A program made the position numbers and the translations under genes. This document shows positions 1 to 64,000 of a DNA stretch of 64,000 bases, one piece after another. The stretch is from Auricularia sp. M13 (taxonomy: Eukaryota > Basidiomycota > Agaricomycetes > Auriculariales > Auriculariaceae): positions 3,224,001 to 3,288,000 of the forward strand of contig CM073199.1 in NCBI GenBank assembly GCA_037042915.1. Reading direction: 5' to 3'. How positions within the stretch are numbered: position 1 is the stretch's first letter; every line of letters starts with the position of its first letter. A model generated the notes under the pieces. It was not told where the DNA came from, did not search any database, and saw nothing but the letters and a program-made list of their open reading frames with translations.

Positions 1-169
1 GGCAGCGCAGCGTACGAATGTCGATTTTGACGGTCTTGCCCGTCTCGCGGTTCAGCGCGTCACACCGGGCGACTTTGCGCGGGTACGACGCGGGGTCGAA
101 GTCCGGGTCAAGGATGGACGCCCAGGCCGCCGTGGCCAGCGCCAGCAGCGCGAGAGCTCTACGCGACAT
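1..169 (-). CDS. 5' end of a secreted-protein gene (partial)
   Basis: The reverse strand from the ATG at 169 is open to the window edge (56 codons). It begins MSRRALALLALATAAWA, a textbook signal peptide (basic n-region, Leu/Ala core, AWA cleavage site), followed by a mature start rich in D, P and R with one Cys. The region after cleavage (FDPASYPRKVARCDALNRE) reminds me of the N-termini of secreted fungal alpha/beta-hydrolases of the epoxide-hydrolase type. That is recollection of a family pattern only: no catalytic motif lies inside the window. The ORF is too short for a simple length filter, but the signal peptide makes it credible. Confidence 0.55.
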   Translation of the reverse strand, partial: MSRRALALLALATAAWASILDPDFDPASYPRKVARCDALNRETGKTVKIDIRTLRC

Positions 170-1299
170 GGTGGTAGGTGAAGAAGAGCAGGTCCCGGAG
201 TTCAGTGTGAGTTGATTTCGGAGAATGACGCGCACCGGGTCGGACAGGCGCAAGACGGGCGCTTGTATGATCTTCACGTGTCATAGCAAACGGAAGCGCT
301 CAGGGATCCCGAAAACGCCTATACCTGTGAGCGGGCAACAGAATATCTTTACAGCAATATACAGTAGTCTCATTCAACGTTGAAAGTTTGTGTGCCAAAG
401 ATCTCATAGCAACATAAGCACTACAAAATCACCGCAGCGTCGTCCAAGACACCAGGTATAATAGGCAAGGGATATCCTTCTGTAGAGAAACCTTGACAAG
501 CCCTCGTCCCCAGCAGTTGCCATTTCATAGCATTTCACAGCTTAATCACGCCAAGGACGCAGCGTTCGAGCTTAAAGAGCAAGGCACGCGAGCGCAAAAG
601 ACTCGCAATGCGTAAGGAAGAATTTAGAGGTCAGAATTTTACCTGCAGTTGCCATCGGAAGCGTTGAAGCCGAGGATGCACGGGATGCATCAATATTGAG
701 GCGCTTTGGTGCCGTTGGTCACACTGAGGCGCGTTCAATATTAGAGGTGGTTATTATCCTCGCTCAAGCATAATCCGAGTCATTGCATATGGCACATTCT
801 GTGGCCAGTTCGAAGTACTACAAGAGCTTCGCGCCGGCGGGAAAAAGGGACGGAACAACAGCGGAGTCCGAATTGCATGCATTGTCTCACTCGCAGCACC
901 AGTTGACTGATGTCCAGACAAGAGCAGCCATCGGATCAGCACCCCGCCTATTGTGACTCGCCTGTGGTAGCTCTCAGGGACGCCGTGATGCTCTGCTCGG
1001 ACGCTGCCCTGCTACGGAACGAAGTCATTGCTCTGCATCGAGACCAGAGGACAATGCTAGGACCATGGTCCAAGCATGGCGCGATGCTCCGAAGCTGAGA
1101 CCTCCGACTGTCTGGCCGGCTTGTGGGCTTGCTTCTTGAGACACCGACGCCGAAGCTTGGGCCCACATGATATATTATGAGGCGCTGTGGGCCTTGCTCT
1201 TGTTGCATAAAGCTGAACAGCTTGTCTCGCTCCTCCCACCACCATCCCTGCTCTCCCCCTCATCTGTGCACCCCACCCAGCCCCCAGCGCCCACTCGCA
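170..1299. other. Intergenic, divergent promoters
   Basis: Gene-free stretch between the leftward secreted-protein gene and the rightward gene at 1300. I see no repeat, RNA gene or convincing ORF; it presumably holds both promoters. Confidence 0.5.
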
Positions 1300-2165
1300 A
1301 TGTCAGCAGCAGCGCCCCCACCGCCGCCCCCGCCCCCGCACAACAACAACAATAACCATCTCGGCAACAACCATCCCGGCGCGCCGACGCAGCAGATGCA
1401 GCTCAAGCGGCACGGCGGCGTGATCTTCGTCGACGACGGCCACGGCAACCTGGTCAACTTGGACCCGACGCAGCCGCGCACGCACTCGAACGTGCCGCAG
1501 CACCGCGAGCCGTACGAGCCCGCGCCGCCCACCTGGGCGGAGATCGAGCGCGAGGAGCTGCTCGAGCGTAGAGAGAGGGCTGAGCGCCGCCAGGCGGAGG
1601 CCGACCGGCGCGCCGCGCAGCAGCGCCATGCGCCGCTGTTCGCGAATACGCAGGCGCTTCTGCAGCAGCGCCAGCAGCAGCAGGCGAACACGGGCAGCAG
1701 CTCGAACGCGAACACGAACGCGAACCGCGATGCGCCGCCGCCCATCGTGCCCTTCAACTTCCCGCCGCCCCCGCCCCAGCCGCCGTCGCGCAACGCGCCC
1801 TCGCCCTCGCCCTCGCGCAAGCGCGACGCCGGCGAGTCGCCCCCGCCGCTCCAGCCCAAGTCGAAGCGCGTCAAGAAGGAGGAGCCCGCGACGCCCGCCA
1901 ACTCGCCCACGCGCGCCACGCACCAGGTTCGTCTCTGTTTCGTCTTACTGCTGTCTGCGGAGCTCGATGCTCACTTCGTTCGCTCCTGCAGCCCCCGCCC
2001 CGCCGCCGCGTCCCGCGCGACCCGCCGGGCCCCTACACGCGCGAGGCGCCGCGCCGCAGCACGCGCATCCCGCTCCTCGCCCAGCGCCGCCGCGAGGCCG
2101 CCGAGCAGCAGGATGCGGGCGCGAAGAGCACTGCCAAGGGCAAGGGCAAGAAGTCGCGCAAGTAA
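1300..2165 (+). CDS. Low-complexity basic protein, 2 exons
   Basis: Model: 1300..1926 and 1992..2165, with a 65-nt GT-AG intron in phase 0; 266 aa. The N-terminus is MSAAAP followed by a Pro run and an Asn run. There is a coiled-coil-like E/R/A-rich stretch (EIEREELLERRERAERRQ, about residues 85-102), Gln- and Pro-rich linkers, a basic cluster (KSKRVKKEE) and a Lys-rich tail ending in GKKSRK. The tail has the look of a nuclear localisation signal. I do not recognise a domain. The C-rich region before the ATG and the strong GC3 bias fit a host gene. The in-frame extension upstream to 1177 is less likely than the ATG at 1300, whose context is better. Function unknown. Confidence 0.6.
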
Positions 2166-2701
2166 ATGCTGGCCTTTCTGCCCCGCCTCGGTGTACATAT
2201 CAGTTTTCGCAGCAACTGCGAATTTCGATTTCACTTGTAGTATAATACGCTCCTCGCTTTTGTCGCTCGTGCTTCTGTACTCTACTGTAATCTCGGTTTT
2301 GGTCTCGGTGTCAGGGCTGTATTTGTAGCTTGCTCTTTTGTAGTGTGTCGTCTCTATCTCTACTGACTCTTTTGGTTATCGGGTATTATGGACTCGTCTG
2401 TGTTGGTGTAATTGTAGCGATTCTTCATTTTTATAATGGACTTGGAATGGCCGGATTAATCTGGTTCTGCTGGACTTCAAAGCTCGAGCGAGCCCAATTG
2501 ATTCACGCAATTCCCTGGTTCCTTCCTGACATGTGATAGCTTGCGGCCGTTGACGAGGAAAGTTAGATTGACTGCTCAGTGCTCATGAGGAGTCCGAAGT
2601 GATACCAACCTGCCCTGAATCTGCAAAAATACGGCGAGAAATTTCCTCTCTCTCACCTGCAAGCTCAGAGTCGCCATTCTCTCCGACATCCACTCTGTGG
2701 G

Positions 2702-3226
2702 GTGAAAAGCGCCCGCCCCCGGATTCAGCTTATATTCCAGTTCAATGTGGCGCAGTCTCCGCAAGACGAGCGACCTCCCGACCATTCAGGAGCGCCGCGA
2801 AGGGCACCAAAAAACGTCGCGGAGCTCATCCCGCCCTTCCTCCGCTTTCAGCGTGGAGGGCCGTACTACTTCGGGAACAAGGTACGTCTCTGCGCTGGAA
2901 TGGTAAAGTAACTTCGGATGCACACGCTCGTCTGCAGCATCACCACTGCCAACTCAGCATCGCAGACCTCGAGCTGTACATTGTCTCGCTTGAGCTTGCC
3001 GCTATGTACGGTAGCAAAGATCCCTTCAAATCGGGGCAGTACCCCAAGCTTGCCAAATTGATCGAGACGCTCGATGGCGGCCGGGCAGGCGAATACGCTC
3101 GTACCCGTCGCCTTGGGTAATCTCTCTGCATGCCAAAGGCTCTAAGAGCTAACCAAATGCTGCAGAGCAAATTTGCGGTGGCATGAGGACCAGCAGAAGT
3201 GGGGTCCTCACGTTAAGAAGGCTTAG
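2702..3226 (+). pseudogene. Glutathione S-transferase-like C-terminal remnant
   Basis: Three exons can be joined: up to 2881, 2938..3116 and 3166..3226 (introns of 56 and 49 nt). The joined frame reads GGPYYFGNK, then LSIADLELYIVSLELA, then a Lys/Trp-rich end and a stop. The arrangement 'GPYFxGNK ... ADLxLY' is the signature of the GST C-terminal helical domain. I cannot find the N-terminal thioredoxin-fold half, and the first 100 nt of the left exon do not look like GST, so this is a fragment or a gene with a lost 5' end. It is unrelated in position to the complete omega-type GST at 27,264-28,216. Confidence 0.4.
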
Positions 3227-3650
3227 ATCGATGGTTTCGAGCAAGCGCCGCTGCCGTAGATCGATTCTATTGAAATTGTATCTCACAAGTTGAAATTGAA
3301 CCCCATGAATCCGCATAACTACTGTGGAGAAACAAGTGGACAAGCGATCAGTTTGTTGAGTTGAAGTCACGTGATCGGCCGATGTTTGAAGATGAACCAC
3401 GCCTCCTTTTGCATCTCCACCACGTCTGCACTGAGCACCCCGTTATAAAGCCAAGCTTTCGGAAGTTGAACCGTTCATCATTCTTCCTCTCACCAACACT
3501 CCTTCTCGTTGAGCGCTGCGCGTTCCTGTACAACCTCCAAGTTTAATCACCTACTGCTCCTAATCGATAATCAATGGCTGGATTGCTTACACCCGTGCGT
3601 CCAAGCTGCCCACTGACAAGATAGCGACCATCATTCTGACCTGCAGACAC

Positions 3651-5270
3651 ATGCAGCCCACCACTCCTTACAAAGGCCAGAAGCAGCAGCGCCGCGCGCC
3701 GCTGACGACTGTCGACCTGAATCTTGCTCGACCCTCAAACCACGATGTTCGTTTCGGCTTCAACAAGACCGCCAAGCCGAAGCAGCTTTCCTTCGACGAG
3801 CACCGGACCGAACAGCCTGCCAAAGCTGGCCCCAGTGCGCGCGAACGGTCCCGTCCAGAGCCGAGATGGTTGGGCGAGCCCATCTTCCTCGTGCCGAAGC
3901 GCAGCGACCGCGAGGAGTCGTACGAGCCGTTCGGCGAGCCGATCTTTCTGCGCGAGACGCGCACCGCGGCGAGGCCTCTTACGCCGCCGCCTGAGCCGCT
4001 GCCGGTGGAATGGTCGAGCGCCCTGCTGCACAGCGCGCATGGCGGCGCGGGCGCGAAGGTCAAGAACCTGTGCACCAAGGGTCGCGCCGTAGAGGCTGCC
4101 AAGGACAAGTCCCTGCCAGTGACCGTGGTACGTCATGAGCACTCGTATTGGTTGAGATTGCTGATGACAGCGTCAGCCATTGTCCATCTCCAAGACGCGC
4201 GTCGACAATCCGAACAAGACCCCTTGTGCTCGTGGTGTCCAGGCGAAGAGGCGCAAGGTCCTGTCGTGGCGAGCGACACAAAAGCTTATCTTCCAGGACG
4301 ACGACTACACGACTCAGCCCAGCTCGTGGCAGGCGCTGCAAGACCGCATCTTCCGCGATGACCCAGACGACGAGTCTCGAGCGAGAGTGTCCTCTCAGGC
4401 GGCGCGCGTCCCCGTTCATAAGAAGAAAGAGCCGCTGTTCCTGCCGTGGGACTCAGAGGACGAGAGGTGCAAGCACAACAAGCTTTGGTCGGAGCACAAA
4501 CCCCTGTGGCCGTCGCACGACGAGAATAAGGCAGTCCATGGACAGGTCACGCGGCAGGAGTCGATGCTACTCGACGACGCGGACGGTCATCAGGCAGCAC
4601 CCCTTCCGAAGCGCGAGCCGCTCTTTCTGCCGTATAGCGACTCCGAGGACGATATGAGCGAACAGGCCAGGTATATTCCGATGCACGTGGTGCCGCGCGT
4701 ATCGTCCTTGTTCTCCGACGTCGAAGATGAGACGAGTCCGGCGGGCAGCAACGTCGACAATGCGCCAACGTCTCTCGACGAGCCTGCGGATGCCGCAGAC
4801 GAAATGTTTGGATATCGGGCTCCCAGGTGCCGGAAAATGCCAGAGCAGCGATGTGAAGGCGATGTCGTGATGCACGACGCTGTCCCCTCCACGAGCAACA
4901 AGCTAAAGCGCGGCGCGGTCGACGAGGCGCAAGAGCGCGAACGCAGTGCTCCCAAACGCCGCCGGGTGCAGAACGAACCAGATATTGCGAAGCAGGCGCG
5001 ACGTGCCCACAGCAAAAAGGGCATATCTCGAATGGTGGCCTCGAAGAATGCGTCGAAGTCTACCCAAAATGTGTCTGTGGCTGCCAGCAAGAAGCGCCAA
5101 GTGGCGAAAAGAGTGCGTAATATCTCGCTTTGGGTAGCGCGAGCCTTGCTGACTTTCCCCAGATTTCGAAAGATGCTGACGACGGTGACGATGGGATGAA
5201 GGGGCTTGCGCCGAACCATCCCTGGCTCAAAGTCATGCGCAAGCTCGCAATCGTATCGCCGTTCTACTGA
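3651..5270 (+). CDS. Disordered protein with repeated EP(L/I)FLP-type motifs
   Basis: Model: 3651..4127, 4177..5112, 5163..5270 (introns 49 and 50 nt); 506 aa. An upstream GTGCGT...CTGCAG segment (about 3594-3646) probably is a 5'UTR intron. The protein is acidic/basic low complexity with an imperfectly repeated short motif: EPIFL at residues 76-80 and 96-100, EPLFLP at 244-249 and 306-311, and weaker relatives KLIFQDDD, DRIFRDDPDDE and KPLWPSHDE. Each is followed by an acidic or Ser/Asp patch. A basic cluster (PKRRR) lies near residue 430. This pattern suggests a nuclear scaffold presenting multiple docking motifs to one partner. No known domain is recognised. Confidence 0.65.
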
Positions 5271-6168
5271 TAGGCATATCAGCCTCCCTGGCCTTTCCCT
5301 TCGATTTTGACGATGCCTCGTAACCCTACACAACCCGTCTTTTCGGATCAGCATTGGTGAAGACTCGTTCATTCGACTTCCACATACCTTACACGACTTC
5401 CTGCCTGCTAATTCCTTCGTTATTGTAGCCTGTGCGAACCCTGCCATTCCTTACCTACTATATATCAATACACATTCAATATGCCCATCCTGTGCGTTCG
5501 TATACGAAGATACATAAGGTCGATGAAAAAGCGAAAAGTTAAATCGGTCAACTCCGCACCTCTTCCGTCAACCATTTCGGCCTTCGCAATCATTCGGCAT
5601 GTAAAGGTCAGACTGCCAGCTCGCAGCGGGTAAGCGTTTGCCTTCATCTGTAGGCATGGTAATGATAATCAACCACAAGAGCGTAGAGCGCTCTCGAATC
5701 TGCGCGTGCTCGACGCAACTAATGTTCTCAGGTAACCGCAGCGCTTCGCGGGTCCCGCAGGCATTTTGTTCAGCTCTTAGCGCCCTCGTCTGGCTTACGG
5801 TCGCTTACTTTCAGCAGGTAACCTACCTGCTTTGCCGTCGACATTGCTGCAGTGCGCCTGCTATCGCCATCAACTGCAGGCCGCAAGCCACGCCGTACTG
5901 CAGCTATACCCTGGTGCTATCTGGATTATTGTAGACGGCGTGCTCGACACCACCAACTAGCTATCCGGAAGGTTGCCACGCGTGACTTTTACATTGGGCA
6001 ATAGTTCCCAATCGTTGACTTCGCTTGTGGCTGCCTTCGGCTTTGCTGGTCCACGCAACACGCACAGCTCAATATTCGGCCGAAGTCGACAGACCAACGG
6101 ATTAAGGATGAGAGTACGGAACGTGTGTGCCCGTCTATTCAACCTTGTTAACCTACAGACTCTTTCCA
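5271..6168. other. Intergenic
   Basis: 3' untranslated sequence of the preceding gene, then about 0.8 kb in which I find no supported coding, RNA or repeat feature. Short ORFs here lack codon bias. Confidence 0.45.
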
Positions 6169-6759
6169 CTAAGCACTAGCAGGCACGCTTTTCCCAGCAG
6201 CTTTCATCCAGCCCAACTGCCTGATCCTCGCGTTCGCTCTTTCCGTCGCGTTGAAGACCAAGTTGGTAAAGACAGTCGTGGGCGAGCTAGACCGCGCGGG
6301 GACGGGCAGGCCTTCGGGCTGAGGGATCGGCCCTACTGGCGCACTCTTCGCTACGATGGAGCGCGGTACGGCGGGCCCCATCTTGACGATGGTGTCGTCC
6401 GCCCAGCGACGCGCACACGTCCCGCCAGGGTTCATATCACTGCGCTGGAACCCGTCAAGCGCGTTCTTCTGGTTTACGAGGCAGCGCCAGTTTGCGCCGA
6501 TGGGGTCCAGGCCGCCGGGGTTAACGATCTCGTAGAGCGAGAGGACGCCCACTTGCGTGTAGTCCTCGACGTTATCTCCAATATTGCGTCAGCGCTGCTC
6601 GACCCAAAGATTTTGACGCTCACTGGTGTTAGAGTAGTCATCCGGGACGCAGCTATCGGCGTTGATGGCGTTCAGGAAGGTCGAGGTGCTGGAGCTCTGG
6701 ACACTGTTCTTATAGGCGTCGACGGCGTGGCCCACCTCGTGCTGCATCGCGAAAACGGG
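6169..6759 (-). pseudogene. Zinc metalloprotease (HEVGH) 3' part, broken
   Basis: The reverse strand reads QEPVFAMQHEVGHAVDAYKN. This contains the HExxH zinc-binding motif of fungal HEXXH peptidases resembling conidiation-specific Con-13-like proteins. It is followed by further family-like sequence (NPGGLDPIGANWRC, GGTCARRWADD) to a stop at 6169. Two lesions are visible. There is an in-frame TGA at 6589-6591 in otherwise continuous coding. Immediately upstream of the HEVGH exon, the gene is interrupted by an inverted Plavaka fragment (6745-8473). A 15-nt direct repeat, CATCGCGAAAACGGG, is present at 6745-6759 and again at 8474-8488 across the insertion. The upstream half of the peptidase is not recognisable to the right of the insert. 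Confidence 0.6.
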
Positions 6760-8473
6760 TTCCTGATTAACCGTGCGCTCGGGCGGGTCTGATCACTCCG
6801 ACCACTTGCTCGAGCTATGAGGCTTCCTGCCCGTACTGCAAACCACAAATTAGCTCCGAAAGTCGGTCGAGACCGGAGTGCGCGCGCAAGTGCATTTCGT
6901 CTTTGGGTGAATACTTGACCATCGGTCTGATATTGCGGCTGTATCGTTGACCTAGTTACTTCAGAAGTGCATTCGGGATGGCGCACAGAACCAGAGGTAT
7001 GCAAACATTGTGTATACTGCAATAAGAGACTATCACACATGAATCAAGCACATACAGCCGTCCGTTGCTTCAGACATTCTGGGAAGCAGGCTTTGAAACT
7101 AGATTACTAGAATACAGTTTGGTAGGTGTGGGGGGTGTGGAATGAGTTGATGTAGAAATTATCGCACTTCTCCAAGCAGTCATCATTTGTGACGTCGAGA
7201 TTGCTTGCCTTCTCGTCAAATGCTGGGACCAGTGGGCATGGCTGAACGATACTCGACAGCGGTACGATCCGGTGTTTCCGAGTTACGCCATCATCTGCAA
7301 ATGCGCGGGTGACGGGATAGAACAACAGATTTTCGTCAACCTCGTCTTCCCGAGTGAAGTCATGAATGTAGGCCAACACACGAGGAAATCGTGGAGGTAG
7401 CATTTTGGATGCTGCAAGACGCTCTTGTGCAGAGCAGAAGAAGAGCCGAACCTGAGCAACATCGAGATCTATTTCATAATTGAGTAACGTTGCATGCGAA
7501 CTCGTATGAAATACCACTTGCCTGCAATCCCGTCTTGCATCTCATTGGACTCTGGATTTGAGTCCACAAAGACCGCATGATACCGCCCAAACCTATCCTT
7601 CCCCACTGGTGGGCGAGCAAGGATAGATTTGATCTCTGGCTCGCCATCGTTCCCATCGGGAACGGGCAACGTGATGCGAACACGGAACCATACGTCAATC
7701 TTTTGCCATGCATCTGGAAGTCCTGCACGCTGTGCTGACGGTTGACCGACCGCAAGGAATGCAGCAAGATGAGTGGCAAGGTCTGGGAGATTGTGTTCGC
7801 GCATGACCGTTGAGATTGGTTTTGCGACGAGGGAAGCACGCTTTGCCACTCGATGTGAAATCAAAGTGTGCAGAGGACGGCTGACAGGCAGAACAGACTC
7901 ATCGGCAGTTTCTGAAGCAAATGTGTCGTCCTCGTCGTCCATGTCCGGCGATGGTTTGTTGCCAAGGTCGTGGACACCATGCCGCCATTCAAGGTACTCG
8001 TCATGCTGCAGTGCGCATTCGATGCGTTGCAAGTAGCTCAGCATTTGAACCTCTGGCTCCTTGCGGTTTGTTGCACGGAATGCCTTCTTCACATTATCAA
8101 CGTGATAATGCTCCGTAACCTCCGTAGAGTAATTATCGACGGTTCCAAGATCCAGAATATTGGCGGTATAGTGATGCCGAGTGTGCAACTTCGGAATGTT
8201 GAAATGAGGAATGACTTCGCCGCCCTTGCCGATGCGCCCACGCTCAGTAATAAAGACCTGCTTGTTCTGGTGATAGATTGCATTGACCTCGTTCAAGTGA
8301 TGTGCAACCGAAACTGGCATGCTGGTATAGCGAGCAGTGTAGATGAAGTCCAGTTCTGCTCGAGTTGCTCTGAGAGCTCGGGAAGAAGCTGCCCCATTCA
8401 AGACGCCCAGAAATTCGCGCTCGACGTCTCGAGCATCCTTAATGCTCCACTGTGACATCTTCGAAATACCACT
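6745..8473 (-). mobile_element. Inverted partial copy of the Plavaka element
   Basis: This 1,729-bp segment is the reverse complement of 13962-15689. All long translated stretches in the two copies are identical, and the copies differ in length by one nucleotide. It carries only the C-terminal half of the transposase (from SGISKM onward) plus the 3' flank. The 5' boundary is abrupt. Here the coding frame stays open through the position where the longer copy has lost a C (CTTCCCTCG here versus CTTCCTCG there), so the fragment keeps the undamaged frame. It lies within the metalloprotease pseudogene. Confidence 0.85.
7107..8473 (-). pseudogene. Plavaka transposase, C-terminal fragment (in-frame copy)
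   Basis: Codons matching the second half of the transposase at 12,160-15,327, without its zinc finger or N-terminal catalytic region. The reading frame runs to an internal GC-AG intron (GCAAGT donor) and then the last 121 codons to the stop at 7107. It cannot encode an active enzyme alone. Its value is that it preserves the reading frame lost in the long copy. Confidence 0.75.
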
Positions 8474-8831
8474 CATCGCGAAAACGGGATCCGAGGTTGG
8501 CGCGGTTTGAGAGCTCGGCGGAGCTCTGGGAGGACGCCGAGCGATCAACCGACCAGAGCTCCACCAACGTTTACCCATATCCTCATTTCTCCGGCAACTA
8601 GCCCAAGCATCCCGAGCTCGTCGAGCTCTGGGTGCTCGGGGCGGTCTGAATGGTTGACGAGCAGCCCGAGACAGCAGAGCTCTGTACGGTCATAGTAAAT
8701 AGCTTGCTCTGCTTTCATCTCAGGGGCACGATTTAATTCATCAAATCATAGTCTATTGCAGATGCTGCAGCTACCTAAAACTATCCTAAGCATAAGGTGT
8801 AATATAGAGGATCATATCAGAAGTGGAGGAA

Positions 8832-11800
8832 CTACAGCATGTCAAAGTCGGGTGATTCATCGACATTGCACGACAATGCGGACCTGGATAGTATGAGGAC
8901 AAGCGGGGGGCGACAAACGAGTGCGCGACACACCGTAGCGCCCTGCAGTGATCGGCACGCATAGTATCCATGAGCGGCCGCTTCTCAGCGTTCTTCGTGT
9001 CGAAGGCCGCCGTTGCAAACTCCTTGAATTTGTCGTATACCGCGCTGTACTCCCCGCCATTGAAAGTGCCTTGAGCCTTGGTTGGCCCCGCAATGAAGTC
9101 GAGCGAGTGCTTGACCTTGTACGGCATTAGCACCCCGTTGAATTGCGACAAAAAACACACCAGAGTGCATGCGAAGGCATACATGCCAAATGGTATGCCG
9201 TCCTTGAGATCCTCGGGGACGTTGGCGAATACGGAGCCGCGTTCGGAAAGGGAGGCAGTCTTGAGGACGACAATAATAGTGCCGATGACAACCGGGTGAG
9301 CAAATGCAAGTGAAAGTTCCTAAAAAACTATCAGCCTGGGTGAGGAGATGGGCCCGCGGCCGTAGCGATGGCGCGGGAATCACGAGCACGGTGGTCGGGA
9401 CGCAGGGCAGCACACCTGCGAGGTGCTTGCGTCGGGATACGGGCACGGGAGCACACGCGCGTGTCCCGTCGCGGCCGCAGTTGCCGTTGTGTGGCACGGC
9501 AAGCGCGGGCGCAGGTCGCACCGCAGCGCACCAAGTACGACGAGCTCCGGCGCAAGATCGCGTACCTGGAGGCGCTCTTCGCCCCGCTCGCCACTGCCGC
9601 CGCCGCGACCGGCAGCACGCCCGTCCCGATGTGCGCCCTGCCGCCGCCGCCGCCCGTCGCGTACGGCCCGCCGCGCAGCTCTGTGAGCCCGCCGCACAGC
9701 CCGCTCGCACGTGTGCAGTGCCGCAGATGTACGCGCAGTTGCGGGCACACCGCGGTACTGGAATGCGTCGCACGCTGCGGTGCAGTCCTGCACACATCGC
9801 CTGCGCGGGCATGGGCATGCGGGCGTCCGCGGAACAGCACGCGACGCACACATGTGTGCCGTCGTGGCCGCGCTACCGGCATGCGACGTACGCCGTGCTG
9901 CGTGTGGGCACTGCCGACGCATGCTGTCGTTGCCTATGCGCGCGTCGGGGTGCTGCGGGCCCGCGCAGACCGGACGTGGGCATGTGGGCGTCCGTGACGC
10001 TGCATGGAACCTGCAGCCACGTCGTAAGCATGCCGCACTGCGGCGCCCGCGCGGCGTGCAGCGCCGCACATGCATGGGCGTGCATGCGCCGCAGACGCTC
10101 GCGCACGTCACCTTTGTGGGCGTGTGCAGATGCGTGGCCATGCGAGCATGCAGCGCCGCGCGCGCTCGCGTGCAGCACGTACTGCTGCGCGCTGTTCTTG
10201 CGTAGCTCCCTGTCTTCGCCGATCCGGTGATAGAAGTAGTAAAGACTCACTTTTGTCGAGCCATCGGCGTTCTTGACTTTGCAAGGGGCAAACATGAAGA
10301 TAGACTTGAGCTTGAGGTCCGTTGCCCGTGCCTTTGCATCCTTTTCACCCAGGCCTTCAAAGCCGAGGTGCGTGCGGACTGCCTTCATGGCCACCGACTT
10401 GAAGCTGCCGCGGAACGCAGATAGCGAGTTGTAAAGCTGAGCAATAATTAGTACAGAGAAAAATGAGCGGAAATGCACGTTACAAGTGTGTAGAACTGGG
10501 GGATGAGCTGGCGCCGCGCCGAGTTGGGACGGAAGATCGCCCAAGTATAAGCTGTGCCCACGAGTGGGTTGATATCCCGCTGCTCCTTGGGGAATGCGAG
10601 GTGGAAGACGATGTCGATATAGAAGCGGGCCTTCATCAGTTCAAAGAACCCGCTTGAGGACTCCGTGAGCGATTTCTGCAAATTAGTGGGTTCACCGGGC
10701 TTGAAGTTTGGCATGGGAAGTCCGGGAGCCATGGGGATTGGACCTGCAGCGGGTGTAGACGGACTCGGGGAAGACGACGAAGGTGCGTTTGGAAGCGATG
10801 CGACAGGGGGAATTGGCTGATTGATCTGTGCGGGTGACGAGCTGCGCGATAGCGATGACGATGAAAATGTGAAGAAGGGGTCCAGGGGTGACAGGGGCAT
10901 GGTTGGGAAGTTTGGGCTTTGCATGGATTGGAGCAGCTGCGCGTCTGACATACGACTGGGTGTTGGGGTACCAGGGAATCCAGATGCTGACGCAGGCACA
11001 GCGGGTGTTTGCCCCGAGGAAATAGACATCGAGCGGCGGCTTGGAGTCTGCAGCATCCCACCTACGAGAGCGTCTGCAGTAGATCCTCCCGCCGCCTGTC
11101 GTGCTGATCATACATCAGGACCTCGCATCTGCAAACAAATCCACAAAAAAACGCACCTGCATTCATGGCCACGAGCTTCTGTAGGCGGGCATTATGCTCC
11201 TGGGCTGCCGGTGCCCCGGAGTGCTTGCGCTTTAGCACAGTCAATTCATGTGTAAGCCTGGCCACGAGCTGTCCATACCTTCACACCGAATACGACATCT
11301 GCATCAGAGACAACTTGAAATCCTGGTGTCGGCAGCGCAGAGCTCGGCCTGGCCGCATCGTTTGGAACTGGCTGGTTGGGAGGTTGTGGTTGCGAAAAGA
11401 AGAGCAGGTTGCCGTCGGACTCGAAAAACTGGTCCGCATCGCGATTGGCATCGGCGGTCTGATCATCCTGAATGATTGATATGAGCTTGCAGCCCTGCAA
11501 TGTGTTCTGTTGAGCACATACCTGCTGTTCATTAATTGGCTGGTCCTCCGTTTCCACGTCCATATTCTCAGGGGATTGATCGTCATCGGGGACCGGCTTT
11601 GAACGACGAGTTACGCGCTTCTGTAGACAAACAACCAGACGTCAACTGCAGGTAATAGGTGGTTTGGGAGAAGGTCACAAACTGTTTGAGCTGGTGTACC
11701 TCCGCGAGCGCCGCCACGGCCAGGACCTTCACCTCCACGACCACGACCACCACGACCACGACCTCGACCACGGCCATCGGTGCTCTCCGGGACTTGGGCA

Positions 11801-11865
11801 GGCTGTAAATTGTCTTCTTGGGGAGCTGTGTTGTTCGTATCCGCCTTTTTCCTCTTTGGAGGCAT
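8832..11865 (-). CDS. DUF6532-type protein, 9 exons
   Basis: Exons on the reverse strand: 11865-11683, 11620-11522, 11467-11279, 11223-11157, 11103-10484, 10436-10179, 9319-9161, 9115-8934, 8883-8832; 602 aa. All junctions keep frame. The introns are 45-62 nt except one of 859 nt. The N-terminus is MPPKRKK with an RG-rich box (residues 33-58), then a Ser/Pro-rich linker (MLQTPSRRSMS...). The C-terminal half matches the pattern I know for the Agaricomycete DUF6532 domain: LYNSLSAFRGSFK near the start, FAHPVVIGTIIVVL in the middle, and IPFGMYAFACTL followed by GEYSAVYDKF near the end. The function of this domain is unknown. It is common in lineage-specific basidiomycete genes, and the RG box hints at nucleic-acid binding. 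Confidence 0.7.
9320..10178 (-). repeat. 859-nt GC-rich repetitive intron
   Basis: Between exons 6 and 7 of the DUF6532-type gene lies GC-rich sequence with degenerate tandem units built from GGGCATGCGGGCGTCC-like blocks (about 9,806 and 9,976) and GCATGGGCGTGCATGCGCC. It ends in a normal branch-like CTGATAG and a T-run acceptor. The donor (TAC|GTGCTG) is the only one that keeps phase, and it is weak. Long ORFs inside it on both strands are a consequence of GC content. Confidence 0.55.
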
Positions 11866-12159
11866 TGTAAAATTTTGCGGACGAGCGACTGAACGGAAGT
11901 AAGTGGCCAAGTCAGATTCCGACAAGTCACACGACGCACGACCGCTCAGGCTGCCTCATCTCTTACTCGCATCCTTTCACCCACACTGAGATTGAGCCCT
12001 GGTAAGGAGATTAATGCCATTCAAATGCATTTGCTAAGTGCTGTTCAGTATAGTCAGAGAGCTAATCAGCGCCGATCTTTGTCGATCATCATACTCTTAT
12101 ATGCATCAGTGCGTCGGTCAATCCTGTACTGGCATACCAGTCTCATAGTGACTTGAGCA

Positions 12160-15100
12160 GTGAGTTGCCCACACTGTGGTAAAGGACCGTTTGCACGCAT
12201 TACACTGCATTACCGGCATGCACCAGCCTGTGCAGCTGCTGCGCAGTTGGAACAGTCGCTCTCTGCTGCTCGGATCAATGCTGTGCATTCGAACCACCAG
12301 CCTGTTGTATCGCACAGTGATCTTCAGGACCAGCCTCGTAAATCTGGGCACTCTGGTCCTCCGTCTCCTGCTCTGTCTCAAGATGAGGCACACAATGATC
12401 TTGCTGATGACTTCGCTCTTCCTGCTCAAGATGACCTCGATCTTGAGCTGGAAGAGACTGATGATTCTTGGATACCAGAAGACCTGGATGCTCTTGACTT
12501 GGACGATATGCCAGAGACTCTGTCATTTGCTGACCGGGAGACTTGGACTCATGTGCACGGTGCTCAGAAGAGATCACGCGTTGAGCCTGGCCCTTCGCAA
12601 GGTTCAACACGTCCGACGCGTTTTCCCTTTCCCAATGCGGCCAAAGTTCTGCGCACAGAGCCTACATTCTGGGAGTCCATCCGTGCTGCTCGCTCCCAGT
12701 ACGAGAATGCGGGTATTTTCGAATATCCCTTTGCGAATGCTGCCGACTGGAGCTTGGCGAAATTCCTGTGCACGAGCGGACTGAGCAAGGCCAAGATTGA
12801 CGAGTTTTTGAGCTTGCCATGGGTAAGCCATTATTGCTTCCACTTCCGCTCCAAATCTAACATGACAATTAGGTGCAGCAGCAATGCCAAGGACATCGCC
12901 CTTCTTTTTCGTCTGCGAATGAGCTATACAAACTCCTCGGAGAACTTCCCACTGGTCCACGCTGGCGCCATAAGCGAATTGTCATGGATGAAGCTCCAAA
13001 CGAGACTTTGGACCTTTACTATCGTGATCCCGTCGAATGTCTTCAGTATCTCGAACAGAAGCCTGCATTTCGCGGCCATCAGGCCTTTGCTCCAGAGGAA
13101 CAGTTTGCGGATGCTGAGATGACGGAGCCAGAGATCAACGAGATGCATACTGCCCGTCTATGGCACGAACTCCAAGCATCTGTCCCACCAGGTGTTACTG
13201 TCAACCCCGCTATACTTGCGACAGACTGCACGCACGTAACCAATTACTCTGGTGACGGGAAGATGCGTCCGCTGTATATCTCATCTGGGCACATCAAAAA
13301 GTCCATCCGCAATAAGCCCTCTCGTCGTGCGTTCCTCGTCGTTGCATTCTACCCAGAGTGCAAGTTTGCGAAAACAGTTTTCCCAACTGCTACGCAACAG
13401 AAGGAAATGCCAGGGCGGCTTCGAATGCGACTCTTCCACGCATGCACTAAAATTGTGCTGGACTCGATGCGGCCATATCAGTATGAGAGTATTGAGATGG
13501 CGGACCCCGACGGCAATGTTCGGCTGCAACGTATCTTCCCTGCCATGATCATTACCGACAAGCCCGACCAGAACTTGAATGCGGCCATAAATCAGAACTG
13601 GTGCATTCCGTGCCTTGCTGAGACATCCGAGCTCGGTGATGCTCTACCAAAGGGCCAGCGAACTGGGCAATGGATTTTGGATCGCATTCATGCTGTGCGA
13701 GCTGAGGTCGGACCTGACGCTACCACCTGGCAGTTCATCCAAGCGGCGCTCAAAGTTGGTCTTGCTGGAGTTGAGAATCCCTGGTGGGAGGACTTCCCTA
13801 CAATTGATATCTGCCGCATTATCTGCCAGGACATCCTCCATGGCTTGCACAAAGCGTTCAAGGATCATTTGCTGGCATGGCATACTAATATTCTTGGTGC
13901 CGCTGAGCTTGATGATCGCTTCCGCCGCCTCGTGAAGGTCAATGGCTATCGTTGCTTCAGCAGTGGTATTTCGAAGATGTCACAGTGGAGCATTAAGGAT
14001 GCTCGAGACGTCGAGCGCGAATTTCTGGGCGTCTTGAATGGGGCAGCTTCTTCCCGAGCTCTCAGAGCAACTCGAGCAGAACTGGACTTCATCTACACTG
14101 CTCGCTATACCAGCATGCCAGTTTCGGTTGCACATCACTTGAACGAGGTCAATGCAATCTATCACCAGAACAAGCAGGTCTTTATTACTGAGCGTGGGCG
14201 CATCGGCAAGGGCGGCGAAGTCATTCCTCATTTCAACATTCCGAAGTTGCACACTCGGCATCACTATACCGCCAATATTCTGGATCTTGGAACCGTCGAT
14301 AATTACTCTACGGAGGTTACGGAGCATTATCACGTTGATAATGTGAAGAAGGCATTCCGTGCAACAAACCGCAAGGAGCCAGAGGTTCAAATGCTGAGCT
14401 ACTTGCAACGCATCGAATGCGCACTGCAGCATGACGAGTACCTTGAATGGCGGCATGGTGTCCACGACCTTGGCAACAAACCATCGCCGGACATGGACGA
14501 CGAGGACGACACATTTGCTTCAGAAACTGCCGATGAGTCTGTTCTGCCTGTCAGCCGTCCTCTGCACACTTTGATTTCACATCGAGTGGCAAAGCGTGCT
14601 TCCTCGTCGCAAAACCAATCTCAACGGTCATGCGCGAACACAATCTCCCAGACCTTGCCACTCATCTTGCTGCATTCCTTGCGGTCGGTCAACCGTCAGC
14701 ACAGCGTGCAGGACTTCCAGATGCATGGCAAAAGATTGACGTATGGTTCCGTGTTCGCATCACGTTGCCCGTTCCCGATGGGAACGATGGCGAGCCAGAG
14801 ATCAAATCTATCCTTGCTCGCCCACCAGTGGGGAAGGATAGGTTTGGGCGGTATCATGCGGTCTTTGTGGACTCAAATCCAGAGTCCAATGAGATGCAAG
14901 ACGGGATTGCAGGCAAGTGGTATTTCATACGAGTTCGCATGCAACGTTACTCAATTATGAAATAGATCTCGATGTTGCTCAGGTTCGGCTCTTCTTCTGC
15001 TCTGCACAAGAGCGTCTTGCAGCATCCAAAATGCTACCTCCACGATTTCCTCGTGTGTTGGCCTACATTCATGACTTCACTCGGGAAGACGAGGTTGACG

Positions 15101-15327
15101 AAAATCTGTTGTTCTATCCCGTCACCCGCGCATTTGCAGATGATGGCGTAACTCGGAAACACCGGATCGTACCGCTGTCGAGTATCGTTCAGCCATGCCC
15201 ACTGGTCCCAGCATTTGACGAGAAGGCAAGCAATCTCGACGTCACAAATGATGACTGCTTGGAGAAGTGCGATAATTTCTACATCAACTCATTCCACACC
15301 CCCCACACCTACCAAACTGTATTCTAG
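12160..15327 (+). pseudogene. Plavaka transposase, nearly full length, one frameshift
   Basis: Exons: about 12160..12822, 12873..14912, 14966..15327. The second intron uses GC-AG (GCAAGT donor). The protein opens with a C2H2-like finger (CPHCGK ... HYRHAPAC), then an acidic linker, then the family core: WHELQASVPPGVTVNPAILA, TNYSGDGKMRPLYISSGHIKKSIR, and a Cys-containing NWCIPC region. This is the layout of Plavaka transposases of mushroom-forming fungi. A single missing C near 14,602 shifts the frame, shown by comparison with the inverted copy. No ATG is visible at the start of the open frame, so the first exon is incomplete or upstream. The enzyme is presumed inactive. Confidence 0.8.
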
Positions 15328-15689
15328 TAATCTAGTTTCAAAGCCTGCTTCCCAGAATGTCTGAAGCAACGGACGGCTGTATGTGCTTGATTCATGTGTG
15401 ATAGTCTCTTATTGCAGTATACACAATGTTTGCATACCTCTGGTTCTGTGCGCCATCCCGAATGCACTTCTGAAGTAACTAGGTCAACGATACAGCCGCA
15501 ATATCAGACCGATGGTCAAGTATTCACCCAAAGACGAAATGCACTTGCGCGCGCACTCCGGTCTCGACCGACTTTCGGAGCTAATTTGTGGTTTGCAGTA
15601 CGGGCAGGAAGCCTCATAGCTCGAGCAAGTGGTCGGAGTGATCAGACCCGCCCGAGCGCACGGTTAATCAGGAACCCGTTTTCGCGATG

Positions 15690-16738
15690 TTGTGGACTTC
15701 ACTATTAATAACTCTTCATGGAGGCCGGAATGCCAGGCTAGTCCATCATCTGGTTCAAGGCCTAGATGTGTAGGGAACGTCTAGAATTTCAGAATTCATT
15801 AAGTCTCGCCTTATTGAACGATCAAAGTAGAACCCCAAGGAATCAGTGTCTGTGAAGGGTGAAGATAGCTGTAGCACGTGACTCAATCATCACGTGATTT
15901 CCACAGGAAGCAAGTTGTTCGCCCTCTTTCGCTAGTCAGGTTTCCTCCGGTCTGCCTAAATCATAGACCATTACTAGTGGTATTTCCATTTATATGCGAG
16001 TCGATGCTGTATCTGGAATAGATGCCAGACGCCAATGGCTCCGTCACAGGTGCAATTACAACCATTATTGGACCAGATCTTTCTTGAGGAATCTAATTAG
16101 AACCTTCTTCCCGTAAATAACTGAATCCCACATGGGAGCTCTGTTTCCCCAAGTAGGGTAACTGAGCTAGGCTCGAAAGTGTGGCAACTGCATGGTAGCA
16201 TACAATGTTTGGTCACGCAGTTGCGAATCCTCATTTAAGTACGCGTTTCATGACAAAGGATCATGAATAGTCATGTAGATGTCGGCAGCCGGCTATCATA
16301 CTATAGGGCACACATGCCACATCGTGTGGCAACTACGCCGGTGCGGTAGTTCGGATTTCGGTCGATAGCTTAGTGGAACTGAATAGTCTCACGATGCGTC
16401 GCGCTCTCATGAACATATTGGACGTCCTGTAGCTGTACAGGAATGGGAGTCCTATCAGTCGGGCGACACAAACTCCGGCAAGGACAATAGGGATTGTCCC
16501 CCGCCCCGCCGCCGCGCGCTTCTAGCGACCAACCTGATTTATGCGGTGATGAAGTGATCGGTTGGCAAAGCGTTCCTGCGCGGCAGCGGTGGTCCCGACC
16601 GTCGGGCGCTTTGTGGCACAGCGGCGTATAAAGCAGGTCAATGTGTGCACGATGTTTGCTCAGCAGTCTGAGCCCACATCAGCTGTCCCTTCGTCCGTTT
16701 CTCTGTTCTCCGCTTTTCTTGCTTCTTACGATCACGAC
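15690..16738. other. Gene-free interval between Plavaka and pheromone gene
   Basis: AT-richer than its neighbours, with no supported ORF. A TATAAAG box at about 16,627 lies roughly 110 nt upstream of the pheromone-type ORF and is the only element I would call. Homology to the inverted Plavaka copy ends sharply at 15689. Confidence 0.45.
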
Positions 16739-16912
16739 ATGGACGCCATCGCCACTGTTTTCTCGTCGAGGCGTCAGGAGCAAGTCACGTTCGTCGAATG
16801 CACACAGGGCAAGAACGCCTCGGGGAACGCCACCTGGGGTAACAGCGGTGGGGGCTCGACCGCGGACGAGGAGAACTCGTCCGGCTCGACGGCCTACTGC
16901 ATTATTGCATGA
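16739..16912 (+). CDS. CaaX-type mating pheromone precursor (probable)
   Basis: A 57-aa ORF beginning MDAIATVFSS and ending STAYCIIA followed by TGA. CIIA is a CaaX box: Cys, two aliphatic residues, Ala. Basidiomycete lipopeptide pheromone precursors are 50-70 aa, often start MD, have a low-complexity middle and end in such a box. They are farnesylated, trimmed and carboxymethylated, and are sensed by Ste3-type receptors. The acidic EEN upstream of the last 12 residues could be the N-terminal processing region, in place of the usual ER or EH pair. A TATA box stands at about 16,627. No Ste3 receptor is seen in the window, which is why confidence is not higher. The in-frame extension upstream is not needed. 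Confidence 0.6.
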   Translation: MDAIATVFSSRRQEQVTFVECTQGKNASGNATWGNSGGGSTADEENSSGSTAYCIIA

Positions 16913-17430
16913 GCAGCAGGTCTTCGTCGCCAATATTTCGCCAGGTGCGTCCCATCCAGCTGTCATTTCCATCGCAGCGACACGGAGGCTCACTTTCTCT
17001 TCCCGCAGGCGCTATAGTCATTATTTTCTTCGCTTTCTCACTACCGACCGTTTTCTCATTCGTCTTCTGGTCACCCCTCTTCCTTAACTTGCATGATCGT
17101 TGTGCGCACGCCTTCGCACGCCTACTGCCTCAGCATACTCCCACTCATAACGATGTAATGGTCTGTCACGGTCTCTGATGCCTCCCATGTCCTGTACGAA
17201 CCGAGAACGAACTCGAGACGCTGATGACCGGATGATTCGACCAATAAAAACCTCGACACACTATGTTTTACCCTGTGTCACGATTAAGTCAAACTTCAAG
17301 CATGTGTTCAGACATGAGTAGCTTCAGTCTGAGCCTTTCTTCTGAATCCTTGAGTGATTGCTTCTGCTCTGCGAGGGTGCGAGACTGACTATTACAATGG
17401 ATATGACAAGGGTATTACCTCGTCGTGCTG

Positions 17431-19216
17431 CTAATTCCTGTCGACATCGATGTCCGAATCAACGTCACAGGATGGAATAGGCTTGCAGGGCGGCGCCGGG
17501 AATGCATCCAGTATGCTACGCAAATCCCACTCGGAGTCGTCATCCTCGTCCGAATCGCCAATGTGTTCAGAGTCGCAGTCTCCAAAGCGCGACCTAGAAA
17601 TGTCGTTATCACATATGAAAGCGTAGGCCTGGTGGTCCAGCGGGGGCGTATCATTGTCGTCGGCTGGTGATGTCGTCGTCTCAGACCCAGACTGAGAAAC
17701 TCCGAGCGTTCTTGGAGGTTGAGGATGTGAGGGATCCGCGCTGCCCCTAGTTGGTGCAATATTTCTCTTTGAAGGGCCATGGCGGGGTTCATCTGGGAGA
17801 ACGAGATCTTCATCGGCCCAGCTCGCGTGCATGGTGATATTAGAGTTGATACCTATAGAGGGGCGCATGTCTGCACGATGGATTTTGCGCCTCTGTAGAG
17901 TTTCTGAGTCCCTGCAAACATACTCTATTATCACGAGAAGACGCACCAGAGCATGTGCTCGTAGACGGGCAGTTTTGAGAATGGCTTCAGCTAGAACCGT
18001 GTTGTGGAATGCCAGCGACATAAGTTCGATTGACATGGCAGGTTGTGCAAGTTCAGAGAGGTGCTGATTCAGGTTGAAGGTACTATCGTGAAGTGGATAA
18101 GACTTTATATGAAGTGCATGATCCGCAGATCGGCCTCAGTTGCTCGATCGAGGGGACGACGTTGCGCGCGGACCCGGGTGAGACTGGAATTTATGATCCA
18201 AGCGTTTCAGAGGGCCGGTTCTTTTTCCTGCTGCACAATCCAAGCACAAGTCATCGTCGATGACTCTTTCTACTTCACGAGTTAGACATACCTCTGTGCA
18301 GAGGCCATGGCCTGTTCTCATCTCGCGAGGTGACTGGTGGAGATTTGTCTCGGATAACGCCTCGGGTGTAGCATTTGAGTGGCATGTTTCATCAAATAAT
18401 AGCCTACACAACTCACGGTCATGATCAGAAGAGGTCAACGAGCATGCTTAGGTCAAAACTTAGAATTGAGGCAGAAGCGCGGACCCCCGATCGGAACGCG
18501 CGCCGCTCGAGGGATAACCTGGCAGAGGTCGCACAACAAGAGGATCAGGTAGGACTAATCTTGCACTTCCGGCGCGTGCGTGGCCAGCTGAGCAGGCTCC
18601 CAACACGCGGAGTGGTGTGCGGCGGCAGACGCGCAGGACCCGGCGGGTTGATCGGCGTCTCCGGGGTGCTCTTCGGAATCGGCATCGCTACAGGAGGACT
18701 AGACGGAGAGGGTGCAGTGGCAGTCGGATCAGCAGTTGACACAGCTGTTGACGCAGTTGTTAGTTCGGCTTGTGGCAAACCGCATGCTATGCAGAGACCT
18801 CGCACCTATGCACACTGTGATAAAGGTTTAAAACAGCACGCGGAGATGCGGTGGCACTTGGAGCAGATTGAGGTTCACATTATGCAGAGGCGCAGTGAGA
18901 AACTTGGTGTCCACGAAGCCGGAAAATGTACCTCATCAAAAGGATTCAGAACCAGACGAGTCGACCGCGGAACTGCGCCACACAACACAGAAAATGCGAG
19001 GGATCAAATAGGACACGGTGGACGGGTGTGCCTTCAGACTTACATAGACTTTGTTGAATGAGGAAGACCGAGCCATTGGTTCTGTCCGTCCATGTGTCTT
19101 CTGCTTGTGTCAATTCGTCGAGATGGAAAATTAAGCCATCCTTGAAGTGGACCTGGTGTGTGTCACCGCCGGGGCTGCCGGCCGAGGGTGGTTCACTGGT
19201 TGCCTCCGGATCCATC
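17431..19216 (-). CDS. Unresolved multi-exon gene with Cys-rich segments
   Basis: Several reverse-strand coding blocks follow one another with plausible splice sites: MDPEATSEPPSAG onward (from 19216), a Cys-containing block (LCIACGLPQAE, about 18,800) leading to a Pro/Ser/Thr linker, a block with LCTEVCL and LCLDCAAGKRTG (18,140-18,400), and an acidic C-terminus rich in D and S ending at 17431. Only the first junction (GTAAGT donor) is clear to me; other exon borders are uncertain. The paired Cys motifs might form a zinc ribbon. I do not recognise the family. It lies next to the pheromone-type gene. Confidence 0.35.
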
Positions 19217-19367
19217 TGCGACAATAGATGTGCGGAGTTGTAAAGGTGCTACCCAACTTGCCTCTCGTCCCCTCAATGTCATTCTCCTCGAGCTTGCGTG
19301 CCATCTTGGCAGATTCGAGTTTGAACACAAAAATGCAGGCCACTGACCACGCGACAAGGCATACGAG

Positions 19368-20577
19368 ATGACAATCACCAAAGGCGAGGCGGAGCGAAGA
19401 CGACGACTTCGGGAGTCTGCTCGATCAAGGCGGATACGGGAATGGGAGAAGGAGAATGTAATGCCTGCCGGTGCCAGAGCCTAGTGTAGCCGGAGTCCGG
19501 TTCGCGAACCTCGCAAACCCCAAACCGAACCCAAACCGAACCGAGGTTCGGGGGTGGTTCGGGTTTGGGTTCAGCATGTTGCCGAACCTCATCCGAACCC
19601 TGTTTGAACCAAACCGAACCTTCGAACCTGCTCACACCTGGAGCTCAGCCTGCAATACATTCTGACACTTTTGGGACTAGATAGTACCTAGTACAGCTTA
19701 TGTAACCAATGTCCCATCCACCCCAATGTCCTCTGCCACCCTTGAGACTTGCTGGTGGTCAGCTGAGTGACAGATCATATGATATAATCTGTTCCCACAA
19801 CCTGATATAGTAGCTTCAATTTCTGCAATTGGGCTGTGGAGCAGCATATGACATCCCATACCTGGTGGGTAGCTATTAACATGCATCCTTAATGGCATAT
19901 ACTACACCCAAGTGCACTGATAGGTGTTCCATTGCCCTATCTCTCATTGTACACTGTGTTCAAGGTTCGAACCCTGAACCGAACCCGAACCGAACCTCAG
20001 GTTCAGGTTTGCTGGTTTGGGCGCAGGTTCGGTTCGAGGTTCGGAAAAAAGGCTCCCGAACCGAACCGAACCGAACATCGGCTACACTACCAGAGCCGCG
20101 GGTAGTAGCGAGTCGAGCGAGTTCTCGTCACCGAGGGGAAACGCGTCCGATAGCCAGTCGGACTACAGTACGTCGCATTGATCGATGAGACACTTTCAGA
20201 ATCGACTAATGGTGCACTCTTCACGCAGATACGCATTCCGATGGCGATGTTAGCGCCGAGAAGGTGTCTGGCGTTGACGCAGAGGCCCGCGATGCCGCGT
20301 ACTACGGTGCGCTCGTTCCCCACGAGAACGACGCCCAGGCGTTCAGGGCCTTCGTAAAGGGCAACATCGACCTCGACGCAAAGTGGCGATCCCTGCAAGA
20401 CTGGGTATGCGTCGATTCGGCCGTCGCTCTCGAGGAAAAGCATGCAGAACGGTCATAATGCAGCAGATCGAGCAGTTCGAGGCCAACAAGGCGAAGCTCC
20501 TCGGCGAGTGCGCTGGCGCCAACGGGAAGCGCAAGAGGGACGCCTCCGAAGACCAGGCCGCTGACAAGCACCGTTGA
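19368..20577 (+). pseudogene. Small basic/charged protein gene disrupted by a MITE
   Basis: Exon 1 starts at the ATG at 19368 (MTITKGEAERRRRLRESARS). It is cut at 19481 by a 608-bp inverted-repeat element and resumes at 20098. It then continues through exon 2 (20229..20404) and exon 3 (20464..20577, ending KRKRDASEDQAADKHR). Without the insert and one copy of the 8-bp duplication, the phases agree across all junctions, giving 157 codons. With it, the first three bases of the transposon (TAG) are an immediate in-frame stop after 38 codons. A further block at 20,696-20,847 (MSEWTGFKE, intron, DPIVKYGETIGALD...FYAD stop) may be an extra 3' exon pair or a separate tiny gene. Function unknown. Confidence 0.6.
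19482..20089. mobile_element. Non-autonomous hAT-like MITE
   Basis: Perfect 11-bp terminal inverted repeats (TAGTGTAGCCG at 19482-19492 and its complement at 20079-20089) are flanked by an exact 8-bp direct repeat CCAGAGCC (19474-19481 and 20090-20097). An 8-bp duplication with termini fitting YARNG is the pattern of hAT elements. Subterminal regions are packed with AACCGAACC/GGTTCGG repeats in both orientations (19,492-19,640 and 19,962-20,078), leaving about 300 bp of unique core. No transposase is encoded. Confidence 0.85.
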
Positions 20578-20847
20578 GTTTGGCCTGAATTGGCTGCAGG
20601 GGCGCCTGAGCGTCACCACGATACCGCGGGGTCGTCCGCTGAGGCGGCCCTCCAAACCAACACAAACCAAACCGCCACACACGCGGACAGCGCAATGTCC
20701 GAGTGGACTGGATTCAAAGAGGTGTGTCCTGTGTACTGCATTTTCCGGCCGTTTGACTGAGCAATGGCCCAGGATCCTATTGTCAAATACGGAGAGACGA
20801 TTGGCGCGCTCGACGCCCACGACATTCGCGACTTCTACGCGGATTAA

Positions 20848-21640
20848 ATCAACGGAATACAGCCAGCACTGGCGTAGCCATTGTAGGCGCATACTGGTCT
20901 ACGTCGCCGCCAGCAAAGTTGAGTGAGCATGGCCGATATCGACACCCTGCCGGCCTCCTTGTTCGTACGAAAAGACTTGTAAATACCTGTGCGCACCGAT
21001 TCCCAGCGATTTTGAGATACAACCTTTGTTTCCGGAGAGGGTGGAGGTCGGGGAAAGCATTCGAGCTCCGCGGTTTGCAGCTTGTCTCCTTTTCTATCGA
21101 CGCTCCACATATCCTCACATGGACCCCTCGACGCACGCTCGCCACGGTCCGGGTCTGCTTGTTATATGAATTATTCTGGAAACCTGCCGACGTAAACGTT
21201 GTCATGATACATTACATTCCATCTGATTCAAGCTTTTCAAGTTGGGCTGCGCACGCGGCATGACTCAGGACCATTGGATCCTGGATAGGACCCTGTGACT
21301 ACATTGCCTTCTCGCAGACATTCTCGTGGCATTTTGCAGCCGTGATATCTGTGACACCGAATACAATATCCTAATCAACGAACATTTCTTCCAGACCTAG
21401 CTCATCAATTGAAGTGCTTGAGCCATGTGCTTGAGCAGCGTGCTCCGCCTATGCCTCGACCCGCTTGAATTCCCACGAGAGTGTTTTTCCGCGCGGCGAG
21501 TCAAACACAAATACCGTTGCTTGTGATATTGTCAACATAATATGTAGAATGCAAATTTCCATGAGAGGAGGTCTACAGGATACAACGAGATATAAGGGTG
21601 CATCATGATGCTCGATACCGTCCTTGAGCTGCCCAACCGG
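20848..21640. other. Intergenic
   Basis: No supported gene. Short ORFs on both strands lack codon bias and recognisable motifs. Confidence 0.4.
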
Positions 21641-21961
21641 CTAGTTCTCGTCTAACAAACAAGGAAAAGTGCTCGCGGCTACGCTGAATACGAAGCGCTG
21701 GGGACGCAGGAAGTGCTGGGGACGCGGGAAGTGCACAGCAGCTTTCTCCTCGTCCACCAACAGTCTATCCTCTCTCTCAATCGTGGTTTCCGCCCGCGGG
21801 AGAGGGTGACCAGCGGGCATCGCAATTAGTGCCCAGTCTTCAGAGTGGGCAGAACTGGTAGACTGGCTACAAGTTGAGCCTTCCGTGAGATTGACATCGC
21901 CCCAGGCCTCAGTCGAGGGCGGAAGAACGGCAGGAACGGGCGGGAAGTACGACTCCGCCAT
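21641..21961 (-). CDS. Hypothetical 106-aa protein
   Basis: Reverse-strand ORF from the ATG at 21961 (MAESYFPPVPAVLPP) to 21641. It is Pro- and Ser-rich at first, then charged (ERDRLLVDEEKAAVHF-like). There is no recognisable domain. It follows the next minus-strand ORF by about 40 nt, so it could be a downstream exon of the same gene rather than a separate one. Confidence 0.25.
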   Translation of the reverse strand: MAESYFPPVPAVLPPSTEAWGDVNLTEGSTCSQSTSSAHSEDWALIAMPAGHPLPRAETTIEREDRLLVDEEKAAVHFPRPQHFLRPQRFVFSVAASTFPCLLDEN

Positions 21962-21997
21962 GTCGCGCCGCGGGGCAGACGTCGTGAGTGCGGCGTT

Positions 21998-22405
21998 CTA
22001 AATGCACAACCCAGCCGTCCAATGATCGCGCATCGCGACAAACGTATCGGTGAGCTCGAGCCACGCTTCAGTTTTGAGTTCCTTGGCAGTGGCGGGAAGC
22101 GCGTCTTTGAGCCCGAGTGTGCCCGTGCGGACTGCCTTGAGCTGTGCCCACGGGATGTAACCGCTGTGCAGGTCTTCGTTGTCCGAGACGTTGTCTGCGA
22201 GAACTAAGGGAAGTGTTCCAATCGAGTTTTGGGTCGCACGAGCGGGAGGCTTTCTGCTGGCAGGGGCGGGCAGACGCGAATCGGTCGGAAACACCTCCGT
22301 CCAGAGGTGGAAGGGCAAGCCGCGTGTACGATGCGGGAGCTCGACGATCGGGTCAGACCATGTAACTGGAAGGCCGCGGCAAGTGATAACGTCATCCGAA
22401 TTCAT
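21998..22405 (-). CDS. Hypothetical 135-aa protein
   Basis: Reverse-strand ORF from the ATG at 22405 (MNSDDVITCRGLPVTWSD) to 21998. It contains a well-formed LPFHLWTEVFPTD segment and a C-terminal helix-like stretch (ELKTEAWLELTDTFVAMRDHW). Amino-acid composition looks like a globular protein, but I do not recognise the family. Confidence 0.35.
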   Translation of the reverse strand: MNSDDVITCRGLPVTWSDPIVELPHRTRGLPFHLWTEVFPTDSRLPAPASRKPPARATQNSIGTLPLVLADNVSDNEDLHSGYIPWAQLKAVRTGTLGLKDALPATAKELKTEAWLELTDTFVAMRDHWTAGLCI

Positions 22406-23205
22406 TTTGGTATGGAGGTTTTTACGCGTCTGCGAGAAGGACAAGTCAGGGCAAGTATTCCGGATCTGTATCAGGATGACCTACCTCTGACGCAGAAGAA
22501 GCTATGCTGAAGGTAACCGACGTAGTCAATGTGTCAAACATTTGTAACGAAGCTGGTAGTACTGAAGGAGGTACTAGTGCTTGTAGATGAGCTTGGATGA
22601 GTGGGGATTATGAGAAGTAGCGCACCTCGTTATATAGTCGCCGTGAGGGTCGGACTGGATGAAAATGCGCAGGGCAGGAACGCGCGGATGTGCGGGGAGA
22701 CCTGGTCCAAAATGAAATTTCCGCCCACTCCGAGACTGCGTCCAGACATGCATGTCTGAGTGCAGTGCTGGTCAAGGTACGACGCAGTGCCATGTAGCCC
22801 GTGTCAAAGATGCAGCGGAACTTCGACAACGGCCGATGAAGAGCCCGGACTGCTTTCGTGCACCAGCCATGGTATATAATGCTTATGCCAGACATTCCAA
22901 AATGTCGCTCGGAGGGCAGGTCTTAGGCTATGGGAAACGCAACGCCCTCGCATACCTGCTTACTGTGCGGTGCTTTGCTCTGTCTATCGACCCACTTGCA
23001 CATTCGAGGCAATCAACGCGGCCTTCTCGGCAAGCGCGCTAGGCCGCAGAGGTGAAGGGCGAGTTGGACAACTCTTAACTGCGTGTGTATGTACTACCAA
23101 GCACCATCAATTGCAGCCTGGGATGGCCGAATAGGCGCCCAAGCATCGCCAGCACAGAAGGGCGGGGTCGTCCGCCGAGGTGCCTCGCAACCACGTTAAC
23201 AAATG

Positions 23206-24976
23206 TTACGCCGACAGCAGCGGACTGCAAGAAGAACAAGCAGGACGAGGGCGCTCCGCGACAATTTTCCTGCAGTCTGGCAGACAGATGGTCCGTAATG
23301 CCGTTGACAATGACGAGGCCTTGATATGGGACCTGACCGAGTTACAGTATGCCGTGAAGGACCACCCCGTGCTCGCATAAACATTGTAGGAGCACAGCAA
23401 ATTTTTCGGTGAAACACGAGCCATAGTCGCCGATATAAAGTCCTCACGAAATACCGACCTGTCAAGCTCGTCCGTCCATACAGCCAGTGATTGTAGGTCC
23501 TTGTGATAAAGATCATCAGTGAGTTGGATAGAGAGCTGAATGTCGCTTTCAATGGTCTGCAAGATTCGCGCTTCAAAGACGTCCAGGGCAGCCGGAGACA
23601 CAGTCACAAGCAGAATGTTGCGGCAGAAGAGTGAGTGAGAGCGAGCGTTAGGATGCCATTTGGTACAGACGTGGGATACCAGCAGCAGCGCAATACCGGC
23701 CCAATAAAGCAACAGCGAAATGGGCTCCAGCGACAGCCGGCTCGAGGTTCCAGTCAACATTGGATCGGGTGAAGGAGATGCTGATGAAATCATACTCCGC
23801 TTCGCAACTTTATGGCGGGTCGATGTGGACAAAAGCCCGCATTTTGCATTTTAATTTAAATCAAGACATTGTCATTTTTCTTCACTCCAGTTGCTTTCTT
23901 CCTGTGCTCATTCCTGTGTCCCATCAATTCCCGAGGTTATTCCTGCATGTATTCCTGCGTGTCATCAGCAATTGCCTCCGGACCTTAATTCAAGATAATA
24001 GGATTCCTGCGGTTGTTCCTGCGTGTCGTTCCTGCACTGATCCCTTTGCAGAATGATTGATTGATCGGGGCCGAGTCGGCCGACTTCCGCTCCGGACCCT
24101 GCCATCGTTGCTGTTGCCGCTCTGGCAACGCTGCTGCAACCAAGCCACAGAAAGAGCTTAAGGAGAAGTACCGTAAGAGCTTGCTCCCGGCAGGGGATGA
24201 AGACAACTGCAGCCAACCGCAGGTGCGCAGGTGCGGAGTTTTGCTTTCTCTCGCGTCGCCGACACCGCGCTTGCTTTGGGTTACCAGTCAAAGCTGCGGC
24301 CCATGCGTTTTGGACGCCGACTACAATGTAATCGACTGTCATCCGTATCAAGTCTGCAGCGGAGACTAACTACAATGTGCATTGCGTTACGTGTTGCACT
24401 CGGGCGAGCGTGGTGGCGCGCTCGTTGTAGACCGTTGCGGCCACAGATCAAGTATGATGCATCGGTGGCCCGGATCAGTGTTCCGATCAGTTTGCCCGCA
24501 GGAACAAGCGCAGGAATGCAGCACAGGAACGATTTTGCATTTAGTTTGCATACACCTGGCATTGATTTAAATTTGGTTGTGGATGCAACGGAGTGCGGGA
24601 ATAAACACAGGAATAGACACAGGAATGAATGCAGGAATTGATGATCAGAGTTCCTGCGATTTTCTCCACGGTTTGGCCCTGATTCCTGCAGGAATCACGC
24701 AGGAACGCTTTTTTTGAAGCTCTTCGGAAGCATTTCGCTTGATTCCTGCACTTATTCCTGGGGTTTTACCTGCAGGAACGCAGGAATTAACGCAGGAATG
24801 GAGAATGGTTTTAATGTAAATGTCTTTTGTCCACATCGACCTGCCATACAACTTGAACTCCTTTCAGCAATAGCGACCATGGTCATCTTCTCATCCAGAA
24901 ATCCAGATGAAGAGCTTGCCACGACAGTCCCAGCACTCAGCGTGCTCTCACAGGTGGCTCTTACTTGGTCGAACAC
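23206..24976 (-). pseudogene. Gene remnants interrupted by a TIR element
   Basis: Reverse-strand coding-like sequence to the right of the insert (VVASSSSGFLDEKMTMVAIAERSSSC, 24,855-24,976) continues in frame on the left side (about 23,600-23,804, EYDFISISFTRSNVDW). Further left is a block with FEARILQTIESDIQLS and AVWTDELDRSVFREDF (23,430-23,590). The two sides abut across the 23811-24848 transposon, so the transposon appears to have split a gene. Exon borders and family are not resolved. Confidence 0.35.
23811..24848. mobile_element. 1,038-bp non-autonomous TIR element
   Basis: 25-bp terminal inverted repeats (starting TATGGC(G/A)GGTCGATG) match with one mismatch between 23811-23835 and 24824-24848, flanked by CAACTT on both sides (23805-23810 and 24849-24854). 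The interior is filled with subterminal repeats: ATTCCTGC-type units at 23,890-24,050 and the complementary GCAGGAAT units at 24,500-24,800, which are likely transposase-binding arrays. No transposase ORF is present. The 6-bp duplication does not point clearly to a superfamily. Confidence 0.7.
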
Positions 24977-25175
24977 GTGGAAAATTCAATTGCACTGATG
25001 ATATCGACAGCGACGGGACTTGACCAGCATTTCAACTTCGTAGAACCAGCGTACAGCGGAATTATTAAACGATAAAGCGCTCGTGTGTGCGGTCCATGTC
25101 CAATGACTCTTGTAATATTCAACTCACTGCCGCCCAATGCAGACTTCAGCCTGGCCGACGGTCACTGCTCATCGA

Positions 25176-26530
25176 TTACCGGCCGCCGCGCTTTCCTTTT
25201 CCCTTTTTGGTGACCCGCCCCGTACGACCCTTCACATTTCCCTTGGCCTTCGCGCGGGCGATCGCTGAAATCTGGGATGGTCCAGCGACGGCGGCTTCGT
25301 CGTCGGCCAGGCCCTGCGCGGCGCTATCCTCGGAGAGTAGGAGGAGCACATCGTCCTCCTCCTCCAACTTCACCTCGACGGGGTCACGGCCCAGCTCAAA
25401 TGAGACCGTAACGCTGCGAGGCTGCCCGGCGAGCGGCTTGCCGCGTTGACGCGGGCGCGGGACTGGCTGAAGACGGCGCGGTGTCAGGTGGAGCAAGACT
25501 GCCTGCACGCTCCGCGCGCGCAGCTTCCTCTCGCGTTTGCTACGGCGCGGCCCGGCGTTGGTTCTCTGTCCCGGATAGAACGCATGGACGTGTTGGGCGG
25601 TGCGTACTCCTACGACCCGTGTCAGTACAGTTACCTTCGACAAATCGTGCTAACCGTACCTCGTCAGACTCGTTAGTGGCCTGGGAAGATCCCACTGCAG
25701 CAGATGCCGCTGTGGTGTTAATTGCTACTGTGTTTCGGCTCGCCGTCGTAGGCGACTCCGCGTGCGCCTGCGACGGCGAACCCGACGCAGTATCGATGCG
25801 CACTCGGCGCCGTTTAGTTGCCTGTGGTAGACCCGAATCGCTCCTAGGCACCTCATTGACCTCCTCGCGAGCGCGCTTGACGTTAGTTGGCTTGGGCAGG
25901 TTTCGCGGCGGCGGCGTTGGCGTTAACGACGCCCAAAGCGGCACCTGGTCGCGAGCGCTGGTCGTGACATCTTCGCTAACATGCACGCCTGGCGTCGCTG
26001 AATCAGTCGCATCATCTTCTCCGTCCTCTGGAGTGCGCTTGGGGCTGGCTGGTTTGGGCAAGGTCCGCGGCGGCGGCGACGGCGTCAGCGACGACCAACG
26101 CGTCACCTCGCGAGCGCCAGTCGACACATCTTCGCCAACGTCTGGCGTCGGTGGATCAACTGCGTTGCCGTGGTTTTTGTTCGCGGCTGGCGGCAATGGG
26201 TTGACCGTGTCGCCGGCGGCGAGGTTCGGCCGATGGATGGGCTCGATGGGCAGGCTCGCCGTCATCGGCACTGGCGTTGATAAGCGGCGATACGGGCTCG
26301 CGCGCGACGATGGTGCGGGCACAGTGGATTGTAGAAGGTATTCAGCGTCTACTGTCGTACCGTAAGTTCGGCAAAATACTCCAAGCCTGGCGCTGAGGTC
26401 ACTCACCTTCTGCAGATATGTCGTCGCGGTCGCGGTCGTAGGCCGCGGGCTCTTCACGCGCATTCACAACGGTGGCTTTTTTGGGAAGGCTGACCATGTC
26501 CATGGCAGGTGGGGGTGGGAGGATGGGCAT
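25176..26530 (-). CDS. Ser/Pro/Thr-rich nuclear-type protein, 3 exons
   Basis: Exons: 26530-26407, 26351-25660, 25565-25176 (introns 55 and about 94 nt); 401 aa in a consistent frame. The start is MPILPPPPAMDMVSLPKK. The middle holds two copies of a phrase W(S/A)SLTPSPPPRTLPKP separated by about 60 residues, each followed by an acidic patch. There are basic clusters ATKRRRVR and RRSKRERKLRAR, an acidic Leu-rich stretch (EEEDDVLLLL) and a Lys/Arg/Gly tail. This looks like a disordered nuclear protein with duplicated docking motifs. The second intron is longer than usual and its acceptor is the least certain point. No family recognised. Confidence 0.5.
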
Positions 26531-27263
26531 GGGCAAGCGGCAGCACACTGGCAATGACGATTTAAGACGGCGAGTGTGGGCGGACCAAAGAGGGACAAAG
26601 CCAACCCGTGAACCTGAAGCGAAGCTCCGCCGCAGCCATCAACACGTTTTTTCTTTTGTCCTCCAAAGCGTGGTTCTCGCCATCCGACGCGTGGTGGCGC
26701 GTGTTGGGACTCCGCTCACCGTCGCCATCGGACCGGCATGTATTCCTGTCACGTGGGCTGTGTTCTGCTTTGGCATTGCAGATGCGTGTCCTCTCGTCTT
26801 CATAAAGCTCGTAATGAAGAACGGTTCGCTGCGACCTGTGCTTATCCGGACAGACTGCTCAGGGCTTCTACATTTCGCTACGCTATTCTTGCCTCTCTGG
26901 CCTATGGACAGCGTAATGAAGCGGACGCTCGATAAGCTGAGGACGCTCTAAGTTGCTTCTCTCAGTCTGACTCATCCGCCTCTTCGCCGTGGCCTTCTCT
27001 TCGCACCGAAATGTATCGCCAGTGCGCCCATTCATCCTCGCGCTGCACAACTGTGGCTCTCAGTGAAAGTCCTCATCGTGATCATCGTTTACAAAGCTTC
27101 TACAGATATCTTCTGCTTGTCTGTTAAACTAGCAAGTCCTTTGGAGCTTTGCGTAATAGCATTGGCGCCAATTCATCCGGCTTGGTATGCAGTTTGTATT
27201 TCTTTCGACGCAAAGCAGTGAGCTCGAAGATCAGGTAGAATACATGGCGCGTCGAACGCTCAT
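26531..27263. other. Intergenic
   Basis: Promoter of the leftward gene and 3' flank of the GST gene. I see nothing else supportable. Confidence 0.45.
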
Positions 27264-28216
27264 TTAGAAACTGCGGCCCTGGCGGAGAGCCTTTGCAAAC
27301 TCGCTCATAGCTTCGTTCTTGAGGTACCGCGCATAAATGGTGGTGTAATGCTCTTTGTCCTACGAGCGCAACGGTAAATCAGCTTTGTACTCCAGCCCAG
27401 TCTTTGTCGAACTCACGCTCTGAGTATTCACCACACTCTGCCTCGTCTCGAGCGCCTTCGCATAATCCTCCCAAATCTTCCCAGCGCCGCTGCGTTGATA
27501 ACCTCGATGCTCCGCCAGGATGTAGTCCCGGACGACCCAGGGCGCGATAGTGGCGTCGACCAGGCTGAACTGCTCGCCAAGGAAGTACGGTCCGCCAGGC
27601 TTAACCTGCGCGCAAAGCGTCTTGAGATTTGCGTAATATTCCTCCAGATGCTTGCGCTGCTCCTCGTGGTCCTGCGCCATGACGAGCCGCATGAACCCGG
27701 GCACGAGCGACTTGGCGATGAAGTCGATCCAGATCCGCGCGCGTGCCTTCTCGATGGGGTCCAGCGGGAGGAGGTTGGGTACGTGCGGGCCAGTGTTGAA
27801 ATAGTCCTCGAAGAATTCGTTGAGGATGAGGGACTCGTAGAGCGCCTTGCCGTCCACTTCCGCGCTGGGAACGAGGCCTTTGGGGTTGATCGCTATGCAG
27901 ATGAAGCGGTCAGGCGGGCCGCAGATGTTGGACAGGCAATAAGTCCATCTTACCCAGAAAATGAGCTTCCTTCTTGTACGGGTTGACCTCGACGTATTGG
28001 TACGGGACGCCCTTCTCCTCGAGCGCAATCCAGCTACGCTGAACGAACGGACAGAACTGCAAAACCGATGCAGTCAGTGGCAGTGACGTCAATAACGGGA
28101 CACACACGCACCCAACCAGCGTAGAAAACCAGATTCTGCTTGTCCTTGTGCTTTTCGACAGTCTTGGCCGCGACACCAGTGGCGTGAGGATATATCGCTT
28201 GATCAGGGTGCGACAT
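27264..28216 (-). CDS. Omega-type glutathione S-transferase
   Basis: Four exons: 28216-28112, 28056-27954, 27892-27417, 27359-27264 (introns 55, 61 and 57 nt); 259 aa, a normal GST length. The N-terminal thioredoxin fold begins around residue 29 (LVFYAGWFCPFVQRSWIALEE). FCPF carries the catalytic cysteine typical of omega-class GSTs, in place of the Tyr/Ser of other classes. INPKGLVPSAEVDGKALYESLILNEF supplies the cis-Pro and glutathione-binding Glu-Ser. The C-terminal helical domain has GGPYFLGEQFSLVDATIAPW, the N-capping motif region. Omega enzymes act in the cytosol as glutathione-dependent thiol transferases and reductases. All splice phases agree, so this looks like an intact gene. Confidence 0.85.
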
Positions 28217-28730
28217 GGTTCGGTGCAAGCGTCGGCTGCAAGCAACTGTCCACTGAGGATCCCCTATCGCTAAATATGCGTTCTGGCTTGCTGAATCAGC
28301 CCGGTCCGACAGTCAGCGAGGAAAGCGATGGCGCAATGCTCACCCGATGGACGGTCACGTGGCCGTTATGTAGTTCCGAAACCTAGAAAGTCGCGCTTGA
28401 GCTTTCAACACTTGCAGACCCTTCTCCTACTCAGATACCGCTTCGCTCATCCCAGCTCGTGACTGGCGCATTCTCCTTAACTCACTCATTGCGAAAACGC
28501 GCAATAGTTCCAGTCTGACGAGTCCAATACCTGGGAATTTATTTTAAGATTTGACGAGAGGAACCTTGCAAACGTCGACCACGCCGCACCAGGCTTGAAT
28601 TCCGAGTCCATCTGTCGTACGGCTCCGACGCGCGTTCCCTCTCTGGCCTTGCCCAATACAAAACCTGAAGATGAAGACCAGAAGCACGCAGTGATTGACA
28701 ATTTTTAACAAAGTGATAAATACAGGGATT
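28217..28730. other. Promoter of the GST gene and 3' exon region of a split gene
   Basis: The right half (28,486-28,700) shows reverse-strand coding-like sequence (FVLGKAREGTRVGAVRQMDSEFKPG) that may be the cytoplasmic tail of the membrane-protein gene at 38,440, now separated from it by element B. Confidence 0.35.
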
Positions 28731-29628
28731 AGAACTGTCACGGTGACTGCTATATCACTCTCTGAGACGACGCCCGAGGGGAAGGGATGAGTGGGGAGAG
28801 GGAGGCGCGGATAAGCGGTATGATAGACCAGACCAAACCTAAGGTACAAGAGGGGCGACTGTTGCGGTTCACCACGATGTCCTCCGTCCACGCCGCTCCC
28901 GCTCTACTTTTATCGACGCTCCGTCCTTGTTCGTTGCCCTCGGTGGTCGCTGTTGCCGCCCGCGTTCGTCATCAGCATGGCCCTACGTACCCTCGCAACA
29001 CGCCTTGGAGCCAGTGGGCACCTCTCGGTCCTTGTCGGCGCACCATCCACGTTGTCGGCGACCCCCATTACACCTTCCCTGACCATGGTGGGCCGGATAC
29101 CTCCCATCCTCGGTCGGGTGACCTCGCGCTCCGAGCCTACCGGTGGTTGACCTCAGTCTCTGGCCGCGCCGCGCCGCCGCCGCGGTATCCCTCGGTCTCG
29201 GCCACTCGCCGCGCAGCTCCTGCTGCACCCCTCGCTCGGCCTGTCTCTGATACCCGCCCGATACCCCCATAGGCATGGACTCTAGTATGGTTCTCCCTTC
29301 ACTTTCGCTTCATTACCACCCCCATTGTTTCCACCTTCGTTCGCTCCGCCGCAGTCCGCTCCCGTTGCCACTGCGCCTCGGCCCCTTTCTATTTGTGTAT
29401 TTCCCCTTGGTCGCCACCCCGGTCTTCGTCCCTTCCATTCCACACCTCGGTCCCTTTTGTAGGGTGTTGTGGCTGCGTTCCTCTTGCTTCCGGCTGCGCT
29501 ATATGTACCGGCTATCGCCGATCTGTGTACCCTAGGTTGGTTCTGGTCCATTATGTAGCCCCTCTCATTGTCCGACCGTTCCCCTCCTGAGTACCCCTTC
29601 TGGTCGGTTTACGGTGCGCTCCGTGACA

Positions 29629-32116
29629 TAAGAACCAACCTACCCCGGCTTTTCGGGGTACTCAGTTCCCCCTCTCTTCCTCTTATCCGCCCTCTTGATC
29701 TTCCTCTCTCTCTCCTCTACACCTCCGGAGACTCGGGCCTCTCCCCCTCGCTCGGTGGCGGCCCGGAGGTCATCTTGCGATTGTGCCAACCACCTACATG
29801 CACCTCGGTCGCTTGGTGGCGGCCCTTCGTCTTTCCCGCTCATCCGCCGAGAGCAACCCCGACCGCTTCGGTCACCTGTGGGTACAGTCCCCACCCGATA
29901 CGGACCCGGCAGCCATGGTCACCTACTCCCTTACCCTTCCATCCCGACACATCCGCTTTACTCTCTCCTCCAACGTCGATGTCTGCGACAATCCCGGAGC
30001 TGGCTGAGTCACCTGGCAACCATCATCACCGCCGCCGGACTCCCCCCAGTCCATCCACTCCCACCCCGGACCTCTTTTGTGAGCCCTGGCAGGACCCACG
30101 GACCCCTGGACCTTCTCGGAGGACACCGTATGCTGGACCCGGATTGGCCTTGGATCTCATCAAGCACTTCCTGGCCGCTGCTACTCCTTGGCCTTCCCCT
30201 CGACGAATACCGGACCGTTTCGCGCGATCCAAAGCGCGATAAGTCCGGAAGGTCGAGGCGCATCCCTTCCCTGCTGGCCGCGAAGCTGTAGGACCCCAAT
30301 TCACGGAGCGCGACGTGGTTCTCTGAACAGTACCACCACCCAGCGGTCAATTGGCCGTATCTCACCGACCGCTGGCCATCTCGACCTCCGCAAGGGCTCT
30401 TTCGGACCGCACCGCTCTTTCGCACCTCTTTGTTGCTGACGGCGTCCCTGCCCACGCAATCGCCATCAAGATCGCCGGCCTGTTTCGCCCTGGTTGACCG
30501 CAGCATCGTTTGGACCCTCACGGAGCGAGGACCCGTCCGTTCAGCGCGCGCAGGCCCTCGTTCGATGCGCATTTACAGGACGCACGTGGCCCCCACAGAC
30601 CGTTAGTCGGTATAACCGATCCCCGTGGAGATCGCGCGCCATCTCTGTCCGATGTGCCCCCCCACCAGTGTTCTGGCCATATCTCGCTGGAATCCTCTCC
30701 GTTTCGCGTCGCGCGGCGCGCTCTGCACTCGCGCGTCCGGGCCGCACAATCCGTACCTCGGTGCCCAGGCAGGATGTCCACCTCTCGGCTCCCCGGTGCA
30801 AAATCCTTGGCCGACGGTGGACCCAACAGGAATCGGATCGTAGCGCCGTCGTCATCCCTCGGTTCGGGGCGCGCAGGCCCTCTTTCGAAGCGCATCGTCA
30901 ATCTGCACGTCTTCTCCGCTTGCGGCATGCTGCCATTTGCCTTCACCGTCGAGATCGCGCAACATATCGGCCCGATAGACGCTTGCAGCATTATTAAGGC
31001 AGTATCTCTCCAGCCCCTGGCTCGTTTGACGTCGCTCGGCCCGCGTTTAATGCGCATCGTCCTCTTCTACCACCTGTGCATAGGACCGGACTCGTGGTTT
31101 GGACTCGAAGGCGGACTCCAGGCCGAATTGGTGCCCGAGGTTCGGACCCACCCGGATTTGGACCACAACCCCTTCAATGTTGGCCCTCCCGGCCCGGCGC
31201 GCGTGAGACATCATCCGAACCACAATGACCCCGCACAAGGTTTCCTTGCCGACAGCAAGACCGCCGGACCTACCGACGCCGAGATCGCTGGCGCTTCCGA
31301 AGGCCGGGCTGGGCACGCAGTGCTTGCATCCTCCTGTGCCCAGTTCACGTTCGTTCTGCATGCGAAAAGCCTCCCTCGGACCGCATCGGATTCGCGCACA
31401 GTTCCATCGCTAGTGGTGACAGCAGCATACGCTTGCCGGTGGAGATCCCAGGGGCTTTCTGGACTTGGCACCGTCGGCGCCCCCGTCCGCTTGCATTCCG
31501 CCCAAACCTCGGCCGTCTGGAGTGCGCAGGCCACGGTTCGAGGTATGCTATTGCAGCGCACCTTCACCTTGCTCGGTGCGATGTCGCCGGAGCAGAACCT
31601 GCCGAGATGGCGGGTCCTCGGTCCATCTCTCGATCTCGGTCCGTGCAACCCCCAACTCCGCACTGCTCAATCGTGCTGGGCCTCGGCCGTTACGCTTCCA
31701 CTTCCTTCGGCTAGTGTGGTTGTTACTCGCTTGGTATCAGATGCTTGGAGCTCGTTCTTTCGCTTGCCGGCCGCCGTTGGACCTCGGGGGTTCCCTTGAC
31801 CAGGACGGACCCTTCTTTGCCCACTATGGTTGCTCGCTGCTAGGAGGTCATGGGCTTTCGCAACACCCAGCAACATTTCACAAGGTCCCGATCACCAAGG
31901 ATGGACCCACGGAGGTGCCAAGAGTGACCGGACCCCGAACTGGACACCGGACTACTCGCCTGACCCGTCAAGACATCTTCTTCACCCTTCCCCGACGCTC
32001 GGCCTTTGTTTACCGCTTGCCCGCGGTGACTGTCATGACCTGTACGCCTTCGCCTTTTATTTTCGTCGTGCCCGCTGCTAGGGGACTGGGGTGCGGTCCA
32101 TGGGGACGCGTATCTC
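29629..32116. other. Internal region of element A, non-coding
   Basis: GC-rich, with degenerate internal repetition, for example GCGCGCAGGCCCTCGTTCGA at about 30,544 and a close relative at about 30,867. A long plus-strand ORF (30,510-31,799) has no recognisable protein features. Confidence 0.5.
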
Positions 32117-32121
32117 CCATC

Positions 32122-33352
32122 TGTTGGAATACCGTCCGCCAGTGCCGCCAGAGCCCGCCGTGGTAAGTCGAGGTTGCCGTGTATACGCGCGTGGTCAGAG
32201 GGCAAACTCGTAAGGAGCGCCCGGTGATAGCCGTACATACATATGCTCGGACGGCGCGAAGCTCGCCTGTACAGCTTCTACATCCGAAATGCTAACACTC
32301 CTCCTCGAGCGAGCGGCCGTACGGGTCCAAGAAACAATGCAAAAACTCCTCCTGAGTCCAGCGAGAGCTCCTCCTGAGCAATGCGGCTCCTCCTGAAGTG
32401 GAAAACGCGGTGGGCGCGACGAAACGAGTTGGAAACGAGTGACGGTGCGGGGGAGCGGTAAGATGTCGACAGCGGCAGCAGACGGTGTCGGGGCGCGATC
32501 GCACACAGTGGCGATGTTGAACAGCAAGTGTTCATGCTCCTCCTGAAACCAGAGAGCGTCGGGGGACAGGGCAAACGCACGGGGCGCAGCAGGATCACGT
32601 CCAATAGAACAAATGAGCGGTAACGGGCAGCGGCGTCGTGCAGCAGTCCAGTCGGTCTCGAGAGCGGGAAACGGCCAAAATAAAGAAGGCGAGGTCGGCC
32701 AGAGACAATGCCATGGTGCTACTATCATTCACACGCAGTGACGGGGGGGTAGGCGGCGAGTTGGGTCGGTGGACAGCGGGTGCGGCCGAAACGAGCCGAC
32801 GGTGAAAAAACAAAACGGCGGACGCACAGGGTCCGATAATCGCACAACGAGGTCGGTAGCGGTCGCGGGCAGTCGCAGAAACCCAAGGGAAGGCGGAAAG
32901 GTGGGGTAGGGGGTGCCGGAGACGGTGCAGCGGCGGATGCGGCAATGGGTACTATCATTCCCCGAAAAACGACTTTGCAGCGGGCTACTCCTGTTCACCC
33001 AGCCGCCAGGGATGGCTACTATCGTTCACCACCCTGTGCTGCACGCCAGGCCATCCTTGCCAGGCCGTGCACATCTCCAGGTTCCTGTGGCAAGCGGTCG
33101 TACTCTCATTCCGGCCCAAGCCCAAAGCGAGTGAAGAAGAGCCTTATTTAAGTGGAGCCAACCACTGACGAGTTTGTGTTGGAATACCGTCCGCCAGTGC
33201 CGCCAGAGCCCGCCGTGGTAAGTCGAGGTTGCCGTGTATACGCGCGTGGTCAGAGGGCAAACTCGTAAGGAGCGCCCGGTGATAGCCGTACATACATATG
33301 CTCGGACGGCGCGAAGCTCGCCTGTACAGCTTCTACATCCGAAATGCTAACA
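32122..33352 (-). mobile_element. Miniature LTR element C (TRIM-like)
   Basis: Two apparently identical 176-bp direct repeats (32122-32297 and 33177-33352) begin TGTTGG and end CTAACA. They are flanked by the 5-bp duplication CCATC (32117-32121 and 33353-33357). The interior is about 880 bp and non-coding. A purine-rich CTCGAGGAGGAG next to the left repeat on the reverse strand would be the polypurine tract, implying minus orientation. The size and lack of coding match terminal-repeat retrotransposons in miniature. Confidence 0.8.
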
Positions 33353-34931
33353 CCATCTGTGTTGACCGCGGTCAACACACCGACACCTCCTACTTCCTCG
33401 GTCCCTCGCTGTAGCGATATCTTCGGTGTACTCGGCATCTCGCCGCTTGTGCCCGAGCCGGAGAACATAGGAGTACTTTTACTCTGCGGTGCCCGTCATG
33501 CGCCATACCTTTCCATTACGACCTCTACACCCCTCGGCCACCTTCTCGGACTTCGCGTCTAGAAGGGGGGTTATGTTGCGGTTCACCACGATGTCCTCCG
33601 TCCACGCCGCTCCCGCTCTACTTTTATCGACGCTCCGTCCTTGTTCGTTGCCCTCGGTGGTCGCTGTTGCCGCCCGCGTTCGTCATCAGCATGGCCCTAC
33701 GTACCCTCGCAACACGCCTTGGAGCCAGTGGGCACCTCTCGGTCCTTGTCGGCGCACCATCCACGTTGTCGGCGACCCCCATTACACCTTCCCTGACCAT
33801 GGTGGGCCGGATACCTCCCATCCTCGGTCGGGTGACCTCGCGCTCCGAGCCTACCGGTGGTTGACCTCAGTCTCTGGCCGCGCCGCGCCGCCGCCGCGGT
33901 ATCCCTCGGTCTCGGCCACTCGCCGCGCAGCTCCTGCTGCACCCCTCGCTTTCGGCCTGTCTCTGATACCCGCCCGATACCCCCATAGGCATGGACTCTA
34001 GTATGGTTCTCCCTTCACTTTCGCTTCATTACCACCCCCATTGTTTCCACCTTCGTTCGCTCCGCCGCAGTCCGCTCCCGTTGCCACTGCGCCTCGGCCC
34101 CTTTCTATTTGTGTATTTCCCCTTGGTCGCCACCCCGGTCTTCGTCCCTTCCATTCCACACCTCGGTCCCTTTTGTAGGGTGTTGTGGCTGCGTTCCTCT
34201 TGCTTCCGGCTGCGCTATATGTACCGGCTATCGCCGATCTGTGTACCCTAGGTTGGTTCTGGTCCATTATGTAGCCCCTCTCATTGTCCGACCGTTCCCC
34301 TCCTGAGTACCCCTTCTGGTCGGTTTACGGTGCGCTCCGTGACAGCGACGGCCCAGATATATATACTACGGAAGCAAGGCCGAGGGGCCCCGCGGACCAA
34401 TTGCGCCACCGACCGGTTGTCACGCGGGCGCCACAGATCAGGCCGAAAGAGACCGCCGGGGCGTCGTCGGCGAGACAGGAAACCCGGGATAAATAGAGCC
34501 CAACCAAACCAGAAACATCCTGTCATATTACCCTTCTCCTGGGAAGAGACCGAGATACTCGCCGAGCGGAGAGACCGCTTGGACGCGCCGACGAAAGGGC
34601 CGCGGGGCCGGGCGCAAGGAGTTTGGGGCGCCCGGACGAGGTGCGAGGGCCACGGGACGGCGAAATGAAACAGCGGGGGAGGAGGGACCCGACGAAGACC
34701 GCAACATAACCCCCCTTCTAGCCGTCCAGTGGCCGAGGGGGAATGGCCAGGGGAGGTGCGGGTTAGATCGGGCGTGGGGAGACGGACCATAGCGTGGCCG
34801 GGCCGAGCTCCATCCGTCGCGGGATCAAACTCTAAGCGTCAGATGCCGCGAAAGGCTCGGCTGCCACCGTACACGAACCGCGGTACTTCTCGCTCTTCGC
34901 CTCCCCGCTTCCCGTCACCGTCCGATATCCT

Positions 34932-36272
34932 ATGACGCCCACCGCCGCCGACGGACTGACTGCGAAGCCTCTCGGCGAACTTCGGGACCTCAGGGAGCGG
35001 GTGTTCACGCTGCATGCCTCCATCCAGCGCCAGCTGGACTTCGGGCACTACGCCGCGGACGCGGAGGAGGAGAAGGCGCGGACGGTGCTTGCGTCTGCGG
35101 GCCAGCGGTTGGAGGCCATTGACGCCGAGGTGCGCCGACGCAACGCCGCGACCCGCAATCTGGAGACGGCGGCGTCTCTCCTCGGCATGACAGCAGCCTC
35201 GCTCCCCGTAGTGCCGAAGGTGGAAGGTGTTCGCCGCACGGGAACGACCTCCTCGACCACGAAGGGCAAGGGCTCATCGGGAGCGGTCGCGTCTGGGTCG
35301 AAGCGGCCTTTGGACGTCGGCGCGCGAGGGACCGGCGACGAGGAGAAGGACGCGGTCGGGCCTCCTTTTAACACGGTACGTCTTGGTCAAAGGTCCTCTT
35401 GCTCCGGGGTGTATCCTGCGCTGACATCCTTCGTCCGGGTCCAGCCTTGTGAGCAGTGCGAGCGCTCCGGCCGGCCGTGTTTTAGACAAGTGTCCGGGTC
35501 GGCGACTGCCTGTGCTCGTTGCCACCGGACCCGCGTGGGGTGTTCTCACAGCGTCGGCCGGTCGGGCACATCGCGCAAGAGGGCGCGACAGGACGCTGAC
35601 GTGGACGGCGATGACGGGGACGATCCGGACCAGGACGACGTGGTGGACACCGTCGGCGCGTCCGTGGCGCGGTCGCGCACACGCCGAAGGCTTCGGTCGC
35701 CGGGGACAGCCACCATGGCCGACCTCGAGGTCCTGGGCGACCGCATCGTCCAGGGGTTCCAGCTGTCCGTCTCGGCGTTGAGGCGCGACCTTCGCAAGTG
35801 GACGCAAGAGCTCGTCGATGACCGGCGTGCCCATAAGACGGTGCGCCTCGTGTCGCCGGGCGGGAGCGAGCGCGATACCGACTCCAATGACGGCCGAGCG
35901 GTGGAGGACGAGGCGAGGAGGACGCCCACCGACGCGCCGACTTCCCCTGGCGCCGCGGGCGTGGAGGCGGAGGCGCCGGCGGGTCCTGTCGGCGTGCTTG
36001 CTGACCGGCGCCGACCTGGCCCTTCTTGGCGTGGTAGTGCCGGGGGATGTGCGTCCGATACCCAGCTTTGCGTCGCTGGAGGCGTCTGGGTCCGGGTCCG
36101 GATTCCTGCCACGCGTCCAACGGTCCGAGGGTCGGGATGCGTCCGTGATAGGGGAGAAGTCGGTCGATGCGGGCCAACCCATGGAGGAGTAAGACCGTGT
36201 CCGGGTATGATTTGGGTAGTGGTGTGGAGGCTCGTAAAATATGTAAATAGAGAGGCGGAAAGACGAGCATAA
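34932..36272 (+). CDS. Zn2Cys6-like gene carried antisense inside element B
   Basis: From the ATG at 34932 (MTPTAADGLTAKPLGELRDL). The first part is helical with a coiled-coil feel (residues 12-80), then a Gly/Ser/Lys linker. An intron with GTACGT donor, CTGAC branch and TCCAG acceptor (35376..35444, 69 nt, phase 0) leads directly to PCEQC. The cysteines then follow C-x2-C-x6-C-x10-C-x2-C-x6-C, the spacing of fungal binuclear zinc clusters. After that come a basic patch (SRKRARQD), an acidic stretch and a helical segment (MADLEVLGDRIVQGFQLSVS). The 3' end is uncertain: the frame stays open to 36272, but a second intron into the frame ending at 36192 is possible. It is transcribed opposite to the host retroelement. 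Confidence 0.5.
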   Translation: MTPTAADGLTAKPLGELRDLRERVFTLHASIQRQLDFGHYAADAEEEKARTVLASAGQRLEAIDAEVRRRNAATRNLETAASLLGMTAASLPVVPKVEGVRRTGTTSSTTKGKGSSGAVASGSKRPLDVGARGTGDEEKDAVGPPFNTVRLGQRSSCSGVYPALTSFVRVQPCEQCERSGRPCFRQVSGSATACARCHRTRVGCSHSVGRSGTSRKRARQDADVDGDDGDDPDQDDVVDTVGASVARSRTRRRLRSPGTATMADLEVLGDRIVQGFQLSVSALRRDLRKWTQELVDDRRAHKTVRLVSPGGSERDTDSNDGRAVEDEARRTPTDAPTSPGAAGVEAEAPAGPVGVLADRRRPGPSWRGSAGGCASDTQLCVAGGVWVRVRIPATRPTVRGSGCVRDRGEVGRCGPTHGGVRPCPGMIWVVVWRLVKYVNREAERRA

Positions 36273-36279
36273 ATACGGG

Positions 36280-37302
36280 GTATGAGAAACGACCGGGACC
36301 GTGACTGTGGAGAGCATCCGACCGAAGCGGCGTCCGACCGAGGTAGGGTCCGATTCTGGGCACGGTCGCCGAGGGGAGGGAACGACGGGTGGCGTCACCT
36401 GTACGCCAGTAGATATCGACAAAGAAGGGCGGTTTCAGCTTTGCAAAGCGTGCTGCTGTACAAGGCAGGGGCGACCGTCCGGAGCGTTCAAAGACGGTGG
36501 GCCGGGCCGGGGACGCGATCCGCAGGACCAGGGCGTCGTCGGCGTACGTGGCACGATATTCGCGGACGTCCCAGACAAGGCACGCCGTAAGCCGAACGAC
36601 CTGGAGGGCTCGTTCCGTCGTAGGCGACGTGATGAGATGAGGGCCGAGGCGAGGTGGGAACGAGAAGACCACTAGCTCGGTGCGAGCCCGTCGGCCTCGG
36701 TCATTGCGCACGACGGTCGGGAGTACCCAGTAACGCGAGATATCGAGCGGGAGATGTCTCGGGGCAGTGAAGCGGCCGTAGTGAGTGAAGCGGTCTAGCA
36801 TCCAGAAGAACGGTTGGGGAGGGGCCACGAGCATGGCGATGTCGAGCCGGGTGTCGTCCGGGTCCGGCGACCGGATACGAGCGCGAAGGGGGATGAGCCC
36901 CAGCGGAGGTGTGGCCGGGCGCGCGTCCTCAAGCTCGGACGACTCGTTGGCGGCGAGAGGTGACTCGCCGGTGCTGATGGGTGATTCGCCGAACAGCTCT
37001 TGGGATCCGTCGCCAAAGTCCTCGCCGAGGTCCATGTCCGCATCCTGGTCCAGGTCCTGTGCGGCGCCTTGGTCCTCAGTTGGCTCCGGTGGTTCGGCGT
37101 GGTACTCCTCCACGAGTCCGGTTCCGTCCAGGTCGGCGGCCAGTTGCCAGCTAGCGTCCTCGGGGGGAAAGCCCATCCATTGGACGAGATACTGAGGAAC
37201 TCCTCGGTGTACGCGGTGGTCCAGGACTGCCGCCGGTATGTATTGAGGGTTAACTATGGTCTCGTCGTACTGGGACATTTTGTGAGCGTTCGGTCCGAAC
37301 AA
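36280..37302 (-). CDS. Chromodomain protein in element B
   Basis: Reverse-strand ORF with a good ATG at 37278 (MSQYDETIVNPQYI). Residues about 15-65 read VLDHRVHRGVPQYLVQWMGFPPEDASWQLAADL, a chromodomain with its aromatic cage positions and the usual W-x-P-x-x-x-x-x-W spacing. This is as found at the C-terminus of chromovirus integrases. A long acidic D/E-rich linker and a globular-looking segment (PPQPFFWMLDRFTHYGRF) follow. The open frame continues to 35482, but from about 36,280 it overlaps the antisense Zn-cluster gene and looks compositional. No integrase core precedes the chromodomain, so it is a free-standing chromodomain gene or a leftover of a lost pol. Confidence 0.5.
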
Positions 37303-38439
37303 AGGGGCGTGTCGGGAAAAGGGGGAAAGAGGCGTCAGTCTGGCGGCCGATCCGGATTATATGGTGTATGTGTCGTAAGCGTTGATGCGTGGGGATGATG
37401 GGGGTCACGATCCGAGGAAGATGATGTGAATGCGCCGCGCGCACCACGGGGGGGGGGAACTTGCTCTCGGGATGCGCGGAGGGTGAGGTTCTGGAGAGAG
37501 GGGTCGGCCGTGGGAGGTTTAGAGGTTGACCGAGGGGTGGGGACGCGCAGCGGGCGCGTTTGGCGAGTAGGGCTTGTGGGGGGGTGGTCTCGCCGCGGAT
37601 GACCTGGCTCTGATGAAGAGGAGAGATCAGGAGCCGGTGATGGAATGAGCTTTCGGATTTGACGACCGTATGGGTCTGGAGGGGTCCTCGTTGGCTGAGT
37701 GCCTGACCCGAAGGCCAGTGGGCAAGGCTCGGCGTCCGGAGGGTGGGTCCTGCAGGGTCCTGGTGGGCCGATGAGTGGGCGCGGCGGTCGCGACGGGTCC
37801 TCGTCGACGCGAGGGGTCTCCTAGCCGGTCCGAGGGGTCGGATTCCTTCCTGGACCGAGCAACGCCGACCGAACGGTTCGCCCGGATTGGAAGGGTGGTG
37901 AGTAAGGGGTATGGGGATCTCGAGCGTCGGGAGGGAGGGTAGGTTTGGTCTTATGTCACGGTGACTGCTATATCACTCTCCGAGACGACGCCCGAGGGGA
38001 AGGGATGAGTGGGGAGAGGGAGGCGCGGATAAGCGGTATGATAGACCAGACCAAACCTAAGGTACAAGAGGGGCGACGGCCCAGATATATATACTACGGA
38101 AGCAAGGCCGAGGGGCCCCGCGGACCAATTGCGCCACCGACCGGTTGTCACGCGGGCGCCACAGATCAGGCCGAAAGAGACCGCCGGGGCGTCGTCGGCG
38201 AGACAGGAAACCCGGGATAAATAGAGCCCAACCAAACCAGAAACATCCTGTCATATTACCCTTCTCCTGGGAAGAGACCGAGATACTCGCCGAGCGGAGA
38301 GACCGCTTGGACGCGCCGACGAAAGGGCCGCGGGGCCGGGCGCAAGGAGTTTGGGGCGCCCGGACGAGGTGCGAGGGCCACGGGACGGCGAAATGAAACA
38401 GCGGGGGAGGAGGGACCCGACGAAGACCGCAACAAGAAC

Positions 38440-38777
38440 AGTAGCCACAAGGGAAGAAGTATGATCGCCACCGCGGCACCGGCGACGCTGCCGCCAACCA
38501 CGGCTCCGGCATTGATTGGGCTCGTGGGTGCCGATGACGGATCGCCGACCGTAGGGGAACTGGGCTCGGAGCTCGACAGTGTGCCAATTGAGGATGAGTT
38601 GCTAGTGGAAATCGGGGAGGTGAGAGGGCTCGACGGCGCAGGGGCTTGACTGCTAGTGCTGACTGTGGAGGAATTGCGAACTGAGGAACTTGTCGAGGCC
38701 GGGGGCGTGGAATGAATACTAGTAGTGACTGTGGGACTCGGCGAATCGTCGTCCGTTGATCGGGCAGAAATTGACAC
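38440..38777 (-). pseudogene. Ser/Thr-rich single-pass membrane protein gene, cut by element B
   Basis: Reverse-strand coding: a long Ser/Thr/Pro-rich ectodomain, then NAGAVVGGSVAGAAVAIILLPLWLLFL, a Gly-rich lead-in and one transmembrane helix of the style common in fungal glycosylated surface sensors. The coding breaks exactly at the AGAAC target duplication of element B. The expected cytoplasmic tail may be the coding-like sequence at 28,486-28,700 on the far side. The 5' end is unclear. Confidence 0.45.
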
Positions 38778-39429
38778 GCCGGAAAAATCGCGTCCCTTTC
38801 AAGATAAAGGCGACATAGCAAGACACAATACAAACTCGAATACAGTACTACCACACATCCCGACAACAACGAAGACCGCAAATCAACAAGAACAGCATTC
38901 CGAAATGGAACACGCGACGCACACCGGCAAGACCCGACATCTCTCCAGCATGGACAACTTGGCGACAACGGCTCGGCAACCACAATCCCTTCTATTGGAC
39001 CTCAAGCACGACTCCCGGATTTGCCTTTCGAGACTCCCAGAGTATGCGCGAAGGACGAACGATCCGTCTCTAAGAGCAGACGAGCATATTCCGCGTTCGC
39101 CTCCCGAAAGTGTCCCAGCACACGACCGCGTGCTACTCCGGCAAAGACACCACGACCACGAAGGTGCGCAGTCGCCCTGGCTGCGAAGGAATATTCTCGA
39201 CGCCGCTGTCTCCGGTTCCAAGGGATCACCAGCAACCGAGAACGATCCTGACTCATTCACCCAAAATCGTTATCGGCACCTGCGCATTCGCGAACACGTC
39301 ACCCGCTGCGACCTCGGACCATATCCAGACCAGGGTCTAGGGCATCCTTCCTCTCTACTGTCCCTGAGCATGTGCATCCTGAGAAACCGGGGAAATGCGG
39401 AACACGAAACCCATACTAGGGGAATCCCG

Positions 39430-40340
39430 TCATCGTGATCGCAGCGCACTTTCCCACGGTCTATGGCGTCATCCAAACGGCAGGGCAGGCCGCAGCACAC
39501 TTGTGGACGATCGGTAGTCTTTCCTCGGAGCAAATCCTGAATCACACGCTCACGGGATCGGCCTTTCATTGGCTCCCGAGAATGGATTGCGCAACCCGCA
39601 GGCGCGCGCAGTCCGCATGTGACAATCGGGAACTCTTCCTATCGCATGGGCATTATCGGTACAGCTCGGGACATGGTCTTGATTGGCTTGGCATTCTCCT
39701 GTATAAAACGCGATAGGTAGTTAGGTAGTTTTCCCCCAGCACAGCGGCTCACGAGCATCCGGCTCACCAGTAGTTCAGTATCGCGCACTCCGGCGCCCAG
39801 TTCTCGTACTCGCACCCGTCCTCCGTTCTAGTCCGTACGCAATCGAAGTCTCAGTCACCCTCTGCCATCTCCGTTGGCCTCAAGTCCCGTTTTCCCGCTT
39901 CCCTCGGTGCGTAGTCGCGACTTCCGTGATTGCACACCATCCTCCCTCCTCCCCTACTACGACTTCTCCATCCGAACCGTGCTACTTCTGTTCGTCGCGT
40001 TCGCACGCAGTCATAGACTTCGCCAGTGCAGCGACGAAGAAAAGACGCACTCCCGTCTCACAATCCTCCTCTCCCGTGCACCCTCTTCTCGTAGACGACT
40101 CCACACGAGTAGTATCGAGCTCTCCGGATACGAATTCGGGTTCCCCCTCGTCTTCGTGATCCTCACTCGGGTTTTGATCATACACACTCGAGACCATTTC
40201 CCCGTTTCACCCCTACCTCTATATCTATTCTCTCGTGTGTTGGGTATACTCCACCCACCCACCCTTTTGATCTGCGGCTCCTCCCTACTGCTGGATTCAT
40301 TGTCTTAGTCTTCCCTGGCTGTTCAAAGTGGTGACCACCG
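39430..40340 (+). promoter_or_regulatory. Probable 5' LTR / leader of the gypsy element
   Basis: A TATAAAA box at 39,703 lies about 1 kb before gag. A GTGGTGACCACC sequence at 40,329-40,340 could border a primer-binding region. No second copy of this region is visible after pol, so its LTR nature is inferred from position only. Confidence 0.3.
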
Positions 40341-40758
40341 CAGGGAGTCTTTGAACTAGTCTTACAAACGGTTCAGGCTCCCTGTTTATCCCTTTCACAC
40401 ACCCCCACCACTTACTTGCGTCGAGATTGCGACGGCTTCACCTGGTCCTGCCGCACGAACTCGTTCTCGTGTTCGCCAAGCAACCATTCCTGTTGCCTCA
40501 ACATCATCACTCACGCAAGCGAACCCCCATACATCTACATCGGTTTCCTTACCATTTTCCCCCCCTTCTTCCCTCTCTTCTCTCACCCTCTCGGAACGAG
40601 ACCCTGAGTCGGAACCCGAGTTTCATTCCTCACGTTCGCGAGAAGATTCAGATCAAGACGTCGCACCCCGTCGTTCCCGATTTGCTTCACTTGCACCACG
40701 CACTCCATCACCTGTCAATCGCATACCTCTCGCAGAAGAACATCCGTACTTCCAAGAG

Positions 40759-41587
40759 ATGGACGATGACGGAAACCCCCCCAACCTGCCAGGCAATCCA
40801 GAAATGGAAGCGGCCTTCGGCAACCTACTGTTCACGTTCATGCAGCGTGCAGTACAGAACCCTTCCCGCTGTGCCCCCAGGCCAGCAAGCTCCAGCCGCT
40901 CAACAAGCACGCGTTCCCCTCCCGTACCCAGACGAGAAGGGCGTGCCGCGATTTGACGGTGACCCATACAAAATCGGGACCTTCCTCGAGACGTTCGAAA
41001 ATCGGGCGCGACTAGCCGCGATTGGAGCCGACCGATGGAAGAAGGTTGTGGTTGATTATGTCAACCGTGACACGCGCAATCAGTGGATGCAACTCGAAGA
41101 GTTCGGTGATAACTCTACCTGGGAAGAGTTTAAGGCTCAAGTGTTGCGCGCGTATCCCGAGAACGGTACCATCAAGGAGTATACGTTCGAGGAGCTGAAG
41201 GAGAAGATAGATACCTGGAAGGGACGCTCGCTGCGCTCCCCCGAGGATGTCAATCGGTATACCCGAGAGTTCAACGCTTGTCAAAAGTCGTTGCAGCGTC
41301 AGGGCATCGTGCACCAAAAGCAAGAGCTCTACCTGTCGGCCTTTACAGCAGAAGAACGCGGGCGTATCGAGAGACGCCTTGAGTGGAAGTTTCCCGACCA
41401 GCACTATCACGAACTCGAGATTGATGACATTGCGGACGCGGTTCGCTTCCTGGCAAAAAACTCGATCGCTGAGATGCCGGGCGCGATTAAACTCGCGTAC
41501 TCGCCGATTGCAATTGATTCGCGCGAGGTCTCAGTGTCGGTGCAGCCCCGGCAGCCGTCAAACGCGAAGGTCCCGATGATCGCCTGA
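40759..41587 (+). pseudogene. Gag (frameshifted)
   Basis: The N-terminal part from the ATG at 40759 (MDDDGNPPNLPGNPEMEAAF) is in one frame. From about 40,865 the capsid-like part (GVPRFDGDPYKIGTFLETFE, WEEFKAQVLRAYPE) is in another, so one indel separates them. The DG-P-x-x-x-x-x-F-x-x-x-F-E pattern is typical of Ty3/gypsy Gag. It ends at 41587. Confidence 0.65.
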
Positions 41588-41749
41588 TCGCGAGTGTCGC
41601 ACAGCTCATCGAGGAAAAGTTGGAAGCGCGACTTGGCCCGGCTCGACCAGTGCATAATCACACGCACGCAACAGGCCCTAGCGGGTATACCGCGGGAAGA
41701 TTTGGTCCTCCCGAACGGGTGATACCACCTCCGGATTGGACACAACCGT

Positions 41750-42046
41750 TGTCTATTCTGTGACGAATCGGGACACATGATGCGTCAATGCCCCATGCGT
41801 CAGGAATACCTGAATGCGGGAAAGATAACGGAAGATCCATTGGGAAGGATGGTATTCCCAGGCGGACTGATGATTCCGGGTCCTCGCGAGAAGCCCATTC
41901 GCAAGCGTATTGACGAGTACTGGGAGGCTCAGGCACGGTCGCACTACTACGATTCCGTGATGCTGTTGGACGGCGACGTTGACCCAGTCGATTACGAAGA
42001 CGACCAGTTGCTCCCGAGGAACGCGAATACCAAGCGTTTCTTATGA
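41750..42046 (+). pseudogene. Gag CCHC zinc knuckle segment
   Basis: CLFCDESGHMMRQC (41750-41791) is an exact C-x2-C-x4-H-x4-C retroviral-type zinc knuckle. It is followed by a charged tail to a stop at 42046. It lies in a frame separate from the capsid segment. Confidence 0.65.
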
Positions 42047-42338
42047 TGCGCGAACAAGTGCACAACTACGAGACCACTGGGCGCTTTCGACCGAGCAATA
42101 AGAAGTTCGATGGTGTAGAACTTCCGGCACGACGCTGGGGGCCAGCCTCGCAGCAGAAGAACACGGAACGGGTACCCGGAATCCTCCCGTCCCGGCAGCT
42201 GCTCGCGCCAGCACTCCCGTCAGTCAACAAGCTCCACCTCAACGCGCACCAGAGAGGCCGGCCGATCTGCAGGTCCCAATTCCACTCGACGAGGTAGCTC
42301 GCAAACACGCCGACCTGACCAAGAAAGCCGCAGACAAG

Positions 42339-43091
42339 ATGGAAGAAGCCGGCGTGACATTTCGTAACAAGGCTCCCGCAACCGACGATTCGATGGCCGA
42401 ACAACTGTTCACGCGCGTACTCGAGCTTCCAATCACGGCAACGATTCGGGAACTGCTCGCGACTTCAGGAGACATCCGCCGCTTGGCACAGAAGTACACT
42501 ACGACGAGGCGAACTCCTGTAAGCGAAGTACATATCATCGACCAGGACGACGGCGACGACGGCGACGTCAATGACGTGTTTCAAGTTGTTGTGTGGGAAC
42601 AATCGCTGCAGCGGACGCCTTCGGGAGACTTCGCGGCGCACGAGTCGCTACCGTTGATGGTCATCACCGCCGACATCAAAGGAGTCCCCATCGAGACAAT
42701 CATCGACACAGGGTCGACTATCTGCTGCATGAGTGATTGCGTATGGAGGAAGATTGGCTCACCCGTGTACTCGGAAAAGTCAACCAACATGCGCGACGCG
42801 AATGGCAATGTAGCCGGCACCTTGGGCGCGATTGTCGACCAAGAAGTCATCATCGGAGGACTCAAGTTCTTCATCACCATACACGTCGTCCCGAACGCGC
42901 CATTCAGTCTCATTCCCGGAACACCCTTCTGCGCAATCGCCTCGATCGAAATCTCGTACCGCCCTTCGTCCGAAATGGTGCTCAAAATCACCGACCCAAA
43001 TACGGACAAGACCGTGCTTATTCCCGGATCCGCCAAACCGCGCCGCGCTGTCGCGTTCGCGCGCACTGTAGACTCGCCTAAGGATTTTTGA
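42339..43091 (+). pseudogene. Retropepsin-like aspartic protease
   Basis: LPLMVITADIKGVPIETIIDTGSTICCMS contains the catalytic D-T-G-S of retropepsins. It is followed by GGLKFFITIHVVPNAPFSLIPGTPF, the flap and the ILG-like second half. The frame ends at 43091, overlapping the next frame by 4 nt. Confidence 0.7.
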
Positions 43092-44448
43092 TGCGGAGAG
43101 AACGCGCCTCTCCGTTCCGCAATATACAACCCCTGTTCTTCTATGATCGTCTTGTGGGCGTTTCGCAAGATGTTCGCGAAAGGTTCAAGGACCCTGTCAT
43201 CCTTGCGATGTTTGGGTTCACGCTGCTAATGTCACTTCCCAAAGAGTTAGTTCCCGCTTGGGTTCGCGCTCTTGTTCTCGGGATTGCGGCAGGACACGCG
43301 GGTACCTTGGTTCTTCAGCAGCCGGAGACGGCTGCGAAGATAGAAGAAGTTGTGGAGGACAAAAACCCTTGGCGACGTCGACGGTCGCGCAGAGGTCGCA
43401 AGAGAGGTAAAGCAAGTGTACTAACCACCCCGACCAATGATGACCCCTCTGAGGGAGGGGATGGTGTACAAGAAGCTTATCCCGACGAGCGACTTCTCGA
43501 GAACCGACTCCGGTATCTCTACGGCTTTGGATTCACGGAACAAAACGGCAACGGAAACGGGACGGCCCAAACAATGCTCATAGAGGATCTGCCTAACCCG
43601 GAAACGGAAGGCAAATCGGACGATCAGCCTCAAGATCAGCAACACGCAATTACGATGACATCCACGACCATTCCGATTGAGGTCTACACGCTCGATTCGG
43701 ACAATCGGTTTGCGCAGCCAAGACCATACATCTTTCTCCTCAATGAAGATGGCACCCGAGTCGTCCCGCGAACGGAAGAAGACACGTGGGAACACGACGA
43801 AGACTTCGCTATGACGGTAACACTGACGATCGGCGACGACGCGCACTTCGCAATGCCTCCACGACCAGTCAAAACGGTACCGCCGCTACGATTGTCACGT
43901 GACGCGCGCAGCTTTCGGCACCCGCAAGCTATTCCCATGGGCGTCAGCGAACTCGAGTTTCCGTCACGCAAACCGGCTGGCATTGACACTGGCATCTTCG
44001 CGACTGTCTTTAACGTGATGGAACGGAGGCAGCCGAAGGGCGAAGACAAACAGCGACCCGGGAACGCGGCAGGACTCGGACGGAGGCCCTACAAGTCCGC
44101 GTTACTCAAGGTACACCCGCAGAACGCTCCGATGCCAGAGGAATACCGGATAGTACGACGACGACCGTCTGATCCGCTGATGACCTTGCCAGTAATCGGC
44201 GCCAAACCCGCGGATTTCGTGCCCACGGCATATATGACGACGGAACGAATGGCCGGTTTCAAGATTGAGGACTCTGCGCATTTGTGGGACGAGGAAAAGA
44301 AGCTGTTCAAAGCTATCGTCGCTGCCAATGAAACCGCGTTTGCATGGACAGAGGCGGAACGAGGTCGCTTTCGATCAGACTACTTCCCGCCTGTCAAACT
44401 CGCCGTGCTTCCGCATGTGCCATGGACCAAACGTCATGTGCCGATACC
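43088..44448 (+). pseudogene. Pol N-terminal region, cut by KDZ element
   Basis: A frame of about 450 codons with a hydrophobic segment near the start (ILAMFGFTLLMSLP, LGIAAGHAGTLVL), an R-rich stretch, and then family-typical pre-RT sequence ending HVPWTKRHVPIP at the KDZ target duplication (44441-44448). The sequence resumes in RT at 58,737. Confidence 0.65.
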
Positions 44449-45105
44449 CACCCCAGGCAGTCACCACGGAACTTAAAATACATCCGAAGGGGGGTTTCCC
44501 AGTATCAGAACAACCCCCCTTAAATTTGTCCGGCGGCCAGGCTGCGTCGGCCGCTGGCGACGTTGGCCGGCGGTGCCGTCGTTTAAGCGGCCACCGCCGC
44601 GCGCTCGTCGGCCGCCGCCCTCCGCTCATCAGCCATCACAGCCTGCTCACTGGCGGCCGCCCCCTGCTCGACGGCGGCCACCAGCGCTTCCGGCAACTCC
44701 CGGAGCTGGCGCTACTGGCCTCGGGACCGGTCGGAAAGATCCGAAAATTGATCGTCGGGCTGTCCAATGCTTCATCGGCCATCATGACCACCGGCGCTTA
44801 ATTTATTGTTCGCCGGCCAGCCTGGGAACTGGTGCTTCCTCGGCTTCGCCGGCGGCTGGTCGGAAATGGCCGATACTGGTCGGCGAACATTTTCCTCGTT
44901 CGGTGGCGAGCGTGCACACCGGCGCTTAATTTCTGTTCATCGGCTGGCCTGGGGACCGGCGCTTCCTCGGCTTCGCCGGCGGCTGGTCGGAAATGGCCGA
45001 TACTGGTCGGCGAACATTTTCCTCGTTCGGTGGCGAGCGTGCACACCGGCGCTTAATTTCTGTTCATCGGCTGGCCTGGGGGGCGCTTCCTCGGCTTCGC
45101 CGGCG
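44449..45105. repeat. Left terminal inverted repeat with ~125-bp sub-repeats
   Basis: The outer about 370 bp match the right end almost base for base. Inside are two and a part copies of a roughly 125-bp unit (GGCTTCGCCGGCGG anchors at 44,841, 44,968 and 45,092), each holding GGTCGGCGAACATTTTCC and GCGTGCACACCGGCGC. The units are probably transposase-binding arrays. Confidence 0.75.
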
Positions 45106-45117
45106 GGAGAACCTTAC

Positions 45118-45830
45118 TGTGCCCCACGCTTCCAATTGGAATTCCAATTGGAAACTGGAATTCCAATTGGAATTCCACTCATTGTAGAGTACCCTGTATC
45201 CCCAGTCAAACTGGTACAAATTGGATCAGAATTGGAACACAATTGTGACTCTCCAGCTTAGGGAATTGGAACTACTTTTCCAAGATTGGAAACAGGGGGT
45301 TTGTGTCCAATTGGAACAGAATTGGAACTGGAACTGAACTTTTACCTATAGAGAACTGAACTGAACGAGGAATTGGAACCAAATTGGAACCAGAACAGAC
45401 CTTTCCTCTATGGAGCAGGGCACATGGAATTGGAACACAATTGGAACTAGCTTACGCCCTGCTCTATAGAAGGTGAATGGAATTGGAACCGAATTGGAAC
45501 CAGGAACCAGGCCTTGTTCTATAGAGCAGGGCGTAAGCTAGTTCCAATTGTGTTCCAATTCCATGTGCCCTGCTCCATAGAGGAAAGGTCTGTTCTGGTT
45601 CCAATTTGGTTCCAATTCCATTCACCTCCTATAGAGCAGGGCGTAAGCTAGTTCCAATTCTGTTCCAATTCCATGTGCCCTGCTCTGCGAACGGAACTGG
45701 AACAGAATTGGAAGTAGGAACAAGGCCTGAACAGAGACAGGAATTGGAATAGAATTGGAACAACTGAAAGAATCAAATTTATATAATTCACAGGATTGGA
45801 ACGGAATTGGAACAAGGATGCTTTACTCTA
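45118..45830. repeat. AATTGG-rich array with 101-bp perfect inverted repeat
   Basis: The sequence is built from GGAATTGGAAC and its complement. 45369-45469 is the exact reverse complement of 45519-45619, with a 49-nt loop. Further diverged copies of CCATGTGCCCTGCTC and GGGCGTAAGCTAG follow. A related array lies at 54,175-54,475 near the other end. Confidence 0.7.
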
Positions 45831-45837
45831 AAAAGCA

Positions 45838-45928
45838 AGTGCCCAGAGCAGGATTTGAACCAGCAACATCAGTAATAACGGCCACCAGCCAGGCTCGAGC
45901 ATTATACCACTGCACCACTGAGCCATAT
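45838..45928 (-). tRNA. tRNA-like sequence (pseudo-tRNA or SINE head)
   Basis: On the reverse strand a good A box (TGGTGCAGTGGTATAATGC) and B box (GGTTCAAATCC) lie at tRNA spacing, and the B box sits in a plausible T-arm. The acceptor stem and anticodon stem do not pair well, so I doubt a functional tRNA. It may be a tRNA-derived pol III promoter captured by the transposon. Confidence 0.4.
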
Positions 45929-46204
45929 AGCAAGTTTAGAGCATTGTGTTATACATAACGATTTATTAGTGCCGCCAGTCAAGTCGGGCGTTGTAGCCCA
46001 GGCTCGGCACTCACCGGGCGCTTGTTGCCTCTTCGTCTCGTACCACCACCACCACCGGCCGTTCGGTTTCCGCTCGACGCCGCGCTCGCCGCCAGTTCCC
46101 CCGACGACACCCAGTGCTTGCAACCCGCGAAAAAAAAAAGGTACGCACCTCCGTTGGCCGCCCTTGGGCCCGATCTAATTTTTTTTTTCTCTTTTTCTTC
46201 ATTT

Positions 46205-47710
46205 TGTTATCCCCGTCGCGCCCGTCTGCCGCCCACCGCCCGCCCGCCGCTGTCCTCGCCCGCCTGCTCGCCGCTCGTTGCCCCCCTCGCTGCCGGCCGG
46301 CTCGCTGCCCGTCGCCCGCCTGCCGCCGTCGCCCGCCCGCCTGCCGCCGTCGCCCGCCCGCCTGCCGCTGTCGCCCGCCCCCGCCTGCCGTTGTCCGCAC
46401 ACCCGCCCGCCCGCTCGCTGCTCGTTATCCGCCCGCTCGCCGTCGTCCGCCTTCCCACCCGCTCGCCGCCCGTCGTCCGTCGCCCGCCCGCCGCCGTCGC
46501 CGGTCCACCCGTTGCCCGCCCGTCTCGCATCGCCCACCGCCCGCCCGCCGCCGTCCTCGCTCGCTCGCTCGCCGCCGTTCCGTCTTCGCCCGCTCGCCGC
46601 CCGTTGCCCGCCCGTCCCGCGTCGCACACCGCCCGCCTGCCGCCGTCCTCGCCCGCCTGCCGCCGTCCTCGCCCGCTCGCTCGCCGTCCTCGCCCGCTCG
46701 CTCGCCGTCCTCGCCCGCTCGCTCGCCGCCCGTTGCCCGCCCGCCGGCGTCCGTTGTCCGTCGCCCACACCCGCCTGCCGTCGTCCGCACACCTGCCGGC
46801 TCGCTGCCCGTCGCCCGCACGCCGCCGTCCGTCCGTCCTCGCCTGTTCGCCGCCCGTATCCCGCCCGTCTCGCGTCGCCCACCGCCTGCCTGCCGCCGTC
46901 CTCGCTCGCTCGCGCGCCGCCCGTCGCCCGCACGCCGCCGTCCGTCCGTCCTCGCCTGCTCGCCGCCCGTATCCCGCCCGTCTCGCGTCGCCCACCGCCC
47001 GCCTGTCGCCGTCCTCGCCCGCTCGCGCGCCGCCCGTCGCCCGCACGCCGCCGTCCGTCCGTCCTCGCCTGCTCGCCGCCCGTATCCCGCCCGTCTCGCG
47101 TCGCCCACCGCCCGCCTGTCGCCGTCCTCGCCCGCTCGCGCGCCGCCCGTCGCCCGCCCGTCCGCCGGTCCGTCGCCGCCCGTTGCCCGCCCGCTGCCAT
47201 CCGTCGTCCGTCGCCCACACCCGCCTGCCGTCGTCCGCACACCCGCCGGCTCGCTGCCCGTCGCCCGCACGCCGCCACGCTCGCCGCCCGTTGCTCGCCC
47301 GTCTCGCGTCGCCCACCGCCCGCCTGCCGCCGTCCTCGCTCGCTCGCTCGCCGCCGTTCCGTCTTCGCCCGCTCGCCGCCCGTTGCCCGCCCGTCCCGCG
47401 TCGCACACCGCCCGCCTGCCGCCGTCCTCGCCCGCTCGCTCACCGTCCTCGCCCGCTCGCTCGCCGCCCGTTGCCCGCCCGCCGCCGTCCGTCGTCCGTC
47501 GCCCACACCCGCCTGCCGTCGCCCGTTGCCCGCCTGCTTGCTGCCCGTCTGCGCGCTTGCGTTTCCCGTTGCCCGTCCGCCCGCTCGCCGTCGTCCGCCT
47601 GCCCGCCTGCCCGCCCGCCCGTGTCCGTCCTTGCCCGCTCGCTGCCCGTCCGCCCGCTCTCGTTGCCCGCCTGCATCCGCGCTTGCCCACCGCCGTCTGT
47701 CGCCTGTCGC
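46205..47710. repeat. 1.5-kb C-rich / G-rich strand-asymmetric tract
   Basis: Almost the whole stretch is made of short variants of CGCCCGC, CTGCCGCCGTC, CTCGCCGCCCGT and CGTCCGTC, with higher-order blocks of about 130 bp repeating (for instance the CGCGCCGCCCGTCGCCCGCACGC-type block around 46,913, 47,030 and 47,148). The plus strand is very C-rich with few A. Frames on both strands are open for hundreds of codons, giving Arg/Pro/Ala or Gly/Arg polypeptides, which is compositional. It ends about 45 nt before the ATG of the companion gene. Confidence 0.8.
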
Positions 47711-47753
47711 CTGCTCGCACCTGTCGTCCGACCTTGCCCTTCGTCGCTCAGCC

Positions 47754-50281
47754 ATGCCGCCTCGCCGTCCTTCCACGCGTACCCAGGTTGCCGCTGAGAC
47801 TGCAGCTGCAGCAGCCTCAGCCCCTCGTCGGGCTACACGTAGCAGGTAAGGTTTGCTGCTGCTGTTGATGAAGCATCAACTCATTTAATTATGCAGGCCC
47901 GAGCCGCTCGCATCGGCCTTGGCTCCCGTCTCCCGTCCAAGGAAGTCGAAGGCTGTGGCACAGCCTGAGCCTGTTCCTGAGCCCGAGCCTGAGCCCGAAC
48001 CTGAGCACTCTGTGTATGTTTCTGCTGTGATATATAATTGCTGTGTTCTAAGTCTGCCTTAGTCCCGAACCCAATGAAGTGAAGACAACAAAGTGAGTCT
48101 TGCTGGTGATTGTATGTGGAGTTGGGATCTTATTTGTGTGTGCAGGCGTGCTTCCAAGGCCAAGAAGACTTCAGTCCAGCGCTTGCAAGAGGACTTGGCT
48201 GCAACTAGCCCGACTAGACTTACTGGGTATGTTGCTATGCTTAGTGTTTGTCCTTGGCCTGATGGTGTTCAGTGTTGCTCGTGTTCTTCATGAGTCAGGG
48301 GACAGTGTAGCACCACCTGCGCCTCTTGCTCGCTCTTCATCCCCACCTCCTGCAGAGGATAGCTATGGTATCGATCTGTCTCCTGTGCGTCCTCGTGGCC
48401 GTGTCCCTGTCCGTGATGGGTCTGTTGCTCGTGGCCGAAGTGCTAGTCCACATATGCCTGGGCCCCGTTCTCGTCGCTCTAGTAGGGAGGCTACTCCAGT
48501 TGCACCTCCTCGACGCTCGCGCAGCACTTCACCAGTCTTGCGTGCATCTCCCCCCTCTGTGTCTGCCCCAGAGCCTGCGCCTGTTCCCAACCCAGAGCCT
48601 GCGCCTGTTCCCAACCCAGAGCCTGTGCCTGTCCCTGCCCCAGGGCCTGCGCCTGTCCCTGCCCCAGGGCCTGTGCCTGCACCTACACCTGTGCCTGCTG
48701 CTTCCAGTCGCTCGCACCATAGGCAGGAGCGCACCAAGCCCATGCAAGGTGCTTCACGCTCTGCAGGAGGGACCTTTCGTGGCAACAGGGTTGCACACGG
48801 TGCCATGCCTCGAGATATAGCTGGTACGTATCCTTGCCTCTCACTTGTTCAGGCTCTCACTGCATGTTAGTGACTGAGGATGCTGTCACCGAGGAAGCAA
48901 CACTTGGTGAGTTGTTGGGTGTTCCTTGTTGCTGTGATTAAGTTGTGTCTAGGTGTCAAGCTCCTTGTTTATGAGACTACCGCATGCGACAAGGACCCTG
49001 TCGTTGTTCGCTTCAAGGTTGTGCCCAGTCCTCGCGTCTCAGATATTGTGGCAGGACTCTCGTCGCGTTTGCTTCGTGCTGGTCCGCTGTATGTTCGTGA
49101 CGAGGAGCACTGGTGTGCGCTGGGTCTTCTTCCTCTGCTCGTCTCTATGTCAGATCCCTTTGTCTTTTGGGAGTCCCCACCCAGTGACAACTGCGCTGTT
49201 GCCAAGATTGTTCTGGTCTGTTCCTTTTTATGTGCTCATGTTCTGTATGCTGATATATATTTAGGAACATCCTTCGACTAGCTCTGCCTCGCTTGCGCCT
49301 GCTGTTGCACCTCTCCAGGCTCCTGCTTTTGCTGGCACTTTGCCCAAGAGCAAGTTCGATCGTGGGCATGAGGCTATCAGGGTTGTCCGGCAGGCCCTTA
49401 ATTATGACACCAAGTACGCCTCTCTTTTTGCTGGCAACTGCCAGGATGTTCTCCATGCCTATCGACGCTACCTTGCGATCAAAGAGGCTGAGATGGACTG
49501 GAGCAACCTTGTGACCTCAGGCAAGGCTCCAGCAGGGCTGGAGAAAATGTCTGTGACGCATTTAATTTCGTGCTTCATGTCCTACTCGACTTGGACCCAG
49601 TACGCTCACTTTGATGTTAGTATCCCTTTCTACCCCATGCTCTGACTTGATTCTCATGCACCTCTCTTTCAGATTGTCCGTGGTATTCAGAAGAAGCGTC
49701 GCAAGAGCGATGTCAACCTCAGTCTCAAAGATTCCGACTTACATCGCTATCTGCAGGGTCAGGAGCTCGCTCCCGAGCGTCTCGAGCAGATCTGGGGTTC
49801 CTATTCTGCCTCATATGAGCTGAAAAGGCTCCCAGAGGCAATCAGGAGGTGCCAGCAGGAGATCATTAACTCCAGCTCCCCTGTGTCTGTTGCCCAGCCT
49901 CTACGGGATCACACCCCTGCTCCACCTGCTCGTCCTCGCTCTCGCTCTCGTTCACCAGCATCTGCTCGCCCTCGTTCTCGTACACACTCCCCACTACCTG
50001 GGACTTCGCGTGGTCGCTCATTTACTCGCGATCGCACTCGCTCTCCTCCTCGCTTTCGGTCTCGCTCACTCTCTTCGCCTCGCAAGATCCGACAACGCCA
50101 CAGTTCGCCTCCATTGCGATCTCATACACCAACATCGCGCCACCAGTCTCGGCATTCCTCACCTTATTCACGTCATGCATCCTACTCACGACATTCATCG
50201 CCTGCAAGATCTTACACGTCTTCGCGGCATCGCGAGCGCTCACAGGAGGTGGACACCAGGCCAACAAAACGCCGTCGGTAG
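47754..50281 (+). CDS. KDZ-element companion protein, RS-rich, 9 exons
   Basis: Exons 47754..47845, 47897..48013, 48063..48092, 48146..48226, 48273..48823, 48871..48906, 48953..49215, 49265..49615, 49673..50281; 709 aa, every junction in phase. The start MPPRRPSTRTQ is followed by an EP-repeat (PEPVPEPEPEPEPE), an R/S/P-rich region, and tandem PEPAPVPN and APGPAPVP repeats. A globular middle follows (VKLLVYETTACDKDPVVVRF; FDRGHEAIRVVRQALNYDTKYASLF; YRRYLAIKEAEMDWSNL). The tail is an extended arginine-serine domain (SRSRSPASARPRSR ... SRHRERSQE) ending TKRRR. I do not recognise the globular part. Position and codon style suggest a conserved second gene of the transposon. Confidence 0.65.
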
Positions 50282-50436
50282 GTAGACTAGATTAGTATCT
50301 CTCTTATCTATCTTAATTCCTGCAGTAGTTTTGTGATCACTTTATCTCACTCTTTTGTCGGTTTATTTATTTGGTAGGTAGACTCGGGGAACCAATCTTA
50401 TGGACATTATTCACCCGCATTTATCATAGGTTCCTC

Positions 50437-52789
50437 ATGGGACTAAGGCAGATCACCCTCGGTTCTACTTGGATGGTGCTAGTACTATTACTTGTTCCTG
50501 GCACCATCGCCGCCGATGCATCTGCTCCATTCCCTGACATCAAGTTCTCGGTGTTCAGCAACTTTGTGCAGAACAACTTCCATGCAGACATCTCGCTGGC
50601 TGCAGTGCTAGGTTTTATGTTCACTGTGCTTCGCAATCCCGATCTACTCTCGCTTCATTACCGCCAAAAGTACAAAGGTACACCTGGCGATACAATCTCA
50701 AACATGTCTAGCTGGGGCACGTTTTTGGCCGATGTGATTCTGCGTCGCTGGGACTCTGCGGGTGTTGACGATCCAGCATCGACTATGCTTGCTGCTCCTG
50801 TTACACCTTGGCAACTTTTGCGACTCGACCAGCGGCGTCCCACCAAGTGTCAACTACTGGGAGTGGCAATCGAGCAGTTTGTGGCTCTCACTGGCCATGT
50901 TGCCACTAGCCACCAGCCTATTCCACACTTCGACGAATCTGCTATTCAACACATCGTTGTTCTTGTACCAGCACGCACAGATTGCCGCACGACAAACTGC
51001 GGATTGGCGCTGAAGCGCAATACGCATGGGGCTGATGCGACACCTATTACTGTGATCAACGGTACAGACATAGTTCCCAACTCGTTCCTACTTGGGGCTC
51101 TTTGCACATCGTGCAAGTCTATCTACTATCCAGATCACTCGACACATCTGAAGTCTCCAGAGGCGTCCACTCCAGCTGGGGCCAGAAAGCCTCGCATTCG
51201 CTACAACAATCTTTCAGCAGCCCACATGAAGATTGGGCGTAACCTTTGGGTCGACCAGAAGTTTGCATGGACTGTGTTGAATGGTCTCTATTCGTTTGCT
51301 TCCACAGCATCATTCACCGAGTTCTGGACAAAGTCGTTTTGGCCCGAAGGCTCTCTGTCTCGCAGGCAGATCTGGCAATGCTTCGTCCAGATGTCCACGC
51401 GGGAGATTGCTCTGACTCTTAACCGCCACTTTGTCACCGACGATGGACTGGCCATTACACAGGTGGTGGAACAGGCTAACAAGCAGTTTAATACCATTGG
51501 CAGTGTCCCTGGTGCGAAGGATCATGCGTGTTCAGAATGCACGCAACCATATCGAGCTCCAGCTCAGCATCTTGCTGGTGATGCAGCTGCTACTCTTGGA
51601 GTTGAACAATCTGCTGCAGGTGCCCCTGCTCTAGAGGGCCAAGTTGTGGATGCTGCACCAGGAGATGTTCGCCTGCGTCTCTCCAGTACACGCTCTGTGA
51701 CTGCAGATGTGATTGATGGAATTGTGATGGGACCATTGGTGAGCTCATATTCTGTGTTCTGCTCTCATACTGTGGAAAGAGCTAATTCATGTGCAGCACT
51801 GCGCTCTGGAGGATTGCTGTCAGCCACTCCTTGACGCATCTAAGGGTGTATGGTGCAAAACACATCATCAGCGGTTCGCCCACCTCTGCCATGTCAAAGG
51901 CTGCTCACTGCCCATCGTTCCTGACACACGAGCCTGTGTTGGGCATCAGCCAGAGTGGAAACACCATCTGGATCGCTTTGGAAGGCAGTCTGTCATTGGA
52001 ATGCGTCGTCGAATTCGCCAGGCTGAGCAGGAGACCAACGACTGGAATCCATCTTCTCGTTCGCGCGCTCAGCCTCCTGCCCACGATGACAATGGCGAGC
52101 CTCTCCTTCCAGAGAGGAAGAACTACTTTGCTCCAGGTCGTTTCTACTGCCTCGAACTCATGGTCAAACCATGTGGTGTCCCAACAGCCTTTGACTTGTT
52201 CGACAAATCAGAGTCGCCCTCCAAGATTATCGACTTCATCGAGCGCCATCACCCTGGCTCTAGCAAGTCTCAGTACTATATCATCGACAAGGCTTGCATG
52301 GTTCTTCGTCGTCTTGTCACATTGGGCAAATGGGACGAGTGGAAGAAGACCTCTCGACTTGTGGTTGATTCATATCACTATATCAACCATCGAGTCGCAG
52401 ATTACCTCTGCCGCAAGTGGTGTAACCCAGCTCCTATGGATGGCAGTGCTCCCAACTTGGTCATTTCTTCGACTGACGCCTCTGGACGTGTGCACCACAA
52501 GAGGGCCTTCAATACTCAGGTGTGTATTTATATTTATCGCCCTTGATCAGTCTTTAACTCTTGTCTCAAGGCAGCAGAGCAGCTGAATGCTTGGATATCA
52601 GGATACCAGCCCATCTTGAATCGTATGACAGTTTCCAACTTTAGGTGGTATGTCCTTGTACTACTGTTCCTGCATTATCGCACCGTCGAGGCACGCACAT
52701 CAGCAAGGGACCAGCCGATGGATGCTGCCGACGAGGACGATGGGGAACAGGATGTTGACGCCCTTGACGACGTTGAGACACATGAGTAA
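50437..52789 (+). CDS. KDZ transposase with CxC5 and CxC6 cysteine clusters
   Basis: Exons 50437..51738, 51797..52519, 52571..52789; 747 aa. The N-terminal helical part (FPDIKFSVFSNFVQNNF) leads to a CxC5-like cluster (TDCRTTNCGLALK ... CTSCKSIYYPD, about residues 190-235). A CxC6-like cluster follows (HCALEDCCQPLL ... WCKTHHQRFAHLCHVKGC, from residue 435). The C-terminal part matches KDZ transposases with IIDKACMVLRR, LVVDSYHYINHR, DYLCRKWCNPAP, RAFNTQAAEQLNAW and NRMTVSNFRW. The Asp residues in the first two motifs are likely catalytic; the third acidic residue is not certain to me. The first 25 residues look unusually hydrophobic, so the true start could involve an upstream exon. The frame is undamaged. 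Confidence 0.8.
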
Positions 52790-52982
52790 TTTTTGTGATG
52801 CAGATTGCACACTTGTATTTATTTTTGGCAGCCTTTTTCTCAGCCATGTATGAGCGGTACGCTATTTAAAAATAAGTAGCTTGTTTCGCTCGATATTGCC
52901 TGCTGCCGATGTGACGTCAAGGTCGTTTACATGTCTACTAAAACTTCCAGTGGTTGGCTCAGTGAGAATATAGTGGACCAGC

Positions 52983-53995
52983 TGTTGCGGTTTGCGGCAA
53001 TGTTCTTCGCCCACACCACTCCCGTGTTGTTTTAGCGACGCTCAGTCCTTGCTCGCTGTCCTCCATTCCCACCACTGCTACGCGCTCAAACCCTTGACCT
53101 CGGTCCACGCGCTCCCGCAATACCCTTCTGAGTCGCTCGCTGGACATCGCCCCTCTCTCATCGCCGCGCCAGTGCATCCCAGAACCGTCAGCATGCTCCT
53201 GCTGCCGTTTGGGCCGTCGGCTGTTCATGCCCGCTATTGTTGTGATTCGCGGCGGTGTCCTGCGTCCACGCATCTCCTGCGTCACCATTATCAACGCTCA
53301 GTCCACATTCGCCGCCCTCCACTGCCGCATGCTGTGACGACCACCTCGGTCCCATACGCTCCGGCAATGCAGCTTGGGCTGCACAGCCTCTGTTCTACAC
53401 TCGCCAACGGCCCCGTCGACTTCCCCACCACGCCGGCCAGTCCTCCATCCACTATGGGAGGTCGCGCGTGTGCTCGGACTATGGTACGCTCTTATCAGCC
53501 GTATTCCCACGCTCAGTTGCAGTCTCGGTTTTGCCACATTGCGGGCTCCACCCTCCGCGCTCTCGGTCTTGCCGTGCCGCGGTGTGTGCACTCTCTGGTC
53601 TCGGTCTCTTCCAGATACCTGGCCCATACCCTGATAGGCATGGACTCTAGTTTAGTATATTCCTTCCCACCTTCGCTTCGTCGCCGCTCTTGGTATTCAC
53701 CCCATTCCTCGCTTCTCCGAGGTTCCCTTGCGACGCCGATCCTCCCTCGGTCCCTCTTTTATTTATGTGTTTCCCTTCGGTCATCACTCCGGTGTTCACC
53801 CCTTCTATCCCCCGTCTCAGTCCTGGTATGGTGGTGTGGCTGTGCTCCCCTTGCTTCCGGTCACGCTATAGTTACCGGCTATTGCCGATCGGTGGACTCT
53901 AGGTTGGATCTTGACCGTCATATGCCCATAACATGCCTGGCCTCTCCTCCTCCTAAGTACCTCGTCTGGTCGGTCTTTTGGTGCACTCCGTGACA
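52983..53995 (+). mobile_element. Solo LTR D inside the KDZ element
   Basis: 1,013 bp beginning TGTTGCGG and ending GTGACA like the LTRs of element A, with shared internal blocks (TACCGGCTAT near the end, GGCATGGACTCTAG in the middle) but much divergence. No second copy or internal region adjoins, and the 5-bp flanks (CCAGC and GCTAT) do not match. It is a solo or recombined LTR of a related, older family. Confidence 0.6.
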
Positions 53996-54174
53996 GCTAT
54001 CGGCCTTTGGCACTGGCCTTGGTCTTGGTCCTGTGCACAATGCCCACTGCACTCCCGGTCGGTCAGACCCATGCTTTGTACCTTAGATTTGAGCCGGTTT
54101 GCCCACCGTCACTACATCTCGTCTTTTTTTCCCCCCATTGCAGAGCGTCGGTTTGGCGAGCACCCTGTTTACAG

Positions 54175-54475
54175 CACAACTGTCCCAAATTGGAACATAA
54201 TTGGAATTCCAATTTATTCCAACTATGTTGTCATTGCTTGGAAGACTTCTGATTCCAAACCTGCTAGTTGGAATTCAATTGGAATTCCAACTGGAATTCC
54301 AATTTACAGTTGGAATTCAATTGGAGTTCCAGTTGGAATTCCAATTGTAAATTGGAATTCCAATTGGAATTCCAACCGGTTCCAACTGTCAAAAACTGTC
54401 GAAAGGGTACTAGCAGTCATTTCCATCCATGTTCCAATTTGGAACTGGAATTCCAATTGGAACCATGGGGCACAG
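54175..54475. repeat. Second AATTGG/GGAATTCC array
   Basis: Same motif as at 45,118-45,830. It is followed by GGGGCACAGTGA at 54,468, matching in inverse orientation ACTGTGCCCC at 45,117, so it marks the inner edge of the original right TIR. Confidence 0.65.
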
Positions 54476-54485
54476 TGACTTACAG

Positions 54486-57400
54486 GCCGGCGGCTGGTCG
54501 GAAATGGCCAATACTGGTCGGCGAACATTTTCCTCGTTCGGTGGCGAGCGTGCACACCGGCGCTTAATTTCTGTTCGTCGGCTGGCCTGGGGACCGGCAC
54601 TTCCTCGGCTTCGCCGGCAGCTGGTCAGAAATGGCCGATACTGGTCGGCGAACATTCTTCTCCTTCAGTGGCGAGCGTGCACACCGGCGCTTAATTTCTG
54701 TTCGTCGGCAGGATGCTCACCGGCACTTAATCAGTTTAGCCAGCAGCTGGTCATCAATGGGCAATGGCCTCAATCCTTCAGCATTAGCTGTGCATATCAG
54801 TGTTTAATTTATTTTTGTTGGTGGAATGGTCATTGGCATTCAATTGGCTTTGCCAGCAGCAGCTCAGAAATGGCTGCTGATCTTTTCAAGCCATTGTCAG
54901 ATGCCATGCAAACTCGCCCTTAACGAATCAATCAATGATGAAGCAGGAAATGGCACTTAAGGCAATACTTGGCCACCAGCAAAGGAATGCTTGGCCGCTG
55001 GCGAAGTAGGCCGGCGAAAGAGTATTTGGCAGCGACACCACTTTTTCCAGCTGTCCAATGCAACAGAAAAGCCCTCAAAGTGTCTATCAGCATAGTTTTC
55101 AGTGCCTGGCAAAGGAACGCTCAGCTGCTGGCGAAGAAAGGCTTGGCGGCTGACGAACGCACATACCTCTGCCGGCGAACAAATATGTGGCCGCCGGCGA
55201 AGTGTTCAGTGGCGGATGGTGGCCAGAATACTGCTGAAATGAATCTCTTTGAAACTTCGACTGTATGAACCCATATATACTCACATGCTCCCAGCGAATT
55301 ATGAGACTCCCAGGCTGTCTGGATAGAGTGCTATTCATGCTTCAAGTGAGGGATCACAACATGCAAACCATTGCTCCAATTGTCAGGCTCGAATGATAAA
55401 ATTGTGCTGTTTGAGATCCCTGAAGGTGTTCCAGGTTACGCATTGTCAGTAGGTACGTTTGTTGGTCTCTGGTGCGAATGGCCACTTTTTGCTCAACAAT
55501 GATCAGTTCGCCCAGAGAGGGTTTGTTAATTATACCCTTAGCAAATCTTGCTGCGGGTTGAAGGACAACATAAAAGATTTTCGAGATATTGTGCAGGTCT
55601 GTATATTTTGAAATGATGGTGCAGTGCGCATTTTCGCCGGCCGGCCTTCCAAGGCCAATAGACCTCAGAATTTGAGGTCAGACATTGCTCCACGCACGTT
55701 GATTCATTTGAATGTGTCCATAACATTCAATTCTAGAGTTTGGCTGCAGGGGATGCGGAATTGGTGGAGGAATTGCATTCGCAAATCCGATCCTCAGTTT
55801 CTGTCCAGAAGTACCTTCACCCAGAGCGCATTTGTTAATTATATTCTTAGTAACTTAGGGTGCGTATGCCAGGACATCATACAAGATCTTGGAGATAGTT
55901 TTCAGGGCTGTATATTTTGAGGCCATGGTGGGGTGAGCGGTTTATAGCTCCAAGCCTTCCCACCCTCCTAGACCTCAGTACCCGACCTTATAACATGCTC
56001 TAAGCCCTTGGGACCATTGTATAGTATGCCTACATGAACCTCCTGAAGTTTGAATGCAATTGATTAAGAACTGGCGGAGAAATGACATGCGCATGTGGTG
56101 GAACTGAGTTGCAGCCAAGTTCACCATGAATTGCACATGCAACCTACCCCACCTTCCAGGTCAAGTGTCTCAGCGCCCATATAACACGTTATCTCAAGGA
56201 TAGCATTGGGTACATTGGTTCTCTGAGGTCTTAGTCCCTGAGAAGCATGCACTGGAGTGTGGAGTAGGTTACAACTGCTTATCCTGGTGAACAGACTGCA
56301 ACTCACACCACACTCCAGTCCATGCTTCTCAGGGACTGAGACCTCATAAAACTAGTGTACCCAATGCCATCCTTGAGATAACGTGTTATATGGGCGCTGA
56401 GACACTTGACCTGGAAGGTGGGGTAGGTTGCATGTGCAATTCATGGTGAACTTGGCTGCAACTCAGTTCCACCACATGCGCATGTCATTTCTCCGCCAGT
56501 TCTTAATCAATTGCATTCAAACTTCAGGAGGTTCATGTAGGCATACTATACAATGGTCCCAAGGGCTTAGAGCATGTTATAAGGTCGGGTACTGAGGTCT
56601 AGGAGGGTGGGAAGGCTTGGAGCTATAAACCGCTCACCCCACCATGGCCTCAAAATATACAGCCCTGAAAACTATCTCCAAGATCTTGTATGATGTCCTG
56701 GCATACGCACCCTAAGTTACTAAGAATATAATTAACAAATGCGCTCTGGGTGAAGGTACTTCTGGACAGAAACTGAGGATCGGATTTGCGAATGCAATTC
56801 CTCCACCAATTCCGCATCCCCTGCAGCCAAACTCTAGAATTGAATGTTATGGACACATTCAAATGAATCAACGTGCGTGGAGCAATGTCTGACCTCAAAT
56901 TCTGAGGTCTATTGGCCTTGGAAGGCCGGCCGGCGAAAATGCGCACTGCACCATCATTTCAAAATATACAGACCTGCACAATATCTCGAAAATCTTTTAT
57001 GTTGTCCTTCAACCCGCAGCAAGATTTGCTAAGGGTATAATTAACAAACCCTCTCTGGGCGAACTGATCATTGTTGAGCAAAAAGTGGCCATTCGCACCA
57101 GAGACCAACAAACGTACCTACTGACAATGCGTAACCTGGAACACCTTCAGGGATCTCAAACAGCACAATTTTATCATTCGAGCCTGACAATTGGAGCAAT
57201 GGTTTGCATGTTGTGATCCCTCACTTGAAGCATGAATAGCACTCTATCCAGACAGCCTGGGAGTCTCATAATTCGCTGGGAGCATGTGAGTATATATGGG
57301 TTCATACAGTCGAAGTTTCAAAGAGATTCATTTCAGCAGTATTCTGGCCACCATCCGCCACTGAACACTTCGCCGGCGGCCACATATTTGTTCGCCGGCA

Positions 57401-58084
57401 GAGGTATGTGCGTTCGTCAGCCGCCAAGCCTTTCTTCGCCAGCAGCTGAGCGTTCCTTTGCCAGGCACTGAAAACTATGCTGATAGACACTTTGAGGGCT
57501 TTTCTGTTGCATTGGACAGCTGGAAAAAGTGGTGTCGCTGCCAAATACTCTTTCGCCGGCCTACTTCGCCAGCGGCCAAGCATTCCTTTGCTGGTGGCCA
57601 AGTATTGCCTTAAGTGCCATTTCCTGCTTCATCATTGATTGATTCGTTAAGGGCGAGTTTGCATGGCATCTGACAATGGCTTGAAAAGATCAGCAGCCAT
57701 TTCTGAGCTGCTGCTGGCAAAGCCAATTGAATGCCAATGACCATTCCACCAACAAAAATAAATTAAACACTGATATGCACAGCTAATGCTGAAGGATTGA
57801 GGCCATTGCCCATTGATGACCAGCTGCTGGCTAAACTGATTAAGTGCCGGTGAGCATCCTGCCGACGAACAGAAATTAAGCGCCGGTGTGCACGCTCGCC
57901 ACTGAAGGAGAAGAATGTTCGCCGACCAGTATCGGCCATTTCTGACCAGCTGCCGGCGAAGCCGAGGAAGTGCCGGTCCCCAGGCCAGCCGACGAACAGA
58001 AATTAAGCGCCGGTGTGCACGCTCGCCACCGAACGAGGAAAATGTTCGCCGACCAGTATTGGCCATTTCCGACCAGCCGCCGGC
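54486..58084. repeat. 3.6-kb near-perfect palindrome
   Basis: 54486 to about 56284 is the reverse complement of about 56286 to 58084 with no length change (paired coordinates sum to 112,570 throughout). Arms appear identical over all translated stretches, but the central about 170 bp (56,200-56,370) carries many mismatches. Arms start with two copies of the TIR 125-bp unit and contain many scattered CGCCGGCGA-type motifs. No convincing gene lies within. Confidence 0.85.
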
Positions 58085-58736
58085 GAAGCCGAGGAAGCGC
58101 CGGTCCCCAGGCCAGCCGATGAACAGAAATTAAGCGCCGGTGTGCACGCCGCCACCGAACGAGGAAAATGTTCGCCGACCAGTATCGGCCATTTCCGACC
58201 AGCCGCCGGCGAAGCCGAGGAAGCGCCGGTCCCCAGGCCAGCCGATGAACAGAAATTAAGCGCCGGTGTGCACGCCGCCACCGAACGAGGAAAATGTTCG
58301 CCGACCAGTATCGGCCATTTCCGACCAGCCGCCGGCGAAGCCGAGGAAGCACCAGTTCCCAGGCTGGCCGGCGAACAATAAATTAAGCGCCGGTGGTCAT
58401 GATGGCCGATGAAGCATTGGACAGCCCGACGATCAATTTTCGGATCTTTCCGACCGGTCCCGAGGCCAGTAGCGCCAGCTCCGGGAGTTGCCGGAAGCGC
58501 TGGTGGCCGCCGTCGAGCAGGGGGCGGCCGCCAGTGAGCAGGCTGTGATGGCCGATGAGCAGAGGGCGGCGGCCGACGAGCGCGCGGCGGTGGCCGCTTA
58601 AACGACGGCACCGCCGGCCAACGTCGCCAGCGGCCGACGCAGCCTGGCCGCCGGACAAATTTAAGGGGGGTTGTTCTGATACTGGGAAACCCCCCTTCGG
58701 ATGTATTTTTAAGTTCCGTGGTGACTGCCTGGGGTG
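57880..58736. repeat. Right terminal inverted repeat with four ~125-bp sub-repeats
   Basis: The outermost part (about 58,375-58,736) pairs with 44,449-44,815. Inside are about four tandem copies of the 125-bp unit (GAAGCCGAGGAAG anchors at about 57,958, 58,086, 58,211 and 58,336), two more than at the left end. The innermost two are shared with the palindrome arm. Confidence 0.75.
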
Positions 58737-59840
58737 CCGATACCACCCTCTATTCGCGACAGTCTCATCGAGCTGTTAAAGGAGAAGATCAAAGCCGGCG
58801 TATATGAAGAGTGCAACTCCTCGTATCGCAACAGTTGGTTCTGCGTCGTGAAGAAAGATGGCAAGAGTCTTCGCATAGTGCATGATTTGCAGCCGCTTAA
58901 CGAGCATACCATTCGGGATGCGGGTCTCATTCCCCAGCCTGATGAGTTCTCGGAAGAGTGCGCGGGATTTACGCTATTGTCGGTACTCGACCTATTCTCA
59001 TCTTACGACCAGCAACTGATTGATGAGGCTTACCGTGACCTGACGGCGTTTCAAACACCTGTCGGGGTACTACGGAATGTTGGATTGCCAATGGGGTACA
59101 CGAACTCAGTTCCCATTCAGCAAGCAAACGTAACCTTCATCCTGCTCGACAAGATTCCGCGATTCACGAACTGCTTTATCGACGACGTTGTCGGGAAAGG
59201 CTCATGGTCGTACTACAAAAAAACGACGACGGACGTACCAGACGATCCGGACAACCCGGGAATACGGCGTTACGTATGGGAACACGCGATGACGCTAAAC
59301 CGGATCCTTCATCGTTTGAAGAAGGCGGGTGCTTCCGTTTCGGGAAAGAAGGCAATCATTGCACAGCCTGAGGCAGTCATTGTGGGGTATCGTTGCAACT
59401 TCGAAGGGAGACATCCTGAGAAGGGAAACGTCAAGAAGATACTCGACTGGCCGACGCCGCAGAATGTGACATATGTGCGCGCTTTTCTTGGGACGTGTGG
59501 CGTATCGAAACTCTGGATCAAAGACTTCGCGCGTGAGGCTCGGCCGCTGTACCAGCTCACCAAGAAGGACACAGAATTCGAGTGGACTCCCGAGTGCGAT
59601 GCAGCGATGCAGCGGCTCAAGAAGTTGGTCACGGAAGCCCCAGGACTCAAGCCGATTGACTACGCGTCATACAACGATGTCATACTCGCAGTCGACTCGT
59701 CCGTCATTGGTGTTGGCTACATTCTGCTACAACTAGGCGACGACAAGAAGCGGTACCCATCGCGGTATGGATCCATCACGTGGAACGATCGCGAAAGTCG
59801 CTATTCGCAGGCGAAACTCGAACTACATGGGCTGTTTTGA
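58737..59840 (+). pseudogene. Reverse transcriptase / RNase H 5' part
   Basis: IPPSIRDSLIELLKEKIKAGVYEE, SLRIVHDLQPLN, TLLSVLDLFSSYDQ, LPMGYTNS and CFIDDVVG are RT motifs, with FIDD as the YxDD box and LDLFSSYDQ holding the first catalytic Asp. The connection to RNase H (LAVDSSVIGVGYILLQ) follows. The frame stops at 59840 and the RNase H continues in another frame. Confidence 0.8.
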
Positions 59841-59852
59841 TCATTAAGGGCT

Positions 59853-61052
59853 GTGCGCGCATACATTTATGGCGTACACTCCTTGGTGGTAGAAGTCGAC
59901 GCGAAGTACATCAAGGGAATGCTCAACAACCCGGACATGCAGCCCAACGCGACTATCAACCGTTGGATTGCGGGCGTTTTGTTGTTCAACCCGAGAATAG
60001 TGCATGTCCCTGCGACGAAACACACGGGAGCGGACGGACTTTCACGAAGACCGGCAGCACCTGAAGACGAGGATGAGCCCGACGATGCAGACGAGTGGTT
60101 GGACAAGGCTTTGGGATTTGCGATAGAACTCGAAAACGCGCGAAGACCCGTCTTCGATCACGTGTTTGAGAGCACTCCGCGACTCGCAAAGGCGTTGGGA
60201 ATTCAGCTCAACGTGCCCCAGCGGCCACGTCATCAACAGGAAGTCTTCATTCTCGACGTATACGCGACGCTGCGTAGTGGTGCGAGGACGCAACCATCCA
60301 AAGTACCCCGCGGAGAGGAGTCAGACTCCGACAAAAACGCGCGCGAAAATGACGAAAATGAAGATTCTGGCGACGAATCTGTCTCAGGCGAGGAGGACGA
60401 ACAAGAGCAGCAAGAAGGACGTCCTGCGAGTCCCGAACGCGAAAAGGAGCAATCGCAAGAGCCAATGCAAGAGGCGAACGCGGAAACACGAATTCGGGAA
60501 ATAGCAACAGAACCTGAAGGAGAAGTCAAGATTCCTAGAGGCGCAAAAGGACGACGACACGACAAAGAGCTACCGACCATCTTCAAGTTCCTACAGTCGG
60601 GCGACCGTGACCCGAATATGCCGCGCGACAAGTTTCACGCGTTGGTACGCAAGGCATCTCAGTATTTCGTACTTGGCGACGTACTCTACCTGCGAAGCGA
60701 AGACGGAAGGCACAAGGCAGTGGTATTCGACAACGACAAGCGACTAGAGAAGATGAAGCTCACGCACGACGAACTTGGGCACAAAGGATACTTTCCGGTT
60801 CGCGCACACGTGCGAGAACGGTATTTCTGGCACGATATGGACACGGACATTCGCTGGTATCTACGCACTTGTCATCAGTGCCAGATTCGCCAATTGGGGC
60901 ACCAGCGGATTCCGCAAACGGTGCCATTCGTACCCGGCCTATTCTTCAAGTGCCACATTGATGTGATGCTCATGTCGGTAATGTCCGAAGGTTGGTGCAG
61001 GGCAGATGCGCGACAGCCAGCTTCCCGGAATGGAGAGCTCTCGCGAAAGTGA
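59853..61052 (+). pseudogene. RNase H end, integrase zinc domain, start of integrase core
   Basis: HVPATKHTGADGLSRRP closes RNase H. Acidic linkers follow, then HDELGHKGYFPV...CHQCQIRQL, the HHCC zinc-binding domain of integrase, and FKCHIDVM with the first catalytic Asp of the core. A frameshift near 60,990 moves the core to the next frame. Confidence 0.75.
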
Positions 61053-62014
61053 CTGGCGTCACTCTCGGGCGATTCATTTTCGAAGAGATACTTTGCCGCT
61101 GGGGAGTTCTCGCAGAAATCGCTACCGATAACGGCGCGGACGTCGTAAAGGCAGTCGATTATCTCAGTGAGAAACACGGGATCCGTCATATTCGCATATC
61201 GGCGTACAATTCGCAAGCAAATGGCATAGTCGAGCGCAAGCACTTTGATGTGCGCGAATCACTCATGAAGGCGTGTGGTACCGAACCACAGAAGTGGGCC
61301 TCTAAGGCACACTCAGTCTTCTGGGCGGAACGCGTGACGGTAAAGAAGCACCTCGGAATGTCACCGTATCGAATGGTACATGGATGCGAGCCCGTGCTCC
61401 CTCTCGATTTCGAACAGGCGACCTGGCTTGTCCCGCCAATGCAACCCCCGATGACAACGGAGGAGCTTATTGCAACACGGGCGCGTCAGCTGGAGAAACG
61501 AGACGAGGACATTGCTGCGATGAGGGAACGAGTGCGGCAGTTCCGCGCAAAAGCGGCTGAGCGTATGCTCAAGAGCTATCACGGACTCAAAGCACCGGAC
61601 AACATTGTGCCAGGCACGCTCGTACTGGTCAAGAACTCGAGAATCGAACTAGAGCACAATCGGAAACCAAAACCGAGATGGCTAGGGCCGTTTATTGTGC
61701 TCAGGAGACATTCGGGAGGATCATACATTTGTGCGGAACTCGACTCTGCAGTAATTGTGGATCGATTGCGGCAGCACGTGTACGCCTCTATCACGCTCGT
61801 GCAAATGTGCGTTACAACGTCAAGCAAATCGTGGAGAATACGCCGCAATACGTTTGGGAGCGGGCGAACGCGCCGCAACCAGTCGACGACGAAGAAGATG
61901 AAACCGAGCTCGACGCCGACCCCGGGACCAACGACAATTAACGAAGTTCATTCATGCCAACACTCTCGGCTCGGCAAAAATATATTTATTTTCGACTTTT
62001 GTTACACTCAGTAA
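60992..62014 (+). pseudogene. Integrase core, C-terminal part
   Basis: ATDNGADVVKAVDYL and SAYNSQANGIVERKH supply the second Asp and the Glu of the DDE triad. PRWLGPFIVLRRHSGGSYICAELD is the GPY/F-type C-terminal domain. No chromodomain is seen after it. Translation beyond about 61,800 is out of family frame. Confidence 0.75.
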
Positions 62015-62212
62015 GTAGTTCCGGAGCCTTTTTGCACTCATTTTTGCGTTTCAGACTTCAAGTTCACTCTGTACAACAAAGACGAGACAAGTTCGATGTG
62101 ATTGCGGGCGACTTTGGTCGCAAACGAGTACAAAAGGGGCGCGGAGGCCGATTCGGCGAAAACGACATACGGGACACCACATGCGAAACGCGAGAAGCTA
62201 CCTACGGGACAC

Positions 62213-63189
62213 TCAAGAAGCCTTGCTCATCGGACGCGAGGGCACCTTCGGGGTCGCCAAGGGGGCGAGCTCGTCGACGAGCTCTCCTTCGGCATCAGCC
62301 TCAGTGCCGGCGGCGATGGCGCGCTCCCGCGCGAGCTTCGCGTGGATTTCCTTCATTTCCTGCGCGAACCCGGGCAGGGTGGCACGGATCTCCGACAAGT
62401 CGAGTTCGAGGGCCTTGAGGCGCGTCGAGTGTTCCGTGAGGAACGCGAAGGGCATCATGAGAGCGTTGACGAGCTCCTCGTCGCGCTTGAAGAAGTGCTT
62501 GAGCAGCAACTCGAAGTCGAGGTAGCCTGTGTTGCGCGCAATGTTCTCCTGAGACGAGGGCGACACCCTGTACGGCACGAACTTCTCGTCGCGCAGGAAT
62601 GGCGGCGCGAGGATGTCGGGCTTGAAGTCCGAGTCCGTCTTCGTGCGCTTGCGGGGAGAGAGCGTGGACGAACCCGCGATCGGCGACGAGTCGCGCTTTC
62701 GCTTCTGCAACACGTGATCAGTGGGATATCGAGGCGCGGGAAAGTCGAGGACGAACCGAGGCGCTCTCGACGTACTCGTCACCGTCCTCGGGCTCCGGCG
62801 TGGGCGTGTGCTCGGCCTCCTCGTCGCAGAGCGTGAAGCAGACGCGCTTCGAACCGTGGCTGCGCCAGCAGGCGTAGCAGGCCTTCGTGTCCGCCCACTG
62901 GAGGCAGTTCCGCCACTGGAAGTTGGGCGCGACTTGAGAGCGATTCTCTCCTAAGCCGCGGCACCACTCGCAGAGGAAGGCGGACATGATGGTCGTCGAC
63001 GTGTGCGGGTAGAACGAGAGCATGAGGAGCTTCTTCTCCTCGGGGAACTGGCGCAGCGGGGAAGGCATCTCGTTGAGCTCGACGCCGAGGCTACCTGTTG
63101 CGGTCATCACGGCCATCGCAAGCTCTGTCCGCTTGCCCGCGGATTTTACGCCGCTTCGCCGAGCGTTCGGACGCTGTTGCATACAGTCG
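62213..63189 (-). CDS. Cys-rich protein with coiled-coil C-terminus, 2+ exons
   Basis: Reverse strand. The upstream exon carries CADCMQQRP, then FLCEWCRGLGENRSQ and WADTKACYACWRSHGSKRVC, several C-x2-C pairs of zinc-cluster style. It is followed by an acidic TPTPEPEDGDEY. An intron with GTTCGT donor, CTGAT branch and TTGCAG acceptor (about 62,707-62,756) joins to KRKRDSSPIAGSS, a basic/Ser linker and a helical C-terminus (LKALELDLSEIRATL, EMKEIHAKLARERAIAAG), ending at 62213. The layout (cysteine cluster, basic patch, acidic linker, long helix) resembles the Zn-cluster gene inside element B. The start is uncertain; candidate ATGs lie near 63,183 and 63,119. Confidence 0.5.
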
Positions 63190-63952
63190 GCGCACTGTTT
63201 ACCCTCGAACGGAGACTCGGCCAGGGTTATACGCCTCGGGCTGCTCAACTCGGGATATGATCGATGCGCCGCTCTCTACCTGTCTAGGGGGTGAGACGAC
63301 CTCGGCGCATACCCCAATTCGGCTCGGTGAAGGCTTCTTATCCTCGGACCAGGGTTCGGCAGCTCTCCCCTCGCTGTATGCGTCGGGTATGGGTGTTGTG
63401 GTGCTCGGGATGGACTCTAGGATCCCCTTCTGACCTCGGGCGAACTCGGTGGGCCACCCTGAACGACCTCGGAGGGTCTGGAACGCCTCTATTGGACTCC
63501 TCGTTGGTGCGACACCCCTCGGAGGGATAGTAGGCCGGTTGTCATCGCCTGGTACAAGCTCGGCTACATCCTCGGACCCTCGGCCCGTGGCCTCAGCAGC
63601 TCGGCGCTCTCCCCGTGCACTCGGGAGGTGCCCTCCTTCCCGGTTCGTGCCCTCGGTGGGTGTGTATGTGGATAGCATACCTCGGCACCTTTGTCCTGTC
63701 TCGGACCCGGTTCGATTGGAGGTGTGGTAGGGTGTTGGCACCATGGGAGATGATGGTGGATGGACCCTTTAGCTCCGGGATCACCCTGGACCGGATCATC
63801 GGACCCTGGGGGAAGGGTATATAGGTTGTAGGGTGTAGATGCGTGTACCCCAGGTTTGGTCTGGTCAATTGCACCGCTTGTCCGTTCTTCCTCGTCCCTC
63901 TCTCCTCTCTTGGGCGTCGGTCTCGGCGAGTGACGAGCGCTCTGCCGTGACA
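63176..63952 (+). mobile_element. 5' LTR of element F (runs off the window)
   Basis: The stretch ends GCCGTGACA at 63952. It is followed directly by TAAGACCAAACCT, the same motif that follows the LTR of B and (slightly altered) of A. The start is probably the TGTTGCATAC near 63,176. The body is CT-rich with repeated CTCGG phrases, as in the A-type LTRs. The interior lies beyond the window, so only the 5' end is seen. Confidence 0.5.
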
Positions 63953-64000
63953 TAAGACCAAACCTTCACTCCCTTTCGACCGACGCTCATCCCTCTTCTT

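Follow-up and report, generated by a model that had tools for sequence, protein, structure and literature searches.

The 14,288 bp that interrupt a gypsy pol gene at 44449-58736 of the window (the whole 64,000-nucleotide stretch of contig CM073199.1 of Auricularia sp. M13 that was analyzed) raise the question of whether one transposon entered this gene or more than one. An exact 8-bp duplication (TSD) lies on both sides of the insertion (Table 1), and a preliminary description made from the sequence alone had read the whole as one giant KDZ transposon. We found that the insertion is two nested transposons, each layer having its own ends, duplications, and independent copies. The best explanation, in which we have high confidence, is a gypsy pol gene holding a palindromic outer element of ~4.9 kb and an inner element of 9,379 bp, with putative movers for both. 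A recent gypsy copy would have been struck in pol by the non-autonomous palindromic (fold-back) element, giving the TSD CCGATACC, and the outer left arm would have received, 650 bp in, a CxC5/CxC6 DNA transposon flanked by a TSD of its own, GCCGGCGG.

The gypsy domains matched in Pfam were RT_RNaseH_2 (E = 1.1e-14) and RVT_1 (E = 6.6e-06, just under its cut-off); ORF 43088-44476, the gypsy frame at the insertion, had no Pfam match. A 300-nt query made of both flanks and one TSD copy matched 11 other gypsy copies over 298-300 nt at 99-100%; these represent the empty site and bear out the proposal that pol is continuous once the insertion is removed. Comparison of 36001-44448 with 58737-64000 revealed one weak inverted match (137 nt) and no direct repeat that would pair the gypsy LTRs, which may lie outside these stretches. 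ARAGORN (bacterial code) found no tRNA in the window, and no Rfam family matched 44441-58744 at gathering score, the 18 matches listed being miRNA families over inverted repeats.

Table 1. Coordinates of the nested elements and their gypsy host within the window.
Feature	Position	Strand	Remarks
Gypsy, upstream of insertion	42339..44440	+	Aspartyl protease ORF 42339-43091 (Pfam) and frame up to insertion
Outer TSD, left copy	44441..44448	.	CCGATACC, in gypsy pol; exact duplication; empty sites
Outer left arm, outer piece ('650-bp TIR')	44449..45106	+	Final 8 bp are the left inner TSD copy
Inner TSD, left copy	45099..45106	.	GCCGGCGG
Inner CxC5/CxC6 DNA transposon	45107..54485	+	9,379 bp; ends GAGAACCTTACTGTGCCCCA...TGGGGCACAGTGACTTACAG
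Inner left subterminal repeats	45117..45830	.	TTCCAATTGG-based; limits approximate
Inner C-rich minisatellite	46240..47740	+	Upstream of gene 1; 55% C
Gene 1	47754..50281	+	709-aa Pro/Ser/Arg-rich protein; 9 predicted exons: 47754-47845, 47897-48013, 48063-48092, 48146-48226, 48273-48823, 48871-48906, 48953-49215, 49265-49615, 49673-50281
Candidate transposase gene	50437..52790	+	747 aa; predicted exons 50437-51738, 51797-52519, 52571-52790
Inner right subterminal repeats	54180..54475	.	Also TTCCAATTGG type; limits approximate
Inner TSD, right copy	54486..54493	.	GCCGGCGG
Outer left arm, remainder	54494..56284	+	To about the palindrome centre
Outer right arm	56285..58736	-	Inverted repeat of 44449-45106 plus 54494-56284
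Outer TSD, right copy	58737..58744	.	CCGATACC; exact duplication; empty sites
Gypsy, downstream of insertion	58745..62014	+	ORF with reverse transcriptase / RNase H domains (Pfam), followed by more ORFs

The outer termini, CACCCCAGGCAG../..CTGCCTGGGGTG at 44449 and 58736, match each other and are bounded by the exact duplication, as the preliminary description had stated. Its inverted repeats of about 650 bp are also real, the terminal inverted match of the insertion spanning 658/660 nt with 654 of 656 aligned bases identical, but they are not a full TIR: the repeat is the stub of a ~2.45-kb outer arm truncated by the inner insertion. The outer element itself measures 4,901 bp and is almost wholly palindromic, with arms of 2449 and 2452 bp, its inverted repeats spanning nearly its whole length as in fold-back elements. 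At both inner edges we found a second exact 8-bp duplication. A single autonomous 14.3-kb KDZ transposon with 650-bp TIRs, the short copies being internal-deletion derivatives, would agree with ends, TSD, and genes lying within one continuous unit; but a deletion would not leave an exact duplicate at both inner edges, nor would it give three more left and three more right inner ends in unrelated flanks, the short paired copies on C2, C6, and C9 are palindromes without the same block, and no KDZ domain was detected in the CxC5/CxC6 gene. We regard this alternative as extremely improbable, and the single-element reading was rejected because of the inner TSD and the independent inner ends. What stood of the original claim was a transposition-type insertion with intact ends and a TSD, while the 9.4 kb that carry the genes belong to another element, which has ends and a TSD of its own.

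Inner-type termini were found beyond the outer element as three more left ends and three more right ends. One other end pair (C11) has its own exact 8-bp TSD, GCCCGTGA, and at a candidate pair on C1 the flanking 8 bp do not match. The only terminal inverted match of the inner element is the 11-bp ACTGTGCCCCA, which starts nine bases in from the ends, and its left subterminal repeats include a 103-bp inverted pair (45369-45471 / 45517-45619). That the inner element was already aboard when the outer palindrome entered pol, a 14.3-kb composite having moved once as a unit, would fit the intact outer ends, TSD, and arms with the inner element in place. We consider such a move unlikely, since no second composite was seen, outer sequence is missing from the 1.5-kb flanks of all six further inner ends, and the fetched outer copies on C2, C6, and C9 lack the inner element. 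A tblastn search of the loci retrieved around outer-type ends did not find the inner transposase.

Other copies with the outer termini, on which the preliminary description had made its reading depend, do exist: 18 outer-type ends were found in the genome at three or fewer mismatches (including the window's two) against 0 for a control pattern. The three fetched copies on C2, C6, and C9 (4.5-4.65 kb) have distinct TSDs, a common centre sequence, and substitutions of their own. A 1,071-bp arm query returned head-to-head pairs at several loci, and in seven of them both matched arms reached at least 920 bp. Long inverted repeats are difficult to assemble, but the recurrence of these pairs, together with the distinct TSDs, single centre, and individual substitutions of the three copies, makes it hardly credible that the palindromes are assembly artefacts. 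In 3 of the 4 copies compared, the two outer arms of a copy resembled each other more closely than they did the arms of other copies, which suggests homogenisation of the arms, for instance through conversion or through repair that uses one arm as template for its partner.

ORFs of at least 150 aa in the outer arms encode 151-247 aa and are built on 126-bp repeats; a Pfam scan of four of them gave no match above cut-off, and the outer element was read as non-autonomous, with no transposase of its own recognised in these ORFs. Using a looser end pattern, we located a 20.9-kb relative (C3:2136282-2157165) whose first 22 bp are identical to the outer terminus (~84% over ~187 bp), with an 8-bp TSD, CCAATGAA, and canonical PF18758 (KDZ domain) matches inside. 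Because this relative with the common terminal 22 bp encloses KDZ domain matches, the outer element is probably a non-autonomous KDZ fold-back. It would be mobilised in trans by a canonical KDZ transposase of the C3 family, which has the terminal sequence of the outer element and an 8-bp TSD.

The inner element carries two genes, the CxC5/CxC6 gene and gene 1, whose frames had been described as undamaged; both spliced models (747 aa from 3 exons and 709 aa from 9) indeed lack internal stops, with splice sites that are predicted. In the 747-aa protein, CxC5 (aa 172-301) and CxC6 (aa 425-490) both scored above Pfam cut-offs. Three of its acidic residues, D (VIDG), D (IDKAC), and E (AAEQLN), align with positions conserved in 34/34, 20/21, and 14/17 CxC5/CxC6 homologs, respectively; EQLN is present in 11 of the 16 models extending past NTQ, and the remaining 5 continue NTQV. 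A first AlphaFold model (P0001; pLDDT 59.5) gave no meaningful fold match, a negative that we do not count as evidence. A structure model of the CxC5/CxC6 protein appears to resemble RNase H-like integrases/transposases. The three residues form a candidate catalytic triad, and together with this model they make the CxC5/CxC6 protein the probable transposase of the inner element, not of the outer termini. It would act on GAGAACC/CTTACAG ends through 8-bp staggered cuts. Gene 1, which had no Pfam match above cut-off, may encode an accessory protein. Across 630 aligned columns it has 38% identity with a gene model of Auricularia subglabra, and the C-terminal portion of that model in turn matches the N-terminus of the transposase.

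It is quite unlikely that the CxC5/CxC6 protein is instead the accessory factor, with a transposase of KDZ or another type moving the inner element in trans. In favor, the Pfam descriptions link CxC5/CxC6 to KDZ transposases, a CxC zinc-chelating domain has been hypothesised to recognise DNA or chromatin in transposition (PMC12062965, citing Iyer 2014), the genome has 149 KDZ matches, the TSD length of 8 bp is shared, and PF18758 is absent from the CxC5/CxC6 protein; against this, the conserved D, D, and E lie in a model like integrases/transposases, and neither gene 1 nor the scanned inner ORFs (48100-48870 and 52992-53993) contained a transposase family. Two like copies of a second CxC5 family (L062 and L063) have a common unit for which no TSD was found, which argues against every CxC5 copy residing in such an element. 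A 53%-identical family lies at C7:2754258.

The CxC5/CxC6 transposase of the preliminary description was confirmed as to its cysteine clusters, but it has no recognisable KDZ domain. PF18758 was not detected by Pfam in the spliced 747-aa protein, and 25 CxC5/CxC6 homologs gave no match to it at E ≤ 10 either, in searches where HMMER filters drop weak matches; 0/149 KDZ matches in the genome lie at the CxC5/CxC6 gene. The hhalign score of the CxC5/CxC6 profile against 122 KDZ sequences was 21.9, a value exceeded by 5 or more of the 60 controls with shuffled columns (maximum 26.0), and the reversed profile at 12.1; the register, at a score within the shuffled-control range, pairs IDKAC with YDIAC. 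We did not file the inner element as a KDZ member because PF18758 was not found, and the protein's membership is unproven; the 8-bp TSD used for KDZ membership is present in the window and at C11. KDZ and CxC domains were reportedly defined by Iyer et al. in 2014, and to our knowledge the only description given to CxC5/CxC6 proteins until now is that of cysteine clusters 'associated with' KDZ transposases. Tentatively, and at somewhat less than even chances, they may constitute a separate DDE transposase superfamily with its own elements and 8-bp TSDs, spread across mushroom-forming fungi and behind inserts like that which renders commercial Pleurotus sporeless.

In 'sporeless' Pleurotus ostreatus, a 6,792-bp CxC5/CxC6 insert in poMSH4 was tentatively suggested to involve Copia (PMC7641404). 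As described there, it is, like the inner element, a discrete fragment with one CxC5/CxC6 ORF (739 aa against 747 aa) and a microsatellite array, sits in a gene, has further copies, and had no nearby KDZ gene found. The text gives no ends or TSD for it, whereas the ends of the inner element are defined, its TSDs measure 8 bp, it occurs in independent copies, and its protein has a candidate DDE core. These features offer another reading of the Pleurotus insert besides Copia, make possible a simple test of what moves CxC5/CxC6 fragments in mushrooms, and point to the mover of a poorly understood family of DNA inserts.

Complete boundaries had been thought uncommon for KDZ elements, a view contradicted by KDZ1-KDZ3 of Cryptococcus neoformans, which are mobile, 9-11 kb long, and have defined TIRs and TSDs of 8 bp (KDZ1) or 4-8 bp (KDZ2/3) (PMC12810828). 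They resemble the elements here in large size, TIRs, TSDs, and fungal host, but according to that account encode KDZ plus CxC1, whereas the inner element has CxC5/CxC6 and no detectable PF18758, and their TIRs of 139-241 bp do not make whole-element palindromes like the outer element. In Kojima (PMC12730594), Zisupton has 8-bp TSDs, as here, and Kyakuja has the 5'-CA..TG-3' ends that the outer element also shows (CACCCC..GGGGTG); Kyakuja-1_LB and -2_LB have no TIRs and 7-bp TSDs, against 2.45-kb arms and 8-bp TSDs in the outer element. Neither 'CxC' nor 'cysteine' occurs in its main text.

An insertion nested within a long arm can mimic a giant transposon with 650-bp TIRs, which calls for caution. 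Fold-back elements such as Galileo and the Mutator/Foldback Tm1 have very long inverted repeats that make up much of the element, as in the outer element. Those are P- and Mutator-type elements of animals (PMC4168063, PMC3169594), whereas the outer family is fungal, and the one coding relative located for it has a KDZ domain inside. This family of whole-element palindromes offers a natural system for studying the homogenisation of long palindromes.

The 14.3-kb unit inserted in the gypsy pol gene has CCGATACC on either side, and its terminal inverted repeats (658 and 660 nt) are identical at 654 of 656 aligned bases, confirming the intact ends and exact 8-bp duplication reported in the preliminary description. 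A 300-nt query made of the two flanks and a single TSD copy matched 11 other gypsy copies over 298-300 nt at 99-100%; the empty site therefore exists, and the expected continuity of pol after removal of the insertion is borne out. In the 52.1-Mb assembly (14 contigs, here C1, C2 and so on; the window is C7:3224001-3288000), the outer end sequence occurred 18 times at ≤3 mismatches, including the window's two, compared to 0 for a control pattern. Such boundaries are not what is new here, and their claimed rarity does not hold, since KDZ elements of Cryptococcus are already described, in PMC12810828, with clear ends, 8-bp TSDs and mobility.

Ten of the 18 outer ends pair up, giving five pairs whose TSDs agree at 8/8 positions in the window, C2 and C6 and at 7/8 in C9 and C11. 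From end to end, the C11 pair covers 16.8 kb: pieces of the palindrome lie at the extremities, and other sequence fills the middle. The C2, C6 and C9 copies are short (4,523, 4,652 and 4,635 bp), and no match of at least 150 nt to positions 659 to ~10037 of the 14.3-kb unit was found in them; exactly where they have this gap, the window carries two copies of GCCGGCGG around the inner block. A search for the inner ends found eight (four left, four right). Among the six that lie elsewhere, the match with the 14.3-kb unit begins at 659 in two left ends and at 649 in the third, owing to chance agreement of flank letters, and stops at 10037-10040 in the three right ends; no outer sequence matched in the 1.5-kb flanks of these six. 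The C11 pair of inner ends has GCCCGTGA on both sides; a candidate pair on C1, whose ends lie 18 kb from each other and enclose other sequence, showed no matching duplication. Together, the GCCGGCGG duplication, the inner ends elsewhere without outer sequence and the short outer copies without the block demonstrate that the inner block is an independent transposon and that the termini first described belong to another, so that the single 14.3-kb KDZ transposon originally proposed does not stand. The genome search for CxC5 gave no match within the 7.2-kb C11 copy, which is therefore likely to be a non-autonomous derivative that is mobilised in trans.

Coordinates of the elements, their relatives and other repeats
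Feature	Location	Properties
14.3-kb unit (outer plus inner)	window 44449-58736	14,288 bp
Inner element	window 45107-54485	9,379 bp; starts GAGAACCTTACTG, finishes GTGACTTACAG
GCCGGCGG copies	window 45099-45106; 54486-54493	
C-rich minisatellite	window 46240-47740	1.5 kb; strongly strand-biased; just upstream of gene 1
Gene 1	window 47754-50281	
Outer copy, L009	C2:3554028-3558950	
Sequence in L018	C4:3051800-3061790, at 8172-8915	inner counterpart window 52983-53237 + 53587-53911
7.2-kb copy, L046/L047	C11:2280588 to ~2287820	inner ends; exact TSD GCCCGTGA
20.9-kb unit	C3:2136282-2157165	TSD CCAATGAA; TIR 530 bp, 520/530 identical
Canonical KDZ matches in 20.9-kb unit	C3:2151383-2152076	
Further outer-type end	C11:1049149	
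Canonical KDZ match beyond window	C7:3299619-3300332	
Divergent CxC5 repeat	L062 2912-7167; reverse of L063 2912-6718	99.4% over 3.3 kb
Inverted duplication	window 6745-8473 / 13962-15689	1729 bp; 99.94%
ORF	window 12873-14960	
Direct repeat	window 28860-29628 / 33574-34344	771 bp; 99.7%
Direct repeat, LTR-like	window 34345-34706 / 38073-38434	362 bp; 100%; ~3.4 kb enclosed

Without the inner element and one TSD copy, the outer element measures 4,901 bp and its arms 2449 and 2452 bp. Within a copy, the arms differ at 20/2447 sites in the window, 11/2322 in C6, 18/2306 in C9 and 123/2193 in C2; between copies, arms are 1.0-5.3% different. We compared sites copy-specific in both arms with sites side-specific in both copies, obtaining 87 v 9 (window/C6), 81 v 9 (window/C9), 25 v 13 (window/C2), 20 v 10 (C6/C9), 18 v 9 (C2/C6) and 12 v 9 (C2/C9). 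Because copy-specific sites are in excess, the arms of one copy tend to change together, strongly in window/C6 and window/C9 and weakly in the C2 comparisons; conversion or repair between arms could lie behind this likeness. The arms of the C2 copy are 5.6% apart, the left nearest the window copy and the right nearest C6/C9, as if derived from different copies. Searching the genome with 1,071 bp of arm sequence returned 34 matches, with head-to-head pairs among them down to 86% identity, indicating that palindromes occur among older copies as well as young ones; in seven pairs (C2, C4, C5, C6, C7, C9, C11) both matched arms reach at least 920 bp. On C4, sequence adjoining an outer-type right end is 75-85% identical to the 3′ non-coding part of the inner element, which hints at exchange between the two families.

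A looser search gave 22 outer ends, among them those of the C3 unit, known from three short sequence pieces; it shares the first 22 bp with the outer ends, is ~84% identical over ~187 bp and contains canonical KDZ matches. The further outer-type end on C11 has a KDZ match ~5 kb upstream. Another canonical match lies on the window's contig, ~17 kb downstream of the 14.3-kb insertion. Among organism-named matches, a canonical KDZ core of this genome is closest to Auricularia subglabra and Exidia glandulosa, and A. subglabra is also closest to the CxC5/CxC6 protein (58%) and gene 1 (38%) of the inner element, which suggests kinship with the jelly fungi (Auriculariales).

According to PMC7641404, a CxC5/CxC6-bearing insert disrupts MSH4 in a sporeless Pleurotus strain; its authors report no KDZ gene near CxC5/CxC6 regions, noting CxC2 with KDZ instead, and tentatively suggested a role for Copia. 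The window locus offers another reading, in which the CxC5/CxC6 protein would itself be the transposase of a discrete element. The Pleurotus insert has a microsatellite cluster (PMC7641404), comparable to the minisatellite of the inner element. PMC12062965, on F-box genes, concerns the CxC7 domain of fish Zisupton. Two near-identical copies of a divergent CxC5 repeat, at loci L062 and L063, have a variable repeat array toward one end, and no TSD was found at them.

Elsewhere in the window, one arm of the inverted duplication (13962-15689) overlaps the 3′ part of an ORF that in its 5′ part gives a match to the Plavaka transposase of Pfam (E 7e-75), and the 771-bp direct repeat adjoins the 362-bp one.
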